A DNA stretch of 64,000 nucleotides from Nocardioides sp. S5. Its GTDB lineage: Bacteria; Actinomycetota; Actinomycetes; Propionibacteriales; Nocardioidaceae. Where the stretch lies: the NCBI RefSeq assembly GCF_017310035.1, contig NZ_CP022296.1, positions 434,001-498,000 on the forward strand, read 5' to 3'. Under the pieces are notes generated by a model, which saw nothing but the letters and a program-made list of their open reading frames with translations, was not told the DNA's origin and searched no databases. Below are positions 1 through 64,000 of the stretch, piece by piece (position 1 is the stretch's first letter; every line of letters begins with the position of its first letter). A program made the position numbers and the translations under genes.

Positions 1-40
1 GGATGACCGCGACGACGCCGGGGACCACGTCGGCGTTCAC
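1..40 (-). CDS. Start of a probable sodium:solute symporter (partial)
   Basis: Only the first 13 codons are in the window, beginning GTG and reading VNADVVPGVVAVI. I remember this N-terminus from actinobacterial cation/acetate-type solute symporters. The gene follows a small two-helix membrane protein and a LytS/LytR pair in the same direction, a context I associate with such symporters. An alternative GTG at 45-47 gives an arginine-rich peptide and is unlikely. The assignment is weak because almost all of the gene lies outside. Confidence 0.4.
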   Translation of the reverse strand, partial: MNADVVPGVVAVI

Positions 41-47
41 GAGGCAC

Positions 48-440
48 TCACCGCGGCTCCTCCGGGAGGACCGTCCCGACCAGCTCGGCGAAGTCGCGCT
101 CGTTGGCCTCGGACCGGCGGATGTAGAGCCAGCCCAGCAGCACCAGCCACGGATAGGTCAGCGCCCCGAGGAGCAGCCACGCCAGCGGCAACGGCCCCAC
201 TCGCACGTCGCCGAGGGACGGGAAGAGGTGAAAGGCCAGCGGCAGCAGCCCGACGCTGAGCGCCAGCGCCGCCAGCACCCGCAGCGCCAGGAAGAGCTGC
301 TCGCGCAGCAGCGAGCGCATGAAGACCTCGCCCAGCGCGGTCTCGGCGTCGATCTCGCGCGTCCCGGCAGACCGTACGCCGGACGCGCGCCGCCGCGGCG
401 GGCCGGTGACCCGGACCCGAGGCGGCGGCTGCTCGCTCAC
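48..440 (-). CDS. Small two-helix membrane protein beside symporter
   Basis: 130-aa protein with a basic, proline-rich N-terminus (about residues 1-30) and two hydrophobic segments at about 49-72 and 83-106, followed by a short charged tail. The general form (short N-terminal cytoplasmic region, TM hairpin, RRSEANERDF tail) resembles the small DUF485-like proteins that accompany sodium:solute symporters. The GTG start overlaps the stop of the LytTR regulator by 4 bp (GTGA), so it is probably translationally coupled. The symporter start follows within 10 bp. It may be an accessory subunit or stability factor for the symporter; the sequence shows no catalytic motif. Confidence 0.55.
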   Translation of the reverse strand: MSEQPPPRVRVTGPPRRRASGVRSAGTREIDAETALGEVFMRSLLREQLFLALRVLAALALSVGLLPLAFHLFPSLGDVRVGPLPLAWLLLGALTYPWLVLLGWLYIRRSEANERDFAELVGTVLPEEPR

Positions 441-1156
441 GCGAGCGGCTCCCGCTTCGTCAGGACGGATCGCAGCTCGCGGGTGTGGCGACGGCTCACC
501 GGCAGCTCGATCCCGCCGATCACCACGCTGACGCGCCCGCCCTCGCTGCGCACCTCCTCGACATGGGGGAGCGCGACCAGCACCGAGCGGTGGATCCGCA
601 CGAACCCGGCGGGTGCCCACTGCTCGGCGAGCGACGACAGCGGGGTGCGCACCAGGTGCGAGCCCTCGGCGGTGTGCAGCCGGGCGTAGTCGCCCTGCGC
701 CTCGACGTGGGTGATCTCGGAACGGTTGATGAAGCGGGTGACGCCCCCGCGCTCGACGGGGATCTGCACGTCGCCGGACGGCACCGGTGCGCCGGCCTCC
801 ACCACGCGGCGTACGGCCTCGGCGAGGCGCTCCTCGCGCACCGGCTTGAGGACGTAGTCGACCGCGCGCAGCTCGAAGGCCGCGACCGCGTGCTCCTCGT
901 GGGCGGTCACGAAGACCACCGGCGGCGGCGACCTGAAGCGCGACAGCACCTGGGCCAGGTCGAGCCCGGTCAGGCCTGGCATCTGGATGTCGAGGAAGAC
1001 CGCGTCGACCTCCTCGGCCTGCAGCACCCGCAGCGCCTCGGTGGCGGAGTCGGTGCCGCGGACCTCGCCGATGCGCGGGTCGCGGCCGAGCAGGAAGGTC
1101 AGCTCGTCGAGGGCAGGGCGCTCGTCGTCTATGACGAGGACCTTCAGACCTGTCAT
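437..1156 (-). CDS. LytTR-family response regulator
   Basis: 239-aa two-component response regulator. Residues 1-120 form a receiver domain with the acidic pair at D10-D11, phospho-acceptor D56 in VFLDIQMPG and the conserved lysine K104 in DYVLKPV. Residues about 135-235 form a LytTR DNA-binding domain (ITHVEAQGDYARLHT ... FVRIHRSVLVAL). Its ATG overlaps the stop of the sensor kinase gene by 4 bp (ATGA), and its own stop overlaps the membrane-protein start. The partner kinase is the LytS-like protein upstream. The regulated target is probably the downstream symporter unit, by adjacency only. Confidence 0.9.
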   Translation of the reverse strand: MTGLKVLVIDDERPALDELTFLLGRDPRIGEVRGTDSATEALRVLQAEEVDAVFLDIQMPGLTGLDLAQVLSRFRSPPPVVFVTAHEEHAVAAFELRAVDYVLKPVREERLAEAVRRVVEAGAPVPSGDVQIPVERGGVTRFINRSEITHVEAQGDYARLHTAEGSHLVRTPLSSLAEQWAPAGFVRIHRSVLVALPHVEEVRSEGGRVSVVIGGIELPVSRRHTRELRSVLTKREPLA

Positions 1157-2283
1157 ACCTGGACTCCCGGGGCGAACTTGGGCACCCGCACGATGACCTT
1201 CGTGCCGGCGCCGGGTGCGGTCTCGACGACCAGACCGTAGTCGTCGCCGTAGGCGTTGCGCAGCCTCGCATCCACATTGCCCAGCCCGACCGAGTCCATC
1301 GAGGCGTCACCGGCCAACGCCTGCCGTACCCGTTCGGGGTCCTCGCCGGTGCCGTCGTCCTCCACCTCGATGACGCACTCCTGGTCGAGGTCGCGCGCGG
1401 TGATGGAGAGCCGGCCGACGCCGTCCTCCTTGTCGGCGCTGGCCTCCAGCCCGTGGCGTACGGCGTTCTCCACCAGCGGCTGGATGCACAGGAAGGGCAC
1501 CGCCACCGGCAGCACCTCCGGCGCGATCTTGAGCCGCACCTGGAGCCGCTCGCCGAAGCGGGCCTGCTCGAGGAGGAGGTAGCGCTCGACGGAGCGCAGC
1601 TCCTCGGCGAGCGTCGTGTACTCCCCGTGGCGGCGGAAGGAGTAGCGGGTGAAGTCGGCGAACTCCAGCAGCAGCTCGCGCGCGCGGTCGGGGTCCGTAC
1701 GCACGAAGCTGGCGATCGCGCCGAGCGAGTTGTAGATGAAGTGCGGGCTGATCTGCGCCCGCAGCGCGCGCACCTCGGCCTCCATCAGCCGGTTGCGCGA
1801 GAGGTCGAGCTCGGCCAGCTCGAGCTGGCCGCTCACCCACGACGCCACCTCGTCGGCCGCGCGCACGAGGCCGCCGGTGGTGTGCGGGGCGCCGACCACG
1901 AGCGCGCCGACGAGGGTGTCCTCGACGACCAGTGGGCTCACGATCGCCTGCCGCACCTGGCAGCCGCCGTCGTCGCACACGAGCGTGCGCTCGTCGACGA
2001 TCATCGTGCGCCCGGTCTCCGCGACCTGGCTGATCGTGGCGGCCAGCTGGCTGCGGTGGTGGCCGCCGAGGCCGTCCCACGCCAGCAGCCCGCTGGTGTC
2101 GCCGAGCCCGGCCGCCGGGGTGCCGAGCAGCGCCCGCAGGTGGCCGACCGACTTCTCCGCGCTGGCGGTGGTCAGGCCCTCCCGCAGCGCGGGACTGGCG
2201 AGGGAGGCGTTGTGGAGGGCGCGGAAGGCTGCGCGGTCGGCCTCGCCGCCCAGCGACGTACGCCGCCACCTCCACCTCGCCAC
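1153..2283 (-). CDS. LytS-type sensor histidine kinase, soluble
   Basis: 376-aa histidine kinase of the LytS/YehU type. Residues about 20-160 look like a GAF-type sensor region containing the cysteine pair CDDGGC. The His_kinase motif is SPHFIYNSLGAI with phospho-acceptor H181. The C-terminal ATPase has the N-box QPLVENAVRHGLE and the glycine-rich segment GLGNVDARL. No transmembrane segment is visible, which is unusual for LytS-like kinases but normal for actinobacterial GAF versions, so the signal is probably cytoplasmic. It overlaps the response regulator gene by 4 bp. The methionine at 2283 is the only good start I see, but it has no strong RBS. Confidence 0.85.
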   Translation of the reverse strand: MARWRWRRTSLGGEADRAAFRALHNASLASPALREGLTTASAEKSVGHLRALLGTPAAGLGDTSGLLAWDGLGGHHRSQLAATISQVAETGRTMIVDERTLVCDDGGCQVRQAIVSPLVVEDTLVGALVVGAPHTTGGLVRAADEVASWVSGQLELAELDLSRNRLMEAEVRALRAQISPHFIYNSLGAIASFVRTDPDRARELLLEFADFTRYSFRRHGEYTTLAEELRSVERYLLLEQARFGERLQVRLKIAPEVLPVAVPFLCIQPLVENAVRHGLEASADKEDGVGRLSITARDLDQECVIEVEDDGTGEDPERVRQALAGDASMDSVGLGNVDARLRNAYGDDYGLVVETAPGAGTKVIVRVPKFAPGVQV

Positions 2284-2311
2284 GTCGGGAGACTAGCCCC
2301 CAGGAGGGGCC

Positions 2312-3715
2312 TCAGCGCTCGCAGGACCTACGGACCTCGGCGCGGCACGTGTCCCGACCGGGACCGCCGAAGGCGGAGTCCCGTCCCTGCCCGCCGAAGA
2401 GCTGGTCCGTGCCGTCCCTGCCCCTCATCTCGTCACGTCCGTCGCCCCCGTAGAGCCGGTCGGCGCCCTCGAGCCCGTCGAGCACGTCGTTGCCCGGGCC
2501 GCCGCGGATGACGTCGCGACCCCGCGTTCCCTGCAGGTCGTCGTGGCCTCGTCCGCCGTTGATGCGCGCCTTCATGAACCGAGGACAGAAGACCCTCTCG
2601 AACCAGGTGTCGTAGTTCCGCATCACCGTGTCGGCGCCCTTGCGGCCGCGGAGCGTGGCGTCGCAGGCGGAGAACTGGAGCTCGTTGCCTCCGTCAGTAC
2701 CTGCGACGACGACCCGGCGCGCGTGCAGCGTCGCGTCCTCGAAGCCGGCGACCATGACCGTGTACGGGTCGTCGGCGTCGGTCGTCAGCCGGCCGCGCCG
2801 GCCGTGCCGGAGGTCGAGGTCCAGGAGGCCCGAGTCGGTGCTGACGTAGACGTCGTCGCGGCCGTCCCCACCGGCGATGGAGCTGCCGGCACGTGGTGCC
2901 TCGTCGATCACGAGGCTGTCGTCGCCGGCGCCGAAGGTCGCGTGGATCGGTCCGGAGACCGCGGCGACGACCTCCTCGTCGGCCGCGGTGCCGACGAACC
3001 GGAGGGGGGCACCGTTGATGGTCCCGGTCTGGAAGTTCTCGAGACCGGCCCAGGTCGCCACGACCTGCTGGTCGACGGTGAGGGTCCCGGCCGCGTTGTC
3101 GATCACCTTGGCGCCGAGTCGCCCCGTCAAGGGGGTGAACAGGTCCTGGCCGGCTCCGCCGTCGATCGATCCCCCGGGCGCCGTGGTCCCTGCGTAGGTG
3201 AGGCCGTCGTCGCCGGCGCCGAGGCCGATGACGTCGGGGTTGGGCTCACCGGTCACCCCGCTGGTGACCGAGTCCGACCCCGCGCCACCGATGATGACGT
3301 CCTTCTCGGTGTCCGCGGGTGAGTCGTTCCGATGGGCCCCGAAGACCGAGCTGCCGGCCGCACCTGCCTCGAAGCGGTCGGCACCCTCGCCCAGCTCGGC
3401 GGCGACCCGGCTGCTCGAGCCGGTGCCGTCGACCACGTCGTCGCCGGCGCCCGCCCGCACGTCGACGGCCACGAAGGGGAGCCCAGTGTCGAAGGTGACG
3501 CACACCAGGTCGTCACCACCGAGGGCGTCGACCGACAGGCCCCCGTTGGTGACGATGACGTCAGGCCCCTCGGTGCCGACGACGCGGGTGCCCGGCTGAC
3601 CGACGATCGTGGCTGCCGCACCGCGGCAGGTGTGGGGTGCTGCGGTCGCGGAGTACGCGGGCGTGAGCAGGGCCAGACCGAGCAGTCCGGCGGAGGCCAA
3701 GGTGGTCGTACGCAT
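2312..3715 (-). CDS. Secreted RTX-like calcium-binding repeat protein, paralogue 1
   Basis: 467-aa predicted secreted protein. Residues 1-28 (MRTTTLASAGLLGLALL...) form a signal peptide. It is followed by the family N-terminal block HTCRGAAATIVGQPGTRVVG, then GTEGPDVIVTNGG and ALGGDDLVCV. The middle is beta-rich and contains GAGDD/GGAGxD motifs. The C-terminus has clear hemolysin-type nonapeptide repeats (GGRGHDDLQG, GGPGNDVLDG, GGDGRDEMRG, GGQGRD) and ends with two cysteines (DTCRAEVRRSCER). Such repeats bind Ca2+ as parallel beta-rolls. The start at 3715 is preceded by a GGAG ribosome site (revcomp 3721-3730); the longer open frame to 3877 overlaps the upstream gene and is rejected. It is one of four paralogues in this region and its function is unknown. 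Confidence 0.8.
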   Translation of the reverse strand: MRTTTLASAGLLGLALLTPAYSATAAPHTCRGAAATIVGQPGTRVVGTEGPDVIVTNGGLSVDALGGDDLVCVTFDTGLPFVAVDVRAGAGDDVVDGTGSSSRVAAELGEGADRFEAGAAGSSVFGAHRNDSPADTEKDVIIGGAGSDSVTSGVTGEPNPDVIGLGAGDDGLTYAGTTAPGGSIDGGAGQDLFTPLTGRLGAKVIDNAAGTLTVDQQVVATWAGLENFQTGTINGAPLRFVGTAADEEVVAAVSGPIHATFGAGDDSLVIDEAPRAGSSIAGGDGRDDVYVSTDSGLLDLDLRHGRRGRLTTDADDPYTVMVAGFEDATLHARRVVVAGTDGGNELQFSACDATLRGRKGADTVMRNYDTWFERVFCPRFMKARINGGRGHDDLQGTRGRDVIRGGPGNDVLDGLEGADRLYGGDGRDEMRGRDGTDQLFGGQGRDSAFGGPGRDTCRAEVRRSCER

Positions 3716-3740
3716 GAGTGCGATCCTCTCCAGGTGGTGG

Positions 3741-5015
3741 TCAGCCCTCGCAGCACTGCTTGCGCTCGGCCTTGCAGCGGTCGCGCCCGGTGCCGCCGTC
3801 GGCGGTGTCGCGCCCTCTGCCGCCGAGGAGCACGTCGGCGTCGGCCTGTCCGACCAGCCGGTCGTGCCCGCGGCCACCGACGAGCCGGTCCTCGCCGAAC
3901 CCGCCCTTCAGGACGTCCTTGCCGGAGCCACCCGTGAGCCTGTCGTCACCCCGGGTGCCGGAGAGCTTGTCGTCACCGGAGCCGCCGTTGGCGGTGAGGG
4001 TCTCCGCGCAGCGGATGTCGGTCTCGAAGCTCGAGTCGTACTGCCGGCGCACCGAGTCGTCGCCGCCACCGAGGCGCACCACCCCGGTGCAGGCGGTGAG
4101 GCCGATGTCGTTGGGGCCGTCCGTGCCGCGCACGGTGACGCTGGGGGCGAAGAGGTCGGCGTCCTCGAAGTCCGCGGCCGTCACGACGTAGGGCGCAGCA
4201 GCATCGACGCCCATCGTGCCGACAGGCAGGTCGAGGTCGATGCCGGCCTCCTCGGAGGCCAGGTAGATGCTGTCGCGACCCGGGCCGCCGAAGAGGCGGC
4301 TCGACGGGGTCGGCGGAGTCGAGCTGGACCAGTGGTCGTCACCGCGGCCCAGGGTGACGTCGACGGTGGCGGCGTCCGACGACGACCAGCCCACGGACTC
4401 GTCGGCGTCCGTGCCGACGAAGGTCAGGCGCTGCGACCCCGCGGACTGCTGGATCCCGAACCCCTCGACGTCCGCCCACGTGGTGCGCACCTCGCCGGCG
4501 GAGGTGAAGCGCCCGACCTCGTTGTCGACGACCGCGTCGCCGGGGCCGGTCTGGATCCGGATCGAGTCGGAGCCGCCCCCGCCGTCGACGGTGTCGACGC
4601 CGCTCGCGGCGTCGGGGTAGTCGAGCTCGACGGAGTCGCTGGCGTCGCCGCCGAGGAAGGTGTCCACACCAGCGGCGAGGAAGGCGTAGACCTCCTGACG
4701 CGGTGAGCCCGTCCCGTCGACGACGTCGTTGCCGTTGCCGGAGCGCACGAAGACGGGGTAGTACTTCCCGGTGTAGGGGCCGGAGATGCAGATGAGGTCG
4801 TTGCCGCCCTGGGCGTAGACCGACCGGGCGCCGTTGGTGAGGATCACGTCCGGGCCCTCGGTGCCCTGGACGCTGTGCCCGGACCCGACGATCGTCGCGG
4901 TCCGGCCCTGGCAGGTCTCGGCGGCACCGCTGGCCGCGGTCGGGCCGAGCAGCGCCAGGCCCGGGACGGTGAGGCAGACGAGTGCTGCGGCCGTCAGGGA
5001 GGTCGTACGCCTCAT
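3741..5015 (-). CDS. Secreted RTX-like calcium-binding repeat protein, paralogue 2
   Basis: 424-aa paralogue with signal peptide (MRRTTSLTAAALVCLTV, cleavage likely near ASGA-AE), the N-terminal block ETCQGRTATIVGSGHSVQG, GTEGPDVILTNG and GGNDLICISG. The C-terminal tandem GGxGxDxL repeats are GGSGDDKLSG, GGSGKDVLKG, GGFGEDRLVG, GGRGHDRLVG and GGRGRDTADG. The terminal motif is DRCKAERKQCCEG. Its ATG overlaps the TGA of paralogue 3 by 4 bp, so the pair is transcribed and probably translated together. The repeats identify a Ca2+-binding beta-roll; ligand or adhesive role is not shown by the sequence. Confidence 0.8.
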   Translation of the reverse strand: MRRTTSLTAAALVCLTVPGLALLGPTAASGAAETCQGRTATIVGSGHSVQGTEGPDVILTNGARSVYAQGGNDLICISGPYTGKYYPVFVRSGNGNDVVDGTGSPRQEVYAFLAAGVDTFLGGDASDSVELDYPDAASGVDTVDGGGGSDSIRIQTGPGDAVVDNEVGRFTSAGEVRTTWADVEGFGIQQSAGSQRLTFVGTDADESVGWSSSDAATVDVTLGRGDDHWSSSTPPTPSSRLFGGPGRDSIYLASEEAGIDLDLPVGTMGVDAAAPYVVTAADFEDADLFAPSVTVRGTDGPNDIGLTACTGVVRLGGGDDSVRRQYDSSFETDIRCAETLTANGGSGDDKLSGTRGDDRLTGGSGKDVLKGGFGEDRLVGGRGHDRLVGQADADVLLGGRGRDTADGGTGRDRCKAERKQCCEG

Positions 5016-6484
5016 CGCTCGCACCGCGTCTTCCGCTCGGCGACGCAGCGGTCGCGCCCGTTGCTGCCGTCGACCCGGTCGCGCCCGGGCCCGCCGATCA
5101 GCACGTCGTCGGCCGAGCGGCCCTTGAGCACGTCGTTGCCGGCGCCGCCGCTCACCTTGTCGCGGCCGTTGCCGCCGTCGACCTCGTCGTTGCCGCGGCT
5201 GCCGCGGATCCGGTCGTCGCCGCCGCGTCCCTCGATGGTGTCGTGCCCGCGACCGCCGATGAGCTGGTCGTCGGCGCCGGAGCCGCGCAGGCTGTCCCGC
5301 CCGTCCCCGCCGTTCATCGAGACCTCGCCGTCGCAGTCGAACGTGTAGGTCTCGAAGACGTAGTCGAACTGCCACCGCAGGGAGTCGTCGCCCAGGCCGC
5401 CGCGCAGCGTCGCGTCGCAGCCGTTCCACCTGAGCTCGTTGTCGCCGTCGTCGCCGTTCATCACGACCTCGGGCGCCATCAGGAAGGCGTCCTCCAGGCC
5501 GACGGCGACCGCGTCGACACCACCGACGCCCAAGCGCTGCGTCGCCAGGTCGAGCGCGAGGCGCCCGGTCTCGGTCGCGGCGACGAGGTTGTCGGCGCCC
5601 GCGCCGGTGTCGATGCGGCTGCCGGTCCCGATGGCCGTGGCGGGCTCGAGGGTGACGTCGTCGTCACCGCCGCCCGTGGTGACGTCCAGCGCGGGCACGC
5701 CGTCGGTGGGCCGCAGGGTCACGTCGTCGTCACCCTCGGTGCCGCGGTAGGTGACCGTGCCGGTCCCGACCTCGAGGCTGGTGGACTCGAAGGCCGTGAA
5801 GGCGGCCGTGCCCTGCGGCGAGGTGAAGGTGCCGCGTGCCATGTCGAGGGTGAGGTCGCCCGATCCTCCGGTGAGGCGGAGGCCGTCCAGGCCCTCGCCG
5901 CCGTCGAGGACCGCCTCGGACGTGGCGTTGGCGGCGCCGAGGTAGAGCAGGTCGGTGCCGACGCCGAGGCGGACCACGTCGCGGTTCGGGGTGCCGGCGG
6001 CGCCGGTCCAGGCGGTGTCGTTGCCCTCGCCGGTGTCGACCGTGTCCTTCTCGGTGTCGGCGCCGAAGGTGTAGCCGCCACCGCCGGTGCTCGCCCTCTC
6101 GCCGGTGTACACCGTGTCGGAGGCCGGGCCGCCGGCGAACGTGTCGGCGCCGGCACCGAGGACGGTGGTGACGTAGAAGTTGGCCGGGGCCGCGGTCGTG
6201 TCGACCACGTCGTCGCCCGCACCGGCGACCACCGACAGCAGGTTGGAGCTGCCGCCCGGGCCGGTCACGCAGATCAGGTCGTCACCGCCGAGCGCGTCGA
6301 CCACGCCGGCTGCTGCGGTCACGATCACGTCGCGTCCCTCGGTGCCCGTCACGGTGGGTCCGGTCCCGACGATCGTGGCGGCCTCGCCGCGGCAGGTCTC
6401 GCCCGCGGCGACGGCCGCGGTCGCCGGCGTGAGCAGGGCCAGGCCCAGCAGCGCGGCGGTGGTCAGTGGCGTCGTACGTCGCAT
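5012..6484 (-). CDS. Secreted RTX-like calcium-binding repeat protein, paralogue 3
   Basis: 490-aa member of the same family. It has a signal peptide (MRRTTPLTTAALLGLALL, about residues 1-26), the block ETCRGEAATIVGTGPTVTG, GTEGRDVIVT and ALGGDDLICVTG. It ends in repeated GGxGxD turns (GGDGRDSLRG, GGRGHDTIEG, GGDDRIRG, GGNGRDKVSG, GGAGNDVLKG, GGPGRDRVDG) and DRCVAERKTRCER. The start at 6484 has a GGGGGAT ribosome-binding stretch just upstream. The open frame continues far upstream to 7303, but that part is a shadow of the methyltransferase gene. This is probably the first gene of a paralogue 3-2 transcription unit. Confidence 0.8.
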   Translation of the reverse strand: MRRTTPLTTAALLGLALLTPATAAVAAGETCRGEAATIVGTGPTVTGTEGRDVIVTAAAGVVDALGGDDLICVTGPGGSSNLLSVVAGAGDDVVDTTAAPANFYVTTVLGAGADTFAGGPASDTVYTGERASTGGGGYTFGADTEKDTVDTGEGNDTAWTGAAGTPNRDVVRLGVGTDLLYLGAANATSEAVLDGGEGLDGLRLTGGSGDLTLDMARGTFTSPQGTAAFTAFESTSLEVGTGTVTYRGTEGDDDVTLRPTDGVPALDVTTGGGDDDVTLEPATAIGTGSRIDTGAGADNLVAATETGRLALDLATQRLGVGGVDAVAVGLEDAFLMAPEVVMNGDDGDNELRWNGCDATLRGGLGDDSLRWQFDYVFETYTFDCDGEVSMNGGDGRDSLRGSGADDQLIGGRGHDTIEGRGGDDRIRGSRGNDEVDGGNGRDKVSGGAGNDVLKGRSADDVLIGGPGRDRVDGSNGRDRCVAERKTRCER

Positions 6485-6552
6485 GGGATCCCCCGAGTTC
6501 GTCGTCGTGCTTCCGGTCGTGTGATGCGCGTGCGGCCCGGAAGGTTGCGGAC

Positions 6553-7416
6553 TCAGCGGAAGTCGATGAGCAGCATGTCGGTGTCGGTCCCGTCGCTGAC
6601 GACGGGACCGTCGGGCCGCTCGTCGTCTGGCCCGTCGCCGTCGGTGTGGCTCGGCGGCTCGTCGCGGTCCACGACCACCGCGCGGTAGCAGCGGGTGACG
6701 TAGGGGACCCGCATGCCGTCCATGCCGCGGCCGAAGTCGTCGTAGAAGGCCAGCACCTCGGCGAGGTGGCGCTCGCGCTCCGCCTCGTCCATCACCGCGA
6801 AGCTCGAGCGCGAGCGGGCCATGTCGAGGATCGACTCCCGGTCGATCTCCTGCCAGTGCTTGAAGGTCGTCTCCTCCATGAAGCCGAAGAGGTCGCTGTG
6901 CACGAGGTGCTCGGCCGACGACGTGTCGAGGTCCTGGCGCCCGAGGATGGCCCCCATCCGCCGCACCCACGGGATCCGCTCGTCGCGGCTGTTCCACACC
7001 AGTGCGACGTGGCCGCCCGGCTTGAGCACCCGGGCGATCTCGGGCAGCGCCACCTCGTGGTCGAACCAGTGGAACGCCTGCGCGACCACCACCACGTCGA
7101 CGGAGCGGTCGTTGGCCGGGATCTCCTCGGCGGTCGCGACCTTGGCGCTCACCTCCGGAACCCGCTCGCGCAGCACCTCCAGCATCGCCTCGTCGGGCTC
7201 GGTGGCGAAGACGGCGTGGCCCTGGTCGACGAGCTGGCGGGTCAGCTTGCCGGTGCCCGCGGCGAGCTCGAGCACGACCTTGGCCTCCCCGCCGGCGAGC
7301 CACGCGGCCGCCTCGGCGGGGTAGCCCGGACGACCCCGGTCGTAGGCCTCGGCGACGGGGCCGAAGGACCGCGCGCGGTCGACGGTGGCGGGGGACTCAG
7401 GGACTTCGTCGCTCAT
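6553..7416 (-). CDS. Class I SAM-dependent methyltransferase
   Basis: 287-aa methyltransferase of the Methyltransf_11 type. The SAM-binding motif I is VVLELAAGTGKLTRQLV (about residues 47-63), followed by ATEPDEAML (motif II) and VDVVVVAQAFHWFDH. The HWFDH signature is typical of the yeast Crg1/trans-aconitate methyltransferase-like and UbiE-like proteins. The C-terminal 40 residues are acidic and low complexity. It sits between RTX-like paralogues 3 and 4 on the same strand and may interrupt an older array. A TACGGT box (revcomp 7424-7429) is 7 nt upstream of the ATG and GAGGGG also precedes it, so either a leaderless or a short-leader transcript fits. Confidence 0.8.
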   Translation of the reverse strand: MSDEVPESPATVDRARSFGPVAEAYDRGRPGYPAEAAAWLAGGEAKVVLELAAGTGKLTRQLVDQGHAVFATEPDEAMLEVLRERVPEVSAKVATAEEIPANDRSVDVVVVAQAFHWFDHEVALPEIARVLKPGGHVALVWNSRDERIPWVRRMGAILGRQDLDTSSAEHLVHSDLFGFMEETTFKHWQEIDRESILDMARSRSSFAVMDEAERERHLAEVLAFYDDFGRGMDGMRVPYVTRCYRAVVVDRDEPPSHTDGDGPDDERPDGPVVSDGTDTDMLLIDFR

Positions 7417-7436
7417 CCCCCTCACCGTATCGGTCG

Positions 7437-8738
7437 TCAGATCTTGCGCTCGCAGCCGCGACGCTTCTCGCCCTGGCACACGTCGCGACCCGAGCCGCCG
7501 TCGAGGGTGTCGCGGCCCGCACCGCCGATCAGCCGGTCGTCGCCCGGTCCGCCGAACAGCATGTCCTTGCCGCGACCACCACTGAGGTAGGCCGAGTAGC
7601 GCGAGCAGTCGCGCACCGGCCACACGTCATCGAGCTCGTCGGTGGCCGCGACGAAGTCCTTGCCGCGGTCGCCGCTGACGTTGACCCGGCACGCCGCGAC
7701 GATGATCTGCTCGCTGGCGGGCGTGCCGTCGACCACGCCGCGTCGGGCGGTCAGGGAGAGGTCCTCGAAGCCCGTCGTCCTCACGATCTTCTTGGCGCGG
7801 CCCTGGCGCGCGACGGCGCGGCCGCCGTCGAGGTCGGCAGTGACGTCGTACGTCGGCAGGGCGAGGAGCACCTCGTCGCGGCCGGACCCGCCGCGCGCCC
7901 TCGACGAGCGGGTCCCGGTGCCGTTCGTGCCGTAGAAGTCGTCCCCGCCGCGCATCACCACGTCCCGCTCGAAGGCGTCCGGGGCGAAGACCTCGAGCCG
8001 CTCGTCGGCACCGGTGCCGCGGAAGGTCAGCGTGCCGTCGGCGCTGCCGCCGCTGAAGGTGAACCCGGTGAAGCCGGAGAAGTCCAGCGAGGACGACTCC
8101 GAGGTGGCGGATCCGCTGCGGGCGTCGATCACGGTGGAACCGGTGATCCCGCCGAGGACCAGGTTGCCACGGCCCCCTGCCGTCACCGGTCCCTGGCCGC
8201 CCGACCGGCCGTTCCACACGACGGTCCCGTCGTCGATCGCCACGGTGTCGAGGTTCACCGCACCGACCTGGCCGCTGGTCACCGACGCGTCGCCGAGGGT
8301 GATCCGGACGTTGTCGGCCTCGGTGTCGGTCGACGAGGCGAGGCGCGAGGTGCCGGCGTACACCGAGTGCTCGGCGCCGTTGCCGGAGATGAACGTGTCC
8401 GCGCCGGCACCCAACGTCGTGGAGGAGCCGCGGCCCTGGACCGACGCCTCGACGTGGTCGTCGCCCGCCCCCGCGTCGATGCTGATGATCCCCTGGCCCG
8501 TGGTCACCGGCGTACCGGTCACGCAGATCGTGTCGTTGCCGCCGAGAGCGACGAGGGACTGCGCACCGTTGGTGACGACGACGTCGGGCCCCTCGGTGCC
8601 GACGAGGCGCTGGTCGGGCGCCCCCACGACGGTGGCGGGCAGGCCCCGGCACGTCTCGTCGGCGGCCTGCGCGCCGGTCGGCACGAGGAGCGCGAGCCCC
8701 ACCAGCGCGGTGGTGGTCAGGGTGGTGGTGCGGATCAT
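7437..8738 (-). CDS. Secreted RTX-like calcium-binding repeat protein, paralogue 4
   Basis: 433-aa paralogue with signal peptide MIRTTTLTTTALVGLALLV..., cleavage near AQA-AD. It has the family block ETCRGLPATVVGAPDQRLVG, GTEGPDVVVTNG and ALGGNDTICVTG. The C-terminal repeats are fewer (GGRGKDMLFG, GGPGDDRLIG, GGAGRDTLDG, GGSGRD) and the end is DVCQGEKRRGCERKI. A GGGGAG ribosome site lies 7-12 nt before the ATG. The gene is separated from the other three paralogues by the methyltransferase. Its fewer repeats and different middle suggest it is the most diverged copy. Confidence 0.8.
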   Translation of the reverse strand: MIRTTTLTTTALVGLALLVPTGAQAADETCRGLPATVVGAPDQRLVGTEGPDVVVTNGAQSLVALGGNDTICVTGTPVTTGQGIISIDAGAGDDHVEASVQGRGSSTTLGAGADTFISGNGAEHSVYAGTSRLASSTDTEADNVRITLGDASVTSGQVGAVNLDTVAIDDGTVVWNGRSGGQGPVTAGGRGNLVLGGITGSTVIDARSGSATSESSSLDFSGFTGFTFSGGSADGTLTFRGTGADERLEVFAPDAFERDVVMRGGDDFYGTNGTGTRSSRARGGSGRDEVLLALPTYDVTADLDGGRAVARQGRAKKIVRTTGFEDLSLTARRGVVDGTPASEQIIVAACRVNVSGDRGKDFVAATDELDDVWPVRDCSRYSAYLSGGRGKDMLFGGPGDDRLIGGAGRDTLDGGSGRDVCQGEKRRGCERKI

Positions 8739-8836
8739 CGGACTCCCCTGGAGATCAGCTCGTGCGTCAGTGACGGCCGGACGCGGATAGGACGCGCGCG
8801 CGGTGCCGGAGGTTGTCACGACTACCGTTCCTTCCC

Positions 8837-9553
8837 ATGACCGACCCGCTCGCCTGGCTCACCGACCTCGAAGGGGTCCGCTCCGCCTACGCCGGCACCC
8901 GCGACGGGATCGACGTGATGCTGCGCGACCGCGGCCTGCGGCGCACGTCGCCGGAGCTGACCGCCGAGTCGCTGCTGCGCGGCGCCCACGCGAGCGCCGT
9001 GCTCGAGGGCTCGTCCTCGAGCCTGGAGGAGGTCCGCGCGGGGGAGACCGACGAGATCGCCGCCGACGCCGTACGCCTCTCCACCTCCATGCTGGGGCTG
9101 GCGCCGCTGCTCAAGACCGCGCCGCTGCAGGCGATCGCGCGCCTGCACACCGTCGTGGCGTCCTCGTCGCTGTCCGCCGACGAGCTCGGCCGCCCGCGCG
9201 ACGCGGCCTCGGCCGACCGGCTGCGCGGGGTCGCGGAGCTGCTCCTGTCGGACACCGACGCCCCCGCGCTCCTGGTGGCCGCGATCGCGCACGCCGACGT
9301 CGCCACCGCCGCGCCCTTCGCCTCCCACAACGGGATCGTCGCCCGCGCCCTCGAGCGCCTGGTGCTGGTCTCGCGCGGCGTCGACGCCAAGTCGCTGGTC
9401 GTGCCCGAGGCCGGGCACCTGGCCCAGCGCGCGGCGTACGAGTCGAACCTGCGCGCCTACAGCGACGGCGGGCCGCGCGGCGTGCACGCGTGGGCGCTCT
9501 ACGGGGCGGAGGCGTTCTCCGCGGGCGCCGAGGCGTCGCCGCTGCGGGGCTGA
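8837..9553 (+). CDS. Fic-fold protein with degenerate active site
   Basis: 238-aa protein. Near residue 50 it has RGAHASAVLEGSSSSLEEVR; SAVLEG fits the Fic inhibitory-helix motif (S/T)xxxE(G/N). Near residue 155 it has HADVATAAPFASHNGIVARAL. This aligns with the Fic core HPFxxGNGRxxR as APFASHNGIVAR: the catalytic histidine is alanine and the GNGR glycine/arginine positions are changed, while PF and NG remain. Fic AMPylation activity is therefore unlikely. Relatives of this gene next to the tad cluster are often annotated only as oxidoreductase, as I recall. The start chosen (ATG 8837) has a TACCGT box 8 nt upstream. A hairpin follows the stop. Confidence 0.6.
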   Translation: MTDPLAWLTDLEGVRSAYAGTRDGIDVMLRDRGLRRTSPELTAESLLRGAHASAVLEGSSSSLEEVRAGETDEIAADAVRLSTSMLGLAPLLKTAPLQAIARLHTVVASSSLSADELGRPRDAASADRLRGVAELLLSDTDAPALLVAAIAHADVATAAPFASHNGIVARALERLVLVSRGVDAKSLVVPEAGHLAQRAAYESNLRAYSDGGPRGVHAWALYGAEAFSAGAEASPLRG

Positions 9554-9577
9554 GCCCTCACCGGTCCGGGCATGCGA

Positions 9578-9608
9578 GCGGCACCCGTTCACGAGGATCG
9601 GGTGCCGC
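9578..9608 (+). terminator. Hairpin after the Fic-like gene
   Basis: A perfect 10-bp stem (GCGGCACCCG paired with CGGGTGCCGC) around an 11-nt loop starts 25 bp after the stop codon. It has no U-tract, as is usual for actinobacterial terminators. Confidence 0.55.
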
Positions 9609-9840
9609 CGCTGACACGTGATGCCGTGGCTACCAAGCGTGCATTCTCTAAGTCGCCGCCCTCGGGCAGATCCCGAATGGCTAGCACCCCATCGGATGGG
9701 TGGATCGCCGCGTGGGTACCTGGATCACGTGCTGCTCTTGAGTTCTGACTCAGTTGTAGTCCTGCCGGGCGGCACCTTCAAGGGTTGACTTATGCCTCCG
9801 GCGGTGGGTGCGCGGAGATCAGGTGGCGACCGGGTGCGGA
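9609..9840. other. Non-coding gap between convergent genes
   Basis: This is a 230-bp gap, less GC-rich than its surroundings, between the Fic-like gene and the convergent HAD gene. I find no convincing ORF, tRNA, repeat or promoter here. Confidence 0.5.
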
Positions 9841-10632
9841 TCAGGTGGGCCGGCGGCGGCGATTGGCCCACATCACGCCACCCGCGGCCATCGCGCCGCC
9901 CACCGCGAGGGCCGCGAGGGTGGGGCGCGCCGGCGGGAGCGGCACCCGCGAGCGCAGCGCGACCGGGCGCACGAAGCTCAGCACCGGCCACTCGCGGGCG
10001 ACGGCCGTCCGCCGCAGCTCCCGGTCCGGGTTGACCACGAACGGGTGCCCCACCACCTCGAGCATGTGCACGTCGGTCACCGAGTCGCTGTAGGCGTAGC
10101 ACTCGTCGAGGTCGTAGCCGACGGTGGCGGAGAGGTGCTCGATCGCGCGCGCCTTCTCCTCGGCGTAGGCGTAGTAGTCGATGTTGCCGGTGTACTTCCC
10201 CTCGACGATCTCCATCCGGGTGGCGATCACGCGGTCGGCGCCGAGCATCTGGCCGATCGGCTCGACCACCTCGGCACCCGAGGCGGAGACGATGACGATG
10301 TCGCGACCCTCCGCGCGGTGCTCCTCCATCAGCCGCACGGCTTCGGCGTAGACGAGGGGCTCGACGATGTTGTTGAGCGTGTCGTGGACGATCTCGCGGA
10401 CCGTGGCCACGTCCCAGCCGGCGCACAGCTGCGACATGAACAGCCGCATCTTGTCCATCTGGTCGTGGTCGGCGCCGCCGGTGAAGAAGACGAACTGGGC
10501 GTAGGCCGAGCGCAGCATCGCGCGCCGGGAGATGAGGCCGCCCGCCTGGAACTCGCGGCTGAAGGCCAACGTGCTCGACTTGGCGATGATCGTCTTGTCG
10601 AGGTCGAAGAAGGCCGCGGTGGGGCGGGTCAT
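9841..10632 (-). CDS. HAD-IB family phosphatase, membrane-anchored C-terminus
   Basis: 263-aa HAD-superfamily subfamily IB hydrolase. Motif I is FFDLDKTII (D10, D12), motif II IVSASGAEVV, the catalytic lysine region AEEKARAI, and motif IV YAYSDSVTDVHML. The C-terminus (about residues 232-254) is a hydrophobic helix followed by RRRR, so the protein is probably a tail-anchored phosphatase with the basic end inside. Homologues are found beside the tad/Ssd locus across actinobacteria; the substrate is unknown (SerB-like or lysophosphatidate-like enzymes share the fold). A TACGAT box (revcomp 10639-10644) 6 nt upstream of the ATG suggests a leaderless message. Confidence 0.85.
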   Translation of the reverse strand: MTRPTAAFFDLDKTIIAKSSTLAFSREFQAGGLISRRAMLRSAYAQFVFFTGGADHDQMDKMRLFMSQLCAGWDVATVREIVHDTLNNIVEPLVYAEAVRLMEEHRAEGRDIVIVSASGAEVVEPIGQMLGADRVIATRMEIVEGKYTGNIDYYAYAEEKARAIEHLSATVGYDLDECYAYSDSVTDVHMLEVVGHPFVVNPDRELRRTAVAREWPVLSFVRPVALRSRVPLPPARPTLAALAVGGAMAAGGVMWANRRRRPT

Positions 10633-10638
10633 GGGCTC

Positions 10639-10644
10639 ATCGTA
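10639..10644 (-). promoter_or_regulatory. -10 box, leaderless start of HAD gene
   Basis: TACGAT on the minus strand lies 6 nt before the ATG at 10632, too close for a ribosome-binding site between transcription start and start codon. Confidence 0.45.
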
Positions 10645-10766
10645 GGGGGCCGCAGGCCTGCGGGACGGGCCATCAACCGTCCACAGGCGGCCTCCGGGAC
10701 ACGTTGTCCACAGGGATCCGTACGCCGCGCTGGCCGGCGTCGGTGGCCCGGCGCAGGCTCGTCGCC

Positions 10767-11774
10767 ATGCCCGTCCTCCTCCTCACCCGCTCCGGTCCCG
10801 TCCACGACGCCGTCGTCCCGCTCTGCGCTGCCGCGGGCGTCGAGGTGGAGGTGGGCGGCGACCCCGCCCTCTGCCTGGCGGCCTGGAGCCGCGCCGACCT
10901 GGTGCTGGTCGGGGTGGACCTCGCCGACCAGGTCGTGGCGCTCGCCCCGCCGCGACGGCCCGACGTGCACGTGGTCGGCCTGTCGCCGGTCGACGCCGTC
11001 TTCCGGGCCGCGGTGGCGATCGGCGCGGCGTCCGTGGTCGACCTGCCGGACGCGGCTCCGTGGCTGGTGGAGGCGCTGGCCGACGTGGGTGAGCGGGCCT
11101 CCCCGGGCCGCACCGTGGGCGTGGTGGGTGGCGCGGGTGGGGCCGGGGCGACGACGCTCGCCTGCGCGCTCGCCCAGTGGCACTCCCTGCGCGCACCGAC
11201 GCTGCTCGTCGACGCCGACCCGCTCGGAGCGGGGCTGGACCGGTTGCTCGGGATGGAGGAGTGCCGGGGCGTGCGGTGGGAGGGCCTGGTCGACACGGCC
11301 GGACGCCTCGGCGCGCGGGCGCTGCGCGAGGGGGTCCCGCGGCGCGACCACCTCGGCGTGCTGACCTGGTCGGGCCTGCAACGGCGGCTCGACCTGCCGA
11401 CCGCGCGCCGGATCCTCCCGTCCGCGGTCCGTGGTCACGACCTCGTCGTGCTCGACCTCGCCCGGCAGGACCCGTGCCTGGCCGAGCTCGTCGAGCGGTG
11501 CGACGACCTGCTCGTCGTCACACCCACCACCGTCCCCGCCCTCGCCGCGACCGCGCGGCTCGTCGCGACGCTGGGTCGGGAGAAGGACACAGGACTGGTG
11601 GTGCGCCCCGGGGCGCTCGGCGACGCCGACGCGGAGCGGGTGACCGGGCTGCCGGTGGTGGCGTCCGTCGCCGACCAGCGCGGCCTGGCCGCCTCGGTCG
11701 ACCGCGGGCTCGGCCCGCTCGCCGGCCGCGGTCCGCTGGCCCGCGCCGCGCGCACCCTCCTGGAGGCAGCGTGA
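10767..11774 (+). CDS. Ssd/CpaE-like ATPase of the tad locus
   Basis: 335-aa MinD/ParA-superfamily protein of the septum-site-determining (Ssd, Rv3660c-like)/TadZ-CpaE group. Residues 1-110 are a degenerate receiver-like domain. The deviant Walker A is GVVGGAGGAGATTLACALA: the usual lysine near the end is absent (GAGATT), as in several Ssd/CpaE proteins. LLVDADPLGAGLD and LVVLDLARQD give the switch regions. These proteins place Tad pilus machinery or influence septation. The GTG of tadA overlaps its stop by 4 bp, so it heads the tad operon. Start 10767 (MPVLLLTRSG) is chosen because the upstream extension is shorter than 25 codons and arginine-rich. Confidence 0.8.
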   Translation: MPVLLLTRSGPVHDAVVPLCAAAGVEVEVGGDPALCLAAWSRADLVLVGVDLADQVVALAPPRRPDVHVVGLSPVDAVFRAAVAIGAASVVDLPDAAPWLVEALADVGERASPGRTVGVVGGAGGAGATTLACALAQWHSLRAPTLLVDADPLGAGLDRLLGMEECRGVRWEGLVDTAGRLGARALREGVPRRDHLGVLTWSGLQRRLDLPTARRILPSAVRGHDLVVLDLARQDPCLAELVERCDDLLVVTPTTVPALAATARLVATLGREKDTGLVVRPGALGDADAERVTGLPVVASVADQRGLAASVDRGLGPLAGRGPLARAARTLLEAA

Positions 11775-12946
11775 GTGCCCCCGCGGTCCCGGCGGTGCCC
11801 ACCGTCGTCCTCGACGACGTACGCCGTCGGCTGGCCGGCTCCGTCGGCGACCTGACCCCCCACCGGGTGGCCGAGGCGCTGCGGGCCTCGGGGGCGCCGG
11901 TGGGGGACGCCACCGTGCTCGCCGTGCACGACCTGCTCCGCCGTGACGTGCTCGGTGCGGGGCCGCTCGAGGAGCTGCTGCGGCTGCCCGACGTGACCGA
12001 CGTGCTCGTCAACGGGCCCGACGACGTGTGGATCGACCGCGGTGCGGGTCTCGAGCGCGCCGCGGTGTCCTTCCCCGACGACGCCGCGGTGCGGCGGCTC
12101 GCCCAGCGCCTCGCGGCCTCGGCCGGGCGGCGCCTCGACGACGCGACCCCGCACGCCGACGTACGCCTGCCCGACGGCACCCGCTTCCACGCGGTGCTCG
12201 CCCCGGTCGCCCGCTCCGGCACGGTCGTGTCGCTGCGGGTGCCGCGGGGCCGGGTCTGGACGCTGCCCGAGCTCGTCGCGGCCGGGGCGGTGCCGCCCGA
12301 CGGTGCCTTCCTGCTCGAGGAGGTGGTCGACTCCCGCTGTGCCTTCCTCGTGACCGGCGGCACCGGGACCGGCAAGACCTCCGTGCTGTCGGCCCTGCTG
12401 TCCCTGGTCGACACCGGCGAGCGCATCGTGCTGGTCGAGGACGCCAGCGAGCTGCGACCCGAGCACCCGCACGTGGTTGCGATGGAGAGCCGGCCGCCCA
12501 ACATCGAGGGCGCCGGCGAGATCACCCTCCAGACGCTCGTGCGGCAGGCGCTGCGGATGCGGCCCGACCGGCTGGTGGTCGGGGAGGTCCGCGGGGCGGA
12601 GGTGGTCGACCTGCTCGCGGCCCTCAACACCGGTCACGGCGGCGGCTGCGGCACCCTCCACGCCAACTCCGCGGCCGACGTGCCCGCCCGGATCGAGGCC
12701 CTGTCGTTGGCCGCCGGGCTGCCGCGGGAGGCGGCGCACAGCCAGCTCGCCGCCGCCCTCGACGTCGTGATCCACCTCGGTCGCGGACGTGACGGCCGAC
12801 GCCGGGTCCTCGAGCTCGGGGTGCCCGAGCGCGATGGGTCGGGACTGGTGGTGCTGCGCACCGCGGTGACCTTCGAGGCCGACCGCGTGGTGCGCGGGCC
12901 GGCCGCGTCCACCCTGGCCGCACGGCTCGGGTCGGCGGTCCCGTGA
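11771..12946 (+). CDS. tadA: TadA, secretion ATPase of the Flp/Tad pilus
   Basis: 391-aa hexameric type II/IV secretion ATPase (GspE/CpaF family). Residues about 35-190 are the N-terminal domain (GPLEELLRLPDVTDVLVNGPDDVW). Walker A is TGGTGTGKTS at about 195-204, followed by the Asp box LVEDASEL, Walker B RPDRLVVGEVRG, and the His box GHGGGCGTLHANS. It powers assembly of the Flp pilin encoded downstream at the inner face of the membrane. The GTG start overlaps the Ssd stop and its TGA overlaps the next GTG, so all four genes are translationally coupled. Length is normal for actinobacterial TadA. Confidence 0.93.
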   Translation: MSAPAVPAVPTVVLDDVRRRLAGSVGDLTPHRVAEALRASGAPVGDATVLAVHDLLRRDVLGAGPLEELLRLPDVTDVLVNGPDDVWIDRGAGLERAAVSFPDDAAVRRLAQRLAASAGRRLDDATPHADVRLPDGTRFHAVLAPVARSGTVVSLRVPRGRVWTLPELVAAGAVPPDGAFLLEEVVDSRCAFLVTGGTGTGKTSVLSALLSLVDTGERIVLVEDASELRPEHPHVVAMESRPPNIEGAGEITLQTLVRQALRMRPDRLVVGEVRGAEVVDLLAALNTGHGGGCGTLHANSAADVPARIEALSLAAGLPREAAHSQLAAALDVVIHLGRGRDGRRRVLELGVPERDGSGLVVLRTAVTFEADRVVRGPAASTLAARLGSAVP

Positions 12947-13620
12947 GCGCCGTGCTGGTGGCACTGCTCGCCGGAGCCGCGGTGGCGGCGTGGGTCCCCG
13001 CCGGGAGAGCGGGCGCAGCCCGCGGACCGGGGAGTCCCGGCGGGCGGCGGCCGCGCCCCGCGGTGCCGTGGGCGGGCCGTCGCGAGACCGCGGCCACGCA
13101 GGCGGCAGTGCTCGAGGTGTGCGACCTCCTGGCCGCCGAGCTGGCAGCCGGGCGACCGGCCGGCGTGGCGCTGGCGTCGGCGGCGCAGCGGTGGCCTCCG
13201 CTCGACGTCGCGGTGGAGGCCGCCCGCCTCGGCGCGGACGTCCCCGACGCCCTGCGCCGCCTGGCCCACGAGCGCCGCGGCGCCACCGACCTCCGGTGGG
13301 TCGCAGGCGCCTGGCAGGTCGCCCACGACTCGGGGCACGGCCTTGCCACTGCTCTCGAGCGCACCGCCCGCGGACTCCGCGCCCACGGGCGTACGCGCCG
13401 GCTCATCGACTCCGAGCTGGCCTCGGCGCGAGCCACGGCCCGCCTGGTCGCGTGCCTGCCGCTGGCGGTCCTGCTGATGGGCTCGGGTGCGGGCTCGGAC
13501 CCGTGGTCCTTCCTGCTCGCGACTCCCGTCGGTCTGGGCTGCTTGGTCCTGGGTCTGGGCCTGCTGGGGCTCGGGCTGTGGTGGATCGAGCGGCTGGCGG
13601 ATCGGGCGGCCGCGCCATGA
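12943..13620 (+). CDS. tadB: TadB-like inner-membrane platform protein
   Basis: 225-aa type II secretion F-domain protein. A hydrophobic N-terminal helix (residues 2-17) is followed by a cytoplasmic helical region (VLEVCDLLAAELAAGRPAGVALASAA) and two C-terminal membrane helices (about 163-182 and 187-210). It is shorter than proteobacterial TadB (about 300 aa), as is common in actinobacteria. It forms with TadC the platform on which TadA acts. Overlaps of 4 bp exist at both ends. Confidence 0.85.
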   Translation: MSAVLVALLAGAAVAAWVPAGRAGAARGPGSPGGRRPRPAVPWAGRRETAATQAAVLEVCDLLAAELAAGRPAGVALASAAQRWPPLDVAVEAARLGADVPDALRRLAHERRGATDLRWVAGAWQVAHDSGHGLATALERTARGLRAHGRTRRLIDSELASARATARLVACLPLAVLLMGSGAGSDPWSFLLATPVGLGCLVLGLGLLGLGLWWIERLADRAAAP

Positions 13621-14303
13621 CGTGGGTGACCGTCCTCGCCGCGACCGCGGCCGTGCTGTGCTGGCTGCCCCCGTCGGCGGTGCGTCCCCGGCGGCCCACG
13701 GCCGCCCGGCCCGGCGCACGCCCCGTCGCGGTGGTCGGTGTCGCGCTCGCCGCCTGGCTCGTCGTCGGTGGTGTCGCCGGCATGGTGGCCGCGGTCGTCG
13801 CCGGCGTCGGTGCCCGGCACGTGCTGGCCAGGGCGGAGTCGTCGGCCTCACGCCGGGAGCGCGAGGAGGTGGAGCGCTCGCTGCCGCACCTCGTCGCCCT
13901 CTTCGCCTCCACGCTGCGCGCGGGCGCCGAACCGGTCTCCGGGATGGCACGCGTCTGCGCGGCCCTGCCCGGTCCGACGGCCGCGCGCCTGGCGCCGGTC
14001 GTCGAGCGCTCGCGCTGGGGCGCGTCGGGTGCCGACGCCTGGGACACCCTCGCCCGCGACCCCGCGCTCGCTCCGCTGGCCCGCACGATGGTGCGCTCCC
14101 AGGCCTCCGGCGCCTCGGTCGTGCAGGCCGTCGAGCGGCTGGCCGACGAGCTCGAGCGCGAGTCGCTGGCCCGCGCCGAGGACGCCGCTCGCAAGGTCGG
14201 GGTGTCCGCCGCGGTCCCGCTCGGGGTGTGCCTGCTGCCGGCCTTCCTGCTGCTCGGCGTGGTGCCGACCGTCGCCTCGCTCTTCGGGTCGGTGGCCCCG
14301 TGA
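13617..14303 (+). CDS. tadC: TadC-like inner-membrane platform protein
   Basis: 228-aa type II secretion F-domain protein with N-terminal membrane helices (about 3-20 and 37-66), the F-domain core VERSLPHLVALFASTLRAGA ... MVRSQASGASVVQAVERLAD, and a C-terminal hydrophobic helix (VGVSAAVPLGVCLLPAFLLL). It is the second platform subunit. The ATG overlaps the tadB stop (ATGA). A 140-bp gap with a repeated CCACAGG motif separates it from the pilin gene. Confidence 0.85.
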   Translation: MTWVTVLAATAAVLCWLPPSAVRPRRPTAARPGARPVAVVGVALAAWLVVGGVAGMVAAVVAGVGARHVLARAESSASRREREEVERSLPHLVALFASTLRAGAEPVSGMARVCAALPGPTAARLAPVVERSRWGASGADAWDTLARDPALAPLARTMVRSQASGASVVQAVERLADELERESLARAEDAARKVGVSAAVPLGVCLLPAFLLLGVVPTVASLFGSVAP

Positions 14304-14443
14304 CGGGCCACCTTCCGTCCACAGGCGGCCCCCTGACGTCGCGATCCACAGGCCCGGGACGTGACGGGTGCGCCGGCTCGCCCGGGCGGCCGAGGGTGGA
14401 GGCAGCGGGGCTCATCGGGAGCCCCGGGACGACAGGGGAAGCG

Positions 14444-14617
14444 ATGAAGATCCGACGCCACGACGAGTCCGGCATCACCACGGCGGAGTACGCCGTCGGC
14501 ACGGCTGCCGGGGCTGGTTTCGCCGGACTGCTCTACACGCTGCTGACCGGACGGTTCGGCAACCAGGTGCTCGAGCGGCTCTTCGACCACGTCATGGGCC
14601 TGCTGGGCATCGGCTGA
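14444..14617 (+). CDS. Flp-type pilin (DUF4244-like)
   Basis: 57-aa pilin-like protein of the actinobacterial DUF4244 group. The basic leader MKIRRHDESG is followed by ITTAEYAVGTAAGAGFAGLLYTLL, the hydrophobic pilin helix with the conserved E-Y pair; cleavage after the glycine would leave a mature protein of about 47 aa. A GGGGAAG ribosome site lies 3-9 nt upstream. It is the main candidate for the fibre subunit of this Tad system. No prepilin peptidase gene is present in the window, so it must be elsewhere. Confidence 0.85.
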   Translation: MKIRRHDESGITTAEYAVGTAAGAGFAGLLYTLLTGRFGNQVLERLFDHVMGLLGIG

Positions 14618-14979
14618 TGGGCAGGCGGGCTCGGTGCGAGCGGGGAGCGGCGACCGCCGAGCTCGCCCTCGGCATCCCGCTGCTCGTCGCGCTGACCGCC
14701 GGGCTGGTGTGGATGCTGGCCCTCGGCGCGGCCCAGGTGCGGGTGATCGACGCCTCGCGCGAGGCGGCGCGCGCCGTGGCACGGGGCGACGACGTCTCGT
14801 CGGCCCGCGCGGTGGCGCTGCGCATCGCGCCCGACGGGGCACGGGTGAGCGTGGACCAGGGCGCCGGTCAGGTCGAGGTCACCACGAGCGTCCGGGTCGC
14901 CGCCCCGGGAGGGCTGCTCGGCGCGCTGCCGGGTGTCACGGTGTCGGCCGACGCGGTCGCGGTGGCGGAGACGTCGTGA
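14617..14979 (+). CDS. TadE-like minor pseudopilin
   Basis: 120-aa TadE-family protein. The short basic leader MGRRARCERG precedes AATAELALGIPLLVALTAGL, a TadE-type hydrophobic helix with the conserved glutamate, and the rest (SREAARAVARGDD ...) is a periplasm-facing domain. The stop of the pilin and this ATG share one base (TGATG). Rv3655c-like by position. Confidence 0.8.
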   Translation: MGRRARCERGAATAELALGIPLLVALTAGLVWMLALGAAQVRVIDASREAARAVARGDDVSSARAVALRIAPDGARVSVDQGAGQVEVTTSVRVAAPGGLLGALPGVTVSADAVAVAETS

Positions 14980-15323
14980 ATGCCGCCGGCCGGCCGCGCC
15001 GCGACGACGGCGCCGCGACGGTCCTCGTGGTGGCCATGGCGGGTGTGCTGATGTTCGTGGCGGTGGGGCTCGCCGCCGTCGGGGGACTGGTGACCGCGCA
15101 ACGGCAGGCGCAAGCCGCCGCCGACCTCGCCGCCCTCGGCGGGGCCGACGACCCGGCGACCGCGTGCGCCGCGGCCGCCCGTGTCGCCGCAGCCAACGCG
15201 GCGTCCCTCGACCGGTGCCGGGTGGAGGGACGCGAGGTCACGGTCACCGTGTCGGTGCCCGGGCCGCGGGTGCCGTGGCGCGAGGTGCGGGTGAGCGCGG
15301 AGTCGAGGGCCGGCCCCGTCTAG
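14976..15323 (+). CDS. Rv3654c-family TadE/TadG-like protein
   Basis: 115-aa protein with leader VNAAGRPRRDDG, then AATVLVVAMAGVLMFVAVGL and QAAADLAALGGA, the pattern of the Rv3654c family of helicase/secretory neighbourhood TadE-like proteins. The GTG overlaps the stop of the preceding gene by 4 bp, and it is the last gene of the operon. The cysteines at CAAAARVAAANAASLDRC could form a disulphide outside the cell. Role in the pilus is inferred from context. Confidence 0.8.
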   Translation: MNAAGRPRRDDGAATVLVVAMAGVLMFVAVGLAAVGGLVTAQRQAQAAADLAALGGADDPATACAAAARVAAANAASLDRCRVEGREVTVTVSVPGPRVPWREVRVSAESRAGPV

Positions 15324-15327
15324 CCCG

Positions 15328-15633
15328 TCAGACGGTGTCGCGGCGCTCGGGGTCCTCGTCGCGGCGCTCGGCCTCGACCCGCTCGAGCTTCGCGTTGAGC
15401 TCGGTCAGCTCCTTGCGCTCCTTGCGGTGCGCGAGGCTGCGGCGGGTGCCCCACTTGAGGATCGAGAAGCCCCACAGGATGGCCGCACCCGCGGCGACGC
15501 CGACGAAGAAGGACTCCAGGGTGGTGACGTCGAAGCCCAGCAGCTCGCCGCCGGACCCGGGCTCGCTGACGAAGACGGCGGAGAGGATCGCGATGCCGCC
15601 GAGGATCAGCAGGCCAAGTCCGAGGATCACCAT
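15328..15633 (-). CDS. Small membrane protein with coiled-coil tail
   Basis: 101-aa protein with two hydrophobic helices (about residues 2-23 and 42-61) and a highly charged C-terminal helix (RKERKELTELNAKLERVEAERRDED) that looks like a coiled coil. The layout is like LapA-type or DUF1049-like small membrane proteins, but I cannot assign a family. It converges with the tad operon, stops 4 bp from its end, and lies just downstream of the helicase gene. A TAGATT box (revcomp 15640-15645) 6 nt before the ATG suggests its own leaderless promoter. Confidence 0.7.
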   Translation of the reverse strand: MVILGLGLLILGGIAILSAVFVSEPGSGGELLGFDVTTLESFFVGVAAGAAILWGFSILKWGTRRSLAHRKERKELTELNAKLERVEAERRDEDPERRDTV

Positions 15634-15639
15634 GCGGCG

Positions 15640-15645
15640 AATCTA
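15640..15645 (-). promoter_or_regulatory. -10 box, leaderless start of small membrane protein
   Basis: TAGATT on the minus strand is 6 nt before the ATG at 15633 and begins just after the helicase stop. Confidence 0.45.
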
Positions 15646-15648
15646 GCG

Positions 15649-17991
15649 TCATTCCCCCTCGCGGGGCGCACCCGTGAGGAGGGCGTCCAGCAGGGCGATC
15701 GCGCCGGGCTTGTCGAGGGTGTTGTTCTGGTTGCCGCACTTCGGTGACTGGATGCACGACGGGCACCCGCTCGCGCACTCGCAGCTGGCGATCGCCTCAC
15801 GGGTGGCCGAGAGCCACGCGACCGCGGTGCGGAAGCCCCGCTCGGCGAAGCCGGCGCCGCCCGGGTGGCCGTCGTAGACGAAGACGGTGAGCAGGCCGGT
15901 GTCGGCGTGACGGGCGGTCGAGACCCCGCCGATGTCCCAGCGGTCGCACGTGGCGAAGAGGGGGAGGAGGCCGATCGAGCAGTGCTCGGCGGCGTGCGCC
16001 GCCCCCGGCACGTCGAGCAGCGGGACACCCGACTCGGTGACCACGTCGTCGGGGACCGTCCACCAGACGGCGCTCGTGCGCAGGGTCCGCTCGGGCAGGT
16101 CGAGCGGTTCCTCGGCCAGCACCTCCCCGCCGGGCTGGCGCCGCTTGAGGAAGGACACGACCTGGTGGGACACGTCGACCTCGCCGAACGCGAGCTCGCA
16201 GCCGCCCCACGACCGGCGCTCGTGGGTGGCGACGATGCTGATGTCGGTGGTCTCGCGCGCCGTGGTGCTGTAGGCCGGCTCGTCGCGGCGCATCGTCGCC
16301 ACGTGGTGCTCGAGGTCGAGCTCCTCGACCAGCCAGGTCTCGCCCTGGTGGACGTAGACCGCGCCCGGGTGCGCCTGGTTGTGCGCGCCCCCGGCGTCGA
16401 CCGTGCCCACCACGCGGCCGGTGCCGGCCTCGATGAGCTGCACCGGCGACCCGCCCGCGGAGCGGATGTCGGCGAGGTCGGCCGCGTGTCCGGAGTCGGT
16501 CCAGAACCAGCCGCGCGGGCGCCGCCGCAGGAGCCCGATCTCGACGAGCCGGTCCAGGACCTCGCGCGCCGTCGGCCCGAAGAGCGGCAGGTCGACCTCG
16601 GTGAGGGGCGCCTCCTGCGCCGCCGCGCACAGGTGTGGGCCCATGACGTGCGGGTTCGACGGGTCGAAGACCGACGCCTCCACCGGCGCCCCGATCAACA
16701 TCTCGGGGTGGGTGACGAGGTAGGTGTCGAGCGGGTCGTCCTTGGCCACCAGCACGCCGAGCGCGTCCTGCGCACCGCGGCCGGCGCGCCCGACCTGCTG
16801 CCAGAAGGCGGCGCGGGTGCCGGGGAAGCCGGCGATCAGGACGGCGTCGAGGCCGCTGATGTCGATGCCGAGCTCGAGGGCGTTGGTGGCGGCGAGCCCG
16901 ACGAGGTCGCCGCGCCTCAGCGCCGACTCCAGCGCCCGACGCTCCTCGGGGAGGTAGCCGCCACGGTAGGCCGCGACGCGTCCCGGCAGCGACGGGTCGA
17001 CCTCGGCGAGCAGCTCGGCCGCGGTCAGCGCCACCTGCTCGGCGCCGCGGCGCGAGCGGATGAACGCCAGGGTGCGCACGTCCTCGGCGACGAGGTCCGC
17101 CAGCAGGTCGGCGACCTCCGACGACGCGGCGCGCCGCACCGGGGCACCGTTCTCCCCGGCGTGCGAGGTGAAGGGCGGCTCCCACAGCAGCAGCGACACC
17201 CTGCCGCGCGGCGAGTCGTCGCGGGTCAGCGCGACGACGTCGAGCCCGGTCAGTCGCGACGCGGTCACCTCCGGTTGCGCGACGGTGGCCGAGGCGAGCA
17301 CGAACGTCGGGTGCGCGCCGTACATCGCGCACACCCGTCGCAACCGTCGCAGCACGTGGGAGACGTGCGCGCCGAAGACCCCGCGGTAGTGGTGGCACTC
17401 GTCGACCACGACGTACTTCACCGACCCGAGCAGCCGCGCCCAGCGGTGGTGCGAGGGCAGGAGGGATCGGTGCAGCATGTCGGGGTTCGTCAGGACGTAC
17501 TCGGCGTGGTCGCGGGTCCAGTCCCGTTCCTCGCGCGAGCTGTCGCCGTCGTGCGCGGAGAGGCGTACGTCGAGGCGCAGGGACTCCAGGCCCGCGAGCT
17601 GGTCGTGCGCCAGCGCCTTCGTCGGCGCGAGGTAGAGCACCGAGGCGCCCCGCTCGCCGCGCGGACCGCGGGCCGCGCGGATCGCCGAGAGCGCCGGCAC
17701 CTGGTAGGCCAGGGACTTCCCGGACGCGGTTCCGGTGGCGACGATGACGTGGTCGCCGGCGTGCGCGGCGTCGGCGGCGACGACCTGGTGGCGCCACGGA
17801 CGGGCCACGCCCTGGGCGGCGAACGCACTGCGTACGTCGTCGGGCACCCAGTCCGGCCAGTCCTCGTGGACCGCCTCGCGGGCCGGCAGCACCTCGAGGT
17901 GCTGCAGCCGCTCCTCGCGCCCCGGAACCCCGGTGAGCCGTCGGACCAGCGCGTCGACCGGGGGCAGCGCGCGGACTGGGGACTGGCTCAC
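15649..17991 (-). CDS. DEAD/DEAH-box helicase with DUF1998 zinc domain (Rv3649-like)
   Basis: 780-aa superfamily 2 helicase. Motif I is [20 protein letters not shown], Ia [26 protein letters not shown] (DECH), [12 protein letters not shown], and [20 protein letters not shown] with [11 protein letters not shown]. The C-terminal DUF1998 region carries the four-cysteine cluster [17 protein letters not shown] near the end. Close relatives are Mycobacterium Rv3649 and Bacillus MrfA, a repair helicase, so a DNA-repair role is likely. The GTG at 17991 ([11 protein letters not shown]) gives the family length; the open frame further upstream overlaps the divergent bldG leader. Confidence 0.9.
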
Positions 17992-18080
17992 CCACGCAGT
18001 CTGGCAAACGCCTGCGACGGTGAGCGCTGCGTGTGGCCCGTTCCCAAGTGCCGGGGAGTCCTGCGCAACCCTTGTGACTC

Positions 18081-18095
18081 GTGGTTTGATACCAC
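18081..18095. promoter_or_regulatory. Palindrome GTGGT-N5-ACCAC upstream of bldG
   Basis: A perfect 5-bp inverted repeat with 5-nt spacer lies in the gap between the divergent helicase and bldG genes, 74 bp before the GTG. It could be an operator; no known regulator is recognised. Confidence 0.3.
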
Positions 18096-18168
18096 CCGGA
18101 AAGAACAAGGGGCACGCGTGTGCCCGCAGACGCACTGTCCGAACGAGTTCGGGGACCGGGGAGCAGTC

Positions 18169-18501
18169 GTGGATCTCACCCTTGCTACGCGCGAGGTGGA
18201 CGGCCGCGCCGTCGTGGCCGTCGGCGGGGAGATCGACGTCTACACCGCACCCAAGCTGCGCGACTGCATCACCGACCTCGTCGGTGCCGGCACCTACGAC
18301 ATCGTGATCGACCTCGAGGCCGTCGAGTTCCTCGACTCCACCGGCCTCGGCGTGCTGGTCGGGGGGCTGAAGAAGGTCCGCGCCCACGACGGGTCGCTCG
18401 ACCTGGTCTGCACCCAGGAGCGCCTGCTCAAGATCTTCCGCATCACCGGCCTGGCGAAGGTCTTCGTCATCCACGACGCCGTGAGCGCGTCCGGCGCCTG
18501 A
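18169..18501 (+). CDS. bldG: BldG-like anti-anti-sigma factor (STAS)
   Basis: 110-aa STAS-domain protein extremely similar, as I recall it, to Streptomyces Bld[64 protein letters not shown]. The phosphorylatable serine is S57 in FLDSTGLG. It binds an anti-sigma kinase and so frees a stress or developmental sigma factor. In Streptomyces the next gene is the anti-sigma factor ApgA; here it is followed by a terminator and the pyrophosphatase gene instead. The GTG start has GGGGAG 6-11 nt upstream. A longer frame upstream overlaps no known family. Confidence 0.88.
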
Positions 18502-18523
18502 CGCCGCTACGCCCTTTCACCTC

Positions 18524-18549
18524 ACCCCTCCGAGCAGGTTCGGAGGGGT
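18524..18549 (+). terminator. Intrinsic terminator after bldG
   Basis: A 10-bp stem (ACCCCTCCGA with TCGGAGGGGT) and 6-nt loop, followed by TTG, lies 22 bp after the bldG stop. Confidence 0.8.
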
Positions 18550-18598
18550 TTGTCGTGCTCCGGTCCAGTCGCACGGTGTGGCGTAGGTCACGCCGTCC

Positions 18599-18614
18599 CG
18601 TGATCTGGGTCACG
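18599..18614. promoter_or_regulatory. CRP/GlxR-like site upstream of hppA
   Basis: CGTGATCTGGGTCACG matches the CRP-family core GTGA-N6-TCAC exactly. It lies just upstream of a TAGACT box (18621-18626), over the expected -35 region. Actinobacterial CRP/GlxR proteins use this consensus. Confidence 0.45.
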
Positions 18615-18620
18615 TCTGCG

Positions 18621-18626
18621 TAGACT
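18621..18626 (+). promoter_or_regulatory. Possible -10 box of hppA
   Basis: TAGACT lies 44 nt before the hppA start, leaving a leader with a good AGGAGG ribosome site at 18657-18662. Confidence 0.4.
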
Positions 18627-18669
18627 CCGGCGCGTTCGAGGTTGACGTATCAGTCCTAGGAGGACACGC

Positions 18670-20997
18670 ATGACGGGGATCCTGCCCGCGGTCGTGAGGC
18701 CGGAGCTCGAAGGCACCAACCTGGTCCTGGTCGTCGTCGTCGCCCTGATCGCGCTCGGCGCGCTCGGGATGGCTGCGATGTTCAGGTCCCAGGTCTTGGC
18801 CGCCGGCGAAGGCACCGACAGCATGAAGACCATCGCCCAGGCCGTGCAGGAAGGCGCCAACGCCTACCTGACCCGGCAGTTCCGGACCCTTGCCATCTTC
18901 GCGGCGATCGCGTTCTTCGCGCTGCTCGTGCTGCCGGCCGACGACATGACCGTGCGCATCTTCCGCTCGGTGTTCTTCATCGTCGGCGCCGGCTTCTCCG
19001 CAGCCGTGGGCTATCTCGGGATGAACCTCGCGGTGCGCGCCAACCTGCGCGTCGCGGCAGCTGCTGAGTCCACCGGCCGCGAGCCGGCCATGACGATCGG
19101 CCTCCGCACCGGGGCGATGGTCGGCATGCTGACCGTGGGCCTGGGCCTGCTCGGTGCCAGCCTCGTCGTGCTGTTCTTCCAGGACTCGGCGCCCGAGGTG
19201 CTCGAGGGCTTCGGCTTCGGTGCAGCGCTGCTCGCCATGTTCATGCGCGTCGGCGGCGGCATCTTCACCAAGGCCGCCGACGTCGGCGCCGACCTGGTCG
19301 GCAAGGTCGAGCAGGGCATCCCCGAGGACGACCCGCGCAACGCCGCGACCATCGCCGACAACGTCGGCGACAACGTCGGCGACTGCGCCGGCATGGCCGC
19401 CGACCTCTTCGAGTCCTACGCCGTCACGCTGGTGGCCGCGCTGATTCTCGGCTCCCAGGCCTTCGGCGACAAGGGCCTCGTGTTCCCGCTGCTGATCCCT
19501 GCCATCGGTGCCCTCACCGCGGTCGCGGGCGTCTACCTGACGAAGCCCAAGGCCGACGAGAACGGCCTGACGACGATCAACAAGTCGTTCTACATCTCCT
19601 CGGGCATCGCCGCCGTGGCGAGCGTCGTGCTGTCCTACCTCTACCTGCCGAGCAGCTTCTCGGAGTTCACCAACATCGCCGCCGACCTCACCGGCGCCGA
19701 GGGTGACCCGCGGTTCATCGCCGCCTCCGCAGTGGTCATCGGCATCGTGATGTCCGCGGGCATCCTGGCCCTCACCGGCTACTACACCGGCACCGAGTAC
19801 CGCCCGGTCAAGGACGTCGGCAAGACCTCGCTCACCGGCCCGGCCACCGTGATCCTGTCCGGGCTCTCGGTCGGTTTCGAGTCCGCGGTCTACACGACCC
19901 TGGTCATCGGTGCCGCGGTCTTCGGTGCCTATCTCCTCGGTGGCGCGGCCCTCACCGTGTCGTTGTTCGCCGTGGCCCTGGCCGGTTGCGGCCTGCTGAC
20001 CACCGTCGGCGTCATCGTCGCGATGGACACCTTCGGTCCGGTCTCCGACAACGCGCAGGGCATTGCCGAGATGTCGGGCGACGTCAGCCCCGCGGGCGCG
20101 CAGATCCTCACCGAGCTCGACGCGGTCGGCAACACCACCAAGGCCATCACCAAGGGCATCGCGATCGCCACGGCGGTCCTCGCCGCGACGGCGCTGTTCG
20201 GCTCCTACGCCACCTCGGTGTTCGAGTCGCTCGCCGAGGCCAACGTCGGCCTCGACGAGGCCTACCTGCTGGACTTCAGCGTCTTCAACCCGGCGGTCAT
20301 CGTCGGCGTGCTGCTCGGTGCGGCCGTGGTGTTCCTCTTCTCCGGCCTCGCCATCAACGCGGTCGCCCGCGCTGCCGGCGCGGTCGTGATGGAGGTCCGC
20401 CGCCAGTTCCGCGAGATCCCCGGCATCATGGAGGGCACCGGTCGTCCGGAGTACGGCAAGGTCGTCGACATCGTCACCAAGGACTCGCTGCGCGAGCTCG
20501 TGACGCCCGGCATCCTGGCCGTCCTGGCGCCGATCGCCGTGGGCTTCGGCCTCGGCGCGACCGCCCTGGCCGGCTTCCTCGCCGGCGCCATCGGCACCGG
20601 CACCCTGATGGCCGTCTTCCTGGCCAACGCCGGTGGTGCGTGGGACAACGCCAAGAAGCTGGTCGAGGACGGCCACCACGGTGGCAAGGGCTCGGCCGCC
20701 CACGAGGCGACCATCATCGGTGACACCGTCGGTGACCCGTTCAAGGACACCGCCGGCCCGGCCATCAACCCGCTGATCAAGGTGATGAACCTCGTCTCGC
20801 TGCTCATCGCGAGCGCGGTCGTCTCCCTGAGCGTCGGCGACGACCAGAACGACGTGCTCCGCATCGTGATCGCGCTCGTCGCGGTCGCGATCATCGCCGG
20901 CGCGGTGGTCGTCTCCAAGCGGCGCGAGGTGGCGATCGCCGACGACGGTGACAACACCGGCTCGTCGTCGTTCACCCCGCACCCCGACCACGCCTGA
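18670..20997 (+). CDS. hppA: Membrane H+-translocating pyrophosphatase, K+-independent type
   Basis: 775-aa integral membrane pyrophosphatase with about 16 helices, which couples PPi hydrolysis to ion pumping. The catalytic loop DVGADLVGKVEQGIPEDDPR (residues about 205-224) and DNVGDNVGDCAGMAADLFESYA bind Mg-PPi; DTVGDPFKDTAGPA near the C-terminus closes the site. The diagnostic motif reads GNTTKAITKG: lysine at the position that is alanine in K+-dependent enzymes, which marks a K+-independent H+ pump. An AGGAGG ribosome site precedes the ATG. It is monocistronic, bounded by the bldG terminator and a strong downstream hairpin. Confidence 0.95.
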   Translation: MTGILPAVVRPELEGTNLVLVVVVALIALGALGMAAMFRSQVLAAGEGTDSMKTIAQAVQEGANAYLTRQFRTLAIFAAIAFFALLVLPADDMTVRIFRSVFFIVGAGFSAAVGYLGMNLAVRANLRVAAAAESTGREPAMTIGLRTGAMVGMLTVGLGLLGASLVVLFFQDSAPEVLEGFGFGAALLAMFMRVGGGIFTKAADVGADLVGKVEQGIPEDDPRNAATIADNVGDNVGDCAGMAADLFESYAVTLVAALILGSQAFGDKGLVFPLLIPAIGALTAVAGVYLTKPKADENGLTTINKSFYISSGIAAVASVVLSYLYLPSSFSEFTNIAADLTGAEGDPRFIAASAVVIGIVMSAGILALTGYYTGTEYRPVKDVGKTSLTGPATVILSGLSVGFESAVYTTLVIGAAVFGAYLLGGAALTVSLFAVALAGCGLLTTVGVIVAMDTFGPVSDNAQGIAEMSGDVSPAGAQILTELDAVGNTTKAITKGIAIATAVLAATALFGSYATSVFESLAEANVGLDEAYLLDFSVFNPAVIVGVLLGAAVVFLFSGLAINAVARAAGAVVMEVRRQFREIPGIMEGTGRPEYGKVVDIVTKDSLRELVTPGILAVLAPIAVGFGLGATALAGFLAGAIGTGTLMAVFLANAGGAWDNAKKLVEDGHHGGKGSAAHEATIIGDTVGDPFKDTAGPAINPLIKVMNLVSLLIASAVVSLSVGDDQNDVLRIVIALVAVAIIAGAVVVSKRREVAIADDGDNTGSSSFTPHPDHA

Positions 20998-21016
20998 CGG
21001 CCCACTCGGTCGCGAT

Positions 21017-21032
21017 CCCCGGGTACCCGGGG
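21017..21032. repeat. 16-bp perfect palindrome after hppA
   Basis: CCCCGGGTACCCGGGG lies 20 bp after the hppA stop and directly before the larger terminator hairpin. It may add to transcription termination. Confidence 0.4.
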
Positions 21033-21035
21033 AAC

Positions 21036-21075
21036 CTGGAGCCTCACCCCCGAAACTTCGGGGGTGAGGCTCCAG
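21036..21075. terminator. Bidirectional terminator, hppA / kinase gene
   Basis: An 18-bp perfect stem with a 4-nt loop (arms 21036-21053 and 21058-21075) is followed by TCTTG and lies between convergent genes, so it can serve both. Confidence 0.85.
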
Positions 21076-21094
21076 TCTTGATAGGGAAGCCCGC

Positions 21095-21988
21095 TCAGCG
21101 CTCACCGAAGTGGGCTCGCGTCAGCTCCTCGGTGAGCCCGCCGAGCGCAGCGCGGTCGTCAGCGTCGCCGGTGTGCGGGGCCTGCAGCCACTGGGCGAAC
21201 GACCAGATCTCCGAGAGCCGCCATTCGAGGTCGAACAGGCGCACCATCTGCGGGTCGTGCGCGACGTCGCGGCCCTCGAGCACCAGGGTGGCGAGGTCAC
21301 GCTCGGGCGGTGCGAGGAGCAGCGACTCCCAGTCGAGGATCCACACCCGGTCGTGCGCCAGCCACTGGTTGTGCACGCCGGGCTCGCCGTGCGTGACGAC
21401 GTACGCCGACGGGTCGGCGAGGTCGCACAGCCGGGCGTGCTCGCGCGTCCATCCGCCGATCTCCGAGACATGCGCCACGACCAGCTCCCGGGCGGCAGGT
21501 CCGAGCGGGTCGGCCCACTCCTGCTGCAGGAGGTCGCGGACCCGGTCGGCGAGGTCCGCGTCGATCTCCGTCGACCAGGCCCGGGCGGTGGCTGGCAGCG
21601 GCGCTCCGTGGAGCTGCTCGAGCAGCTCCGGGAGGTCGGGCGTGGACTGCGTGGGCCGGACCCCGTCGAGCCACCGGGTGACGCTCAGCGTCCGGCCGCC
21701 CAGCGCCACGGTGAACGTGCCATGAGTGGTGGGCAGCGACGGCCAGACGAAGCCGAGGCCCAGCGCGGCCGCCGAGGCGTACGCCGCCTCCAGGCTCGCG
21801 TGCGTGTGCCGCGGGAGGTCGGGGTCGAGGGTCGCGAACAGCGTCGGGGAGCCCGCGACGTCGACGCGCCAGTGGTGGGCACCCCAGCCGACGGGAAGGT
21901 GCACCGCCGCACCGGCCCCGGCCTCCCAGCGCTCGCGCACCAGGGCGAGGACGTCGGCGTCGGTCACGTCGGGCGGCGGCTCGAGCAC
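21095..21988 (-). CDS. Aminoglycoside-phosphotransferase-family kinase
   Basis: 297-aa protein of the APH/choline-kinase fold. The catalytic loop is VVTHGEPGVHNQWL (Brenner-like HGExxxxN, with E in place of the usual D) and the metal motif WILDWESLLLAPPERDL (DWE). The N-lobe contains LPVGWGAHHWRVDV instead of a typical P-loop. The substrate is unknown; relatives include macrolide and homoserine-type kinases. The GTG at 21988 starts VLEPPPDVTDADV; the open frame beyond it runs into the divergent methyltransferase. Sequence alone does not show antibiotic resistance. Confidence 0.75.
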   Translation of the reverse strand: MLEPPPDVTDADVLALVRERWEAGAGAAVHLPVGWGAHHWRVDVAGSPTLFATLDPDLPRHTHASLEAAYASAAALGLGFVWPSLPTTHGTFTVALGGRTLSVTRWLDGVRPTQSTPDLPELLEQLHGAPLPATARAWSTEIDADLADRVRDLLQQEWADPLGPAARELVVAHVSEIGGWTREHARLCDLADPSAYVVTHGEPGVHNQWLAHDRVWILDWESLLLAPPERDLATLVLEGRDVAHDPQMVRLFDLEWRLSEIWSFAQWLQAPHTGDADDRAALGGLTEELTRAHFGER

Positions 21989-22025
21989 CCGCCGATGGTG
22001 GCACGCCTTCTGGGAGGCTGGGGCC

Positions 22026-23510
22026 ATGCCCCACGACCTCGACCTCGCTGCCCCGCTCCGTGAGGCGCTGCTCGCCGCCGACTTCACCTACGACCGCGTC
22101 GCGGAGGTGATCGGAGAGGACGCGCACCGCGCGCTCGGGCGCAACGAGACCCTCCCCGCGCTGCGGCGTACGTCGTCGGGCTCGGCGCTCGACACGCTGG
22201 TGCGGCTCTTCCTCCTGCAGACCCCGGTCGACCGCGCCGACGCCGAGCGGACGCTGCCCGGCCTCGTCGACCGGCTCTGCAACGCCGGGCTGCTCGAGCA
22301 GAGCGTCGGCGAGGTCGCCGCACGGATGGACTGCCGGCCCTACGCGACCTCCGAGGTGGGGGCGGACCGCGACCTCTGGGTGGTCTCCGACCTGACCCCG
22401 GGGCTGGACGGTGCCCCGGTCGCCGTCGGCGCCGACCACGTCCTCGGCATCTCGAGCGCCTCCACGAGCCTGGCCCAGCTCACCATGCGTGAGCCGGTCG
22501 GCAGCGCCCTCGACCTCGGCACCGGCTGCGGCGTCCAAGCGCTCCACCTCGCCGCCCACGCGAGCCACGTCGTCGCGACCGACGTCAACGCCCGCGCGCT
22601 GTGGATGACAGGCTTCAACGCCGCCCTCAACGATGTCTCCGTCGACGTGCGCGACGGGTCCTTCTTCGAGCCCGTCGCCGGCGAACGCTTCGACCTGATC
22701 GCCACCAACCCGCCCTTCGTCATCTCCCCGGCGACCGGCGAGCGGCTGGTCTACCGCGACTCCGGCCTGCCCGGCGACCGCGTCGTCGAGCACATCGTGC
22801 GCACCGGCCCCGACCACCTCACCGAGGGCGGCTGGCTGCAGGTCCTGGCCAACTGGTCGATCGTCGACGGCCGGCCCTGGGACGAGCGCCTCGGCTCCTG
22901 GCTGCGCGCCGACTGCGACGCGCTCGTCGTGCAGCGCGAGACCCTCGACCCGGCGTCCTACGTCGAGCTGTGGCTCAAGGACAGCGGCCACCACGGCGGG
23001 CCCGACTACGCCCGTCGCTACGACACCTGGCTGTCGTGGCTGGAGGAGAGCGGCATCGAGGGCATCGGGTTCGGCTGGATCAACGTGCGACTCGGTGCCG
23101 GGTCCGCCGGTCGTCACGAGCTCCTCGAGTGGCCCTACGACGTCGAGCAGCCCATCGGCGCGGCGATCCACGACTGGGGCACGGCCGTGGACGACCTGCG
23201 CGACCTCACCGACGACGCGCTGACGGGCACCTCCCTGCGTGCCCGGGAGGACGTCCAGCAGGAGACGGTGGGCCGCCCGGGCGCGGAGGACCCCGAGGCG
23301 ATCGTGCTGCGCCAGCAGCGCGGCTTCCGCCGCGCACGGCAGGTCGACAGCGTCGCCGCGGCCGTCGTGGGCGCCAGCGACGGCGACCTGGCGCTGGGTC
23401 AGATCCTCGACGCCGTCGCGGAGCTCACCGGGGAGGACCCCGGTGAGCTCCGAGCCTCACGCCTGCCGCTCGTGCGGGAGCTGGTGGACGAGGGGTTCCT
23501 GACGCTCTGA
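22026..23510 (+). CDS. N-methyltransferase-like protein (DUF7059 + MTase)
   Basis: 494-aa protein. Residues 1-130 form a helical N-terminal domain as in DUF7059 proteins. SAM motif I is SALDLGTGCGVQALHLAAHA (about 158-177) and the substrate motif is ATNPPFVISP, the NPPF form typical of HemK/RlmG-type enzymes that methylate amide or exocyclic nitrogens. A 200-residue C-terminal domain follows. The target (rRNA or protein) is unknown. It is divergent from the kinase gene with only 37 bp between starts. Confidence 0.8.
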   Translation: MPHDLDLAAPLREALLAADFTYDRVAEVIGEDAHRALGRNETLPALRRTSSGSALDTLVRLFLLQTPVDRADAERTLPGLVDRLCNAGLLEQSVGEVAARMDCRPYATSEVGADRDLWVVSDLTPGLDGAPVAVGADHVLGISSASTSLAQLTMREPVGSALDLGTGCGVQALHLAAHASHVVATDVNARALWMTGFNAALNDVSVDVRDGSFFEPVAGERFDLIATNPPFVISPATGERLVYRDSGLPGDRVVEHIVRTGPDHLTEGGWLQVLANWSIVDGRPWDERLGSWLRADCDALVVQRETLDPASYVELWLKDSGHHGGPDYARRYDTWLSWLEESGIEGIGFGWINVRLGAGSAGRHELLEWPYDVEQPIGAAIHDWGTAVDDLRDLTDDALTGTSLRAREDVQQETVGRPGAEDPEAIVLRQQRGFRRARQVDSVAAAVVGASDGDLALGQILDAVAELTGEDPGELRASRLPLVRELVDEGFLTL

Positions 23511-23515
23511 CGGGC

Positions 23516-24667
23516 TCACCTCGCGCGGAGACGTACGACCTTCGACGTCGAGCCCAGCGTCGTGGCGTTGCCGGAGAAGACCGCACGGATCCGGTGCGTG
23601 CCGCGCTTCACGTTCTTGAGGGTCACTCTCGCCTTGCCGCTGCTGCTGAGCTTGGCGATCCGCTTGACCACCTTCCGGCCGTCCTTGATGCGGACGGACC
23701 CGGTGCGCGATCCGGCAGCATCGGTGGCGACCTTCACCGTGACCCGCACCTTGCTGCCGGCCCGGATCCGCTTCGAGGAGACCCTGACCGAGGTGGAGGA
23801 GCTGCTCTTCGTCACGACGACGGGCGGAGGGGTGGCGGTCGGCTCGGCGGTGGGCTCCGGCGTCAGGTCGAAGCCGGCGTTGCGCACCTCGAAGACGTAG
23901 CGTCCGGGCTGGGTGGTGCCATGTGACCCGGAGACGAGGGCGTTCGGGCCGCCGTCGAGGAAGGCGCCGTTGACGAACGAGCCGGTCATCTGGAAGGCGC
24001 TGCCGGGCAGGCCGTGGCCGGCGGAGAACCCGACTGCCGCGGACCATCCCCCGAGCCCGGCCACTCCCTCGCTCGCGTCGCCGCTCTCCCAGCTGATCCG
24101 GTCGTAGTTGAAGGTGATGTCGAAGTCGCCGGGCGATCGTCCGGGCCGGCCTTGCGCCGACTGCAGGACCAGCTGGACGGAGTTGGTCTTGTCCATGTGC
24201 TGCTCGTAGTAGCCCAGGTCGAGCCACTGGGCGCAGAACGTCAGTCCGTCGGCCGACTGTCCGTAGGTGGTCAGGCCGCTGCCTTCCGCGGTGGTGTCGA
24301 AGTCCGCGAAGAACGGCGCGATGATGGGGAACTGGGTGCCGCCGCTGAGCACCGAAGGCGTGTACTGCTCCAGACCGCTGCCGAACGTCACGTTGCCGTT
24401 GTTGTTCACTTATATCCGGCTGTGGGTCTCGCCGAAGAAGGTCAGCGGGAACGGCGGGGTGATGGCCGCCGCCGTCCAGTAGTCGTCGTTCGCCGGTACG
24501 GCGTTGTCGTCGCAGAACGCGAGGCTGCGGTCGATCGCGCCCCCGGTGGTCCCCGTCTCGTCGGCGCTGCTGGCCGGTGCCTGCGAGACCGCCGTGAGCC
24601 CCAGCGAGACGAGCAGCGCGACGACCACCGTCACGATGCCGCTCCTGGACTGGTGTGTGTCAAGCAT
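23516..24667 (-). pseudogene. Secreted nidogen-domain protein gene with one in-frame stop
   Basis: Reading from ATG 24667 (GGGGGC ribosome site) gives a signal peptide (residues about 10-33) and the start of a nidogen-like domain ending ITPPFPLTFFGETHSRI. A TAA at 24410-24412 then stops the frame. In the same frame directly after it the domain resumes, VNNNGNVTFGSGLEQYTP, through a proline/threonine linker (TAEPTATPPP) into a C-terminal Ig-like Big_3-type repeat domain (SVRVSSKRIRAGSKVRVTV). Family members read FFGxxYxxxYVNNNGNVTF there, so the stop replaces a tyrosine codon (TAC/TAT to TAA). No frame shift or other lesion is seen, so the mutation is recent, a sequencing error, or read through. 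A GTG right after the stop could restart translation, but without a signal peptide. Confidence 0.75.
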
Positions 24668-24768
24668 GGTGCCCCCTGTGAAGAATCGGTTCCTGTAGCC
24701 GGGAGGACGACATCGCGGAAGCACTCGACCGTCGATCTGCCTCCTACCCTTCAATTGGGTAGACGACC

Positions 24769-25542
24769 TCACCCCTCCGCGCGCGCCTGCTCTGCCAGCG
24801 AGGTGTCACGGAGCTCGACCAGGTCGCGGCGCACCGACGCGGCGAGCAGCTCGACCCGCCCGACCGCCAGCAGCGCCGGTGCCCCGCACGACCAGGGCCG
24901 CGCGCTGTCCCAGCCGAGGCGGCGTACGTGCCCGAGGACGTTGTTGCCGCAGGCGTTGAGCGAGGTCGTGCCAAGGAGGTCGGCGATCCGGACCTGGGTG
25001 ACCGGCCCCTCCGGCCCGATCGCGGCGTTGGCCTTGCCGACGACCCAGGCAACACCTCCCGCCAGCCGCGCGGGCGTCATCCGCTCGGCGAGCTCGGGCA
25101 GCCGGTCGCGGACCAGCAGCAGGCACTCGCGCAGGGGTGCGGCCAGGTCGGCGGGCAGCAGCGTCTCGCGGAGGTCGCCGAGCAGCTCGTCGGCGACCAG
25201 CCACGCCTCGTCCGCGACGGGATCGAGGTGGTCGCGCAGGCGCGGCAGCGCGACGGGGGAGCCGGTCATCGCCATCAGCTCCTCGCGGTTGCCGGCCACG
25301 CAGTCCAGCCAGCGCAGCGCCTGCTCGTGGCGCGGGACCGGCGGCGGGGCCTGGACCACTGGCGGCCACAGGTCCGTGTCGTGGCGCCGCGCCACGTCGG
25401 CGTACGTGCTGTCCTCCACGTGCTCGCTCCACGCATCGACCAGCCGTCCGTCGACGAAGACGAGGTGGCTGAGCCGGCCGCCCTCGTGGAGGCGCTCGCG
25501 GGGCTCGCGCCAGAGCAGGGTGTCGTGGTGGTGGTCGTACAT
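24769..25542 (-). CDS. Hypothetical protein, helical, cyclin-like C-terminus
   Basis: 257-aa protein not clearly recognised. It begins MYDHHHDTLLWREPRERLH; the C-terminal half (ARLAGGVAWVVGKANAAIG ... QVRIADLLGTTSLNACGNN) resembles the helical cyclin/TFIIB-like fold seen in DUF6398-type proteins, where a HTH-like segment follows a hydrophobic helix. No signal peptide or membrane segment. A GAGGACC ribosome site precedes the ATG at 25542; the longer frame to 25641 has no such site. Its expression and function are not suggested by the neighbours. Confidence 0.6.
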   Translation of the reverse strand: MYDHHHDTLLWREPRERLHEGGRLSHLVFVDGRLVDAWSEHVEDSTYADVARRHDTDLWPPVVQAPPPVPRHEQALRWLDCVAGNREELMAMTGSPVALPRLRDHLDPVADEAWLVADELLGDLRETLLPADLAAPLRECLLLVRDRLPELAERMTPARLAGGVAWVVGKANAAIGPEGPVTQVRIADLLGTTSLNACGNNVLGHVRRLGWDSARPWSCGAPALLAVGRVELLAASVRRDLVELRDTSLAEQARAEG

Positions 25543-25603
25543 CGGTCCTCCTGGGTCGTGGGCGTGGGTCCACCGTCGGCACCGGCTCCGACACCGAAGG
25601 ACG

Positions 25604-25645
25604 GTCGTCCACAGGTAGCCCCCCGAGACGCTGTCGTCCACAGGT
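25604..25645. repeat. Two direct copies of GTCGTCCACAGGT
   Basis: Copies at 25604-25616 and 25633-25645, 29 bp apart, in a divergent promoter region. The core GTCCACAGG recurs in other intergenic gaps of the window. Confidence 0.5.
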
Positions 25646-25733
25646 CCACGGCGCGGAAGTGGGCCGGGTCATGGAGCTGCGCGGTCGTGGGTACAGGCCG
25701 CCCATGACCAACAGACGAGGAAAGGCCCTGTCC

Positions 25734-26852
25734 ATGCTGCGTCCCGCAGCCGAGCTCCACGGCGCCGTGGTGACCGCCTACGTCGACGTCAGCCGGACCA
25801 CGGAGAACGGCGCGCGGGAGGTGGAGACCCGCATCGCCAACCTGGTGCGTGACGCCGGGACGAGCGGTGTCGACGAGGCGACCGTGCGGGAAGTGGCCGA
25901 GCGCCTGGCGCGTCCGACCGGTCACGGGGGCGAGGCATCGCGGGTCGTGGTCGCCGAGGACGGCACGGTGACGACCGACCTCGTGCTCGGTGGCGGCGTC
26001 GAGGACCACCACCACGTCGGCCCGATCGCGCACCTGCTGCCGCTGGGCCGCGCGCTGGCCGACGTGGTCTCCTACATGCTGGTCCGGGTCGACCACTCCG
26101 GTGCCGACATCACCGTCAGCGACACCCTCGGCCTGGAGGAGCGTGAGGTGGTCAGCGATGGCGACCACGACGTGCTCCACAAGGTGCCGGGCGGTGGGTG
26201 GTCGCACCGGCGCTTCCAGAGCCGCGCCGAGGACTCGTGGGACCGCAACGCCGACACAGTCGCCGCTGACCTCGACCGGCTCGTGCGCGAGGTCGACCCC
26301 GACCTCGTCCTGCTCACCGGCGACCCGCACGGGATCGCGCGGGTCCGCGAGTCCGTCGCCGGTCACGTCACCGAGCGCCTCGAGGTGCTCGAGCACGGCA
26401 GCCGCGCCGAGGGAGCCTCGGACGAGCGGCTCGACGACGAGGTGGCCGCGGCGGTCCGACGATGCCGCGCACGCCGCATCGACGACGCGCTCGACCGCCT
26501 CGGTCCCGCCGACGCGGCCAAGGCCGTCGGCGTCGCGGAGACCCTGGAGGCGCTGCGACGCGGCGAGGTGGAGACGCTGGTGCTGCTGGCCGGCGCGCTC
26601 GAGGGCCGCGAGGCGTACGCCGGACCGGAGCCGCTGCTGCTCGCCACCGACCCCGGGGAGCTCCGGGCCCTCGGCATCGACGAGCCGGGACGCGTCGTGC
26701 TGGAGGAGGCGATGTTCCGCGCCGCTCTCGGCCAGGACGCCGACCTGCTGCCGCTGCACGCCCCCGTCGGTGCGCTGCCCGACGGAGTGGGCGCGGTGCT
26801 CCGCTTCTCGACCCGACCCGACCCGACCGACAACGAAGGTGAGGACCTCTGA
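25734..26852 (+). CDS. eRF1/Vms1-like protein (Rv2629 family)
   Basis: 372-aa protein of the bacterial/archaeal eRF1-like family (baeRF), which includes Mycobacterium Rv2629 (374 aa). The loop GGGWSHRRFQSRAEDSWDRN corresponds to the GGQ/Vms1 release loop in this family. LVLLTGDPHGIARVRESV starts the second domain and AAKAVGVAETLEALRRGEVE the third. Release-factor-like or ribosome-rescue function is inferred. The start at 25734 (MLRPAAELHG) has GGAAAGG 9-15 nt upstream; ATG 25704 is possible but has no such site. The stop overlaps the DUF3140 gene by one base. Confidence 0.75.
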   Translation: MLRPAAELHGAVVTAYVDVSRTTENGAREVETRIANLVRDAGTSGVDEATVREVAERLARPTGHGGEASRVVVAEDGTVTTDLVLGGGVEDHHHVGPIAHLLPLGRALADVVSYMLVRVDHSGADITVSDTLGLEEREVVSDGDHDVLHKVPGGGWSHRRFQSRAEDSWDRNADTVAADLDRLVREVDPDLVLLTGDPHGIARVRESVAGHVTERLEVLEHGSRAEGASDERLDDEVAAAVRRCRARRIDDALDRLGPADAAKAVGVAETLEALRRGEVETLVLLAGALEGREAYAGPEPLLLATDPGELRALGIDEPGRVVLEEAMFRAALGQDADLLPLHAPVGALPDGVGAVLRFSTRPDPTDNEGEDL

Positions 26853-27193
26853 TGGCCGAGTCCCTGATCGATGACGAGATGTGGCAGGAGTTCCACGACG
26901 TGGTCAACATGACCTCGCGCGAGCTCTCCGACTGGCTGCGCACCGAGGCGTCCGACGAGGTGACCGCCGTCGACGGAGCCCTGCCCGAGCTGGAGGTGGG
27001 CGAGCAGGTGGTCGCGATCCTCGGCAAGCGCCGCACCGACCTCACCCCCGACGACATCGACACGATGCGTCACGTCGTCGAGCAGGTGCGCACGCTGCGC
27101 GGCGACGAGCCGGAGCCGGAGGCGTACGACGACCAGATCAGGCACGTGCTGATGTCGTTCGGGCACGACCCGCTCAGGCCGTCGGACGCCTGA
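26852..27193 (+). CDS. DUF3140 protein
   Basis: 113-aa protein matching the DUF3140 pattern: EFHDVVNMTSRELSDWL at residues 14-30 and VVAILGKRRTDLTPDDIDTM in the middle. It starts in the stop codon of the eRF1-like gene (TGATG), so the two are co-translated. No catalytic motif is visible. Function unknown. Confidence 0.75.
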   Translation: MAESLIDDEMWQEFHDVVNMTSRELSDWLRTEASDEVTAVDGALPELEVGEQVVAILGKRRTDLTPDDIDTMRHVVEQVRTLRGDEPEPEAYDDQIRHVLMSFGHDPLRPSDA

Positions 27194-27317
27194 CCGCGCA
27201 CCCGAGGACGGGGTCCCGCCGTGGCCTGTGGACGCCGCGGGGTGGCGAACTGACGGTGTGGCGCTACCGTTGCGGCGCTGAGCAACATCGCAGCGCACAC
27301 CTGAGGGAGCAACAGAA

Positions 27318-30032
27318 GTGGCAAAGCTCGTCATCGTCGAGTCCCCGGCCAAGGCCCGCACCATCGGCGGCTACCTGGGCTCGGACTACGTCGTCGAGTC
27401 CTCGATCGGTCACATCCGCGACCTGCCCAACAACGCCGCGGACACCCCGGCCAAGATCAAGGACAAGCCGTGGGGCCGCCTCGCGGTCGACGTCGACAAC
27501 GGGTTCGAGCCCTACTACGTCGTGCCCCGCGACAAGAAGAGCCACATCGCCAAGCTGAAGAAGCTGGTGAAGGAGGCCGACGCCCTCTACCTCGCCACCG
27601 ATGAGGACCGTGAGGGCGAGGCGATCGCCTGGCACCTCCTCGACGAGCTCAAGCCCCCGAAGGGCCTGCCGGTCCACCGGATGGTCTTCCACGAGATCAC
27701 CAAGCCCGCGATCCTCGCCGCGGTCGAGAACCCGCGCCAGATCAACGACGACCTCGTGGAGGCCCAGGAGGCGCGCCGCATCCTCGACCGCCTCTACGGC
27801 TACGAGGTCTCCCCTGTGCTGTGGAAGAAGGTCATGTCCGGCCTCTCCGCCGGCCGGGTGCAGTCGGTGGCGACCCGCCTGGTCGTCGACCGCGAGCGCG
27901 AGCGGATGAAGTTCCGTGTCGCGTCCTACTGGGACCTCGACGCCACCTTCGACGCCGGCACCGGCCACGACCCGCGGATGTTCCCCGCGAAGCTCTACAG
28001 CGTCGACGACGTCCGCGTCGCCCGCGGCTCCGACTTCGACAACACCGGCGAGCTCAAGGGCAAGGGTGACCGCGCCCACCTGAGCCGCGCCGACGCCGAG
28101 GCGCTGGCCGCCGGCCTCACCGACACGTCGTACGACGTCCGCTCGGTCGAGTCCAAGCCCTACCGCCGCTCGCCGTACGCCCCCTTCCGCACCACCACGC
28201 TCCAGCAGGAGGCCAGCCGCAAGCTCGGCATGAGCGCGAGCGTGACGATGTCGGTCGCGCAGCGGCTCTACGAGAACGGCTTCATCACCTACATGCGTAC
28301 GGACTCCACGACGCTGTCGGGTGCGGCCGTCGGCGCCGCCCGCGACCAGGTGCGTGAGCTCTACGGGGCGGAGTACCTCCCCGACTCGCCGCGCACCTAC
28401 GCGTCGAAGGTCAAGAACGCCCAGGAGGCGCACGAGGCGATCCGCCCGGCCGGCGAGTCCTTCCGCACGCCGGCCCAGACCGGGCTGTCGGGCGAGCAGT
28501 TCCGCCTCTACGAGCTGATCTGGATGCGCACCGTCGCCTCGCAGATGAAGGACGCGGTCGGCAACTCGGTGACGATCCGCATCGGCGGCGCTGCTGCCGA
28601 CGGTCGCGACGTGGTCTTCAGCTCCAGCGGTCGCACGATCACCTTCCACGGCTTCCTCAAGGCCTACGTCGAGGACATCGACGACGCGTCCAAGCGCAAG
28701 GACGACGCCGAGACCCGCCTGCCCAACCTCACCAAGGGCGCTGCGGTCTCGGCCGCCACGCTGTCGCCGGAGGGCCACGAGACCAAGCCGCCGTCGCGCT
28801 ACACCGAGGCGACGCTGATCAAGGAGCTCGAGGACCGCGAGATCGGCCGCCCGTCGACGTACGCCTCGATCATCGGCACCATCCTCAACCGCGGTTACGT
28901 CTACAAGAAGGGCACCGCGCTGGTGCCCGCGTGGCTGGCCTTCTCGGTGATCCGGCTGCTGGAGGAGCACTTCCCGCGCCAGGTGTCCTACGAGTTCACC
29001 GCCTCGATGGAGGACGTGCTCGACGAGATCGCGGGCGGTCGCAAGGACCGCGCCACCGAGCTCGGCGAGTTCTACTACGGCGCCGGCGACGTGGTCGGGC
29101 TCAAGACGCTCGTCACCGACCTCGGCGAGATCGACGCCAAGGAGATGGCGACCTTCCCGATCGGCGAGGGCATCGACCTCCGCGTGGGTCGCTACGGCCC
29201 CTACGTCGAGGGCCCGGGCGATGACGAGGCCGGCGCGCCGGTGCGCGCCAACGTCCCCGACGACCTCCCGCCCGACGAGCTCACCGTGGCCAAGGCCAAG
29301 GAGCTGCTGGCCAACCCGGCCGGCGAGGAGCAGGTCGTCGGCAACCACCCCGAGACCGGCCTCCAGATCGTGGCGAAGAACGGTCGCTTCGGCCCCTACG
29401 TCACCGAGGTGCTGCCCGAGGACGCGCCGAAGAGCGCCAAGCCGCGCACCGGCTCGCTCTTCAAGTCGATGACCCTCGACACGGTCTCCCTCGAGGAGGC
29501 GGTCAAGCTCCTCGACCTGCCCCGCGTCGTCGGCACCGACGAGGACGGCACCGAGATCACCGCGCAGAACGGTCGCTACGGGCCCTACCTCAAGAAGGGC
29601 ACCGACTCCCGCAGCCTCACGTCCGAGGACCAGATCTTCGACATCACCCTCGACCAGGCGAAGGCGATCTACGCCCAGCCCAAGCAGCGCGGTCGCGGTG
29701 CGGCCACCCCGCCGCTCAAGGAGCTCGGCAACGACCCCGTCTCCGGGCAGCCGGTGGTCGTGAAGGCGGGCCGCTTCGGCGAGTACGTCACCGACGGCGA
29801 GTACAACGCCACGCTCCGCAAGGACGACACCGTCGAGTCGATCACCCTCGAGCGCGCGGCCGAGCTGCTCGCCGAGCGTCGCGAGCGCGGTCCGGCGAAG
29901 AAGGCGGCCAAGAAGGGCGCGAAGAAGGCCCCGGCCAAGAAGACCGCTGCCAAGAAGACGACGGCGAAGAAGACCGCTGCGACGAAGACGGCCGCCAAGA
30001 AGACGACGAAGGCCGCGGCGAAGAAGGCCTGA
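27318..30032 (+). CDS. topA: DNA topoisomerase I
   Basis: 904-aa type IA topoisomerase, which relaxes negative supercoils. The Toprim domain is at the N-terminus (KLVIVESPAKARTIGGYLG; acidic DEDREGEAIAWHL). The catalytic tyrosine is Y325 in GFITYMRTDST. Instead of zinc fingers, the C-terminus carries several repeat domains (RYGPYVEG, RFGPYVTE, RYGPYLKK, RFGEYVTD) and ends in a lysine/alanine tail of about 45 residues. Such basic tails are characteristic of actinobacterial TopA and raise processivity. GTG start; the leader contains one CCTGTGGAC motif. Confidence 0.97.
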   Translation: MAKLVIVESPAKARTIGGYLGSDYVVESSIGHIRDLPNNAADTPAKIKDKPWGRLAVDVDNGFEPYYVVPRDKKSHIAKLKKLVKEADALYLATDEDREGEAIAWHLLDELKPPKGLPVHRMVFHEITKPAILAAVENPRQINDDLVEAQEARRILDRLYGYEVSPVLWKKVMSGLSAGRVQSVATRLVVDRERERMKFRVASYWDLDATFDAGTGHDPRMFPAKLYSVDDVRVARGSDFDNTGELKGKGDRAHLSRADAEALAAGLTDTSYDVRSVESKPYRRSPYAPFRTTTLQQEASRKLGMSASVTMSVAQRLYENGFITYMRTDSTTLSGAAVGAARDQVRELYGAEYLPDSPRTYASKVKNAQEAHEAIRPAGESFRTPAQTGLSGEQFRLYELIWMRTVASQMKDAVGNSVTIRIGGAAADGRDVVFSSSGRTITFHGFLKAYVEDIDDASKRKDDAETRLPNLTKGAAVSAATLSPEGHETKPPSRYTEATLIKELEDREIGRPSTYASIIGTILNRGYVYKKGTALVPAWLAFSVIRLLEEHFPRQVSYEFTASMEDVLDEIAGGRKDRATELGEFYYGAGDVVGLKTLVTDLGEIDAKEMATFPIGEGIDLRVGRYGPYVEGPGDDEAGAPVRANVPDDLPPDELTVAKAKELLANPAGEEQVVGNHPETGLQIVAKNGRFGPYVTEVLPEDAPKSAKPRTGSLFKSMTLDTVSLEEAVKLLDLPRVVGTDEDGTEITAQNGRYGPYLKKGTDSRSLTSEDQIFDITLDQAKAIYAQPKQRGRGAATPPLKELGNDPVSGQPVVVKAGRFGEYVTDGEYNATLRKDDTVESITLERAAELLAERRERGPAKKAAKKGAKKAPAKKTAAKKTTAKKTAATKTAAKKTTKAAAKKA

Positions 30033-30084
30033 CGCCCGTCTCCGTCGCCCACTACGCTGCCGATCACGGCAACGGGGGTAGGGC

Positions 30085-30774
30085 ATGACGGACGTGACGA
30101 CGCAGCCGGCGCGGACGGCGTACGACGGGTGGTGCGAGCGCCGCTGGCGGCTGCCGGCCGTGTTCCTCGCGCTCGCCTGGCTGGTGGTCGCTCTCGCCGT
30201 GGTGCTGGCGGGGGAGAAGCGGTCGAACCTCGACCAGCTCGTCGCCTCCGTCGGCGCGGGCGACGTGACGCGGGTGGAGGTCGTCGGCCTCCCGCAGCGC
30301 CCTGGCTGGCGCGGGCGTACGCAGGTCACGCTGAGGTGGCAGGGATCGGTCCTGACGCGCTTCGCCGAGGTCCCGGTGGACACCCGCCGTCGCTCGCAGG
30401 CGGACGTCGGCGACCCGGTCGAGTACCTGCAGGCCGTGGCGTACCCCCGTGACCTGGACATCACCTACTCCGAGCATCGGAGCGGGTCCTACCTCGAGTG
30501 GCGTGACTGGCGCGGACCGGGGTGGACCGGGCTGGTGGGGTTCCTCACCTGGTTCGCCACGCTCGTGCTCCTGCGCCACGGCCCCGAGCCGCGGCGCGCG
30601 ACGAGATGGGCGTGGGGCTGGCTCGTCCTCCTGGGCGGCCCGCTCGGCTCTCTGGCCTACCTCCTCCTCGGCGGCCCCCTGGGTGTGCGCAGGCGGGAAC
30701 CGGGTCGTGGCCGGCTCACCGGCGGCTGGGCCTTCCTGCTCGCGCTGATCCTCTTCGGCAGCACCACGGAGTGA
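30085..30774 (+). CDS. Membrane protein of unknown function
   Basis: 229-aa protein with a hydrophobic helix at about residues 23-42, an extracellular-type beta-rich middle (residues 45-150), then three C-terminal helices (about 152-164, 175-199, 213-226). The middle has no cysteines or catalytic motif. The gene lies between topA and tmk and may be co-transcribed with topA; a GGGGGTAGGG stretch precedes the ATG. Not recognised. Confidence 0.7.
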   Translation: MTDVTTQPARTAYDGWCERRWRLPAVFLALAWLVVALAVVLAGEKRSNLDQLVASVGAGDVTRVEVVGLPQRPGWRGRTQVTLRWQGSVLTRFAEVPVDTRRRSQADVGDPVEYLQAVAYPRDLDITYSEHRSGSYLEWRDWRGPGWTGLVGFLTWFATLVLLRHGPEPRRATRWAWGWLVLLGGPLGSLAYLLLGGPLGVRRREPGRGRLTGGWAFLLALILFGSTTE

Positions 30775-30810
30775 GCGCCGCCGGACGCGGCGGGTGTGGG
30801 CGCCCGCCCG

Positions 30811-30816
30811 TAGGGT
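30811..30816 (+). promoter_or_regulatory. -10 box, leaderless start of tmk
   Basis: TAGGGT with exactly 7 nt to the GTG at 30824, a textbook distance for leaderless transcription in actinobacteria. Confidence 0.5.
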
Positions 30817-30823
30817 GTGCCAC

Positions 30824-31462
30824 GTGAGTCCTGGAGTGGTGTCGGAGACCGGGCTCTTCGTCTGCTTCGAGGGCGGCGAGGGGGCCGGCAAGTCGACCCA
30901 GTCGCGCCTGCTGCACGACTGGCTGGTCGCGCGCGGTGAGACGGTGCTGCTGACCTTCGAGCCGGGGGACACCCCGGTCGGCAAGGAGCTTCGGCGGATC
31001 GTCCTCGACCCGGCCACCGGCGACCTGTCCGACCGCACGGAGGCGCTGCTCTACGCCGCCGACAAGGCCGAGCACGTCGACCATGTCGTGCTGCCCGCGC
31101 TCGCACGGGGCGAGGTCGTCATCACCGACCGCTACGTCGACTCGACCCTGGCCTACCAGGGCGCCGGCCGCACGCTCGACGTCGCCGAGGTGGAGGCGGT
31201 CGCCCGCTGGGCCACCCGCGACCTGCGCCCGCACCTGACCGTCGTCCTGGACCTCGCGCCGGAGGCCGGCCTGAGCCGCTTCGACGAGCGCGACCGGATC
31301 GAGGGACAGTCGCTGGAGTTTCACGAGCGGGTCCGGCAGGGCTTCCTCGACCTCGCGGCCGCCGACCCGGACCACTACGTCGTCCTCGACGCCCGCGCGC
31401 CGATCGAGGAGATCGCCGCCGCGATCCAGGAGCGCATCGCGCCCCTGCTGGGGACGCGATGA
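30824..31462 (+). CDS. tmk: Thymidylate kinase
   Basis: 212-aa dTMP kinase. P-loop FEGGEGAGKSTQSRLL, DRX motif ITDRYVDSTLAYQG, and lid region RFDERDRIEGQSLEFHERV with ALLYAADKAEHV in the thymidine-binding part. It converts dTMP to dTDP. GTG 30824 (VSPGVVSETG) is chosen from the TAGGGT box 7 nt upstream; GTG codons a few residues inside are alternatives. The holB ATG overlaps its stop by 4 bp. Confidence 0.93.
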   Translation: MSPGVVSETGLFVCFEGGEGAGKSTQSRLLHDWLVARGETVLLTFEPGDTPVGKELRRIVLDPATGDLSDRTEALLYAADKAEHVDHVVLPALARGEVVITDRYVDSTLAYQGAGRTLDVAEVEAVARWATRDLRPHLTVVLDLAPEAGLSRFDERDRIEGQSLEFHERVRQGFLDLAAADPDHYVVLDARAPIEEIAAAIQERIAPLLGTR

Positions 31463-32616
31463 GCGTCTGGGACGACCTGGTCGGCCAGCGCGCCGTCCTC
31501 GACGCGCTCCGTCACGCGGCCGCGGGCGAGGGGATGACCCACGCCTGGCTCTTCACCGGTCCGCCCGGCTCGGGCCGCTCCAACGTCGCGCGGGCCTTCG
31601 CCGCGGCGCTGCAGTGCGAGACCCGCACCGGGTGCGGCGAGTGCGAGCCGTGCCGTCTCGGCATCAAGGGCTCGCACCCCGACATCAAGTGGGTGCGTTC
31701 CGAGACGTCCGTGCTCTACGTCGACGACATGCGCGACCTGGTGCAGGCGGCGGCGAAGTTCCCCTCGGTGGGCCGCTGGCAGATCGTGGTGATCGAGGAC
31801 GCCGACCGCCTCGGCACGCCCGAGAACCCGCGCACCGGCAACGCCCTGCTGAAGGCGATCGAGGAGCCCACCCCGCGCACGGTCTGGCTGCTCTGCGCGC
31901 CGACCCGCGCCGACGTGCTGCCCACGATCGCCTCGCGCTCGCGCCACGTCACCCTCGCCACCCCGACCGGGGAGCAGATCACCGACTTCCTCGTCCGGTC
32001 CGGGATCGACGCCACGGTCGCGTCCTTCGCCGCCCGCGCCAGCCAGGGCCACATCGGTCGCGCCCGCGCCCTCTGCGTCGACGAGGGCACCCGCAGCCGG
32101 CGCCGCGAGATCGTGTCGCTGCCCGTCCGGCTGACCGGCATCGGGAGCTGCATGAGCGCGGCCACCACCCTCAACGAGCTGGCCAAGGAGGAGACCGAGG
32201 CGATCACCGCCGAGACCGAGCAGCGCGAGCTCAAGGACCTCCAGTCGATCTTCGGCAGCGAGCGCAAGGACCTCGCCAGTCGCTCCTACCGCGCGGCGCT
32301 CTCGTCGCTGGAGAAGCTGCAGAAGCAGAAGGCCAAGCGCCGCGTGCTCGACGTGATCGACCGGGCGCTGATGGACCTCGTCTCGGTCTACCGCGACGCC
32401 ATCGCCCTGTCGATGGGCGCCCCGGGCATGCTGGTCAACGAGGAGCTGCGCGGCGACGTCGAGACCCTCGCACGTGCCGCGACGTCCGAGGAGCTGCTGC
32501 GCATGATCGACGCGATCTTCACCGCCCGCGAGCAGATGCTGGAGTTCAACGTGCCCCCCCAGCTGGCCCTCGAGTCGATGATGGTCGCGCTGCGACTGCC
32601 GGCGGGTCGTCCGTGA
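31459..32616 (+). CDS. holB: DNA polymerase III delta-prime subunit
   Basis: 385-aa clamp-loader subunit. The P-loop is altered to GPPGSGRSNVARA (arginine for the catalytic lysine), as expected for delta-prime, which does not hydrolyse ATP. The zinc module has four cysteines (CETRTGCGECEPC). IEDADRLGTP and NALLKAIEEPTPRTVWLL are typical. The residues after IASRSR differ from the SRC motif of gamma/tau. It forms the clamp loader with DnaX and HolA. Coupled to tmk (ATGA) and to the next gene (GTGA). The tmk-holB pair is conserved in many bacteria. Confidence 0.93.
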   Translation: MSVWDDLVGQRAVLDALRHAAAGEGMTHAWLFTGPPGSGRSNVARAFAAALQCETRTGCGECEPCRLGIKGSHPDIKWVRSETSVLYVDDMRDLVQAAAKFPSVGRWQIVVIEDADRLGTPENPRTGNALLKAIEEPTPRTVWLLCAPTRADVLPTIASRSRHVTLATPTGEQITDFLVRSGIDATVASFAARASQGHIGRARALCVDEGTRSRRREIVSLPVRLTGIGSCMSAATTLNELAKEETEAITAETEQRELKDLQSIFGSERKDLASRSYRAALSSLEKLQKQKAKRRVLDVIDRALMDLVSVYRDAIALSMGAPGMLVNEELRGDVETLARAATSEELLRMIDAIFTAREQMLEFNVPPQLALESMMVALRLPAGRP

Positions 32617-34175
32617 AGCGGGTCGTCGCCGTGATCGCTGTGCTGGTCCTGGCGGTCACCACCTTCGCCGCCGTGGGTCTGGCGGTCCGCGGTGCGCTGC
32701 CCGACGACAGCGGCCCGACCGCCCGCCCGACACCCTCGCCGACCACGCCACCACCCGCGTCGGTCACCGAGGCGCCCGCGCCCGACCTTGCCGACCTCTA
32801 CTCCCAGCGCATCGACTGGCAGCCCTGCGAGACCAACGACGAGCACGACTGCGGCTTGCTCACGGTTCCCGTCGACTACTCCGAGCCCCAGGAGGAGACC
32901 ATCGAGCTCGCGCTGCTGCGCGTGCCCGCCAGCGGCGAGCGCGTCGGCTCGATGGTGGTGAACCCCGGCGGCCCCGGAGCGCGCGGGACGTCGTACGCCG
33001 CTGCTGCTGGCCAGGTCTTCCGCGAGCCGCTGCTCGAGGGCTTCGACGTCGTCGGCTTCGACCCCCGTGGGGTGGGCCGCTCCGCGCCGGTCGACTGCCT
33101 CAGCGACGAGGAGCTCAACGCCTCCCTGGCCGGCGACCCGACCCCGGACACCGCCGAGGAGCAGGCCGCCTACAAGGAGGGCGTGCTGTCCTACGGCGAC
33201 GAGTGCGTCGACAACTCAGGCCCCGTCGTCGGGCACGTGACCACCACCGAGGCCGCGCGCGACATGGACGTGCTGCGCTCGGCGCTGGGGGAGGAGACGC
33301 TGACCTACTTCGGCGCGTCCTACGGCACCAAGCTCGGCGCGACGTACGCCGAGCTGTTCCCCGAGCAGGTCGGTCGGTTCGTGCTCGACGGCGCCGTCGA
33401 CGTCGCGCTCGACCCGCAGTCGCTCTCGCTCGACCAGGCTGAGGGCTTCGAGACCGCCCTTCGCGCCTACGTGCAGAACTGCCTCGACTCCACCGACAAC
33501 TGCTTCCTCGGCGACAGCGTCGAGGAGGGCCTCGACACGATCAGCGGCCTGCTCGACACGATCGACGAGGAGCCGCTCCCGGCGGGCGACCGCGAGCTGA
33601 CGGTCGGCAACGCGTTCTACGGCATCATCACGCCGCTCTACAACCGCGACTACTGGTTCCTGCTCAGCACCGCGCTGGCCTCGGCGCTGGAGGGCAAGGG
33701 GTCGGCGCTGATGCAGCTCGCCGACGCGTACGCCTCGCGCAACGCCGACGGCACCTACGCCGACAACTCGGTCGAGGCCAACTACGCCATCAACTGCCTC
33801 GACGACCCGACGTCGGTGCCGTTCAGCAAGGTGCCGTCGCTGTTCGAGGTCTTCGAGGAGGCCTCACCGACCTTCGGCCGGGTCTTCGCGTGGGGGATGA
33901 CGAGCTGTCGCGGCATCGCGGTGACCTCCAGCGAGGAGCCGCTGACGATCCGCGGTGAGGGCGCCGCCCCGATCGTCGTGCTCGGAACCAGCCGCGACCC
34001 CGCGACGCCGTTGAAGTGGGCGCGTGCGCTGGCCGGCCAGCTCGACTCCGGAGTGCTCGTCGAGCGCGACGGCGACGGCCACACCGCCTACAACGCGGGC
34101 AACGAGTGCATCGACACCCTCGTCGAGGACTACCTCCTGGCGGGCGACGTGCCGGCCGACGGCACGACCTGCTGA
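32613..34175 (+). CDS. Secreted alpha/beta hydrolase, tripeptidyl-aminopeptidase type
   Basis: 520-aa exported serine hydrolase of the SCO/TAP (tripeptidyl aminopeptidase) family. Residues 1-28 are a signal or anchor helix (VKRVVAVIAVLVLAVTT), then a threonine/proline linker to about residue 60. Oxyanion region VVNPGGPGARG, nucleophile elbow FGASYGTKLG, acid TSRDPATPL, and histidine DGDGHTAYN complete the triad. It probably removes N-terminal peptides from extracellular substrates. The GTG overlaps the holB stop by 4 bp, an odd coupling of an exported enzyme with a replication gene, but common in actinobacteria. A 28-bp perfect palindrome follows. Confidence 0.88.
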   Translation: MKRVVAVIAVLVLAVTTFAAVGLAVRGALPDDSGPTARPTPSPTTPPPASVTEAPAPDLADLYSQRIDWQPCETNDEHDCGLLTVPVDYSEPQEETIELALLRVPASGERVGSMVVNPGGPGARGTSYAAAAGQVFREPLLEGFDVVGFDPRGVGRSAPVDCLSDEELNASLAGDPTPDTAEEQAAYKEGVLSYGDECVDNSGPVVGHVTTTEAARDMDVLRSALGEETLTYFGASYGTKLGATYAELFPEQVGRFVLDGAVDVALDPQSLSLDQAEGFETALRAYVQNCLDSTDNCFLGDSVEEGLDTISGLLDTIDEEPLPAGDRELTVGNAFYGIITPLYNRDYWFLLSTALASALEGKGSALMQLADAYASRNADGTYADNSVEANYAINCLDDPTSVPFSKVPSLFEVFEEASPTFGRVFAWGMTSCRGIAVTSSEEPLTIRGEGAAPIVVLGTSRDPATPLKWARALAGQLDSGVLVERDGDGHTAYNAGNECIDTLVEDYLLAGDVPADGTTC

Positions 34176-34204
34176 GCGGCCCTTCGCTGGCCCCGGACGC
34201 CAGA

Positions 34205-34232
34205 CGGACCCGCACCCATGGGTGCGGGTCCG
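34205..34232. terminator. 28-bp perfect palindrome, convergent terminator
   Basis: The sequence from 34205 to 34232 is its own reverse complement (arms CGGACCCGCACCCA). It lies between the convergent hydrolase and OsmC genes. Confidence 0.75.
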
Positions 34233-34255
34233 CATGACGCAGAGAGTGCGGGCGG

Positions 34256-34699
34256 TCAGCCCTCCAGCGCCGCGTCCAGCGTGATCTCGACGCCCGCGAG
34301 CGCCTTGCTGATCGGGCAGCCGGCCTTGGCCTTCTCGGCCGCGTCCTTGAAGCCGGCCTCGTCGAGGCCCTCGACCTCACCACGGACGGTGAGCTTGATG
34401 CCGGTGAGCTTGAAGCCGCCGGCGTCCTTGTCCTCGCCGAGCGCGACGTCGGCGGTGACCTCGAGGGACTGCGGGGTGCCGCCTGCCTCTGCGATGAGGG
34501 CCGAGAGCTGCATGGCGTAGCACGAGGAGTGGGCAGCAGCCACGAGCTCCTCGGGACTGGTGGTGCCTCCGGCCTCCTCTGCGGCGCGCTTGGGGAACGA
34601 AACGTCGTACGTGCCGACGCCGGAGCTGGTCAGCTCGACCTGGCCGGAGCCGTCCTGCAGTCCGCCGTTCCAGGCAGTGCGTGCGGAGCGAGTGGGCAT
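34256..34699 (-). CDS. OsmC-family peroxiredoxin
   Basis: 147-aa thiol peroxidase of the OsmC branch. The two reactive cysteines are C60 in AAAHSSCYAMQLSALI and C128 in AKAGCPISKAL; the N-terminal arginine (R5-R8 region) and glutamate E51 in SPEELVAAAHS complete the usual active site. It reduces organic hydroperoxides. Length is typical. The gene is transcribed toward the hydrolase and is separated from the tRNA by its own promoter region. Confidence 0.9.
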   Translation of the reverse strand: MPTRSARTAWNGGLQDGSGQVELTSSGVGTYDVSFPKRAAEEAGGTTSPEELVAAAHSSCYAMQLSALIAEAGGTPQSLEVTADVALGEDKDAGGFKLTGIKLTVRGEVEGLDEAGFKDAAEKAKAGCPISKALAGVEITLDAALEG

Positions 34700-34795
34700 G
34701 GATCCTCCTCGTTGAAAGGTCTACGGACGTCTCGACCCTAGCCCGGCCGTCCATGGGCCGGCGGGGCTGATTTCAGTCCCGGGGCGCGCGCTCCG

Positions 34796-34801
34796 TATAC
34801 T
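34796..34801 (+). promoter_or_regulatory. Probable -10 box of tRNA-Thr
   Basis: TATACT, a strong -10 in this GC-rich DNA, lies 36 nt before the tRNA. A weak -35 candidate TTTCAG is at 34771-34776 (19-bp spacer). Confidence 0.55.
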
Positions 34802-34837
34802 CGCCCGCGGTCCACCGAGCACGCGTCGGCGGACCAC

Positions 34838-34910
34838 GCCGCCTTAGCTCAGTCGGTAGAGCGAGTCACTCGTAATGACTAGGTCGTCGGTTCGATTCCG
34901 ACAGGCGGCT
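34838..34910 (+). tRNA. tRNA-Thr (anticodon CGT)
   Basis: 73 nt fold as a cloverleaf: acceptor GCCGCCT/AGGCGGC, D-stem GCTC/GAGC, anticodon stem AGTCA/TGACT with loop CTCGTAA (anticodon CGT, reads ACG), T-stem GTCGG/CCGAC with loop TTCGATT, and discriminator T. CCA is not encoded. The 37-bp island repeat begins at the very next base. Confidence 0.95.
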
Positions 34911-34947
34911 CTGACGCCCCCGGGGACCCGAGACCCTGGGGGCGTCT
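34911..34947 (+). repeat. Left copy of the 37-bp direct repeat flanking the island
   Basis: Identical over 37 bp to 54874-54910, with mismatches immediately outside at both ends. It includes the tRNA terminator hairpin. It starts one base after the tRNA discriminator base rather than overlapping the tRNA 3' end, which is unusual for a tRNA attachment site. Confidence 0.85.
34913..34946 (+). terminator. tRNA-Thr terminator hairpin (left repeat)
   Basis: A 9-bp stem GACGCCCCC / GGGGGCGTC, followed by TTCT, directly after the tRNA. Confidence 0.75.
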
Positions 34948-34959
34948 TCTGCGTCCTGC

Positions 34960-35712
34960 GTGCCACCGGGTCCGAATCCGTATCGTGGGGGCAGGGCTGA
35001 ACGCGAGGCGGAGAGAGATTCGTGCCGACACCTGAGGACGCAGACCACGACCGAGGCCTGGGGGATTGCGACTGCGCGGGACGACCTACGCGTCCAGGGG
35101 GGCGAGATCTTCACTGGTTACAAGCTCGGTTGGACCTCTGAGGCGATGCGACGCGCGCTCGGGATCAGCGAGCCGAACTTCGGCACACTGTGGGCCTACA
35201 TGCACGTGGGCGACGGGGTGCTCGACATGGCACGGCTCATCCACCCCAAGGGCGAGCCCGAGTTCGCCTTCCTTGCCGACGCCACCCTGCGGGGCGCGGA
35301 CGTCGATGCCGGGGCCGTCGTGGCAGCGGGGCGCTGGGCGGTCGCCCTGGAAGTGGTCGATCCACGGTGGACCAGCTACGACTTCGACTGGCCCGACAAC
35401 ACGGCGGACGGCTCCTCGGCAGCTGCCTACGTCCTGGAGGACTTCCACGCTTCGCCGGTGCCACCCGAGTCGCTGCGCCTCACCATGGAGTCGGGAGTGA
35501 CTGCTCGCAGCGGCCTGGGCGAGGCAGCCATGGGATCGCCGGCCGAGGCGGTGGCGTTCCTGGTCCGCCGGTTGCATCTGCGACAAGCTGCCCTCGAGCC
35601 CGGCATGGTGGTGCTCACCGGTGGGATCACGGCGCCGATCGACCTCGCCGCGGGACTGACGGTCAGCGTGTCGTCGCCCGAGCTCGGGTCGTGCGCTGTG
35701 CGATGCGTGTGA
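34960..35712 (+). pseudogene. 5'-truncated 2-keto-4-pentenoate hydratase-family gene
   Basis: Homology to the MhpD/DmpE hydratase family starts only at about residue 33 (EAWGIATARDDLRVQGGE), then GYKLGWTSEAMRRALGISEPNFGTL, metal-binding GEPEFAF, ALEVVDPRW and DGSSAAAYVLEDF. The first 35-50 residues of a normal member (about 260 aa) are missing and are replaced by an unrelated arginine-rich stretch running back to a GTG at 34960, 12 bp from the left repeat. No in-frame ATG or GTG lies near the start of homology. A good GGAGAGAG-GTG (35022) is in another frame. I read it as a gene cut at the island junction; the remaining part keeps its active-site residues. Confidence 0.6.
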
Positions 35713-35734
35713 CGAAGTCCGACGACTCCAGCTG

Positions 35735-36505
35735 TCACGAGCGAGCGTCGGTCTGGAGCAGCTGACGGCGTGCGAGAGTGGCTGCGATGCCGGCCGCAGC
35801 TGCACGGACCGAGGCGGCGTGATCCGAAGGCCGGAAGCGGTTGATCGCCCCGGCGACGCTGATCGCCGCCACGGGCCGGTCGGCCGCATCCAGGACGGGA
35901 GCGGCGACGCAGACCAGGCCCAGGGCGCCCTCCTCGTACTCGAACGCCACCCCGGTCTCTCGCACCTGGTCGAGCTGTTCGCGCAGCCGCCCGGGTGCGG
36001 TGATCGTCCGAGCCGTACGTCGCTCCAGTGGTGCTGTGAGCACGCCGACCCGGTCCTCCTCGTCGGCCCATGCCAGCAGTGCCTTGCCGATCGCCGTGGC
36101 GTGCAGGGGCAGCCGACCTCCGACGCGTGACGGCGACCTCGCTTGCCGGTGGCCCCCGACCTTGGCGACATAGACCACCTCGGCACCTTCGCGAAGTCCC
36201 AGGTGCACTGTCTCGTGGGTGCGCTCGTAGAGATCTTCGAGGAAAGGAGTGGCGACCTCGAGCAAGGTCCGCTCGACGGACGCGCGCATGCCGAGCTCGA
36301 ACAGGTGGGAGCCGAGGTGGAACGCGCCATCGACACGAGCGAGCAACCGGGCGGCGACGAGGTCGCCGGCGATCCGGTGGAGCGTGGCCTTGGGCAGGCC
36401 GGTGCGGCGTTGGAGCTCCGTGAAGTTGACACCGGTGTCGTCCGCGGAGAAGGCCTCGAGCACGGCCATGACCTTCCCGAGGACGCTGCTCTGGTCGAGG
36501 GTCAT
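35735..36505 (-). CDS. IclR-family regulator 1
   Basis: 256-aa IclR-type regulator. The N-terminal winged helix is SVLGKVMAVLEAFSADD ... TELQRRTGLPKATLHRIAGDL; the effector domain includes VYVAKVGGHRQ, LPLHATAIGKALLAW and a C-terminal SVAGAINRF. It is divergent from dmpE, and a GTTC-N9-GAAC palindrome lies 11-27 bp before its start, overlapping its own promoter. It probably controls the dmpEFG operon and itself. The effector would be an aromatic or ring-fission compound. Confidence 0.85.
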   Translation of the reverse strand: MTLDQSSVLGKVMAVLEAFSADDTGVNFTELQRRTGLPKATLHRIAGDLVAARLLARVDGAFHLGSHLFELGMRASVERTLLEVATPFLEDLYERTHETVHLGLREGAEVVYVAKVGGHRQARSPSRVGGRLPLHATAIGKALLAWADEEDRVGVLTAPLERRTARTITAPGRLREQLDQVRETGVAFEYEEGALGLVCVAAPVLDAADRPVAAISVAGAINRFRPSDHAASVRAAAAGIAATLARRQLLQTDARS

Positions 36506-36515
36506 GGGGAGGATG

Positions 36516-36532
36516 GTTCCATCCAGCGGAAC
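36516..36532. promoter_or_regulatory. GTTC-N9-GAAC operator, site A
   Basis: GTTCCATCCAGCGGAAC; the arms extend to 6 bp (GGTTCC/GGAACC). It lies in the divergent gap between IclR 1 and the hydratase, 43-59 nt upstream of the hydratase start. Confidence 0.65.
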
Positions 36533-36574
36533 CGATTGCTAGGACGCCGTCCGCCGGACCTCCACGATGGCGAC

Positions 36575-37369
36575 ATGGACACTGAAGATCCCAGCGTGAT
36601 CGCGGCATCCGAGCGGCTGCTCGAGGCTGCGGCGAGCGGCGTGCCGTGCGCGCCTGTGCGCGACCTGATCGGCGCGAGCGACATCGAGGCGGCGTACGCC
36701 GTGCAGGCCCGCGGCACTGCTGCACGGTTGGCAGCCGGGGCGACGGTGGTCGGTCGCAAGATCGGACTCACGTCGAAGGCTGTGCAGAAGCAGATCGGTG
36801 TCGATCAGCCGGACCTGGGCTACCTCTTCGACGACATGGCCTACGGCGAGCTCGAGCTCGTCCCGATGGCCAGGCTCCTCCAACCGAAGGCCGAGGCGGA
36901 GGTGGCATTCGTCCTGAAGGAGGACCTGGTCGAGGGCGACTTCGACGACGCCCAGATCAGGCGAGCGGTGGACTACATCACTGCCGCGATCGAGATCGTC
37001 GACAGCCGCGTCGCCAACTGGGACATCACGTTCGGTGACACGGTCGCGGACAACGGTTCCAGCGCTCTCTACGTCCTCGGGGCCGAGCGCCGAACGCTCG
37101 AGGAGGTGGAGCCGGTGTCGGTCGAGATGACCATGGCCCGTGGCGGTGAGCAGGTCTCGCACGGCAACGGCGCTGCCTGCCTGGACGACCCGCTCAACGC
37201 GGTGGCGTGGCTCGCGCGCACCGCCCGCGACTTCGGGGATCCGCTCCGGGCGGGACAGGTCATCCTCTCCGGCGCCCTGGGGCCGATGGTCGCCGTCAAC
37301 CCCGGTGACGTCGTCACCGCCACCATCACCGGCCTCGGCTCGGTGACCGCAACGTTCTCCGAGGAGTAG
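36575..37369 (+). CDS. dmpE: 2-hydroxypenta-2,4-dienoate (2-keto-4-pentenoate) hydratase
   Basis: 264-aa hydratase of the lower meta-cleavage pathway; it adds water to 2-hydroxypentadienoate to form 4-hydroxy-2-oxovalerate. Family motifs: [36 protein letters not shown], metal-binding [28 protein letters not shown] and [15 protein letters not shown]. Length is normal. It is first of a three-gene operon with dmpF and dmpG (4-bp gap, then 4-bp overlap), an order that fixes its role as DmpE rather than DmpH. No good ribosome site; a weak CACGAT box 6 nt before the ATG allows a leaderless start. Confidence 0.85.
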
Positions 37370-37373
37370 GCAC

Positions 37374-38348
37374 ATGGCCAAAGCAGGAACTGGCGCGACC
37401 AAGGTCGCCATCATCGGGCCGGGCAACATCGGGACGGACCTCATGATCAAGGTGCTCCGGATCTCGAAGACCTTGGAGATGGGCGCCATGGTCGGCATCG
37501 ACCCGACCTCCGACGGGCTCGCCCGAGCCGGGCGTCTCGGCGTCCCCACCACGTCGGACGGCGTCGACGGGCTCATCGCGCTCGAGGGGTTCGACGACAT
37601 CGCGATCGTCTTCGACGCCACCTCGGCCGGCGCACACACGGCCAACGCGGCGAAGCTGGCGCCCTACGGCAAGATCCTGGTCGACCTGACACCCGCGGCC
37701 ATCGGCCCCTTCGTGGTGCCGCCGGTCAACCTCGACGAACACATCGGCGTCAGCAACGTCAACATGGTCACCTGCGGGGGCCAGGCCACGATCCCGATCG
37801 TCGCCGCCGTCTCGCGCGTCACCGCAGTGCCCTACGCGGAGATCGTCGCGTCCGTCGCGAGCAAGTCTGCCGGACCCGGCACCCGCGCCAACATCGATGA
37901 GTTCACCGAGACCACAGCACACGCGGTGGAGGCGGTGGGCGGTGCCTGGAAGGGCAAGGCCATCATCATCCTCAACCCGGCCGAGCCGCCGATGATCATG
38001 CGCGACACGGTCTTCACGCTCATCAACGACCCGCAGGAGCTGCTGCAGGACGAGATCCGCGCCTCGGTCGACGAGATGGTCGCCTCGGTCGCGGAGTACG
38101 TCCCCGGCTACCGCCTCAAGCAGGCCGTCCAGTTCAGTCGGCTGCCGGCCGGCGAACCCGTGCACACCCTGCTCGGCAAGGGCGTCGGCGAGGTCGCCGT
38201 CACGCACAAGGTGTCGGTGTTCCTCGAGGTCGAGGGCGCCGCCCACTACCTGCCCGCATATGCAGGCAATCTCGACATCATGACGTCGGCCGCCATGCGG
38301 ACCGCTGAGGCTCTCGCAGCCCGACTCAACGAAGGAGTCCCCGCATGA
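37374..38348 (+). CDS. dmpF: Acetaldehyde dehydrogenase (acylating)
   Basis: 324-aa CoA-acylating aldehyde dehydrogenase that turns acetaldehyde (or propanal) into acyl-CoA. Rossmann motif [16 protein letters not shown], catalytic C134 in [12 protein letters not shown], and [18 protein letters not shown]. It works as a channelled complex with the DmpG aldolase, whose gene overlaps its stop by 4 bp. Typical length 300-325. Confidence 0.93.
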
Positions 38349-39385
38349 GCAGTCCCCACGCGACCACGGAGCTCTACATCCAGGACGTCACGCTGCGTGA
38401 CGGCATGCACGCGATCCGACACCGGATCGACCCCGCAGACGTCAAGCGGATCGTGACCGCCCTCGACGACGCCGGGGTCGATGCGATCGAGGTCACCCAC
38501 GGTGACGGCCTCGGCGGGGGATCCCTCAACTACGGTCCGGGGTCGCACACCGACTGGGAGTGGATCGAGGCCGCCGCGTCGGTCATCCAGAACGCCACCC
38601 TCACCTCCTTGCTGGTCCCCGGCATCGGCACCGTCGAGCACCTCAGGGAGGCCTACTCGCTGGGCGTCCGGTCGGTGCGGGTGGCCACTCACTGCACCGA
38701 GGCAGACGTCGCCAAGCAGCACATCGAGACTGCTCGCGAGATCGGCATGGACGTGTCGGGGTTCTTGATGATGTCCCACATGTCGCCGGCTGCCGACCTG
38801 GCGAAGCAGGCCGGGCTGATGGAGTCCTACGGGGCGCACTGCGTCTACGTCACCGACTCGGGAGGCCGCCTGACCATGGACGGCGTCCGGGAGCGGGTGC
38901 GCGCCTATCGCGACGTCCTCGACCCCGGCACCCAGATCGGCATCCACGCACACGAGAACCTCTCGCTCTCGGTCGCCAACTCGGTCGTCGCCGTCGAGGA
39001 GGGCGTCTACCGCGTCGACGCCTCGCTCGCAGGGCAGGGCGCCGGTGCGGGCAACTGTCCGATCGAGCCGTTCGTGGCCGTCGCCGACCTGCAGGGCTGG
39101 AACCACCGCTGCGACGTCTTCAAGCTCCAAGACGCCGCCGACGACATCGTCCGCCCGCTCCAGGACCGGCCGGTGCGAGTCGATCGCGAGACCCTCACGC
39201 TCGGCTACGCCGGTGTCTACTCCTCGTTCCTGCGGCACGCCGAGAACGCCGCCAGGGACTACGGCGTGGACACGCGCGACCTGCTCGTCGAGGTCGGCAA
39301 GCGCCGGCTCGTCGGAGGGCAGGAGGACATGCTGGTCGACATCGCGCTCGATCTCCTGCGAGCACGTGACGTCGCGACCGCCTGA
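38345..39385 (+). CDS. dmpG: 4-hydroxy-2-oxovalerate aldolase
   Basis: 346-aa class II aldolase (HMG-CoA lyase-like TIM barrel) that cleaves 4-hydroxy-2-oxovalerate to pyruvate and acetaldehyde. Motifs: [14 protein letters not shown] (R-D catalytic pair), [14 protein letters not shown], and metal-binding [14 protein letters not shown]. It is the last gene of the plus-strand operon and forms a complex with DmpF. It ends exactly against the convergent Rieske gene, whose stop codon is at the next base. Confidence 0.93.
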
Positions 39386-39772
39386 TCAGTCCTGACGAGC
39401 CTGCGCCAGCAGCCACTCCCTCATCGACTGGGGCGCGGCAGGCGCAGGGAGCAGCGCCTCCACCCAGCCGTCGACGACGCGGGTGGGATAGACCGTGGCA
39501 CCGCGATCCGGCAGGTCGGTCCGAGCGCCCGACGGCAGCTCGAAGCGCCAGAAGTGGCCCGGGCAGATCAACGTCCTGTCCCGTACGACGCCGCCCGACA
39601 GCGCGATGTCGCGATGCGGGCAGCGATCGAGCAGGGCGACAAGCTCGCCGTCGCTCGTCGCCACGACGCACACGCGGTCCCGGTCCTGCCCGGAGCTCCC
39701 CACCACCTTGCCCACCGGTGTGTCGGGAGTGGCTTCCTCGACGCGGCACACCCGCTCCCAGGCCGCGGTCAC
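39386..39772 (-). CDS. Small Rieske [2Fe-2S] protein
   Basis: 128-aa Rieske ferredoxin-like protein. The cluster ligands are CPHRDIALSG (C51, H53) and LICPGHFWRFELPSG (C70, H73). It has no oxygenase domain, so it is either the ferredoxin of an oxygenase or a separate redox carrier. It begins with GTG overlapping the stop of IclR 2 (GTGA) and is last of a three-gene minus-strand unit. The main oxygenase reductase at 49573 has its own plant-type cluster, so this carrier's partner is uncertain. Confidence 0.8.
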   Translation of the reverse strand: MTAAWERVCRVEEATPDTPVGKVVGSSGQDRDRVCVVATSDGELVALLDRCPHRDIALSGGVVRDRTLICPGHFWRFELPSGARTDLPDRGATVYPTRVVDGWVEALLPAPAAPQSMREWLLAQARQD

Positions 39773-40548
39773 GGCTGCCACCCCAGGCCCGCCGAGATCC
39801 GAGTTGCTGTCTCCGTGACCGCCCGCACCAGGTGTGGAAGGCCGGCTGCCTCGTCCGCGACGTGCTCGGCCACCGACACGGACGCGACGACCCGGCCCAG
39901 CGGATCGCGGATCGGCGCCGCGATCGAGCACATGCCCGGCTGGGACTCGCCGCGGTTCTCGGCGAAGCCCTGGCGCCGGACCAGTGAGAGCTCCGAAAGG
40001 AGCAGCGGGCGCGACGTGATCGTGCGCGGGGTCCGTGGAACGAGGCGCATGCCTGCGACGAGTGGCTGCAGCTGGTCGTCCGGCAGGTAGGCCAGCAGGA
40101 CCTTGCCGCTCGAGGTCAGGTAGGCAGCGTTGCGCGCGCCGACAGAGCGGAAGACCGGGATGGCGCCGCGGCCCTCTCGACGCTCCACGTAGAGCACGTC
40201 GACGCCGTCGAGGATCGCGACGTGCAGCGTGCCGGGGGTGTGGTGGCGGAGGTTGTCGAGCGGGAGTGTGGCCGCCTCGTGCAGGCGCTGTGCGGTCTCG
40301 GCGCTGGCTCCCAGTGTCCGCATCACCGAGGTGAGACGGAAGAGACCGGTCTCCTCGACCTTCTCGAGCAGTCCCTCTTCCACGAGCGTCCAGATGATGC
40401 GGTGGGCCGTGCTCTTGCCCACGCCGACGCTGCGAGCGAGCTGGCTGACACCCAGCTGGGTGCTGTGCTTGCCGAACTCGCGCAGGATCCGCGAGGCCGT
40501 CGCCACGCTCGAGAGTCGTTCGGCGCCTGCCGGGACGGGGGAGGTCAT
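39769..40548 (-). CDS. IclR-family regulator 2
   Basis: 259-aa IclR regulator. Helix-turn-helix LGVSQLARSVGVGKSTAHRIIWTLVEEG, effector domain with LHVAILDGVDVLYVERREG, YLTSSGKVLLAYL and a C-terminal SVSVAEHVADE. It lies in an operon between an unrecognised gene upstream (4-bp overlap) and the Rieske protein. Together with site B in the divergent promoter at 41239-41255 it is the best-placed candidate to control the dioxygenase/dikinase operon. Confidence 0.85.
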   Translation of the reverse strand: MTSPVPAGAERLSSVATASRILREFGKHSTQLGVSQLARSVGVGKSTAHRIIWTLVEEGLLEKVEETGLFRLTSVMRTLGASAETAQRLHEAATLPLDNLRHHTPGTLHVAILDGVDVLYVERREGRGAIPVFRSVGARNAAYLTSSGKVLLAYLPDDQLQPLVAGMRLVPRTPRTITSRPLLLSELSLVRRQGFAENRGESQPGMCSIAAPIRDPLGRVVASVSVAEHVADEAAGLPHLVRAVTETATRISAGLGWQP

Positions 40549-41231
40549 CGAGTCGAGTCCCGCAGGACTGCGCCGAGGCTGGCGGCAGCCGGTGCGCCGG
40601 ACTCTGCACTGACGCGCCCGGAGGTGAGGTCGGCAGCAAGCAGGGCAGCCGCACGGTCCAGACCGAGGCGCGCGCAGATGCCGAGCTCGTCGACCACCGC
40701 GCGCTGACGAGGCAGGGCGCGCCGGATGCGCTCGAGGTCGCGGCCGAGCTGGGAGTGCTGGTTGGCCAGGGCCACCCCCGAGTGGGACGCATGGTGGCCA
40801 CTGAGGCCGCCGCCGATCGCGACGGTGAGGTGGTAGACGGTGTCGCTGATCCCCAGCACCCGGCGTACGACGTCGGGTGAGTCCTCCTCGATGAGCCCCA
40901 GCTCGGGCAGCACCGACGGGTCGTAGAACCGCACGCGCCAGCGCACCCCCAGGTGCTCGTCGACCAGCTCGACCTCCGGACCGGAGGGCGCGGGGAGCGG
41001 GTCCGTCGTGGCCACCAGGTGCAGACGATGGGCCGCCGCAGCGACGACGGTGAGGTCGCCGGCCGCGACCAGGGGGAGGCCCCCGCGCTCGCTCGGAGGG
41101 AGGTGCTGGACGTGATCGAGATAGGTCGTGTGCACGGCCCGGACATAGTCGCGGACCAGCTCGCGCATCGTCGCGGGGTCGTTCGAGGACTCGTTCACGT
41201 GATCAGGATGACTGCTGGTGACGAGCGCCAC
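40545..41231 (-). CDS. Unrecognised 228-aa protein in the IclR 2 operon
   Basis: I do not recognise this family. The protein is soluble, with a middle segment RWRVRFYDPSVLPELGLIEED and a histidine-rich stretch GGGLSGHHASHSGVALANQH followed by a helical C-terminus. It heads the minus-strand unit divergent from the catechol dioxygenase operon, and its stop overlaps IclR 2. GTG 41231 is the longest start; GTG 41198 (VNESSNDPA) is an alternative. Site B lies 8-24 bp upstream of the longer start. The histidines could bind a metal, but this is only a possibility. Confidence 0.6.
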   Translation of the reverse strand: MALVTSSHPDHVNESSNDPATMRELVRDYVRAVHTTYLDHVQHLPPSERGGLPLVAAGDLTVVAAAAHRLHLVATTDPLPAPSGPEVELVDEHLGVRWRVRFYDPSVLPELGLIEEDSPDVVRRVLGISDTVYHLTVAIGGGLSGHHASHSGVALANQHSQLGRDLERIRRALPRQRAVVDELGICARLGLDRAAALLAADLTSGRVSAESGAPAAASLGAVLRDSTR

Positions 41232-41238
41232 ATCTCGT

Positions 41239-41255
41239 GTTCTGCATGGCGGAAC
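41239..41255. promoter_or_regulatory. GTTC-N9-GAAC operator, site B
   Basis: GTTCTGCATGGCGGAAC, between the divergent unknown gene and the first dioxygenase gene, 42-58 nt upstream of the latter's start. Confidence 0.7.
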
Positions 41256-41283
41256 AGCCCACCCGAAGGGCGGCGCCGGTTCG

Positions 41284-41289
41284 TAGGTT
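41284..41289 (+). promoter_or_regulatory. -10 box, leaderless start of the dioxygenase operon
   Basis: TAGGTT with 7 nt to the ATG at 41297; site B sits over the -35 region. Confidence 0.5.
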
Positions 41290-41296
41290 TCCGGAC

Positions 41297-42379
41297 ATGA
41301 CGGATGTGAACGGGGTCACACCCCACGTGGACCTGGCTGAGGGGACCCCGGCCGGCGCGACGCGGATCATGGCGCCCGACGCCCCTCCCGACGGTCAGCG
41401 GTTCGACCCCTCGGACACGCGTCAGGCCACCCGGAGCACGGTCACCGGTCCGCCGCGCGGCATCCTGCGGTTGGGTCACGTGGACGTGACGGTCACCGAC
41501 ATCGACCTCGCGACCGCCTACTACACGGGCGTGATGGGGATGGAGGTGACCGCCCGCACCGAGGACTCGGTCTACCTCAAGTGCTGGGACGAGGAGGACC
41601 ACCACTCGCTGCGGCTGCGCTACGCCCCGCGGGTGGGCATGGACCTGATGTCGTTCAAGGTCCATCACGAGGACGACCTGGCCGACCTGGAGAAGAAGGT
41701 GTCCCGCTTCGGGTTCCCGGTCGAGCGGCTCAGCAAGGGCGAGACGCTCGGCCAGGGCGAGTCGATCCGCTTCTCGACGCCGAGCGGACACGTCATGGAG
41801 CTCGTCGCCGACGTCGAGAAGGTCGGCACGTCTCGTCGCCGTGAGCCGATGGCGCCCGAGCCGAGCGACCTCGGCCGGATGGTGCGCGACCAGATCGCTC
41901 CGCCGCGGATGGACCACATGCTCATCACGGCCGAGGAGGTGGGGGACTCCACGCAGTTCTTCATGGACGTCCTCGGCTTCCGCATCACCGAGCAGCTCCT
42001 CGACGGCAACGGCCACCAGCTCGGCACGTGGCTCGAGCGCTCACACTCGCCCCACGACCTCGCCATCGTGCACGGCACCAACGGCGGGCTGCACCACTTC
42101 GCCTACTGGCTCGACGAGTGGGACGACGTCCGGGACGCGGCCGACATCCTGGCCTACAACGGCATCCAGCTCGACGTCGGTCCCACCCGTCACGGCATCA
42201 CCCGCGGCTCCACCATCTACTTCTTCGACCCGCTCGGCACCCGCAACGAGGTGTTCACCGGCGGCTACCGCCCCGACCCCGACTTCCCCACCCTGACCTG
42301 GACCGAGGACAACATCGGCCGAGCCGTCTTCTACTACGAGGGCGAGCTCAACGACCGCTTCATGAGAGTGCACACATGA
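41297..42379 (+). CDS. Catechol 2,3-dioxygenase-type extradiol dioxygenase 1
   Basis: 360-aa two-domain VOC-fold extradiol dioxygenase of the XylE (I.2) type with an N-terminal extension of about 55 residues. Fe(II) ligands: histidine in PPRMDHMLITAEE, histidine in GGLHHFAYW, glutamate in GTRNEVFTGG. TRHGITRGSTIYFFDPLG is the family signature. It cleaves a catechol to a 2-hydroxymuconic semialdehyde. It is first of a nine-gene operon and is followed by a paralogue with a 4-bp overlap. Confidence 0.88.
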   Translation: MTDVNGVTPHVDLAEGTPAGATRIMAPDAPPDGQRFDPSDTRQATRSTVTGPPRGILRLGHVDVTVTDIDLATAYYTGVMGMEVTARTEDSVYLKCWDEEDHHSLRLRYAPRVGMDLMSFKVHHEDDLADLEKKVSRFGFPVERLSKGETLGQGESIRFSTPSGHVMELVADVEKVGTSRRREPMAPEPSDLGRMVRDQIAPPRMDHMLITAEEVGDSTQFFMDVLGFRITEQLLDGNGHQLGTWLERSHSPHDLAIVHGTNGGLHHFAYWLDEWDDVRDAADILAYNGIQLDVGPTRHGITRGSTIYFFDPLGTRNEVFTGGYRPDPDFPTLTWTEDNIGRAVFYYEGELNDRFMRVHT

Positions 42380-43287
42380 GCATCCTGCGACTTTCCCACG
42401 TGGAGATCCGAGTTCCCGACCTGGAGCTCGCCACGGCCTACTACTCCGAAGTGGTGGGGATGATCGAGACCGGGCGCGACGCCTCCCGCGTCTTCCTCAA
42501 GTGCTGGGACGAGCACCAGCACCACAGCGTCGTGCTCACCCTCGAGCCCACGCACGGCCTCAACCACTTCGGCTTCAAGGTGACCGACGCCGGCGACCTC
42601 GACGAGTACCAGGCACGCCTCGAGGCTGCCGGAGTGCCAGTCCGGCGTTACGCCGCCGACGAGTGGGCGCCGGGTCACGGGACGTCGATCCGGTTCACGC
42701 TGCCCAGCGGTCACGACATGGAGCTCGTCTACGGCATGCAGCAGGTGGGAAATCTGCTCCCGCAGACCAACCCTCCCCCGCGGCCGATGGGTCTCGTCGG
42801 CATCGCGCCACCCCGGGTCGACCACCTCTTCCTCACCGCCGAGGAGGTCGACACCAACACGCGGTTCCTCGTCGAGCACCTCGACTTCCGCCTGACCGAG
42901 CAGGTCATGGGTGACGACGGCTTCCAGATCGCCAGCTGGCTCGAGGTCTCGCACCGCTCGCACGACATCGCGTTCATCACCGGCCCCAACGGCGGCCTGC
43001 ACCACTTCGCCTTCTGGGTGGACGGGTGGAACGACCTGCGCAATGCCGCGGACACCTGCGTCTACCACGGCGTCAGCATCGAGACGAACCCCACGCGGCA
43101 CGGAGTGACCAGGGGCCAGTGCCTCTACTTCTTCGACCCGCTCGGCAACCGCAACGAGATGTTCACCGGCGGCTACTGGGTGGACCCCGGTGCCGAGCCG
43201 ATCACATGGACCGAGGCCGAGATGGGCCGTGCGATGTTCTACTACGACGGCGTCGTCAACCAGCAGTTCCTCACGGTCCACAGCTGA
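42376..43287 (+). CDS. Catechol 2,3-dioxygenase-type extradiol dioxygenase 2
   Basis: 303-aa XylE-like extradiol dioxygenase of the classical length (XylE 307 aa). Fe(II) ligands are expected at H150 (RVDHLFLTAEE), H209 or H210 (GGLHHFAFW) and E261 (NRNEMFTGG); TRHGVTRGQCLYFFDPLG is the signature. It is about as similar to dioxygenase 1 as to XylE by eye. Two successive enzymes suggest different catechol preferences, or that one acts on a substituted ring. The start overlaps the upstream stop (ATGA). Confidence 0.9.
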   Translation: MSILRLSHVEIRVPDLELATAYYSEVVGMIETGRDASRVFLKCWDEHQHHSVVLTLEPTHGLNHFGFKVTDAGDLDEYQARLEAAGVPVRRYAADEWAPGHGTSIRFTLPSGHDMELVYGMQQVGNLLPQTNPPPRPMGLVGIAPPRVDHLFLTAEEVDTNTRFLVEHLDFRLTEQVMGDDGFQIASWLEVSHRSHDIAFITGPNGGLHHFAFWVDGWNDLRNAADTCVYHGVSIETNPTRHGVTRGQCLYFFDPLGNRNEMFTGGYWVDPGAEPITWTEAEMGRAMFYYDGVVNQQFLTVHS

Positions 43288-43295
43288 GGCCGGCG

Positions 43296-44345
43296 ATGAC
43301 CATCGACGAGCACCAGAGCCCCGCGAACCTGCCGCGGACCGAGCGTCCCGACGCTCCTGCCTACCTCAACCGTCACCTCGCCCGGCGCTCGGAGACCCCC
43401 CGTGAGGTGGGTGAGCCCGACGAGTCCGTCCCGCTCTACCTCCGCCAGCACCGCGGGCGCGACCAGCGCAGCGACGCGGTCATGTACGACGGAAACGTCG
43501 TCGGGACGTCGCGGGCATGGGCCGAGGTGACCCGCACCAAGGAGATCATCCCGGAGCGCCGCGAGCAGCTGGGCACGATCGACTGCGACATCTACCTCGT
43601 GCGGCACGGAGAGACGCAAGGCTATTCCTCCGAGTCCGGCCTGACCCCTCTCGGCTCGTGGCAGGCCCACCGCCGCGGCCAGGAGCTCGCCCGACGCGTC
43701 ACTGACGGGATGAAGGTCGAGCTGCTGTGCGCGCCGACCAACCGCGCGCGGCAGACGGCCGAGCACATGAGGCGCGGGCTCGTCGACAACATCGGGCTCT
43801 TCGGCCGCGGCGAGCCCGAGGTCAGCGAGATCCACGACGACACCAACTTCCGCAACTTCGAGGTCGCCACCCCCGAAGGTCCCCGGGACGTCACCAGCGC
43901 CTTCCGCATCTACCAGCGTCAGATGGAGAAGTACGAGCGGCTCGGCCTCGGTGAACGCCCCGGCTGGCTGGTCGACATGGACCGCTTCTGGGGCGTGCAG
44001 AAGGGCGGAGGCGACCCCATCACCCAGTGGCTGACGATGCCGATGCTCCACTTCGAACCACCGGTCTCGTGCGTACGCCGGTTCTGGCGCGGCATCCTCA
44101 CCGTGCGCGCCGCGACCTCGGCCCAGACGGTCGTCGTCGCCACCCACTCGGGCCCCATCCGTGCCTTCGCGGCCATGGCGATGGGCTACGACCCCGGCGA
44201 GCCCTTCAACACCGAGTTCGTCCGCGTCCGGCTCGTCGCCGGCGGCACGACCGCGCTCGTGCTCTACCGCAACCGGGTGCAGGAGGTCGTGGTCCCCGAC
44301 CTCGATGCCCTGCCGCCCAACTCCGACCCACGATTCCAGGAGTGA
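43296..44345 (+). CDS. Histidine-phosphatase (phosphoglycerate-mutase-like) protein
   Basis: 349-aa protein. The first 100 residues are an extension without a known domain (YLNRHLARRSETPREVGE). The phosphatase core begins IYLVRHGETQGYSSESGLTPLG (RHG with nucleophilic histidine), then LLCAPTNRARQTAEHM, and the second histidine in VVVATHSGPIRAFAAM. Size and context do not fit glycolysis. In this operon it could remove phosphate from an aryl-phosphate, before or after oxygenation; that is inference. 8 nt separate it from dioxygenase 2, and 5 nt from the dikinase ATP subunit. Confidence 0.85.
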   Translation: MTIDEHQSPANLPRTERPDAPAYLNRHLARRSETPREVGEPDESVPLYLRQHRGRDQRSDAVMYDGNVVGTSRAWAEVTRTKEIIPERREQLGTIDCDIYLVRHGETQGYSSESGLTPLGSWQAHRRGQELARRVTDGMKVELLCAPTNRARQTAEHMRRGLVDNIGLFGRGEPEVSEIHDDTNFRNFEVATPEGPRDVTSAFRIYQRQMEKYERLGLGERPGWLVDMDRFWGVQKGGGDPITQWLTMPMLHFEPPVSCVRRFWRGILTVRAATSAQTVVVATHSGPIRAFAAMAMGYDPGEPFNTEFVRVRLVAGGTTALVLYRNRVQEVVVPDLDALPPNSDPRFQE

Positions 44346-44350
44346 CTGAG

Positions 44351-45454
44351 ATGACCGAGTGCCCCAGTGCGATCGCCTTCGGCGCCCTCGCCAGCGAGTT
44401 CCACGCCCAGGTGGGCGGCAAGTGCGCCTCGCTCGGCGTGATGAGCCAGGCCGGGCTGCCCGTGCCGCCCGGCTTCGCCGTCACCACGCGGGTCTTCACC
44501 GACGCGCGTGCAGCCGCGGACACGATGTCGCAGATCAAGGACCTCCTCGCCGACCTCGACTCCTCCGACAACGTTGCCCTGGCACGTGCGGCGAGTCGGA
44601 CCCGGGACCTGATCCGCAGCTGGGAGCTGCCGGAGGAGCACGAGCGGGTCATCCGCGAGATGTACGCCGACCTCTGCACGCTGTGCGGGGTCGATGACGT
44701 TCCTGTCGCCGTCCGGTCCTCCGCGACCTCCGAGGACTCACCCGACGCCTCGTTCGCGGGCGAGCACGACACCTACCTCTGGGTCTGCGGCATCGAGGAG
44801 GTCCTGGAGAAGATCCGCGCCTGCTGGGCAAGCCTCTACACCGACCGAGCCATCGTCTACCGCCATGAGATGGGCTACGACCACGCCGACGTCGACATGG
44901 CTGTCGCGGTCCAGAAGATGGTGCGCCCACGCACTGCAGGCGTGGCCTTCACGCTCGACCCGAGCAACGGGGACCGCTCGGGCATCTGCATCGATGCGGC
45001 CTGGGGGTTCGGCGAGGGAGTGGTGTCGGGTGACGTCACCCCGGACAACTTCCTCGTCGACAAGGTGATGTGGTCGATCAACCGGCGCATCATCAGCCCC
45101 AAGACCCATGCACACCTCCTGACCGACGGAGCCCCGGGCACGCACCCGACGGTGGAGCGCATCGAGCTGCCCGAGGACCAGGTCCTCGCGCCGTCCCTCA
45201 ATGACGAGGAAGTCCTTGCCATCGCCCGGCTGGCCCGGACCGCGGAGAAGCACTACGGCTTCGCACAGGACATCGAGTGGGCGGTGGACGACGACCTCCC
45301 CCCGGGCTCGGACATCGTCCTGCTCCAGGCACGTCCGGAGACCGTCTGGAGCAAGAAGCGACACACCGTCTCGGCCAAGACCGACCTGGTTTCGTCCATC
45401 GTCGACACCCTCGTCAACCCCCTCTACTCCCGCAAGGGCGCGCAGACCGCCTGA
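44351..45454 (+). CDS. PEP-synthase-like ATP-binding subunit (phenylphosphate-synthase beta-like)
   Basis: 367-aa protein made up only of the PPDK/PEP-synthase N-terminal ATP-binding domain: VGGKCASLGVMSQAGLPVPPGF, VAVRSSATSEDSPDASFAGE, AGVAFTLDPSNG, AWGFGEGVVSGDVTPDNF, and DIEWAVDDD ... ILLQARPETVW-type end. Phenylphosphate synthase protein 2 of Thauera is of similar size (about 40 kDa). It should bind ATP and pass a phosphoryl group to the histidine domain of the next gene. It has no histidine or PEP domain of its own, so it is not gluconeogenic PEP synthase. Confidence 0.85.
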   Translation: MTECPSAIAFGALASEFHAQVGGKCASLGVMSQAGLPVPPGFAVTTRVFTDARAAADTMSQIKDLLADLDSSDNVALARAASRTRDLIRSWELPEEHERVIREMYADLCTLCGVDDVPVAVRSSATSEDSPDASFAGEHDTYLWVCGIEEVLEKIRACWASLYTDRAIVYRHEMGYDHADVDMAVAVQKMVRPRTAGVAFTLDPSNGDRSGICIDAAWGFGEGVVSGDVTPDNFLVDKVMWSINRRIISPKTHAHLLTDGAPGTHPTVERIELPEDQVLAPSLNDEEVLAIARLARTAEKHYGFAQDIEWAVDDDLPPGSDIVLLQARPETVWSKKRHTVSAKTDLVSSIVDTLVNPLYSRKGAQTA

Positions 45455-45499
45455 CTCTCGGACTCCTCATCCGCATCACCGAACCGAAGGACCACGACC

Positions 45500-47311
45500 A
45501 TGGCCGACCGCTTTGCGAGCCCGTTCGAGATCGAGACACCTGACGGAGCCGAAGGCTGGCAAAGTCTCTACTCCTACTCCGCCGTCTTCTCCGAGGAGCG
45601 ACGCGACTACGAGGATGGCGGCTTCTGGTTCCACGACGGGGTCCACTGGTCCGAGGCCCTCACGCCCTGGGACGCCGGCGTGTTCGAGGTCGCGATCGCG
45701 TCCCTCGGCCAGTACAACACCCGCCACTACCTCGTCCCGCCGGCGTACGGCGTCGACTTCCGCCTCCTCAACGGCTACGTCTTCCTCAGCCCCGTGCCTG
45801 CTCCTGAAGCGGACATCGAAGGTCGGGTGCCGCACTTCATCGAGCGTGCCGGCTTCTACTTCGCCAACTGGGACCGTCTCTACGACGACTGGCTGGTCAA
45901 GGTCCGGTCCCTTGTCCAGCAGATGAGCGAGCTCGACTTCAGCCCGCTGCCGGAGATGGAGGACATGGACGTCATCACGTCCGGAGCCGGTCGCGGTTCG
46001 GGGGACCGGCTGCTCTCGACCTACCACCGACTGCTGGACAGTGTCGTCACGTTGTGGCAGCACCACTTCGAGTTCCTCAACCTCGGCTATGCGGCCTACC
46101 TCGACTTCTTCGGGTTCTGCAAGGCGGCGTTCCCGTCGATCCCTGACCTCGCCATCGCCAAGATGGTCGCGGGCGTCGACGTCGACCTCTTCAAGCCTGA
46201 CGATCACCTCAAGAGCCTCGCCAGGTTGGCCGTGAGCAGCGGCGTGGACGAGCGCTTCGATGGTGGGAGCCCGGAAGACGTGTGGGCGAAGCTGGCGACC
46301 GACGAACCGGGCCAGGCGTGGATCGCCGAGTGGGACAAGGCTGCGGAGCCGTGGTTCAACTTCTCCACCGGCTCCGGTTTCTACCACTCCGACAAGATCT
46401 GGATCCAGAACGTCGAGGTGCCCCTCGGCTACATCACCGACTACATCGTGAAGGTCCGTGAGGGCGTCGACCTCAACCGTCCGGTCGCTGCGCTCCACAA
46501 GGAGCGTGACCGGGTCGTCTCGGAGTACCGCGAGCTGCTCGACTCCGACGAGGACCGCGAGGTCTTCGACGCCAAGCTGGGGCTGTCGCGCACGGTCTTC
46601 CCCTACGTCGAGAACCACAACTTCTACGTCGAGCACTGGGCCCACTCGGTGATCTGGCGCAAGATGCGCGAGCTCGGAGGCGTGCTGAAGGGCGCCGGCT
46701 TCCTCGTCGAGGTCGATGACGTCTTCATGTTCCGTCGCTCCGAGCTCACGGACGTCCTCTTCGATCTCTATGCCGGTTGGGCCGTCGGGGCACCCTCCCG
46801 CGGCCCGGCCTACTGGCCGAAGGAGATCGAGCGTCGGCACGCAGTCCACGAGGCGCTCAAGGGCTGGTCGGCGCCGCCCGCTCTCGGGGTACCGCCCGAG
46901 GTGGTGACCGAGCCCTTCACGGTCATGCTGTGGGGCATCACCTCCGACTCCGTGTCGGCGTGGCTGAGCTCCGGCGACGGCGCGGAGGACGGGGTCCTCA
47001 GCGGCTTCGCCGCCTCTCCGGGCCTCGTCGAGGGGCCTGCCCGGGTCATCTCCTCTGCAGATCAGATCGGGGAGATCCAGGACGGCGAGATCCTGGTCGC
47101 GCCGCTCACCGCCCCCTCGTGGGCCCCTGTGTTCGGCAAGATCAAGGCCACCGTCACCGATGTCGGCGGGATGATGAGCCACGCCGCCATCGTGTGCCGC
47201 GAGTACGGCCTTCCCGCCGTCACCGGCACGGCCTTCGGCACCAAGACCATCACGACCGGACAGATGCTCCGCGTCGACGGCAACACCGGCAAGGTCACGA
47301 TCCTGGACTGA
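45500..47311 (+). CDS. Phenylphosphate-synthase alpha-like phosphotransferase
   Basis: 603-aa protein. The N-terminal 480 residues match, as I recall, the substrate part of phenylphosphate synthase protein 1 (about 70 kDa): GAEGWQSLYSYSAVFSE, FWFHDGVHWSEAL, HFIERAGFYFANW, HHFEFLNLGYAAYLDFFGF. The C-terminal swivelling PEP-utiliser domain reads VTDVGGMMSHAAIVCREYG, with phospho-carrier H561, then LPAVTGTAFGTKTITTGQ. The enzyme transfers the beta-phosphoryl of ATP to a phenolic hydroxyl. In Thauera this activates phenol for anaerobic carboxylation. Here no carboxylase is present; instead a Rieske oxygenase follows. 45 bp separate it from the ATP subunit. Confidence 0.85.
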   Translation: MADRFASPFEIETPDGAEGWQSLYSYSAVFSEERRDYEDGGFWFHDGVHWSEALTPWDAGVFEVAIASLGQYNTRHYLVPPAYGVDFRLLNGYVFLSPVPAPEADIEGRVPHFIERAGFYFANWDRLYDDWLVKVRSLVQQMSELDFSPLPEMEDMDVITSGAGRGSGDRLLSTYHRLLDSVVTLWQHHFEFLNLGYAAYLDFFGFCKAAFPSIPDLAIAKMVAGVDVDLFKPDDHLKSLARLAVSSGVDERFDGGSPEDVWAKLATDEPGQAWIAEWDKAAEPWFNFSTGSGFYHSDKIWIQNVEVPLGYITDYIVKVREGVDLNRPVAALHKERDRVVSEYRELLDSDEDREVFDAKLGLSRTVFPYVENHNFYVEHWAHSVIWRKMRELGGVLKGAGFLVEVDDVFMFRRSELTDVLFDLYAGWAVGAPSRGPAYWPKEIERRHAVHEALKGWSAPPALGVPPEVVTEPFTVMLWGITSDSVSAWLSSGDGAEDGVLSGFAASPGLVEGPARVISSADQIGEIQDGEILVAPLTAPSWAPVFGKIKATVTDVGGMMSHAAIVCREYGLPAVTGTAFGTKTITTGQMLRVDGNTGKVTILD

Positions 47312-47369
47312 GGCGCTTCGCCCAGTCCGGACACAGGCCACCAAGAACCACAGACGAGAAGGAACCTCC

Positions 47370-48626
47370 ATGCTGACTGTCGAGCAGAACGAAGAACTCA
47401 CCAGTGTCGGACCCGGCACGCCCATGGGCGAGCTGCTGCGCCGCTACTGGTACCCCATCGCGTTCGAGCAGGACTTCGACACACGGCCCAGCAAGACCGT
47501 GCGCCTGCTCGGCGAGAACTGGACGCTCTACAAGACCCCGTCGGGCAAGTACGGCATCATCGGCGAGGCCTGCCCGCACCGCCGGGCCTCCCTGACCTAC
47601 GGCATCGTCCACGAGGACGGCATCCGCTGTGGCTACCACGGCTGGAAGTACGACTTCGACGGTCAGTGCGTCGAGCAGCCGGCGGAGAACGACAACTCGA
47701 CGTTCCGCGACAAGATCAAGGCCAAGGCGGGTTCGGCCCAGACCCTCGGTGGGATGGTCTGGGTCTACGTCGGGCCCGCACCCGTGCCGGAGCTGCCGCG
47801 GTTCGACGTCTACGTCGAGGACGGCATCCGCGACATCGGGGTGGCCACCCTGCCCTGCAACTGGCTCCAGATCATGGAGAACTCCGTCGACCCGCACCAC
47901 GTGGAGTGGTTGCACGGCGCCTACTTCGAGTTCCTGGGTCAGACCCAGGGCTTCGAGGCGCCCAAGTCCTTCCAGAAGAAGCACATGAAGGTGTCCTTCG
48001 ACGAGTTCGAGTACGGCATCATCAAGCGCCGCGTGCTCGAGGGCCACACCGAGAGCGACGACGACTGGGCCATCGGCCACCCGATGATGTTTCCCTACGG
48101 CATGCGGGTGGGTGGGATGTTCATCGACCAGATGCAGATCCGCGTGCCGATCGACGACACCACGACGTGGAAGGTCTTCTACTCCCTCCACCACCCCGAT
48201 GGTGGCACGTGGGAGAAGCAGGAGCGCCCGGTCGTCTACAACTACGAGATCTTCGACGACAACGGAGACTTCGTGACCGACTACGTCGAGGGCCAGGACG
48301 TCATGGCGTGGGTCTCCCAGGGGGCGATCACGGACCGTTCCCAGGAGCACCTGGGTCGCTCGGACCAGGGCGTGGCGATGCTGCGCAAGATGTTCAAGGA
48401 AGCGATGGCCGACGTCGAGGACGGCCAGGACCCGCTGGGCGTGGTGCGCGAGAAGCACGAGATCATCCACCTGCCGTGCGAGAAGGACAAGTTCGGCGCC
48501 GGCACCGCCTTCACCGACCAGTGGATCAACGGCGGGTCGATGCGCTACAGCCCGATCCGCGAGCAGCTGCTCGCCCTGCACCGTGACGCAGCGACTGCCC
48601 GCGAGAGGGCTGGCTCAGGTGCGTGA
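47370..48626 (+). CDS. Rieske aromatic-ring oxygenase, phthalate-dioxygenase type
   Basis: 418-aa oxygenase subunit. The Rieske cluster is EACPHRRASL (C68, H70) and CGYHGWKYDF (C87, H90). The mononuclear iron site is NSVDPHHVEWLHG (bridging D174, H177, H182). The start MLTVEQNEELTSVGPGTPMG and the length put it in the phthalate 4,5-dioxygenase/phenoxybenzoate dioxygenase-like group, which works with a reductase of FMN-NAD-[2Fe-2S] type, encoded at 49573. I infer that it hydroxylates the ring of an aryl-phosphate or related phenolic. It lies 58 bp after the dikinase subunit. Confidence 0.92.
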   Translation: MLTVEQNEELTSVGPGTPMGELLRRYWYPIAFEQDFDTRPSKTVRLLGENWTLYKTPSGKYGIIGEACPHRRASLTYGIVHEDGIRCGYHGWKYDFDGQCVEQPAENDNSTFRDKIKAKAGSAQTLGGMVWVYVGPAPVPELPRFDVYVEDGIRDIGVATLPCNWLQIMENSVDPHHVEWLHGAYFEFLGQTQGFEAPKSFQKKHMKVSFDEFEYGIIKRRVLEGHTESDDDWAIGHPMMFPYGMRVGGMFIDQMQIRVPIDDTTTWKVFYSLHHPDGGTWEKQERPVVYNYEIFDDNGDFVTDYVEGQDVMAWVSQGAITDRSQEHLGRSDQGVAMLRKMFKEAMADVEDGQDPLGVVREKHEIIHLPCEKDKFGAGTAFTDQWINGGSMRYSPIREQLLALHRDAATARERAGSGA

Positions 48627-48915
48627 CCTCAGCGAGCAGGCGCGACGAGCGGCCCATCACGGGCCGATGCCGGACCTGCCTCCCGACCCGCACCGGCTCC
48701 CGCCCCCGGGCGACTGGTTCGCCTCCGACGCGGCCCACCACCTCCTGGACCGGCCGAAGTTCTGCCCGAGGTGCGCGGCCGCCCTCGACCGCGGGCTGGT
48801 CTCGGAGTGGTGGAGCGGAGGAGACCGGGTGTTCCTCACGTGGTGCGCGGAGTGTCACTGGACCGGCAACGTGGTCCTGTTCGACAAGGCCGTCATCGAG
48901 GAGCCTGAGCACTGA
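48619..48915 (+). CDS. Small zinc-ribbon protein
   Basis: 98-aa protein from GTG 48619, overlapping the oxygenase stop by 8 bp. The C-terminal half has two CxxC pairs, CPRCAAALDRGLV and WCAECHWTG, forming a zinc ribbon like that at the N-terminus of NudC-type enzymes. No other domain. Its job in the operon is unknown; a scaffold or accessory role for the dikinase or oxygenase is possible. ATG 48583 is an upstream alternative inside the oxygenase gene. Confidence 0.65.
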   Translation: MRDLSEQARRAAHHGPMPDLPPDPHRLPPPGDWFASDAAHHLLDRPKFCPRCAAALDRGLVSEWWSGGDRVFLTWCAECHWTGNVVLFDKAVIEEPEH

Positions 48916-49580
48916 TGACCGGCCCCGCCCTGGTGCTGGACTTCGGGGGACCGGTCCTGCTCACGCCCTTCGAGCTCGTCCGCGACGAGGTCGGAACTCC
49001 TGCGTGGTCGCTGCTGCACGAGCGCGGCCCTCTGGCCACTGCCGAGCGCCCGGACCCGGTGTGGGAAAGCCTTCAGGCAGGCAGGATCACCGAGCGCGAC
49101 TACTGGGACGAGCGCGCCGCGGAGTGGCACCAGTCGGGAGGCCACGGACCGGACATCAGGTCGATGATCGCGCACCTCTACGAACCGGCACGGCCGGCCC
49201 TGGTGCGTGAGCGCGCGCGGACACTCGTGCGTGATGCCCATGCCGCGGGCATGCAGGTCGGAATCCTCAGCAACGACCTCGGTCACTTCCACAAGGACGA
49301 GTGGATCGAGCAGATCGAGATCGTCGGCGACGTCGATGTCGTGGTCGACGGCTCCGTGGAGGGATATCTCAAGCCTCATCCACGGCTCTACGAGATGCTG
49401 TCCGAGCGCTTGGACGTGGCCTTCGCCGACATGGTCTTCCTCGACGACCAGACGACCAACATCCGGGGCGCCGAGGCACTGGGCATCCCGTCCGTCTGGT
49501 TCGACGTCACCGATCCGGACGAATCCTTTGCTGCCGTACGACACCTGCTGGGACTACCCACGGAGGACAACGATGGTTGA
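48915..49580 (+). CDS. HAD-superfamily hydrolase
   Basis: 221-aa HAD hydrolase. The usual DxDxT motif I is changed to LVLDFGGPVLLTP (D then G at the second aspartate position), as in epoxide-hydrolase N-terminal-type and YihX-type members that begin DFGGV. Motif II is VGILSNDLG, the lysine motif YLKPHPRLYEM, and motif IV VFLDDQTTNIRGAEALG. A phosphatase role is uncertain because the general-acid aspartate is lost. It starts in the stop of the zinc-ribbon gene and overlaps the reductase gene by 8 bp. Anaerobic phenylphosphate carboxylase also includes a HAD subunit, which makes its presence here notable. Confidence 0.8.
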   Translation: MTGPALVLDFGGPVLLTPFELVRDEVGTPAWSLLHERGPLATAERPDPVWESLQAGRITERDYWDERAAEWHQSGGHGPDIRSMIAHLYEPARPALVRERARTLVRDAHAAGMQVGILSNDLGHFHKDEWIEQIEIVGDVDVVVDGSVEGYLKPHPRLYEMLSERLDVAFADMVFLDDQTTNIRGAEALGIPSVWFDVTDPDESFAAVRHLLGLPTEDNDG

Positions 49581-50541
49581 GCAGCGCGAGGCCCGCGTCA
49601 CCCAGATGACATGGGAGGCCGACGGAGTGGTCTCGGTCCGTCTCGCCCGGATCGAGAGCAACGACCCGCTGCCGGCGTGGGAACCTGGTGCCCACATCGA
49701 CGTCTACGTGCCGGACGGCACCACCCGCCAGTACTCCCTCTGCGGCGACCCCGGCGACCTGTCGTCGTGGCAGTTCGCCGTCCTCCGGGAGCCGGAGGGC
49801 CGGGGCGGGTCGGCCTTCATCCACGACCAGCTGCGGGTCGGCGACCGGCTTCTGGTGACGAGACCGAAGCAGAGCTTTGCCCTCGAGGACGCCTCCTTCC
49901 ACGCCCTCGTCGCCGGAGGAGTCGGGATCACCCCGATGATGGCCATGGCCGAGGAGCTCGCCCGCACCGGACGACCGTTCCACCTGACCTACGGCGGGCG
50001 CACGCGCGCGTCGATGGCCTTCTGCCAACGCCTCGAGGCCCTGGGCGACCGGCTGACGCTCCTGGCCGAGGACACCGATGGCCGCGCCGACCTCGAAGCC
50101 GTCGTCCGCGACCTGCCCGAGGGTGGGCTGGTCTACGTGTGCGGGCCGGTCGGCCTGCTGCGGGCCGTGGAGGCTGCCGCTGAGGCCGTGCACGGCGCCG
50201 ACCAGGACATCGTCCGCTTCGAGCTGTTCAGCCGGGCCGGCGTGGAGCCGCAGGAGAGCGCTGCGCTCGATGCGGACAGCTACGAGCTGGTCCTGACAGA
50301 GTCGGGACACACTCTGCGGCTCGCGCCCGAGGCCAACATCCTCGAGGTCGTGCTTGCGCTGGGACTCGACGTGGAGAACGACTGCCGCGACGGGATCTGC
50401 GGTTCCTGCATCACGCCCATCCGGTCCGGCACGGCCGACCACCGCGACCTGGTCCTCACCAAGCGGGAGAAGGCCGCGATGGACAAGATGCTCATCTGCG
50501 TCTCGCGGCCGACCTGCGCCCGGCTCGAGCTCGAGCTCTGA
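49573..50541 (+). CDS. Oxygenase reductase, FNR-type with C-terminal [2Fe-2S]
   Basis: 322-aa phthalate-dioxygenase-reductase/VanB-like protein. Flavin domain RQYSLCGDPGDL, NAD domain ALVAGGVGITPMMAMAEEL and VYVCGPVGLLRAVE, and a C-terminal plant-type ferredoxin with DCRDGICGSCITPIRSG ... MLICVSRPT giving the four cysteines. It passes electrons from NAD(P)H to the Rieske oxygenase. It is the last gene of the plus-strand operon, ending 2 bp from the convergent aldehyde dehydrogenase. Confidence 0.92.
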   Translation: MVEQREARVTQMTWEADGVVSVRLARIESNDPLPAWEPGAHIDVYVPDGTTRQYSLCGDPGDLSSWQFAVLREPEGRGGSAFIHDQLRVGDRLLVTRPKQSFALEDASFHALVAGGVGITPMMAMAEELARTGRPFHLTYGGRTRASMAFCQRLEALGDRLTLLAEDTDGRADLEAVVRDLPEGGLVYVCGPVGLLRAVEAAAEAVHGADQDIVRFELFSRAGVEPQESAALDADSYELVLTESGHTLRLAPEANILEVVLALGLDVENDCRDGICGSCITPIRSGTADHRDLVLTKREKAAMDKMLICVSRPTCARLELEL

Positions 50542-50543
50542 GG

Positions 50544-52001
50544 TCAGCTCCCGGCTGGCTGGGCGTTGATCTGCATGACCACGGCCTTGGGCTCGGTGAA
50601 GAACTCCCGCGAGAAGTTGCCACCCTCGCGCCCCACGCCGGATGAACCGACGCCACCGAACGGTGCACGCAGGTCCCGGATGAAGAAGCAGTTGACCCAC
50701 ACCGTGCCGACCTGGAGTCGTGCGGACACCCGGTGGGCCGTGTGGAGGTTCTCGGTGAACACCTGGGCGTCGAGGCCGTAGTCGCTCTCGTTCGCCAGGG
50801 CGATGACCTCGTCCTCGGTGTCGAAGGGGTGGATGACGACCACCGGTCCGAAGATCTCCTCGGTCACGTGCGGGCTGTCCAGGGGCATGTCGACCAGGAC
50901 GGTGGGCTTGACCTGCCATCCCTCGCCGACGCCGCCGCTGAGGATGCGACCGCCCCACTGCCCCACGGCGTCGATGTAGCCCTTCACCTTGTGGAAGTGC
51001 TCCTCGGACGCCAACGGGCCGAAGTCGGTCTCGGTGTCGAGCGGGTCGCCGATACGCATCGCCTCGGCCGAAGCGACGAACTTCTCCAGGAACGCGTCCA
51101 GGATGGGGCGCTCGACGAAGAGCCGGCTGCCGGAGAGGCAGATCTGGCCGGCGTTGCGGAAGATCGACTGGATCGACCAGTGGACTGCATTGTCGAGCTC
51201 TGCATCGGCGAAGACGATGTTGCAGTTCTTGCCGCCCAGCTCGAGGGACACGGGCGTGAGGTTGGCGGACGCCGCACGGCTGATGATCTTTCCGGTTCCG
51301 GTCTCACCGGTGAAGGTGATCCGGTCGACGCGTGGGTCCTCGGTCAGCGCCGCACCCACGGAGTCCGCGCCATAGCCGTGCACGACGTTGAGCACCCCGG
51401 GGGGCAGGCCGGCCTCGAGGGCGAGCCGGGCCATGATGGTCGCACTGGTGGGGGTGTCCTCGGCCGGCTTGAGGACGACCGTGTTGCCCCAGGCAAGGGC
51501 GGGAGCGACCTTCCACGACTCCAGCATGAGCGGGAAGTTCCATGGCGCGATCGCCACCACGACGCCAGCGGCCTCGAAGCGCGTGTAGGCGTGGTGCCCG
51601 GTGTCCATCGGAAGTGCCTCGGCGGTGGCCATCTTCGCGTGGTCGGCGAAGAACCGGAAGTTCATCGCGGCGCGAGCCACGTCGTGGTGGCACTGGTTGA
51701 GGGGCTTGCCCATGTCCCGGGAGTCCGCGGCGGCCAGCTCGTCGGCACTGGCCTCCATCGCGTCGGCCAGGCGGTGCAGCAGCCCCTGTCGCTCGCCGTA
51801 CCCCATCCGTGGCCAGGGCCCCTCGTCGAACGCCTGGCGGGCAGCGGTGACCGCGGCCTCCGCATCGACCTTCGAGCCCAGCGCCACCTCGGCCCAGGCT
51901 TGGCGGGTCCACGGGTTGACGGTGTCGAAGCGGGCGCCGTCGAGGGAAGGAACCTCGGCACCGCCGATGACGTGTCCGAAGAACTCGGGGGTGGTGGTCA
52001 C
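50544..52001 (-). CDS. 2-hydroxymuconic semialdehyde dehydrogenase
   Basis: 485-aa NAD-dependent aldehyde dehydrogenase. Catalytic C288 in RNAGQICLSGSRLFVE and E254 in SLELGGKNCNIVF, with IAPWNFPLMLESWK and TFTGETGTGK for cofactor binding. Its place with the tautomerase and decarboxylase (4-bp overlap with the former) marks it as the dehydrogenase of the oxalocrotonate branch (DmpC/XylG role). It oxidises the ring-fission semialdehyde to 4-oxalocrotonate. A betaine-aldehyde or other ALDH role is possible by sequence but not by context. Confidence 0.87.
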   Translation of the reverse strand: MTTTPEFFGHVIGGAEVPSLDGARFDTVNPWTRQAWAEVALGSKVDAEAAVTAARQAFDEGPWPRMGYGERQGLLHRLADAMEASADELAAADSRDMGKPLNQCHHDVARAAMNFRFFADHAKMATAEALPMDTGHHAYTRFEAAGVVVAIAPWNFPLMLESWKVAPALAWGNTVVLKPAEDTPTSATIMARLALEAGLPPGVLNVVHGYGADSVGAALTEDPRVDRITFTGETGTGKIISRAASANLTPVSLELGGKNCNIVFADAELDNAVHWSIQSIFRNAGQICLSGSRLFVERPILDAFLEKFVASAEAMRIGDPLDTETDFGPLASEEHFHKVKGYIDAVGQWGGRILSGGVGEGWQVKPTVLVDMPLDSPHVTEEIFGPVVVIHPFDTEDEVIALANESDYGLDAQVFTENLHTAHRVSARLQVGTVWVNCFFIRDLRAPFGGVGSSGVGREGGNFSREFFTEPKAVVMQINAQPAGS

Positions 52002-52213
52002 GGGGTGATCCCTTCGGAAGGGGTGCCTCGGCGTTCGGCGACGGTGACGTCGCCGGCGGCCCAGTGGGTGGGTGGGACTTCGCGGATGACGACGCGGATG
52101 CTCTCGCGAGGAGCGTCGACAGTGGAGACCGCTGCTTCTGTGAGCGCGGTGATGAGGGCCCGGAGCTGGTCAGGGCTGCGGCCCTCGACCAGGGTCACGT
52201 CGATGAACGGCAT
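51998..52213 (-). CDS. 4-oxalocrotonate tautomerase
   Basis: 71-aa tautomerase starting MPFIDVTLVEGRSPDQL. After removal of Met, Pro1 is the catalytic base; Arg11 and Arg39 are in the expected positions, and Trp50 stands where Phe50 usually is. It converts 2-hydroxymuconate to 2-oxo-3-hexenedioate. The start at 52213 is required to place the catalytic proline; a longer frame from 52231 would bury it. It overlaps the decarboxylase stop by one base and the dehydrogenase start by 4 bp. Confidence 0.9.
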   Translation of the reverse strand: MPFIDVTLVEGRSPDQLRALITALTEAAVSTVDAPRESIRVVIREVPPTHWAAGDVTVAERRGTPSEGITP

Positions 52214-53004
52214 CAGTCGGGCCTTCCGCACTCGAGCGCCACGTCGCCGAGGTGGGCGAAGCGGCAGTTGACGGTGGACCCCGGGGTGGCGAACACCGCG
52301 TCGGACATGCCGCCGGTCAGCACGATCCAGCCGGCCTCGATCGCCGATCCGCGCGTGGCCAGGTCGTTGACGGCGAGGGCGAGTGCCTCCGCGGGGTGTC
52401 CGAGCACATCGGCACCGGTCGCTCGGTGCACGACGTCGCCGTCGACGACCACCTCGACCGCCTCGGCGGCCAGGTCGAGCTCGTCGTGGCGGACTGCGAC
52501 ATCGCCGATGAGGTAGGCGCCTGACGAGGCGTTGTCCGCGAGCACGTCTCCGACCGTGAACCTGAAGTCGCGGTAGCGGCTGTCGATCACCTCAGCGCCG
52601 CCGCGCACCTCGCCGACGGCCGCGAGGGCCTGGTCGGCGGTGACGCCGGGACCTTCGAGTCGCTCCTTCATCACGAAGACGATCTCGGGCTCGATGCGTG
52701 GATGGATCAACGCGTGCTGGGGAACCGGATCGCCGGCGCCGAGTGCCATGGCGTCCGTCAGCCAGGCCACCAGTGGCGTGTCGATCCCCATGCGCTGCTG
52801 CTTGGCGCGGCTGGTGAGACCCAGCTTGACCCCGGTGACCTTCTCGCCGCGCTCGAGCCGGCGGCGCAGGGTCTCGGCCTGGATCCGGTAGCCGGTCGCG
52901 ACGTCGAGATCGGGCCACTCGTCGGCGAAGGAGTCACGGTCGCGCCGCTCGGCCTCGCAGGCGAGCAGCTCGGTGGCGACGCTGTCCTCGGTCCATGTGG
53001 TCAT
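52213..53004 (-). CDS. dmpH: 4-oxalocrotonate decarboxylase (hydratase-family)
   Basis: 263-aa member of the hydratase/decarboxylase family: VATGYRIQAETLRRRLERGE, VTGVKLGLTSRAKQQRMGI, metal-binding RIEPEIVFVMKERL, AEVIDSRYRDFRF and DVLADNASSGAYLIG. It is separated from dmpE and coupled to the tautomerase, so I assign it as the decarboxylase producing 2-hydroxypentadienoate. It is first of the minus-strand operon; two GTTC-N9-GAAC sites lie in its divergent promoter region. Confidence 0.8.
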   Translation of the reverse strand: MTTWTEDSVATELLACEAERRDRDSFADEWPDLDVATGYRIQAETLRRRLERGEKVTGVKLGLTSRAKQQRMGIDTPLVAWLTDAMALGAGDPVPQHALIHPRIEPEIVFVMKERLEGPGVTADQALAAVGEVRGGAEVIDSRYRDFRFTVGDVLADNASSGAYLIGDVAVRHDELDLAAEAVEVVVDGDVVHRATGADVLGHPAEALALAVNDLATRGSAIEAGWIVLTGGMSDAVFATPGSTVNCRFAHLGDVALECGRPD

Positions 53005-53073
53005 CGGGTCTCTTTCGGGTTCGGGGGCTACGTGCCACGAACGTACGGATGGAGCAGCCCGGCCGACCGTCAC

Positions 53074-53090
53074 GTTCTGCCTGCGCGAAC
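53074..53090. promoter_or_regulatory. GTTC-N9-GAAC operator, site C
   Basis: GTTCTGCCTGCGCGAAC, 70-86 nt upstream of the decarboxylase start and 30 bp (about three helical turns) from site D. Confidence 0.65.
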
Positions 53091-53103
53091 GGGTCCGTCC
53101 CGC

Positions 53104-53120
53104 GTTCTCGACCGCGGAAC
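53104..53120. promoter_or_regulatory. GTTC-N9-GAAC operator, site D
   Basis: GTTCTCGACCGCGGAAC; arms extend to GCGTTC/GAACGC. It lies 40-56 nt upstream of the hydrolase GTG at 53160. Confidence 0.65.
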
Positions 53121-53147
53121 GCGCCGCAGCGGCAACTACCCGGGCTC

Positions 53148-53153
53148 TAGCGT
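53148..53153 (+). promoter_or_regulatory. -10 box, leaderless start of ring-fission hydrolase
   Basis: TAGCGT with 6 nt to the GTG at 53160, downstream of site D. Confidence 0.45.
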
Positions 53154-53159
53154 CGCCCC

Positions 53160-53978
53160 GTGAGCGATCCCTCGACACTGCCGATCGGTTCCCTCGACAC
53201 CCATGTGGTGGATCGGGGGACCGGGGCACCCGTGCTGCTGCTCCACGGCTCCGGCCCCGGGGTGAGCGCCGAGGCCAACTGGCGCCTGACCATGCCCGCG
53301 CTCATCGAGGCCGGGCACCGGGTCGTGGCGCCGGACCTGATCGGTTTCGGCCGGACGGTGCCGCCGCCCGACCACGTCTACGACCTGCGCTCCTGGACCG
53401 ACCACGTGGTCGCCTTGATGGACACGACAGGCCTCGAACGGACCGCGGTGGTCGGCAACTCCTTCGGGGGAGCCCTGGCCCTGAGGTTGGCGATCGAGCA
53501 CCCGGACCGGATCGACCGTCTGGTGCTGATGGGAGCTGTGGGTGTGCGCTTCCCCCTCACTCCGGGGCTCGACACGGTCTGGGGCTACCGGGCCGGGGTC
53601 GTGGAGATGCGCCGGGTGCTCGAGGCCTTCGTGCACGACCACGCCATGATCACCGACGACCTCGCGCGGATGCGCCTTGCGGCCTCGATCGAGGACGGTG
53701 CCGATCTACGTTTCGCAGCGATGTTCCCGGAGCCGCGTCAGCGCTGGATCGACGCCATGGCGAGCGACGACGACGAATTGCGCGCGATCACGGCTCCTAC
53801 ACTGATCGTCCACGGTCGTGAGGACCAGGTCATCCCCACCTCGACGTCGCAGACGCTGTTCGACCTGATCCCCGATGCGCAGCTCCACCTGTTCGGCCGC
53901 TGCGGGCACTGGACGCAGATCGAGAAGGCAGCGGAGTTCAACGCACTTCTCACGTCCTTCCTCGGGCCTCCGGTCTAG
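53160..53978 (+). CDS. Meta-cleavage product alpha/beta hydrolase
   Basis: 272-aa alpha/beta hydrolase of the DmpD/TodF/BphD group. LLLHGSGPGVSAEANWR gives the oxyanion region, nucleophile S101 is in VVGNSFGGALAL, the acid is in IVHGREDQVIP and the base in FGRCGHWTQIEK. It hydrolyses ring-fission ketones from 3-substituted catechols to 2-hydroxypentadienoate and a carboxylate. Its presence next to the dehydrogenase branch allows both aldehyde and ketone fission products to be used. GTG start. Confidence 0.85.
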   Translation: MSDPSTLPIGSLDTHVVDRGTGAPVLLLHGSGPGVSAEANWRLTMPALIEAGHRVVAPDLIGFGRTVPPPDHVYDLRSWTDHVVALMDTTGLERTAVVGNSFGGALALRLAIEHPDRIDRLVLMGAVGVRFPLTPGLDTVWGYRAGVVEMRRVLEAFVHDHAMITDDLARMRLAASIEDGADLRFAAMFPEPRQRWIDAMASDDDELRAITAPTLIVHGREDQVIPTSTSQTLFDLIPDAQLHLFGRCGHWTQIEKAAEFNALLTSFLGPPV

Positions 53979-53981
53979 CCT
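53976..53981 (+). promoter_or_regulatory. Possible -10 box before IclR 3
   Basis: TAGCCT overlaps the hydrolase stop and has 6 nt to the IclR 3 ATG. This would allow separate leaderless expression. Confidence 0.35.
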
Positions 53982-53987
53982 GACCTC

Positions 53988-54785
53988 ATGGCCGGTGCCG
54001 ACGAAGACCTGTGGGTCGTCAGCACTCCGCGCCTCACGACGGAGGAACCGGGAACCGCCCTGAGGTCCGTTGGCATCGCGCTGGACGTGCTGGAGTGCTT
54101 CTCGACCGACGCCGAGCTGGGTGTCACCGACATCGCCCGGCGACTGGGGGTCGCGAAGAGCACGGTCCACCGGATGCTGACCGTCCTTGGTCGTCGCGGC
54201 TACATCGAGCAGGTGGCTGCGACCGGCAAGTACCGCCTCGGCATCCACGTCTACGAGCTCGGGCAGCTCGCCCAGGCCCGCCACGCGCTCCGGCACGCGG
54301 CGCTGCCGGTCATGCGGTACCTCTCCGACACCACCGGCCTCACCGTCAACCTGGCAATCCCCGACGGAGCCGACATGGTCTTCGTGGAACGGTTGGAGAA
54401 GCCGGGTCTCGAAGAGCATCTCGAGCACATCGGACGACGGCTACCGGCTCACGTCACGAGCTCGGGGAAGGTCGTCGCGGCCTTCAACAGCGACTTCGAC
54501 AGGGCTCGACGGGAGGCAGGGTTCCCGCCGAGGGTGAGTCGAACCGTCCGGTCCGAGGCTGACTGGGACCGCGAGCTGGAGCTGGCTCGACGGTCTGGCT
54601 TCGCCACCTCTGAGAGTGAGTCCTTCAACGACGTCTCGACCGTCGCAGTGCCCATCCGCAACATGCGAGGACTGGCGGTGGCCTCGTTGTCGCTCATGGG
54701 TCCGACGGGCCGGATCCGCGTCGAGATCCCGCGCCTGGCTCAGCTGCTCCGCACCGAGAGCCGCCGAATCGGGAGGCAGCTTTAG
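53988..54785 (+). CDS. IclR-family regulator 3
   Basis: 265-aa IclR regulator. Helix-turn-helix LGVTDIARRLGVAKSTVHRMLTVLGRRG, then the effector domain with MVFVERLEKPGLEE, LPAHVTSSGKVVAAF and a C-terminal SLSLMGPTGRI. It follows the hydrolase gene by 9 bp and is the last intact gene of the island. With regulators 1 and 2 the island has three diverged IclR paralogues; which one binds sites A-D cannot be read from sequence. Confidence 0.85.
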   Translation: MAGADEDLWVVSTPRLTTEEPGTALRSVGIALDVLECFSTDAELGVTDIARRLGVAKSTVHRMLTVLGRRGYIEQVAATGKYRLGIHVYELGQLAQARHALRHAALPVMRYLSDTTGLTVNLAIPDGADMVFVERLEKPGLEEHLEHIGRRLPAHVTSSGKVVAAFNSDFDRARREAGFPPRVSRTVRSEADWDRELELARRSGFATSESESFNDVSTVAVPIRNMRGLAVASLSLMGPTGRIRVEIPRLAQLLRTESRRIGRQL

Positions 54786-54862
54786 CTCGGGCCCGGCAGC
54801 GGCAGGTCGTCAGCCGTCACGCTGCGCTGATGCGGAAACGGCTCGGCACGCCCGAGGATCCG

Positions 54863-55339
54863 CTACGGTAGTGCTGACGCCCCCGGGGACCCGAGACCCT
54901 GGGGGCGTCTCCTATTTCGTCCCGCACGCGTCACCATGACCATCCGGAACACGAAGAAGCGCACGAGGCCCGTGCCGAGGTTGGCCGCGACCAGCACCGC
55001 CACTTCCTGTGTGCGCGACGGCGCGTCGACCAAGGCTCCCAGCAACCACAGCGATCCCGCGGTCACGGCGAGGCTGAAGCCCAGGAGCGCCAGGCCCAGT
55101 GCCTGGTGAGTCGCGGTCCGCTCCGTGCCCCGGACGCCGAAGGTGATCCGGCGGTGCCCGAAGGTTCCGGCAATGGTCGACAGCACCAGGGCGATGGCGT
55201 TCGCCGGCTGTGCGCTCAGCTCCGCGCGCAGCAGGACGTAGAGCCCTCCGTAGAGCACGTTGAACGCACCGCCCACGCACGCGAAGACGACCAGCTGGAC
55301 GAGCGTCGCCTTCCACCGCGCAGCATCGACCCGGCCCAT
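54863..55339 (-). CDS. GtrA-like membrane protein, tail read from the island repeat
   Basis: 158-aa protein with four membrane helices (LVQLVVFACVGGAFNVLYGG, ANAIALVLSTIAGTFGHR, ALGLALLGFSLAVTAGSLWL, EVAVLVAANLGTGLVRFF), the GtrA pattern of flippase-like proteins used in glycan or polyprenyl-sugar transfer. The last residues (about RRRPQGLGSPGASALP) come from the right 37-bp repeat and the island end, so the original C-terminus differed if the island was inserted. It diverges from lutA. The functional part ends before the repeat, so the change may be harmless. Confidence 0.8.
   Translation of the reverse strand: MGRVDAARWKATLVQLVVFACVGGAFNVLYGGLYVLLRAELSAQPANAIALVLSTIAGTFGHRRITFGVRGTERTATHQALGLALLGFSLAVTAGSLWLLGALVDAPSRTQEVAVLVAANLGTGLVRFFVFRMVMVTRAGRNRRRPQGLGSPGASALP
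54874..54910 (+). repeat. Right copy of the 37-bp direct repeat
   Basis: Identical to 34911-34947. It overlaps the 3' end of the GtrA-like gene on the other strand. Confidence 0.85.
54876..54909. terminator. Terminator hairpin in the right repeat
   Basis: Same 9-bp stem GACGCCCCC/GGGGGCGTC as after tRNA-Thr. It could end IclR 3 transcription from the island side. Confidence 0.6.
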
Positions 55340-55383
55340 GGCGCGAGGCTACTCGGCACACGTCCGTGGCAGGATGCCGAGGC

Positions 55384-56124
55384 GTGAGGGTCGCCCTCCA
55401 GATCACCTGCGTCAACGACGCCATGTTCCCCGACACGGGGAAGGCCGTCGTGAGGTTGCTGCGCCGTCTCGGCGTCGAGGTCGACTTCCCGCGGGCGCAG
55501 ACGTGCTGCGGGCAGCCCATGGTCAACACCGGATACCTCGACGAGGCCGTGCCGGTCGTACGCCGCTTCGTGGACGCGTTCGCCGGCTACGACGCGATCG
55601 TCACGCCGTCGGGGTCGTGCGCGGGCTCGGCGCGCCACCAGCACTCGATCGTGGCCGAGCGCGCGGGCGACCCGGCGCTGGCCGCCGCGGTCGCGGAGAC
55701 GGGACCGCGGACCTACGAGCTGTCCGAGTTCCTCGTCGACGTGCTCGGGGTGACCGACGTGGGGGCCTACTTCCCGCACCGGACGACCTACCACCCGACG
55801 TGCCACAGCCTGCGGATGCTCGGGGTCGGCGATCGACCGACCCGGCTGCTCGAGGCGGTCCGCGGGATCGAGCTGGTCGACCTGCCGCACGCGAGCGAGT
55901 GCTGCGGCTTCGGGGGCACCTTCGCGCTGAAGAACGCCGACACCTCGATCGCGATGGGCGCCGACAAGGCGCGCCACGTGCGCGACACCGGCGCCGAGGT
56001 GCTGGTCGCCGGCGACAACTCCTGCCTGATGCACGTCGGCGGGATGCTGTCGCGCCAGCGTGCGGGCGTACGCGTCATGCACCTGGCCGAGGTGCTGGCC
56101 TCCACCGAGGAGGACGAGGGATGA
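55384..56124 (+). CDS. lutA: Lactate utilization protein A, Fe-S subunit
   Basis: 246-aa (Fe-S)-oxidoreductase with two cysteine-rich CCG domains: PRAQTCCGQPMVNTGY and HASECCGFGGTFALKN, with TPSGSCAGSARHQH and TYHPTCHSLRML supplying further ligands. It is part of the LutABC L-lactate dehydrogenase complex at the membrane. GTG 55384 (VRVALQITCVND) is the usual start. The lutB ATG overlaps its stop by 4 bp. Confidence 0.93.
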   Translation: MRVALQITCVNDAMFPDTGKAVVRLLRRLGVEVDFPRAQTCCGQPMVNTGYLDEAVPVVRRFVDAFAGYDAIVTPSGSCAGSARHQHSIVAERAGDPALAAAVAETGPRTYELSEFLVDVLGVTDVGAYFPHRTTYHPTCHSLRMLGVGDRPTRLLEAVRGIELVDLPHASECCGFGGTFALKNADTSIAMGADKARHVRDTGAEVLVAGDNSCLMHVGGMLSRQRAGVRVMHLAEVLASTEEDEG

Positions 56125-57611
56125 CAGGCACGTTCGTCGGGATGCCGGCCTTCCCGACCGCCGCGCGCCAGGCGCTCGGCGACACCCAGCTGCGCCGCAA
56201 CCTGGCCCACGCCACCCACGTGATCCGCGACAAGCGCGCGAAGGTCGTGGCCGAGGTCGAGGACTGGGAGGAGCTGCGGCTCGCCGGGGCCGGGGTGAAG
56301 GAGGCCGCGCTGCGCGACCTCGCCACCCACCTCGAGACCCTCGAGGCGTCGCTGGTCCGCGCCGGCGCGACGGTCCACTGGGCCCGCGATGCCGAGGAGG
56401 CCTGCGCGATCGTCGCGGAGGTGACGAAGGCCCACGGCGTCGACGAGGTCGTGAAGGTGAAGTCGATGGCCACCGCCGAGATCGGCCTCAACGAGGCGCT
56501 CGAGGCCGAGGGAATCGCGGCGTGGGAGACCGACCTGGCCGAGCTCATCGTGCAGCTCGGCGACGACCTGCCCTCGCACATCCTGGTGCCGGCGATCCAC
56601 CGCAACCGCGCCGAGATCCGCGAGATCTTCCTGCGCCGGATGGGGGACGTCGGCCGTCCCGCCCCGGCGGACCTGACCGACGAGCCGGCAGTGCTGGCCG
56701 CCGCGGCCCGAGCGCACCTGCGCGAGAAGTTCCTCCGCGCCAGGGTCGCCGTGTCCGGCGCGAACTTCGCGGTCGCCGACACCGGCACCCTCGTGGTGGT
56801 CGAGTCCGAGGGAAACGGCCGGATGTGCCTGACGCTGCCGGAGGTGCTGATCAGCGTCGTGGGCATCGAGAAGGTCGTCGCGACCTGGGCCGACCTCGAC
56901 CCGCTGCTGCGGCTGCTGCCGCGGTCGTCCACCGGTGAGCGGATGAACCCCTACACCTCCACCTGGTCCGGCGTGACCCCCGGCGACGGCCCGCAGGAGG
57001 TCCACGTCGTGCTGCTCGACAACGGCCGCACCCGCGCGCTGGCCGACGACGTCGGACGCCAGGCGCTGCGCTGCATCCGCTGCTCGGCGTGCCTCAACGT
57101 CTGCCCGGTCTACGAGCGCGTCGGCGGGCACGCCTACGGCTCGGTCTACCCCGGCCCGATCGGCGCGATCCTCAACCCGCTGCTCCACGGCGTCTCCGAC
57201 GAGCAGACCGCGTCCCTGCCGTACGCCTCGTCGCTGTGCGGCGCGTGCTTCGAGGTCTGCCCGGTGCGCATCGACATACCGTCGGTGCTGGTCGACCAGC
57301 GCGCCGCGGTCGTCGACTACCACCGGGCGGACCGCGTCCCCAAGGCCGAGGCGGTCGCGATGAAGGCCGCCTCCTGGGCGTTCTCCGACTCGAGGCGCCT
57401 ACGCACGGCCGAGCGGGCCTCCGGCCTGGCCGGTCGCGTCCTCGGCCGGTTCTCCCGTACGACCCTTCCCGGAGGCCGCGCGGCAGCCGGTCGGCTGCCC
57501 GGGCCCGCCGCCGGCTGGACCGGTGCCCGGGACCTGCCCGCGCCTCCGGAGGAGTCGTTCCGCGACTGGTGGGACCGCACGGACGGCGGACGCGACGGGG
57601 GAGCCCGATGA
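56121..57611 (+). CDS. lutB: Lactate utilization protein B, Fe-S subunit
   Basis: 496-aa protein with an LUD-type domain (VVKVKSMATAEIGLNEAL, ADTGTLVVVESEGNGRMC) and two [4Fe-4S] motifs near the C-terminus: CIRCSACLNVCPVY and CGACFEVCPV. It transfers electrons within the Lut complex. It overlaps lutA and lutC by 4 bp each. The last 80 residues are alanine/glycine/arginine-rich, typical of actinobacterial versions. Confidence 0.93.
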   Translation: MTGTFVGMPAFPTAARQALGDTQLRRNLAHATHVIRDKRAKVVAEVEDWEELRLAGAGVKEAALRDLATHLETLEASLVRAGATVHWARDAEEACAIVAEVTKAHGVDEVVKVKSMATAEIGLNEALEAEGIAAWETDLAELIVQLGDDLPSHILVPAIHRNRAEIREIFLRRMGDVGRPAPADLTDEPAVLAAAARAHLREKFLRARVAVSGANFAVADTGTLVVVESEGNGRMCLTLPEVLISVVGIEKVVATWADLDPLLRLLPRSSTGERMNPYTSTWSGVTPGDGPQEVHVVLLDNGRTRALADDVGRQALRCIRCSACLNVCPVYERVGGHAYGSVYPGPIGAILNPLLHGVSDEQTASLPYASSLCGACFEVCPVRIDIPSVLVDQRAAVVDYHRADRVPKAEAVAMKAASWAFSDSRRLRTAERASGLAGRVLGRFSRTTLPGGRAAAGRLPGPAAGWTGARDLPAPPEESFRDWWDRTDGGRDGGAR

Positions 57612-58192
57612 GCGCCCGCGACGACATCCTGCGCGATGTACGTCAGGCGCTGGCCGGCGTCAGCCCGGCGGTCGACGTCCCACCCGCGCCGCGCGCGCCC
57701 GACCGCGGCGGCCTCGTCGCCCTCTTCCTCGAGCGCGTCGAGGACTACCGCGCCGTGGTCACCCGCTGCGCCGCCGACGAGGTGGAACAGGTGGTCCGAC
57801 ACGTGCTCGGACCTGCGCGTGCCGTCGTGCCGCCGGCCCTCGGCCTCGACCTCCCCGGCGCGATCGTCGACGACGGCTTCACCGCCACCGAGCTCGACGC
57901 GTACGACGCCGTGGTGACCCGCGCAGCCGTCGGCATCGCCGAGACCGGCACGGTCGTGCTCGACCACCGGCCCGACCAGGGCCGGCGCGCGATCACCCTC
58001 GTCCCCGACCTGCACGTCTGCGTCGTCGACGCCGGCCAGGTCGTCGCCGACGTGCCCGACGCGATCGCCCTCCTCGACCCGGCCCGACCCCTCACCTGGA
58101 TCAGCGGCCCGTCCGCCACCAGCGACATCGAGCTCGACCGCGTCGAGGGAGTCCACGGCCCGCGGACGCTCCACGTCGTCCTCGTGGGGTGA
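57608..58192 (+). CDS. lutC: Lactate utilization protein C
   Basis: 194-aa LUD-domain protein: AVVTRAAVGIAETGTVVLDH and TWISGPSATSDIELDRVEGVHGP are the family signatures. It completes the LutABC complex; it has no cysteines for Fe-S binding. Length is usual (about 190-240). Confidence 0.92.
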   Translation: MSARDDILRDVRQALAGVSPAVDVPPAPRAPDRGGLVALFLERVEDYRAVVTRCAADEVEQVVRHVLGPARAVVPPALGLDLPGAIVDDGFTATELDAYDAVVTRAAVGIAETGTVVLDHRPDQGRRAITLVPDLHVCVVDAGQVVADVPDAIALLDPARPLTWISGPSATSDIELDRVEGVHGPRTLHVVLVG

Positions 58193-58233
58193 GGTGTGCC
58201 ACGACCGCTGGCGCTGAGGTACACCTGGGCTCG

Positions 58234-58239
58234 TACGGT
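58234..58239 (+). promoter_or_regulatory. -10 box, leaderless start of flavin reductase
   Basis: TACGGT with 6 nt to the ATG at 58246. Confidence 0.45.
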
Positions 58240-58245
58240 CGTGTC

Positions 58246-58770
58246 ATGCACCGTCCCGTCATCGCCCCAGCACAGGCCGAGCTCTTCAAGCACGCCTTCC
58301 GACGGCACGCCGCGGGCGTGTGCGTGGTGGTCGTGCACGACGACGCCGGCCCGGTCGGCGCGACGATGACCAGCGTGGCGTCGGTGAGCGCGGACCCCGC
58401 CATCGTCTCGTTCTCCGCCGCGAGCTCCAGCCGTCTCGCGCTCGCGCTCGCTGACGGTGTGCAGGTGAGCGTGTACGTCCTCAGCGCGGCGCAGCGCCCG
58501 GTGGCCATGGCCCTGGCGAAGCCGGGGCCGGGGGCGTTCGCCGCGGACCTGGGCTGGGTCGCGGGACCTGACGGGCGGCTGACGCTGAGCGGGGCGGCGA
58601 GCCAGCTGCACGGCCGGGCGGTGACCCTGGTGCCGGCCGGTGCGTCCGTGCTGGCCCTGATGGAGGTCGACGAGGTGGTGGTCGGGGACCCGGACGTGCG
58701 CCCGCTGGTCCACCACGACCGCGACTACTGGCAGCTCGCCCGACCCGCGACGGCGTCCCGACCCCGGTAG
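58246..58770 (+). CDS. Flavin-reductase-like FMN-binding protein
   Basis: 174-aa member of the flavin reductase (HpaC/split barrel) family: FRRHAAGVCVVVVHDDAG, VGATMTSVASVSADPAIVSFS and LSGAASQLHGRAVTLVPAG. Such proteins use NAD(P)H to reduce free FMN/FAD for partner monooxygenases; none is adjacent. It is transcribed separately from lutC, since it has its own box. The substrate-binding region near the C-terminus has HHDRDYWQL, a usual ending. Confidence 0.85.
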   Translation: MHRPVIAPAQAELFKHAFRRHAAGVCVVVVHDDAGPVGATMTSVASVSADPAIVSFSAASSSRLALALADGVQVSVYVLSAAQRPVAMALAKPGPGAFAADLGWVAGPDGRLTLSGAASQLHGRAVTLVPAGASVLALMEVDEVVVGDPDVRPLVHHDRDYWQLARPATASRPR

Positions 58771-58867
58771 CCGATCGCGGGGGCCCGAAGGTCCCCACAC
58801 CTCGGTCCTATCGGCACTGGCCACCAGCGCCCGGACGCGTTGTGCTGGAAGGCCAGGAGGTGACGTC

Positions 58868-59065
58868 ATGAACGACATGTCGAAGGTGGAGGCCCTGCGG
58901 GCCGCGAGCGAGGCCAAGGACCGGGCCGGGACGTCCCGGGGCGCGTCGGCGTCGGCGATCGAGGCCGCGATGCAGCGCTACCTCGGCGCGGAGCAGTACC
59001 ACCAGCTCGCCGCAGACGCCCCGGCCGCGGACGAGGACCGGGGCCCGGCCGATCGCGGCGAGTGA
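58868..59065 (+). CDS. Small acidic hypothetical protein
   Basis: 65-aa protein MNDMSKVEALRAASEAKDRAG..., helical and disordered, with no membrane segment and an acidic C-terminus. An AGGAGGTGA ribosome site is placed 5 nt before the ATG, the best in the window, which supports real translation. No homologue is recognised. Confidence 0.55.
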   Translation: MNDMSKVEALRAASEAKDRAGTSRGASASAIEAAMQRYLGAEQYHQLAADAPAADEDRGPADRGE

Positions 59066-59076
59066 GCCGGTCGGGG

Positions 59077-60693
59077 CTACCCCGCGACGGCGTCCCGCCG
59101 CCGGTAGCCCCACAGCCCGGCCGCGACGAGCACCGCGGCCAGCAGCAGCAGCCCGGCGTACGGCACGACCTCGAAGTCGTCGACCGGCACCGCGGCCAGG
59201 TGCCAGAACGGTGAGATCGCCTGGATGGCGTCCGGCAGCCCGAGGAGCTGGCCGAGGACGACCTGCAACGCGACGAGCGCGACCGCTGCCCACGCCAGGC
59301 CGGTCCCGCGGGGGAGCAGGCCGTAGAGCGCAGCGGCGAGCGCGCCGACGACCAGGGTGCCGGGGAGGTAGGCCAGCTGCCCGCCGAGCTGGGGGAGGAG
59401 CTGGTCCCACTCGCCGCTGGCGACGGCGTAGCCGACAGCGAGCCCGAGCCCCATCAGGACGGTCAGCAGGGCGGTCGCGACGAGCGCGAGCGCGGTGGTC
59501 GCCGCCATCCAGGACGTCCTGCTGACCGGCGTGGCGAGGACCGCCTCCGTACGGTCGGCCTCCTCCTCGGCGCGCAGGCGCAGGACGGAGGCGACGACGA
59601 AGCCGCAGGAGATCACCGCCATGAACAGGAACATGTAGGCCAGGAAGGCGTCCATGATCGCGTCCTGGGCCGCCCGCCCGCCGGCCCCGACGACGTCGGC
59701 CATCTCCGGGTTCGACTCGAGGAGGTCGGGGACGCTCGGGATGACCGACCCGTAGAGCACGCCCAGCAGGAAGAGCCCGACGGCCCAGCCGGCCAGCAGG
59801 CCGCGCTGGAGGCGGGCCGCGATGCCGAACGGGGTGCCGAGCATCCGTCCGGCGCGCGCCGACCCCGGTCGCGGCTGCAGGAGCCCACCGCCGAAGTCGC
59901 GGCGCGCCATCATCCGGCCGGCCAGGGCCAGGAGGAGCGCTGTCGCCCCGAGCAGGAGCGCGGCGGGCCACCACCGCTCGTCCCCGAAGGCGTCCATCCC
60001 CTGCGCCCAGCCGAACGGGGAGAGCCAGACGAGGGCGTTGTCCTCCATCGCCCCGAGGCCGCGCACGAGGTAGCCGACGGCGACCGACGCGACCCCCAGC
60101 CCGAGCGCGCCGCGGGCGGAGGTGGAGAGCTGGACGGCCACCAGTGTGATGGCGGTGTACGTCAGGCCGAGCAGCCCGAGCCCGGTGCCGTAGGTGAGGC
60201 TGCCGACCACGTCGAGCCCGACCGCCAGCATCGAGATCGACGTGATGGCGCTGATCAGCAGCACGGCCATGACGCCGTGGACGAGACCGGCGAGGGTGGC
60301 GGCGTGACGGCCGAGCACGGTGGAGCGCAGCAGCTCGGCCCGGCCGGACTCCTCCTCCGCGCGGGTGTGGCGCACCACGAGGAAGACGACCATGAGGCAG
60401 ACCCCGAGCTGGGCGACCTGCGAGGTCTCGTTGGCGACGATGCCGCCGAGGGTGTCCAGTGCGACCTGGCGGCCCGACATCAGGTAGCCCACCGGGGCGG
60501 CGCCGACGATCCGGGCGTACCCCGCGATCTTCTCCGGGGTGTCGTAGAGCGGGGGCACCGCCGCTGCGGTCGCGACGATCGTGCCGCCGAGGCCGACCAC
60601 CCACAGCGGCAGCCGCACCCGGTCGCGGCGCAGGACCAGCCGCAGGAGGTGGCCGACGCCGGTGACGGACGTGCTGGACGGGTGGGTGCTCAT
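59077..60693 (-). CDS. ABC-2-type exporter permease
   Basis: 538-aa permease with about 12 hydrophobic helices in two similar halves; each half has an E-rich cytoplasmic loop ([22 protein letters not shown] and [21 protein letters not shown]). This duplicated layout is that of two-fold ABC-2 exporter permeases such as Streptomyces TipA-type/antibiotic exporters. It is coupled to the upstream ATPase (ATGA overlap). Cargo unknown; probably exports a hydrophobic or antimicrobial compound. Confidence 0.85.
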
Positions 60694-61580
60694 GCGTCCA
60701 CCTCGTCGCCGTACTGGCGCAGGAAGAGCTCCTCCAGCGTGGGCGGGTGCGCGGCGAGGGAGCGTACGCCGAGCCCGGCGAGCGCGGTCACGGCCGCATC
60801 GAGGTGGTCGGAGTCGACGTCGAAGGTGACGCGGTTGCCGTGGAGCACGGGCTGGTGGACGCCCGGCACCGTCGCGATCGCGGTCGCCGGCCGGTCGGTC
60901 TCGGCGATGACGGTCGTGCGGGTCAGGTGGCGCAGCTCGGCCAGCGTCCCGGACTGCACGACCCGACCCGCACGGATGATGCTGATGCGGTCGGCGAGGG
61001 CCTCGGCCTCGGCCAGGATGTGGGAGCTCAGCAGGACCGTCGCGCCCTCGTCCTTGAGCTCGAGGACCGCCTTCTGGAACTCGGCCTCCATCAGCGGGTC
61101 GAGCCCGGACGTGGGCTCGTCGAGCAGGTAGAGGTCGGCGCGGCTGGCCAGCGCGGCGACCAGGGCGACCTTCTGGCGGTTGCCCTTGGAGTAGGTGCGC
61201 GCCTTCTTCGTCGGGTCGAGGTCGAAGCGCTCGATCATCTCGGTGCGCCGCGCCTCGTCGAGCCCGCCGCGCATGCGGGCGAGCACGTCGATCACCTCGC
61301 CGCCGGTCAGGTTGGGCCAGAGCGAGACCTCGCCGGGCACGTACGCGAGCCGGCGGTGGAGCGACGAGGCGTCCTGCCACGGGTCGCCGCCGAGCAGGGT
61401 CGCCCTGCCCGAGTCGGCTCGCAGCAGTCCGAGCAGGACCCGGATGGTGGTGGACTTGCCGGCGCCGTTGGGGCCGAGGAAGCCGTGCACCTCGCCCTGC
61501 TCGACGGTCAGGTCGAGGTGGTCGAGCGCGTGGGTGGTGCCGAAGGTCTTGACGACGTCGTGGAGCTCGATGACTGCCAT
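60690..61580 (-). CDS. ABC exporter ATPase
   Basis: 296-aa ATPase of the DrrA/CcmA type. Walker [20 protein letters not shown], signature [16 protein letters not shown] (SKGN in place of LSGGQ, common in this group), Walker [14 protein letters not shown], and H-loop [11 protein letters not shown]. The C-terminal 80 residues form a regulatory part. It makes a two-gene exporter with the permease. A CATACT box 7 nt upstream of the ATG may be its promoter. Confidence 0.9.
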
Positions 61581-61642
61581 GACCCTGAGTATGGGCCGCA
61601 GGCTGCCCGCCGGCCCAGGCTGCCCCACGGGCGACTGCGGGC

Positions 61643-63598
61643 TCAGGTGGCCAGCTGCGCCGCTGCGACCGGGATGTCGATGTCGACGACCTCGGACTCG
61701 ATGGTGAGCGTCACCTTCCGGGCCCGGGCGCTGCCGGTGCGGGCGTCGAACGCGGTGAACACGTAGCGACCCGTGGGCGGCAGCTGGAAGACGTACCTGC
61801 CTGCGTCGTCGCAGTGCGTGGAACCGACCTGCTTGCCCATCGCCTCGCTGAGGGCGACCAGTGCACCGGCCGCGGGCCGGCCGTCGCTGGTGACCACGCC
61901 GGAGACGGTGAGCTCGTGGGCGAGCGTGAGGTCCTGCTCGACCTCGCCGCCGACGAAGTCGAACACCGTGGCCTCCGGGGCCCATCCCACCGCGTTGGCG
62001 ATCACCACGTAGGTGCCCGGGCCCGGCAGCACGATCGTGTACCGGCCGGTGTTGTCGGCGCGGCTCCAGTCGAGCTGTTCGCCGTGGACGTCGAGCACCG
62101 ACACCAGGATGGTGCCGCGCGCGCGGTCGTCGTGGCGAGCCAGGTGGACCTGACCGCGGACGACCGCCTCGTGCTTCTCCCGGCCCTGGGCGCGGGCGAG
62201 CTCCCGCTCCAGGTGGAGGCGACGGTCCGACGGGATGAGGGCCGCCAGTGCGACACAGGTCGTCGCAGCCACCGCGCCGAGCACGAGCACTGCTCGGAAG
62301 GCGTCCTCGCTGGCGAAGGACGCGCCGCCGACCTCGACCGTGTAGCTGGCCATGATCGCCGCGACCAGGGTGCTCGCGAGCGAGGTGCCGATCGACCGGA
62401 CCAAGGAGTTGAGGCCGTTGGCCGACGCGGTCTCGGTGATCGGGACCGAGGACATGATGAGCGTCGGCATCGCGGCGAAGGCCAGGGCGGTGCCGATCCC
62501 GACCAGCGTGGAGCCGACCACGATCGCGGCCACCGAGTCGGCGTAGAAGACGCGGCCGAGGTAGGTGAGAGCCATCAGCCCGGCACCGACGATCAGCACC
62601 ACGCGGCCCCCCCAGCGGGCCAGGGACCACCCCGAGATGGGCGACATCGCCACCATCGCGAGCCCGGACGGCACCATCGCGAGCCCCGCGGCCGTCACGC
62701 CGAGCCCGAATCCGGCGCCCGTTGCGGTCGGCTGCTGGAGCACCTGCACCGTGACCAGCATGTTCACGAACATCGCCGTGCCGGCGAAGATCGAGGCGAG
62801 GTTGGTCATCAGCACCGGCCGTTGCGCACTGGTGCGGAGGTCGACCATCGGCTGGTTGACGCGCAGCTCCAGCGGCACCCAGAGCGCCAGCAGCAGGACC
62901 GAAGCCACGAGCAGGCCGACGACCGCGGGCGAGTCCCAGCCCCAGGTGTTGCCCTTGGAGATGGGCAGGAGGAGGCAGACCAGGGCCGAGGAGAGGATCA
63001 CGGCCCCCGTCACGTCGAACCTCCCGGGCGTACGGACCGGCGACTCCTCGACCACGACGAGCAGTGCGACGACGAGCACGGCGCCCGTCACGGCGCCGAA
63101 CCAGAAGATCGAGTGCCAGCCCAGCCAGTCGCTCAGCACCCCCGCCAGGGGTAGCCCGAGCGCGGACCCGATGCCCATGGTCGCGCTCATCAGCGCCACG
63201 GCGGTGCCGATGCGCTCGGGTGGGAGCTTGTCGCGCAGGATGCTGATGCCGACCGCGATCAGCGCTGCGCCGAAGCCCTGGAGCGCCCGCCCGACGATCA
63301 TCGTCACGAACGAGACCTCCAGGGCGCAGATCACCGAGCCGAGGATCATCGCCCCGAGCGAGACCAGCAGCATCCGCCTCTTGCCGTACATGTCGGCCAT
63401 CCGGGCGATGATCGGCGTGCCCACGGCGGCCGTCAGCAGCGTGGCGGTGACCAGCCAGGACGAGTCCGAGGTCGAGATGCCCAGGAGCTGGGGGAACTCC
63501 GGCAGCAGCGGGATCACCAACGTGAACTGCAGTGCCGAGACCATCCCGCACAGGGACAGCACGAGGATGGTCGCCCAGGCCGGGGTGGTGCGTTGCAT
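61643..63598 (-). CDS. DHA2-type MFS transporter with two C-terminal Cna-B/CarboxypepD_reg-like domains
   Basis: 651-aa protein. Residues 1-480 are a 14-helix major facilitator of the drug:H+ antiporter (DHA2) group, with motif A-like [13 protein letters not shown] and motif C-like [14 protein letters not shown]. After the last helix ([17 protein letters not shown]) come two beta-sandwich repeats of about 80 residues: [14 protein letters not shown] ... [19 protein letters not shown] and [16 protein letters not shown] ... [19 protein letters not shown], the carboxypeptidase-regulatory/Cna-B pattern. A few actinobacterial MFS proteins share this fusion. An AAGGAG ribosome site precedes the start. 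Confidence 0.85.
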
Positions 63599-63656
63599 CG
63601 GGCTCCTTGGATCACGGTGGAGGAACGGGCCCCAGTCTCCCGCACCGGTGTGGGCG

Positions 63657-64000
63657 TCAGCTGAGCGCGGCGGCGACCTCGGTGTGTGGCCGTGACTGCC
63701 ACAGCGCCCAGTCGGCGCTGACCTCGCTCGCCGCGCGGACGAGCTGCGGGAGGTGGTCGTCGACCAGCGTCGCGCGCGAGGTCTCGGCGGCGTGCACGGT
63801 GACGCTCATCGCCGCGTGCACCTCGCCCTGCCCGTCGCGCACCGGGACGGCGATCGAGCGGACACCCGGGGCCAGCTCCTCGTCGGCCAGCGCCCAGCCG
63901 CGGGCACGGACCTGGCTGAGCTCGTCCATCAGCTCCTCGACGCTGCGCCCGGCGTACGGCGCGAGGCCCGCGCGGCTCGGGACCTCGAGCACGTCGGCGA
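63657..64000 (-). CDS. IclR-family regulator, C-terminal part (partial)
   Basis: The gene runs in from the right edge; about 114 residues of the effector domain are visible: RARGWALADEELAPGVRSIA, VPVRDGQGEVHAAMSVTVHA, then a helical end. The sequence resembles PcaR-type IclR regulators of protocatechuate or beta-ketoadipate genes. It may control the downstream MFS gene (58 bp away). The DNA-binding domain is outside the window. Confidence 0.75.
   Translation of the reverse strand, partial: ADVLEVPSRAGLAPYAGRSVEELMDELSQVRARGWALADEELAPGVRSIAVPVRDGQGEVHAAMSVTVHAAETSRATLVDDHLPQLVRAASEVSADWALWQSRPHTEVAAALS

Follow-up and report, generated by a model that had tools for sequence, protein, structure and literature searches.

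An operon of Nocardioides sp. S5 pairing a phenylphosphate-synthase-like dikinase with a Rieske oxygenase: a probable aerobic route for the degradation of simple phenols

In the Cre pathway a P450 oxidises an alkyl side chain and reportedly (the work of Du et al. in 2017) acts on the phosphate ester. In the aniline route (AtdA/TdnQT) the amine is tagged with glutamate by a glutamine-synthetase-like ligase, after which Rieske dioxygenation takes place. Aerobic pathways opening with phosphorylation by a two-component dikinase have been characterised, namely those of CreHI (p-cresol) and of HpeHI, the latter leading on to a biotin carboxylase (PMC12167813, PMC9618137); the first-pass annotation of this DNA, which knew of no characterised aerobic pathway of this kind, was wrong on that point. 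The reason why such pathways start with phosphorylation has been stated to be unclear (PMC12167813).

Gene content of the operon and its flanks

The operon consists of nine ORFs (41297–50541) on the plus strand of the Nocardioides sp. S5 window, that is, the whole 64-kb stretch of DNA analysed. The ORF check revealed no internal stops, and neighbouring ORFs are spaced by -8 to +58 bases (Table 1); the initial description of nine co-directional genes with small gaps or overlaps is upheld, with coordinates confirmed and all of the genes intact. The carrier is a soil bacterium, and the operon is present also in other actinobacteria.

Table 1. Features of the operon and of the flanking regions
Feature	Coordinates	Strand	Evidence
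2-oxopent-4-enoate hydratase-like	36143..37369	+	PF01557; NF008461 301 bits, below cut-off 350
Acylating acetaldehyde dehydrogenase	37374..38348	+	TIGR03215 453.3 bits, cut-off 282.25
4-hydroxy-2-oxovalerate aldolase	38345..39385	+	TIGR03217 557.4 bits, cut-off 286
Rieske-type ferredoxin	39386..39718	-	PF00355 48.9 bits
IclR-type regulator	39769..40548	-	TIGR02431 150.4 bits, below cut-off 284.75
Conserved protein, no known family (u228), divergent from operon	40545..41231	-	
Catechol 2,3-dioxygenase A (XylE type), 360 aa, N-terminal extension	41297..42379	+	TIGR03211 365.5 bits; ORF intact
Catechol 2,3-dioxygenase B, 303 aa	42376..43287	+	TIGR03211 366.6 bits; PDB best 5znh, 1mpy third
Histidine phosphatase, branch 1, 349 aa; proposed aryl-phosphate phosphatase	43296..44345	+	PF00300 (His_Phos_1) 57.1 bits
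Dikinase ATP-grasp subunit (HpeI/CreI/PpsB-like), 367 aa	44351..45454	+	PF01326 (PPDK_N) 354.9 bits; PDB best 9goj, 252 bits
Dikinase substrate-plus-swivel subunit (HpeH/CreH/PpsA-like), 603 aa	45500..47311	+	NF006150 854.7 bits, cut-off 650; PEP-utilizers swivel domain C-terminal
Rieske oxygenase alpha subunit, phthalate-dioxygenase-like, 418 aa; proposed aryl-phosphate oxygenase	47370..48626	+	PF00355, PF19301 (LigXa_C); PDB best 7fjl
Small CxxC...CxxC (zinc-ribbon-like) protein, 98 aa	48619..48915	+	no family match
HAD-family hydrolase, 221 aa; possible second phosphatase	48915..49580	+	PF00702 49.9 bits
FNR/[2Fe-2S] reductase of Rieske oxygenase, 322 aa	49573..50541	+	PF00175 (NAD_binding_1), PF00111 (Fer2)
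Aldehyde dehydrogenase, probably 2-hydroxymuconic semialdehyde dehydrogenase	50544..52001	-	best TIGR03216 509.9 bits, below cut-off 693.25
4-oxalocrotonate tautomerase-like protein	51998..52231	-	PF01361 69.8 bits
4-oxalocrotonate decarboxylase-like protein (start assumed)	52213..53004	-	TIGR03218 239.3 bits, below cut-off 350.55
Meta-cleavage-product hydrolase-like alpha/beta hydrolase	53160..53978	+	PF00561; HsaD/BphD models below cut-off

Among the genes of catechol meta-cleavage, the catechol 2,3-dioxygenases (both above the TIGR03211 cut-off of 320.2 bits), the acetaldehyde dehydrogenase (TIGR03215) and the aldolase (TIGR03217) exceed the curated cut-offs. For the semialdehyde dehydrogenase, decarboxylase, hydratase and hydrolase related models score best, yet below the NCBIfam cut-offs; the start of the hydratase-like ORF was called too long, its domain beginning at about residue 150. 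Residues H150, H209 and E261 of catechol 2,3-dioxygenase B are invariant (47 rows), as are R103, H104, E106, R150 and H284 of the histidine phosphatase (51 rows). The 98-aa CxxC protein gave no family match in the profile searches of the nine genes; its neighbour cluster has 20 members, including the window's own copy. A tblastn search of the 64-kb window with one reference per family (E 1e-10, 40% of query) returned no match to PpcA, biotin carboxylase or Cre-type P450, in agreement with the earlier remark that the carboxylase is absent.

The dikinase pair

The ATP-grasp and substrate/swivel subunits are specified by separate adjoining genes (367 and 603 aa) with a 45-base gap. Within the larger protein H561 lies in TDVGGMMSH, which conforms to the T/SxxGGxxxH carrier-histidine motif of the dikinase family (PMC12167813), Ser preceding His as in PpsA and CreH; T553, G556, G557 and H561 are invariant (15-row alignment A1). 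Its homology to Pps-, Cre- and carboxylase-linked dikinases runs from end to end and takes in the substrate domain. Over this domain (residues 1–495) the identity is 51% to Cre-type L104, 45% to Pps-type L106 and 40% to carboxylase-linked L109. Based upon these alignments the split pair is a member of the two-component phenolic dikinases (PpsAB, CreHI, HpeHI), which bears out the first-pass reading of it as phenylphosphate-synthase-like, and the phenol-binding domain, on whose presence that reading hinged, aligns. By homology the pair probably phosphorylates phenols. The top PDB match of the smaller subunit, 9goj, is probably HpeI, judging by its length and PMC12167813. The predicted structure of the larger subunit, a model of low confidence, has rifampin phosphotransferase as its best fold match.

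One might instead suppose that the dikinase makes a phosphoramidate from an aniline, and that the Rieske enzyme converts this to catechol with loss of the nitrogen, as with gamma-glutamylanilide. According to PMC7500099, the homologous dikinase Pas of Desulfatiglans anilini does act on aniline, and on phenol as well. However, Pas-alpha is given there as only 26.7% identical to Pps-alpha, against the 45–51% which the substrate domain of the 603-aa protein shares with Pps- and Cre-type proteins, and nothing in the cassette was recognised as a nitrogen gene. We consider an aniline substrate highly improbable and retain a phenol as the presumed one.

The Rieske oxygenase and its linkage to the dikinase

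Residues C68, H70, C87, H90, D174, H177, H182 and D310 are invariant in 61/61 Rieske proteins; we take these to be the CxH...CxxH cluster ligands, the 2-His-1-Asp iron site (H177, H182, D310) and the bridging Asp (D174). Towards its C terminus the operon's enzyme matches LigXa_C and VanA_C, families which are named after O-demethylases. Phthalate dioxygenase anchors phthalate via S182, R207 and R244 (PMC10511449), positions which align with V178, A/M197 (T once) and I/V235 in the 61 Rieske proteins. Since the anchors are replaced, the substrate of the operon's enzyme is probably something other than phthalate. Its conserved residues H205, K219, R220, R221, H237 and R258 are only candidates for phosphate binding.

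The C-terminal matches raise the alternative that guaiacol or another o-alkoxyphenol is the substrate, its phosphate ester being O-demethylated by the Rieske enzyme before the phosphatase and the catechol 2,3-dioxygenase act, and the methoxyphenols phosphorylated by HpeHI include acetovanillone and vanillin (PMC12167813). Yet the best solved relative, 7fjl, carries S, R and R at 182, 207 and 244 and is thus probably a phthalate dioxygenase rather than a demethylase, and a scan of the neighbour clusters, general rather than dedicated, brought up no gene recognised as formaldehyde-handling. O-demethylation appears quite unlikely to us in comparison with hydroxylation of the ring.

Linkage was counted in the Rieske-linked dikinase clade (68 rows), the denominators being testable loci, or the 34 loci with full flanks. 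The ATP-grasp gene adjoins the substrate/swivel gene at 61/61 loci; the same Rieske gene follows the dikinase on the same strand within 3 kb at 57 of 59, and a catechol 2,3-dioxygenase gene precedes it at 45 of 54. The dikinase–Rieske linkage is not due to chance. The gene set was thus found when sought elsewhere, a phenolic dikinase being coupled to Rieske, phosphatase and catechol-cleaving genes in many genomes. Pairwise distances of the dikinase correlate with those of the Rieske protein, catechol 2,3-dioxygenase and phosphatase (r 0.86, 0.87 and 0.83) more closely than with those of two lower-pathway genes (0.62 and 0.52). Clade members L086 and L077 are without a Rieske gene, L077 lying near a diiron Phenol_Hydrox hydroxylase, and at L100 an opposite-strand IclR gene separates dikinase and Rieske genes. 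In L044 the reading frame of the Rieske gene is disrupted, and in G172 it contains a TGA, through either sequence errors or decay.

Among 145 genomes the Rieske gene occurs in 8 (Nocardioides sp. S5 included), with the dikinase adjoining in all 8; among 396 Actinomycetota genomes a Rieske protein of at least 57% identity occurs in 12, the dikinase adjoining in 11 and lying on a separate contig in 1. In both samples Rieske proteins at this level are confined to dikinase-bearing genomes. Relatives at 44–49% identity were found in genomes without a dikinase match, one of them (L113) beside an extradiol dioxygenase relative, so enzymes of the broader Rieske family can do without a phosphorylation step.

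This distribution bears on the proposal that free phenol is what the Rieske enzyme hydroxylates, and that the role of dikinase and phosphatase is confined to trapping or buffering phenol inside the cell. A scavenging role of phosphorylation has been suggested (PMC12167813). With a phosphatase encoded alongside, a cycle would be possible. Set against this are the restriction of the close Rieske homologs to dikinase-bearing genomes and the P450 of the Cre system, said to work on the phosphate ester; trapping is in our opinion very unlikely, and we favour the aryl phosphate as the probable substrate of the oxygenase.

A histidine phosphatase gene lies upstream of the dikinase at 49 of 57 loci (8 are without), and a His_Phos or HAD protein is present at 33/34 full-flank loci; P450, HD and carboxylase partners (PpcA-type, biotin-dependent) were found at 0/34. 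The two phosphatase counts fit enzymatic dephosphorylation better than a scheme in which Rieske dioxygenation at C1 and C2 of the aryl phosphate gives a product that sheds its phosphate spontaneously to yield catechol, and the phosphatase only recycles or protects. Spontaneous loss after dioxygenation has precedents in glutamyl-anilide and in the angular dioxygenation of carbazole, and angular dioxygenation is known for alpha-only Rieske enzymes. Consistent with the scheme, the scans of the nine genes and of flanking proteins gave no cis-diol dehydrogenase, and the variants L038, L052, L053 and L057 are without a histidine phosphatase match; these four carry, however, an SDR-family gene, possibly for other chemistry. 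We judge C1/C2 dioxygenation unlikely, though worth bearing in mind, and prefer removal of the phosphate by an enzyme.

Proposed route and comparison with known systems

We think it probable that this is an aerobic phenol-degradation operon acting in the order dikinase, Rieske oxygenase, phosphatase and catechol 2,3-dioxygenases. The dikinase would transfer the beta-phosphate of ATP to H561 and from there onto a simple phenol, either phenol itself or a cresol, at its hydroxyl, giving aryl phosphate, AMP and phosphate, a mechanism known for the family and here assigned by homology. The Rieske oxygenase may then hydroxylate the aryl phosphate next to the ester, with electrons presumably from the FNR/[2Fe-2S] reductase or, in some other genomes, perhaps from a Rieske ferredoxin and FAD reductase. 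The histidine phosphatase, perhaps with the HAD protein, would strip off the phosphate to yield catechol. Judging by their families, the two catechol 2,3-dioxygenases would split the ring, and the enzymes of the flanking genes would convert what results into pyruvate and acetyl-CoA.

Neither the first step nor the general logic is new. The novelty seems to lie in having a Rieske oxygenase at the oxygenation step, supplying catechol meta-cleavage; the oxygenase itself and the route as a whole appear to be undescribed. We lean towards regarding these as the first Rieske oxygenases with phosphate esters as natural substrates, the phosphate being both an ATP-paid handle and an activator for ring hydroxylation of simple phenols, and towards the route replacing classical phenol hydroxylases in the Nocardioides, Acidimicrobiia and relatives which carry it. 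As to the latter, phenol-hydroxylase absence refers to the S5 genome, where PF02332, PF11794 and PF07976 gave zero matches (the PF02332 search being one without a responding control). If true, the dikinase module, so far seen with carboxylases and a P450, would extend to Rieske oxygenases, Rieske chemistry would gain a new substrate class, and one would see how operon-bearing actinobacteria may use phenols. A ring oxygenase requiring a phosphate ester would make the reason for the initial phosphorylation directly testable, and phosphate-directed ring hydroxylation would serve biocatalysis.

Phthalate dioxygenase (7fjl) and the LigXa-type oxygenases have an alpha subunit of the same family, but the operon's enzyme differs in the absence of the phthalate anchors and in its restriction, at 57% identity or above, to dikinase-bearing genomes among those sampled. 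The aniline route resembles the operon in its ATP-driven tagging ahead of a Rieske oxygenase and meta-cleavage; it differs in placing glutamate on an amine, in its glutamine-synthetase-like ligase and in an oxygenase of another type. In the case of phenylphosphate synthase/carboxylase (PpsAB, PpcABCD) the dikinase shows homology throughout (49% to Azoarcus sp. KH32C), but the route is anaerobic and has a carboxylase where the operon has an oxygenase. The Hpe/Acv pathway (HpeHI, HpeCBA, HpeD) shares an aerobic two-component phenolic dikinase, carboxylase-linked relatives being 45–48% identical; unlike the operon it has a biotin carboxylase, CoA steps and the gene order H then I.

Closest is the Cre pathway of Corynebacterium glutamicum (CreHI, P450 CreJ, CreD), likewise aerobic, with a homologous two-component dikinase and an oxygenase gene beside it. 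In the dikinase tree (a quick tree) the Rieske-linked clade (68 rows, SH-aLRT 95) has as its nearest neighbour the P450-linked clade of Cre-layout loci (L092–L098, L101–L105; 12 rows, 100), the joining fork having a value of 86, so phosphorylation followed by oxygenation is already known aerobically. Whereas Cre has a P450, HD-domain proteins, SDR and ALDH, the operon has a Rieske oxygenase, a histidine phosphatase and catechol 2,3-dioxygenases. By analogy, its logic would be that of the Cre pathway with a ring-acting Rieske enzyme in place of the side-chain-acting P450.

The operon and the proposed route

The nine genes of the operon proved to lie as first annotated (see table), every ORF being intact and the intergenic spacing running from -8 to +58 bases. 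Pfam and NCBIfam likewise bore out the gene families: two catechol 2,3-dioxygenases (C23O; both exceed the curated NCBIfam cut-off), a histidine phosphatase, the dikinase pair, a Rieske oxygenase whose alpha subunit carries LigXa_C, a HAD protein and an FNR/[2Fe-2S] reductase. The ATP-grasp subunit matches PPDK_N, while its 603-aa partner bears a C-terminal PEP-utilizers domain and scores 854.7 bits against NF006150 (cut-off 650). The 98-aa CxxC protein gave no Pfam or NCBIfam match; its cluster has 20 members, the window included, among the best 80 of 537 loci. The absence of a carboxylase, also claimed in the first-pass annotation, holds throughout the 64-kb window for PpcA and biotin carboxylase references (one each), and one Cre-type P450 reference has no match there.

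Coordinates of features in the window and in related loci
Feature	Sequence	Coordinates	Strand	Remark
Nine-gene operon	window	41297-50541	+	
Conserved protein, no known family	window	40545-41231	-	divergent from operon, adjoins IclR gene
Small CxxC...CxxC protein	window	48619-48915		directly 3' of Rieske gene
Second dikinase gene	locus L116	12091-13905		near Rieske operon
Locus with distant dikinase	locus L115	G271:C12:1-4557		

The remaining genes of catechol meta-cleavage flank the operon. Acetaldehyde dehydrogenase and aldolase score above their cut-offs; for the hydratase, decarboxylase, semialdehyde dehydrogenase and hydrolase related models fit best, with scores below cut-off. The flanks further encode a tautomerase and a Rieske ferredoxin as well as two IclR regulators. 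The conserved protein without a known family, present in 32 of 81 loci (the window plus the best 80 of 537), contains the histidine-rich motif GLTxHHAxHxGxGLANxHA, and its confidently predicted structure (pLDDT 91.5) has no good match in the PDB; it may act in the operon's pathway as a sensor or metal protein.

In the proposed route a phenol would be converted to its aryl phosphate, the ester would be hydroxylated at the ortho position, the phosphatase would act on the hydroxylated ester to give catechol, and this would enter meta-cleavage. As to phenol hydroxylases, searches of the host's own genome with PF02332, PF11794 and PF07976 gave no match; the PF02332 absence weighs less than the others since no control genome gave a match, although this model does detect a protein of locus L077.

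Conservation of the dikinase-Rieske unit

The best 80 of 537 confirmed loci, with flanks up to 10 kb, were collected with the 603-aa family and underlie the tree and neighbourhood counts in this and the next paragraph. In a quick dikinase tree of 89 rows (matches below 1500 bases excluded) the window falls in a clade of 68 (SH-aLRT 95), which joins a P450-linked clade of 12 (SH-aLRT 100; joining fork 86); the UbiD/PpcA-linked and biotin-carboxylase-linked rows lie outside both. Going by their record titles, the 68 rows, mostly metagenome bins, comprise 61 Actinomycetota (29 Actinomycetes, 23 Acidimicrobiia, 2 Nitriliruptoria, 7 with no class given), two contigs labelled Acidobacteriota and five unassigned, the window among them. 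Far dikinase copies L054b and L100b fall outside this clade and its counts.

Neighbour genes were clustered and then counted by tblastn, discarding matches under 40% of query length. A Rieske gene follows on the same strand, with 1.5-3 kb between starts, in 57 of the 59 rows having at least 2.2 kb downstream, the members without it being L086 and L077; nine rows on short contigs were excluded, five of which still show a Rieske match. At L100 an opposite-strand IclR gene separates the two. The ATP-grasp gene is present in 61/61 rows counted and C23O in 45/54, with two copies in 42/52 and three in one row. The histidine phosphatase occurs in 49/57. Of four rivals to the proposed route, ipso-ortho dioxygenation with spontaneous loss of phosphate would be the likeliest, and a dikinase and phosphatase serving as a mere phenol trap the third. 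Of the 34 full-flank rows, 33 have a histidine phosphatase or HAD protein, 31 have an extradiol dioxygenase, and none has relatives of P450, biotin carboxylase, PpcA or the HD-domain protein. The gene set sought in other genomes recurs across many loci, and the sequences show the dikinase, Rieske oxygenase, phosphatase-type protein and C23Os to be a conserved unit.

Reciprocal searches were made in two samples, each including the host genome. Among 145 genomes (Rieske threshold E up to 1e-60) the Rieske gene was found in eight, directly adjoined by the dikinase in all eight; G094 has a dikinase at 54% and no Rieske match at that threshold. Among 396 Actinomycetota genomes it was found in 15, twelve at 57% identity or more and three at 44-49%; at E 1e-100 no dikinase was matched in the latter three. 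The dikinase adjoins it in 11 of the twelve; in G402 they are on separate contigs, the Rieske match beginning 31 bases from a contig end. At E 1e-100 the dikinase matched 23 of the 396: Rieske accompanies all 11 near full-length copies of at least 60% and, of the other 12, only that of G271. G461 has a 260-residue dikinase stretch at 60% without Rieske. In G271 (locus L115) C23O, phosphatase and Rieske genes precede a more distant dikinase (48%), an order unlike other loci, which may mean that the association arose, or was rebuilt, on more than one occasion. The contig stops before the ATP-grasp position could be seen.

Pairwise dikinase distances correlate with the distances of C23O-B (r 0.87), Rieske (0.86), phosphatase (0.83), ATP-grasp (0.80) and IclR (0.76); the correlation is weaker for acetaldehyde dehydrogenase (0.62) and aldolase (0.52), two values that paralogues blur. 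None of 500 permutations reached any of these; since shared ancestry alone yields some correlation, they are supporting evidence only.

Several other layouts were seen. L116, L100 and L054 carry second dikinase genes near the Rieske operon, and at L054 a C23O pair and a far dikinase have between them a 546-aa protein that weakly matches Meth_synt_2. L038, L052, L053 and L057 have SDR and HAD genes near dikinase and Rieske (FNR too in three of the four), without an adjacent C23O pair and histidine phosphatase. Dikinases of 58-60% identity at L073, L078 and L090, on contigs labelled Deltaproteobacteria and Chloroflexi, lie near proteins that resemble UbiD/PpcA (29-32% to PpcA), and two of the three also have SDR and ALDH genes; these dikinases are possibly a further branch.

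The Rieske enzyme

All 61 aligned proteins keep the Rieske cluster ligands and the iron site unchanged, and the closest solved relatives are phthalate-dioxygenase-like. In phthalate dioxygenase the substrate is anchored by S182, R207 and R244 (PMC10511449), and the 7fjl sequence keeps all three. The aligned residues of the operon-type enzymes are V178, A/M at 197 (T once) and I/V235, and therefore, on the alignment, recognition of phthalate has probably been lost. The clade's own invariant polar residues, H205, K219, R220, R221, D232, H237 and R258, are candidates for phosphate binding. Among the rivals, O-demethylation of guaiacyl phosphate by this enzyme is second in likelihood.

Relation to known dikinase systems

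The least likely rival is an aniline phosphoramidate route (cf. PMC7500099). At L104 (Rhodococcus ruber plasmid) and L105 (R. oxybenzonivorans pRB98) a Cre-type P450/dikinase cluster adjoins a toluene-4-monooxygenase cluster, which suggests that a single plasmid encodes the conversion of toluene through p-cresol to the aryl phosphate. None of the open-licence papers listed by targeted searches reports a Rieske oxygenase as the dikinase's oxygenase partner. The Cre P450, as Du et al. reportedly described in 2017, acts on the phosphate ester. CreHI starts p-cresol catabolism (PMC12167813, PMC9618137), termed aerobic in the former, and the alkylphenol oxidation system comprises CreH, CreI, CreJ and CreD (PMC9549646); the earlier statement that no aerobic pathway of this kind had been characterised therefore fails.
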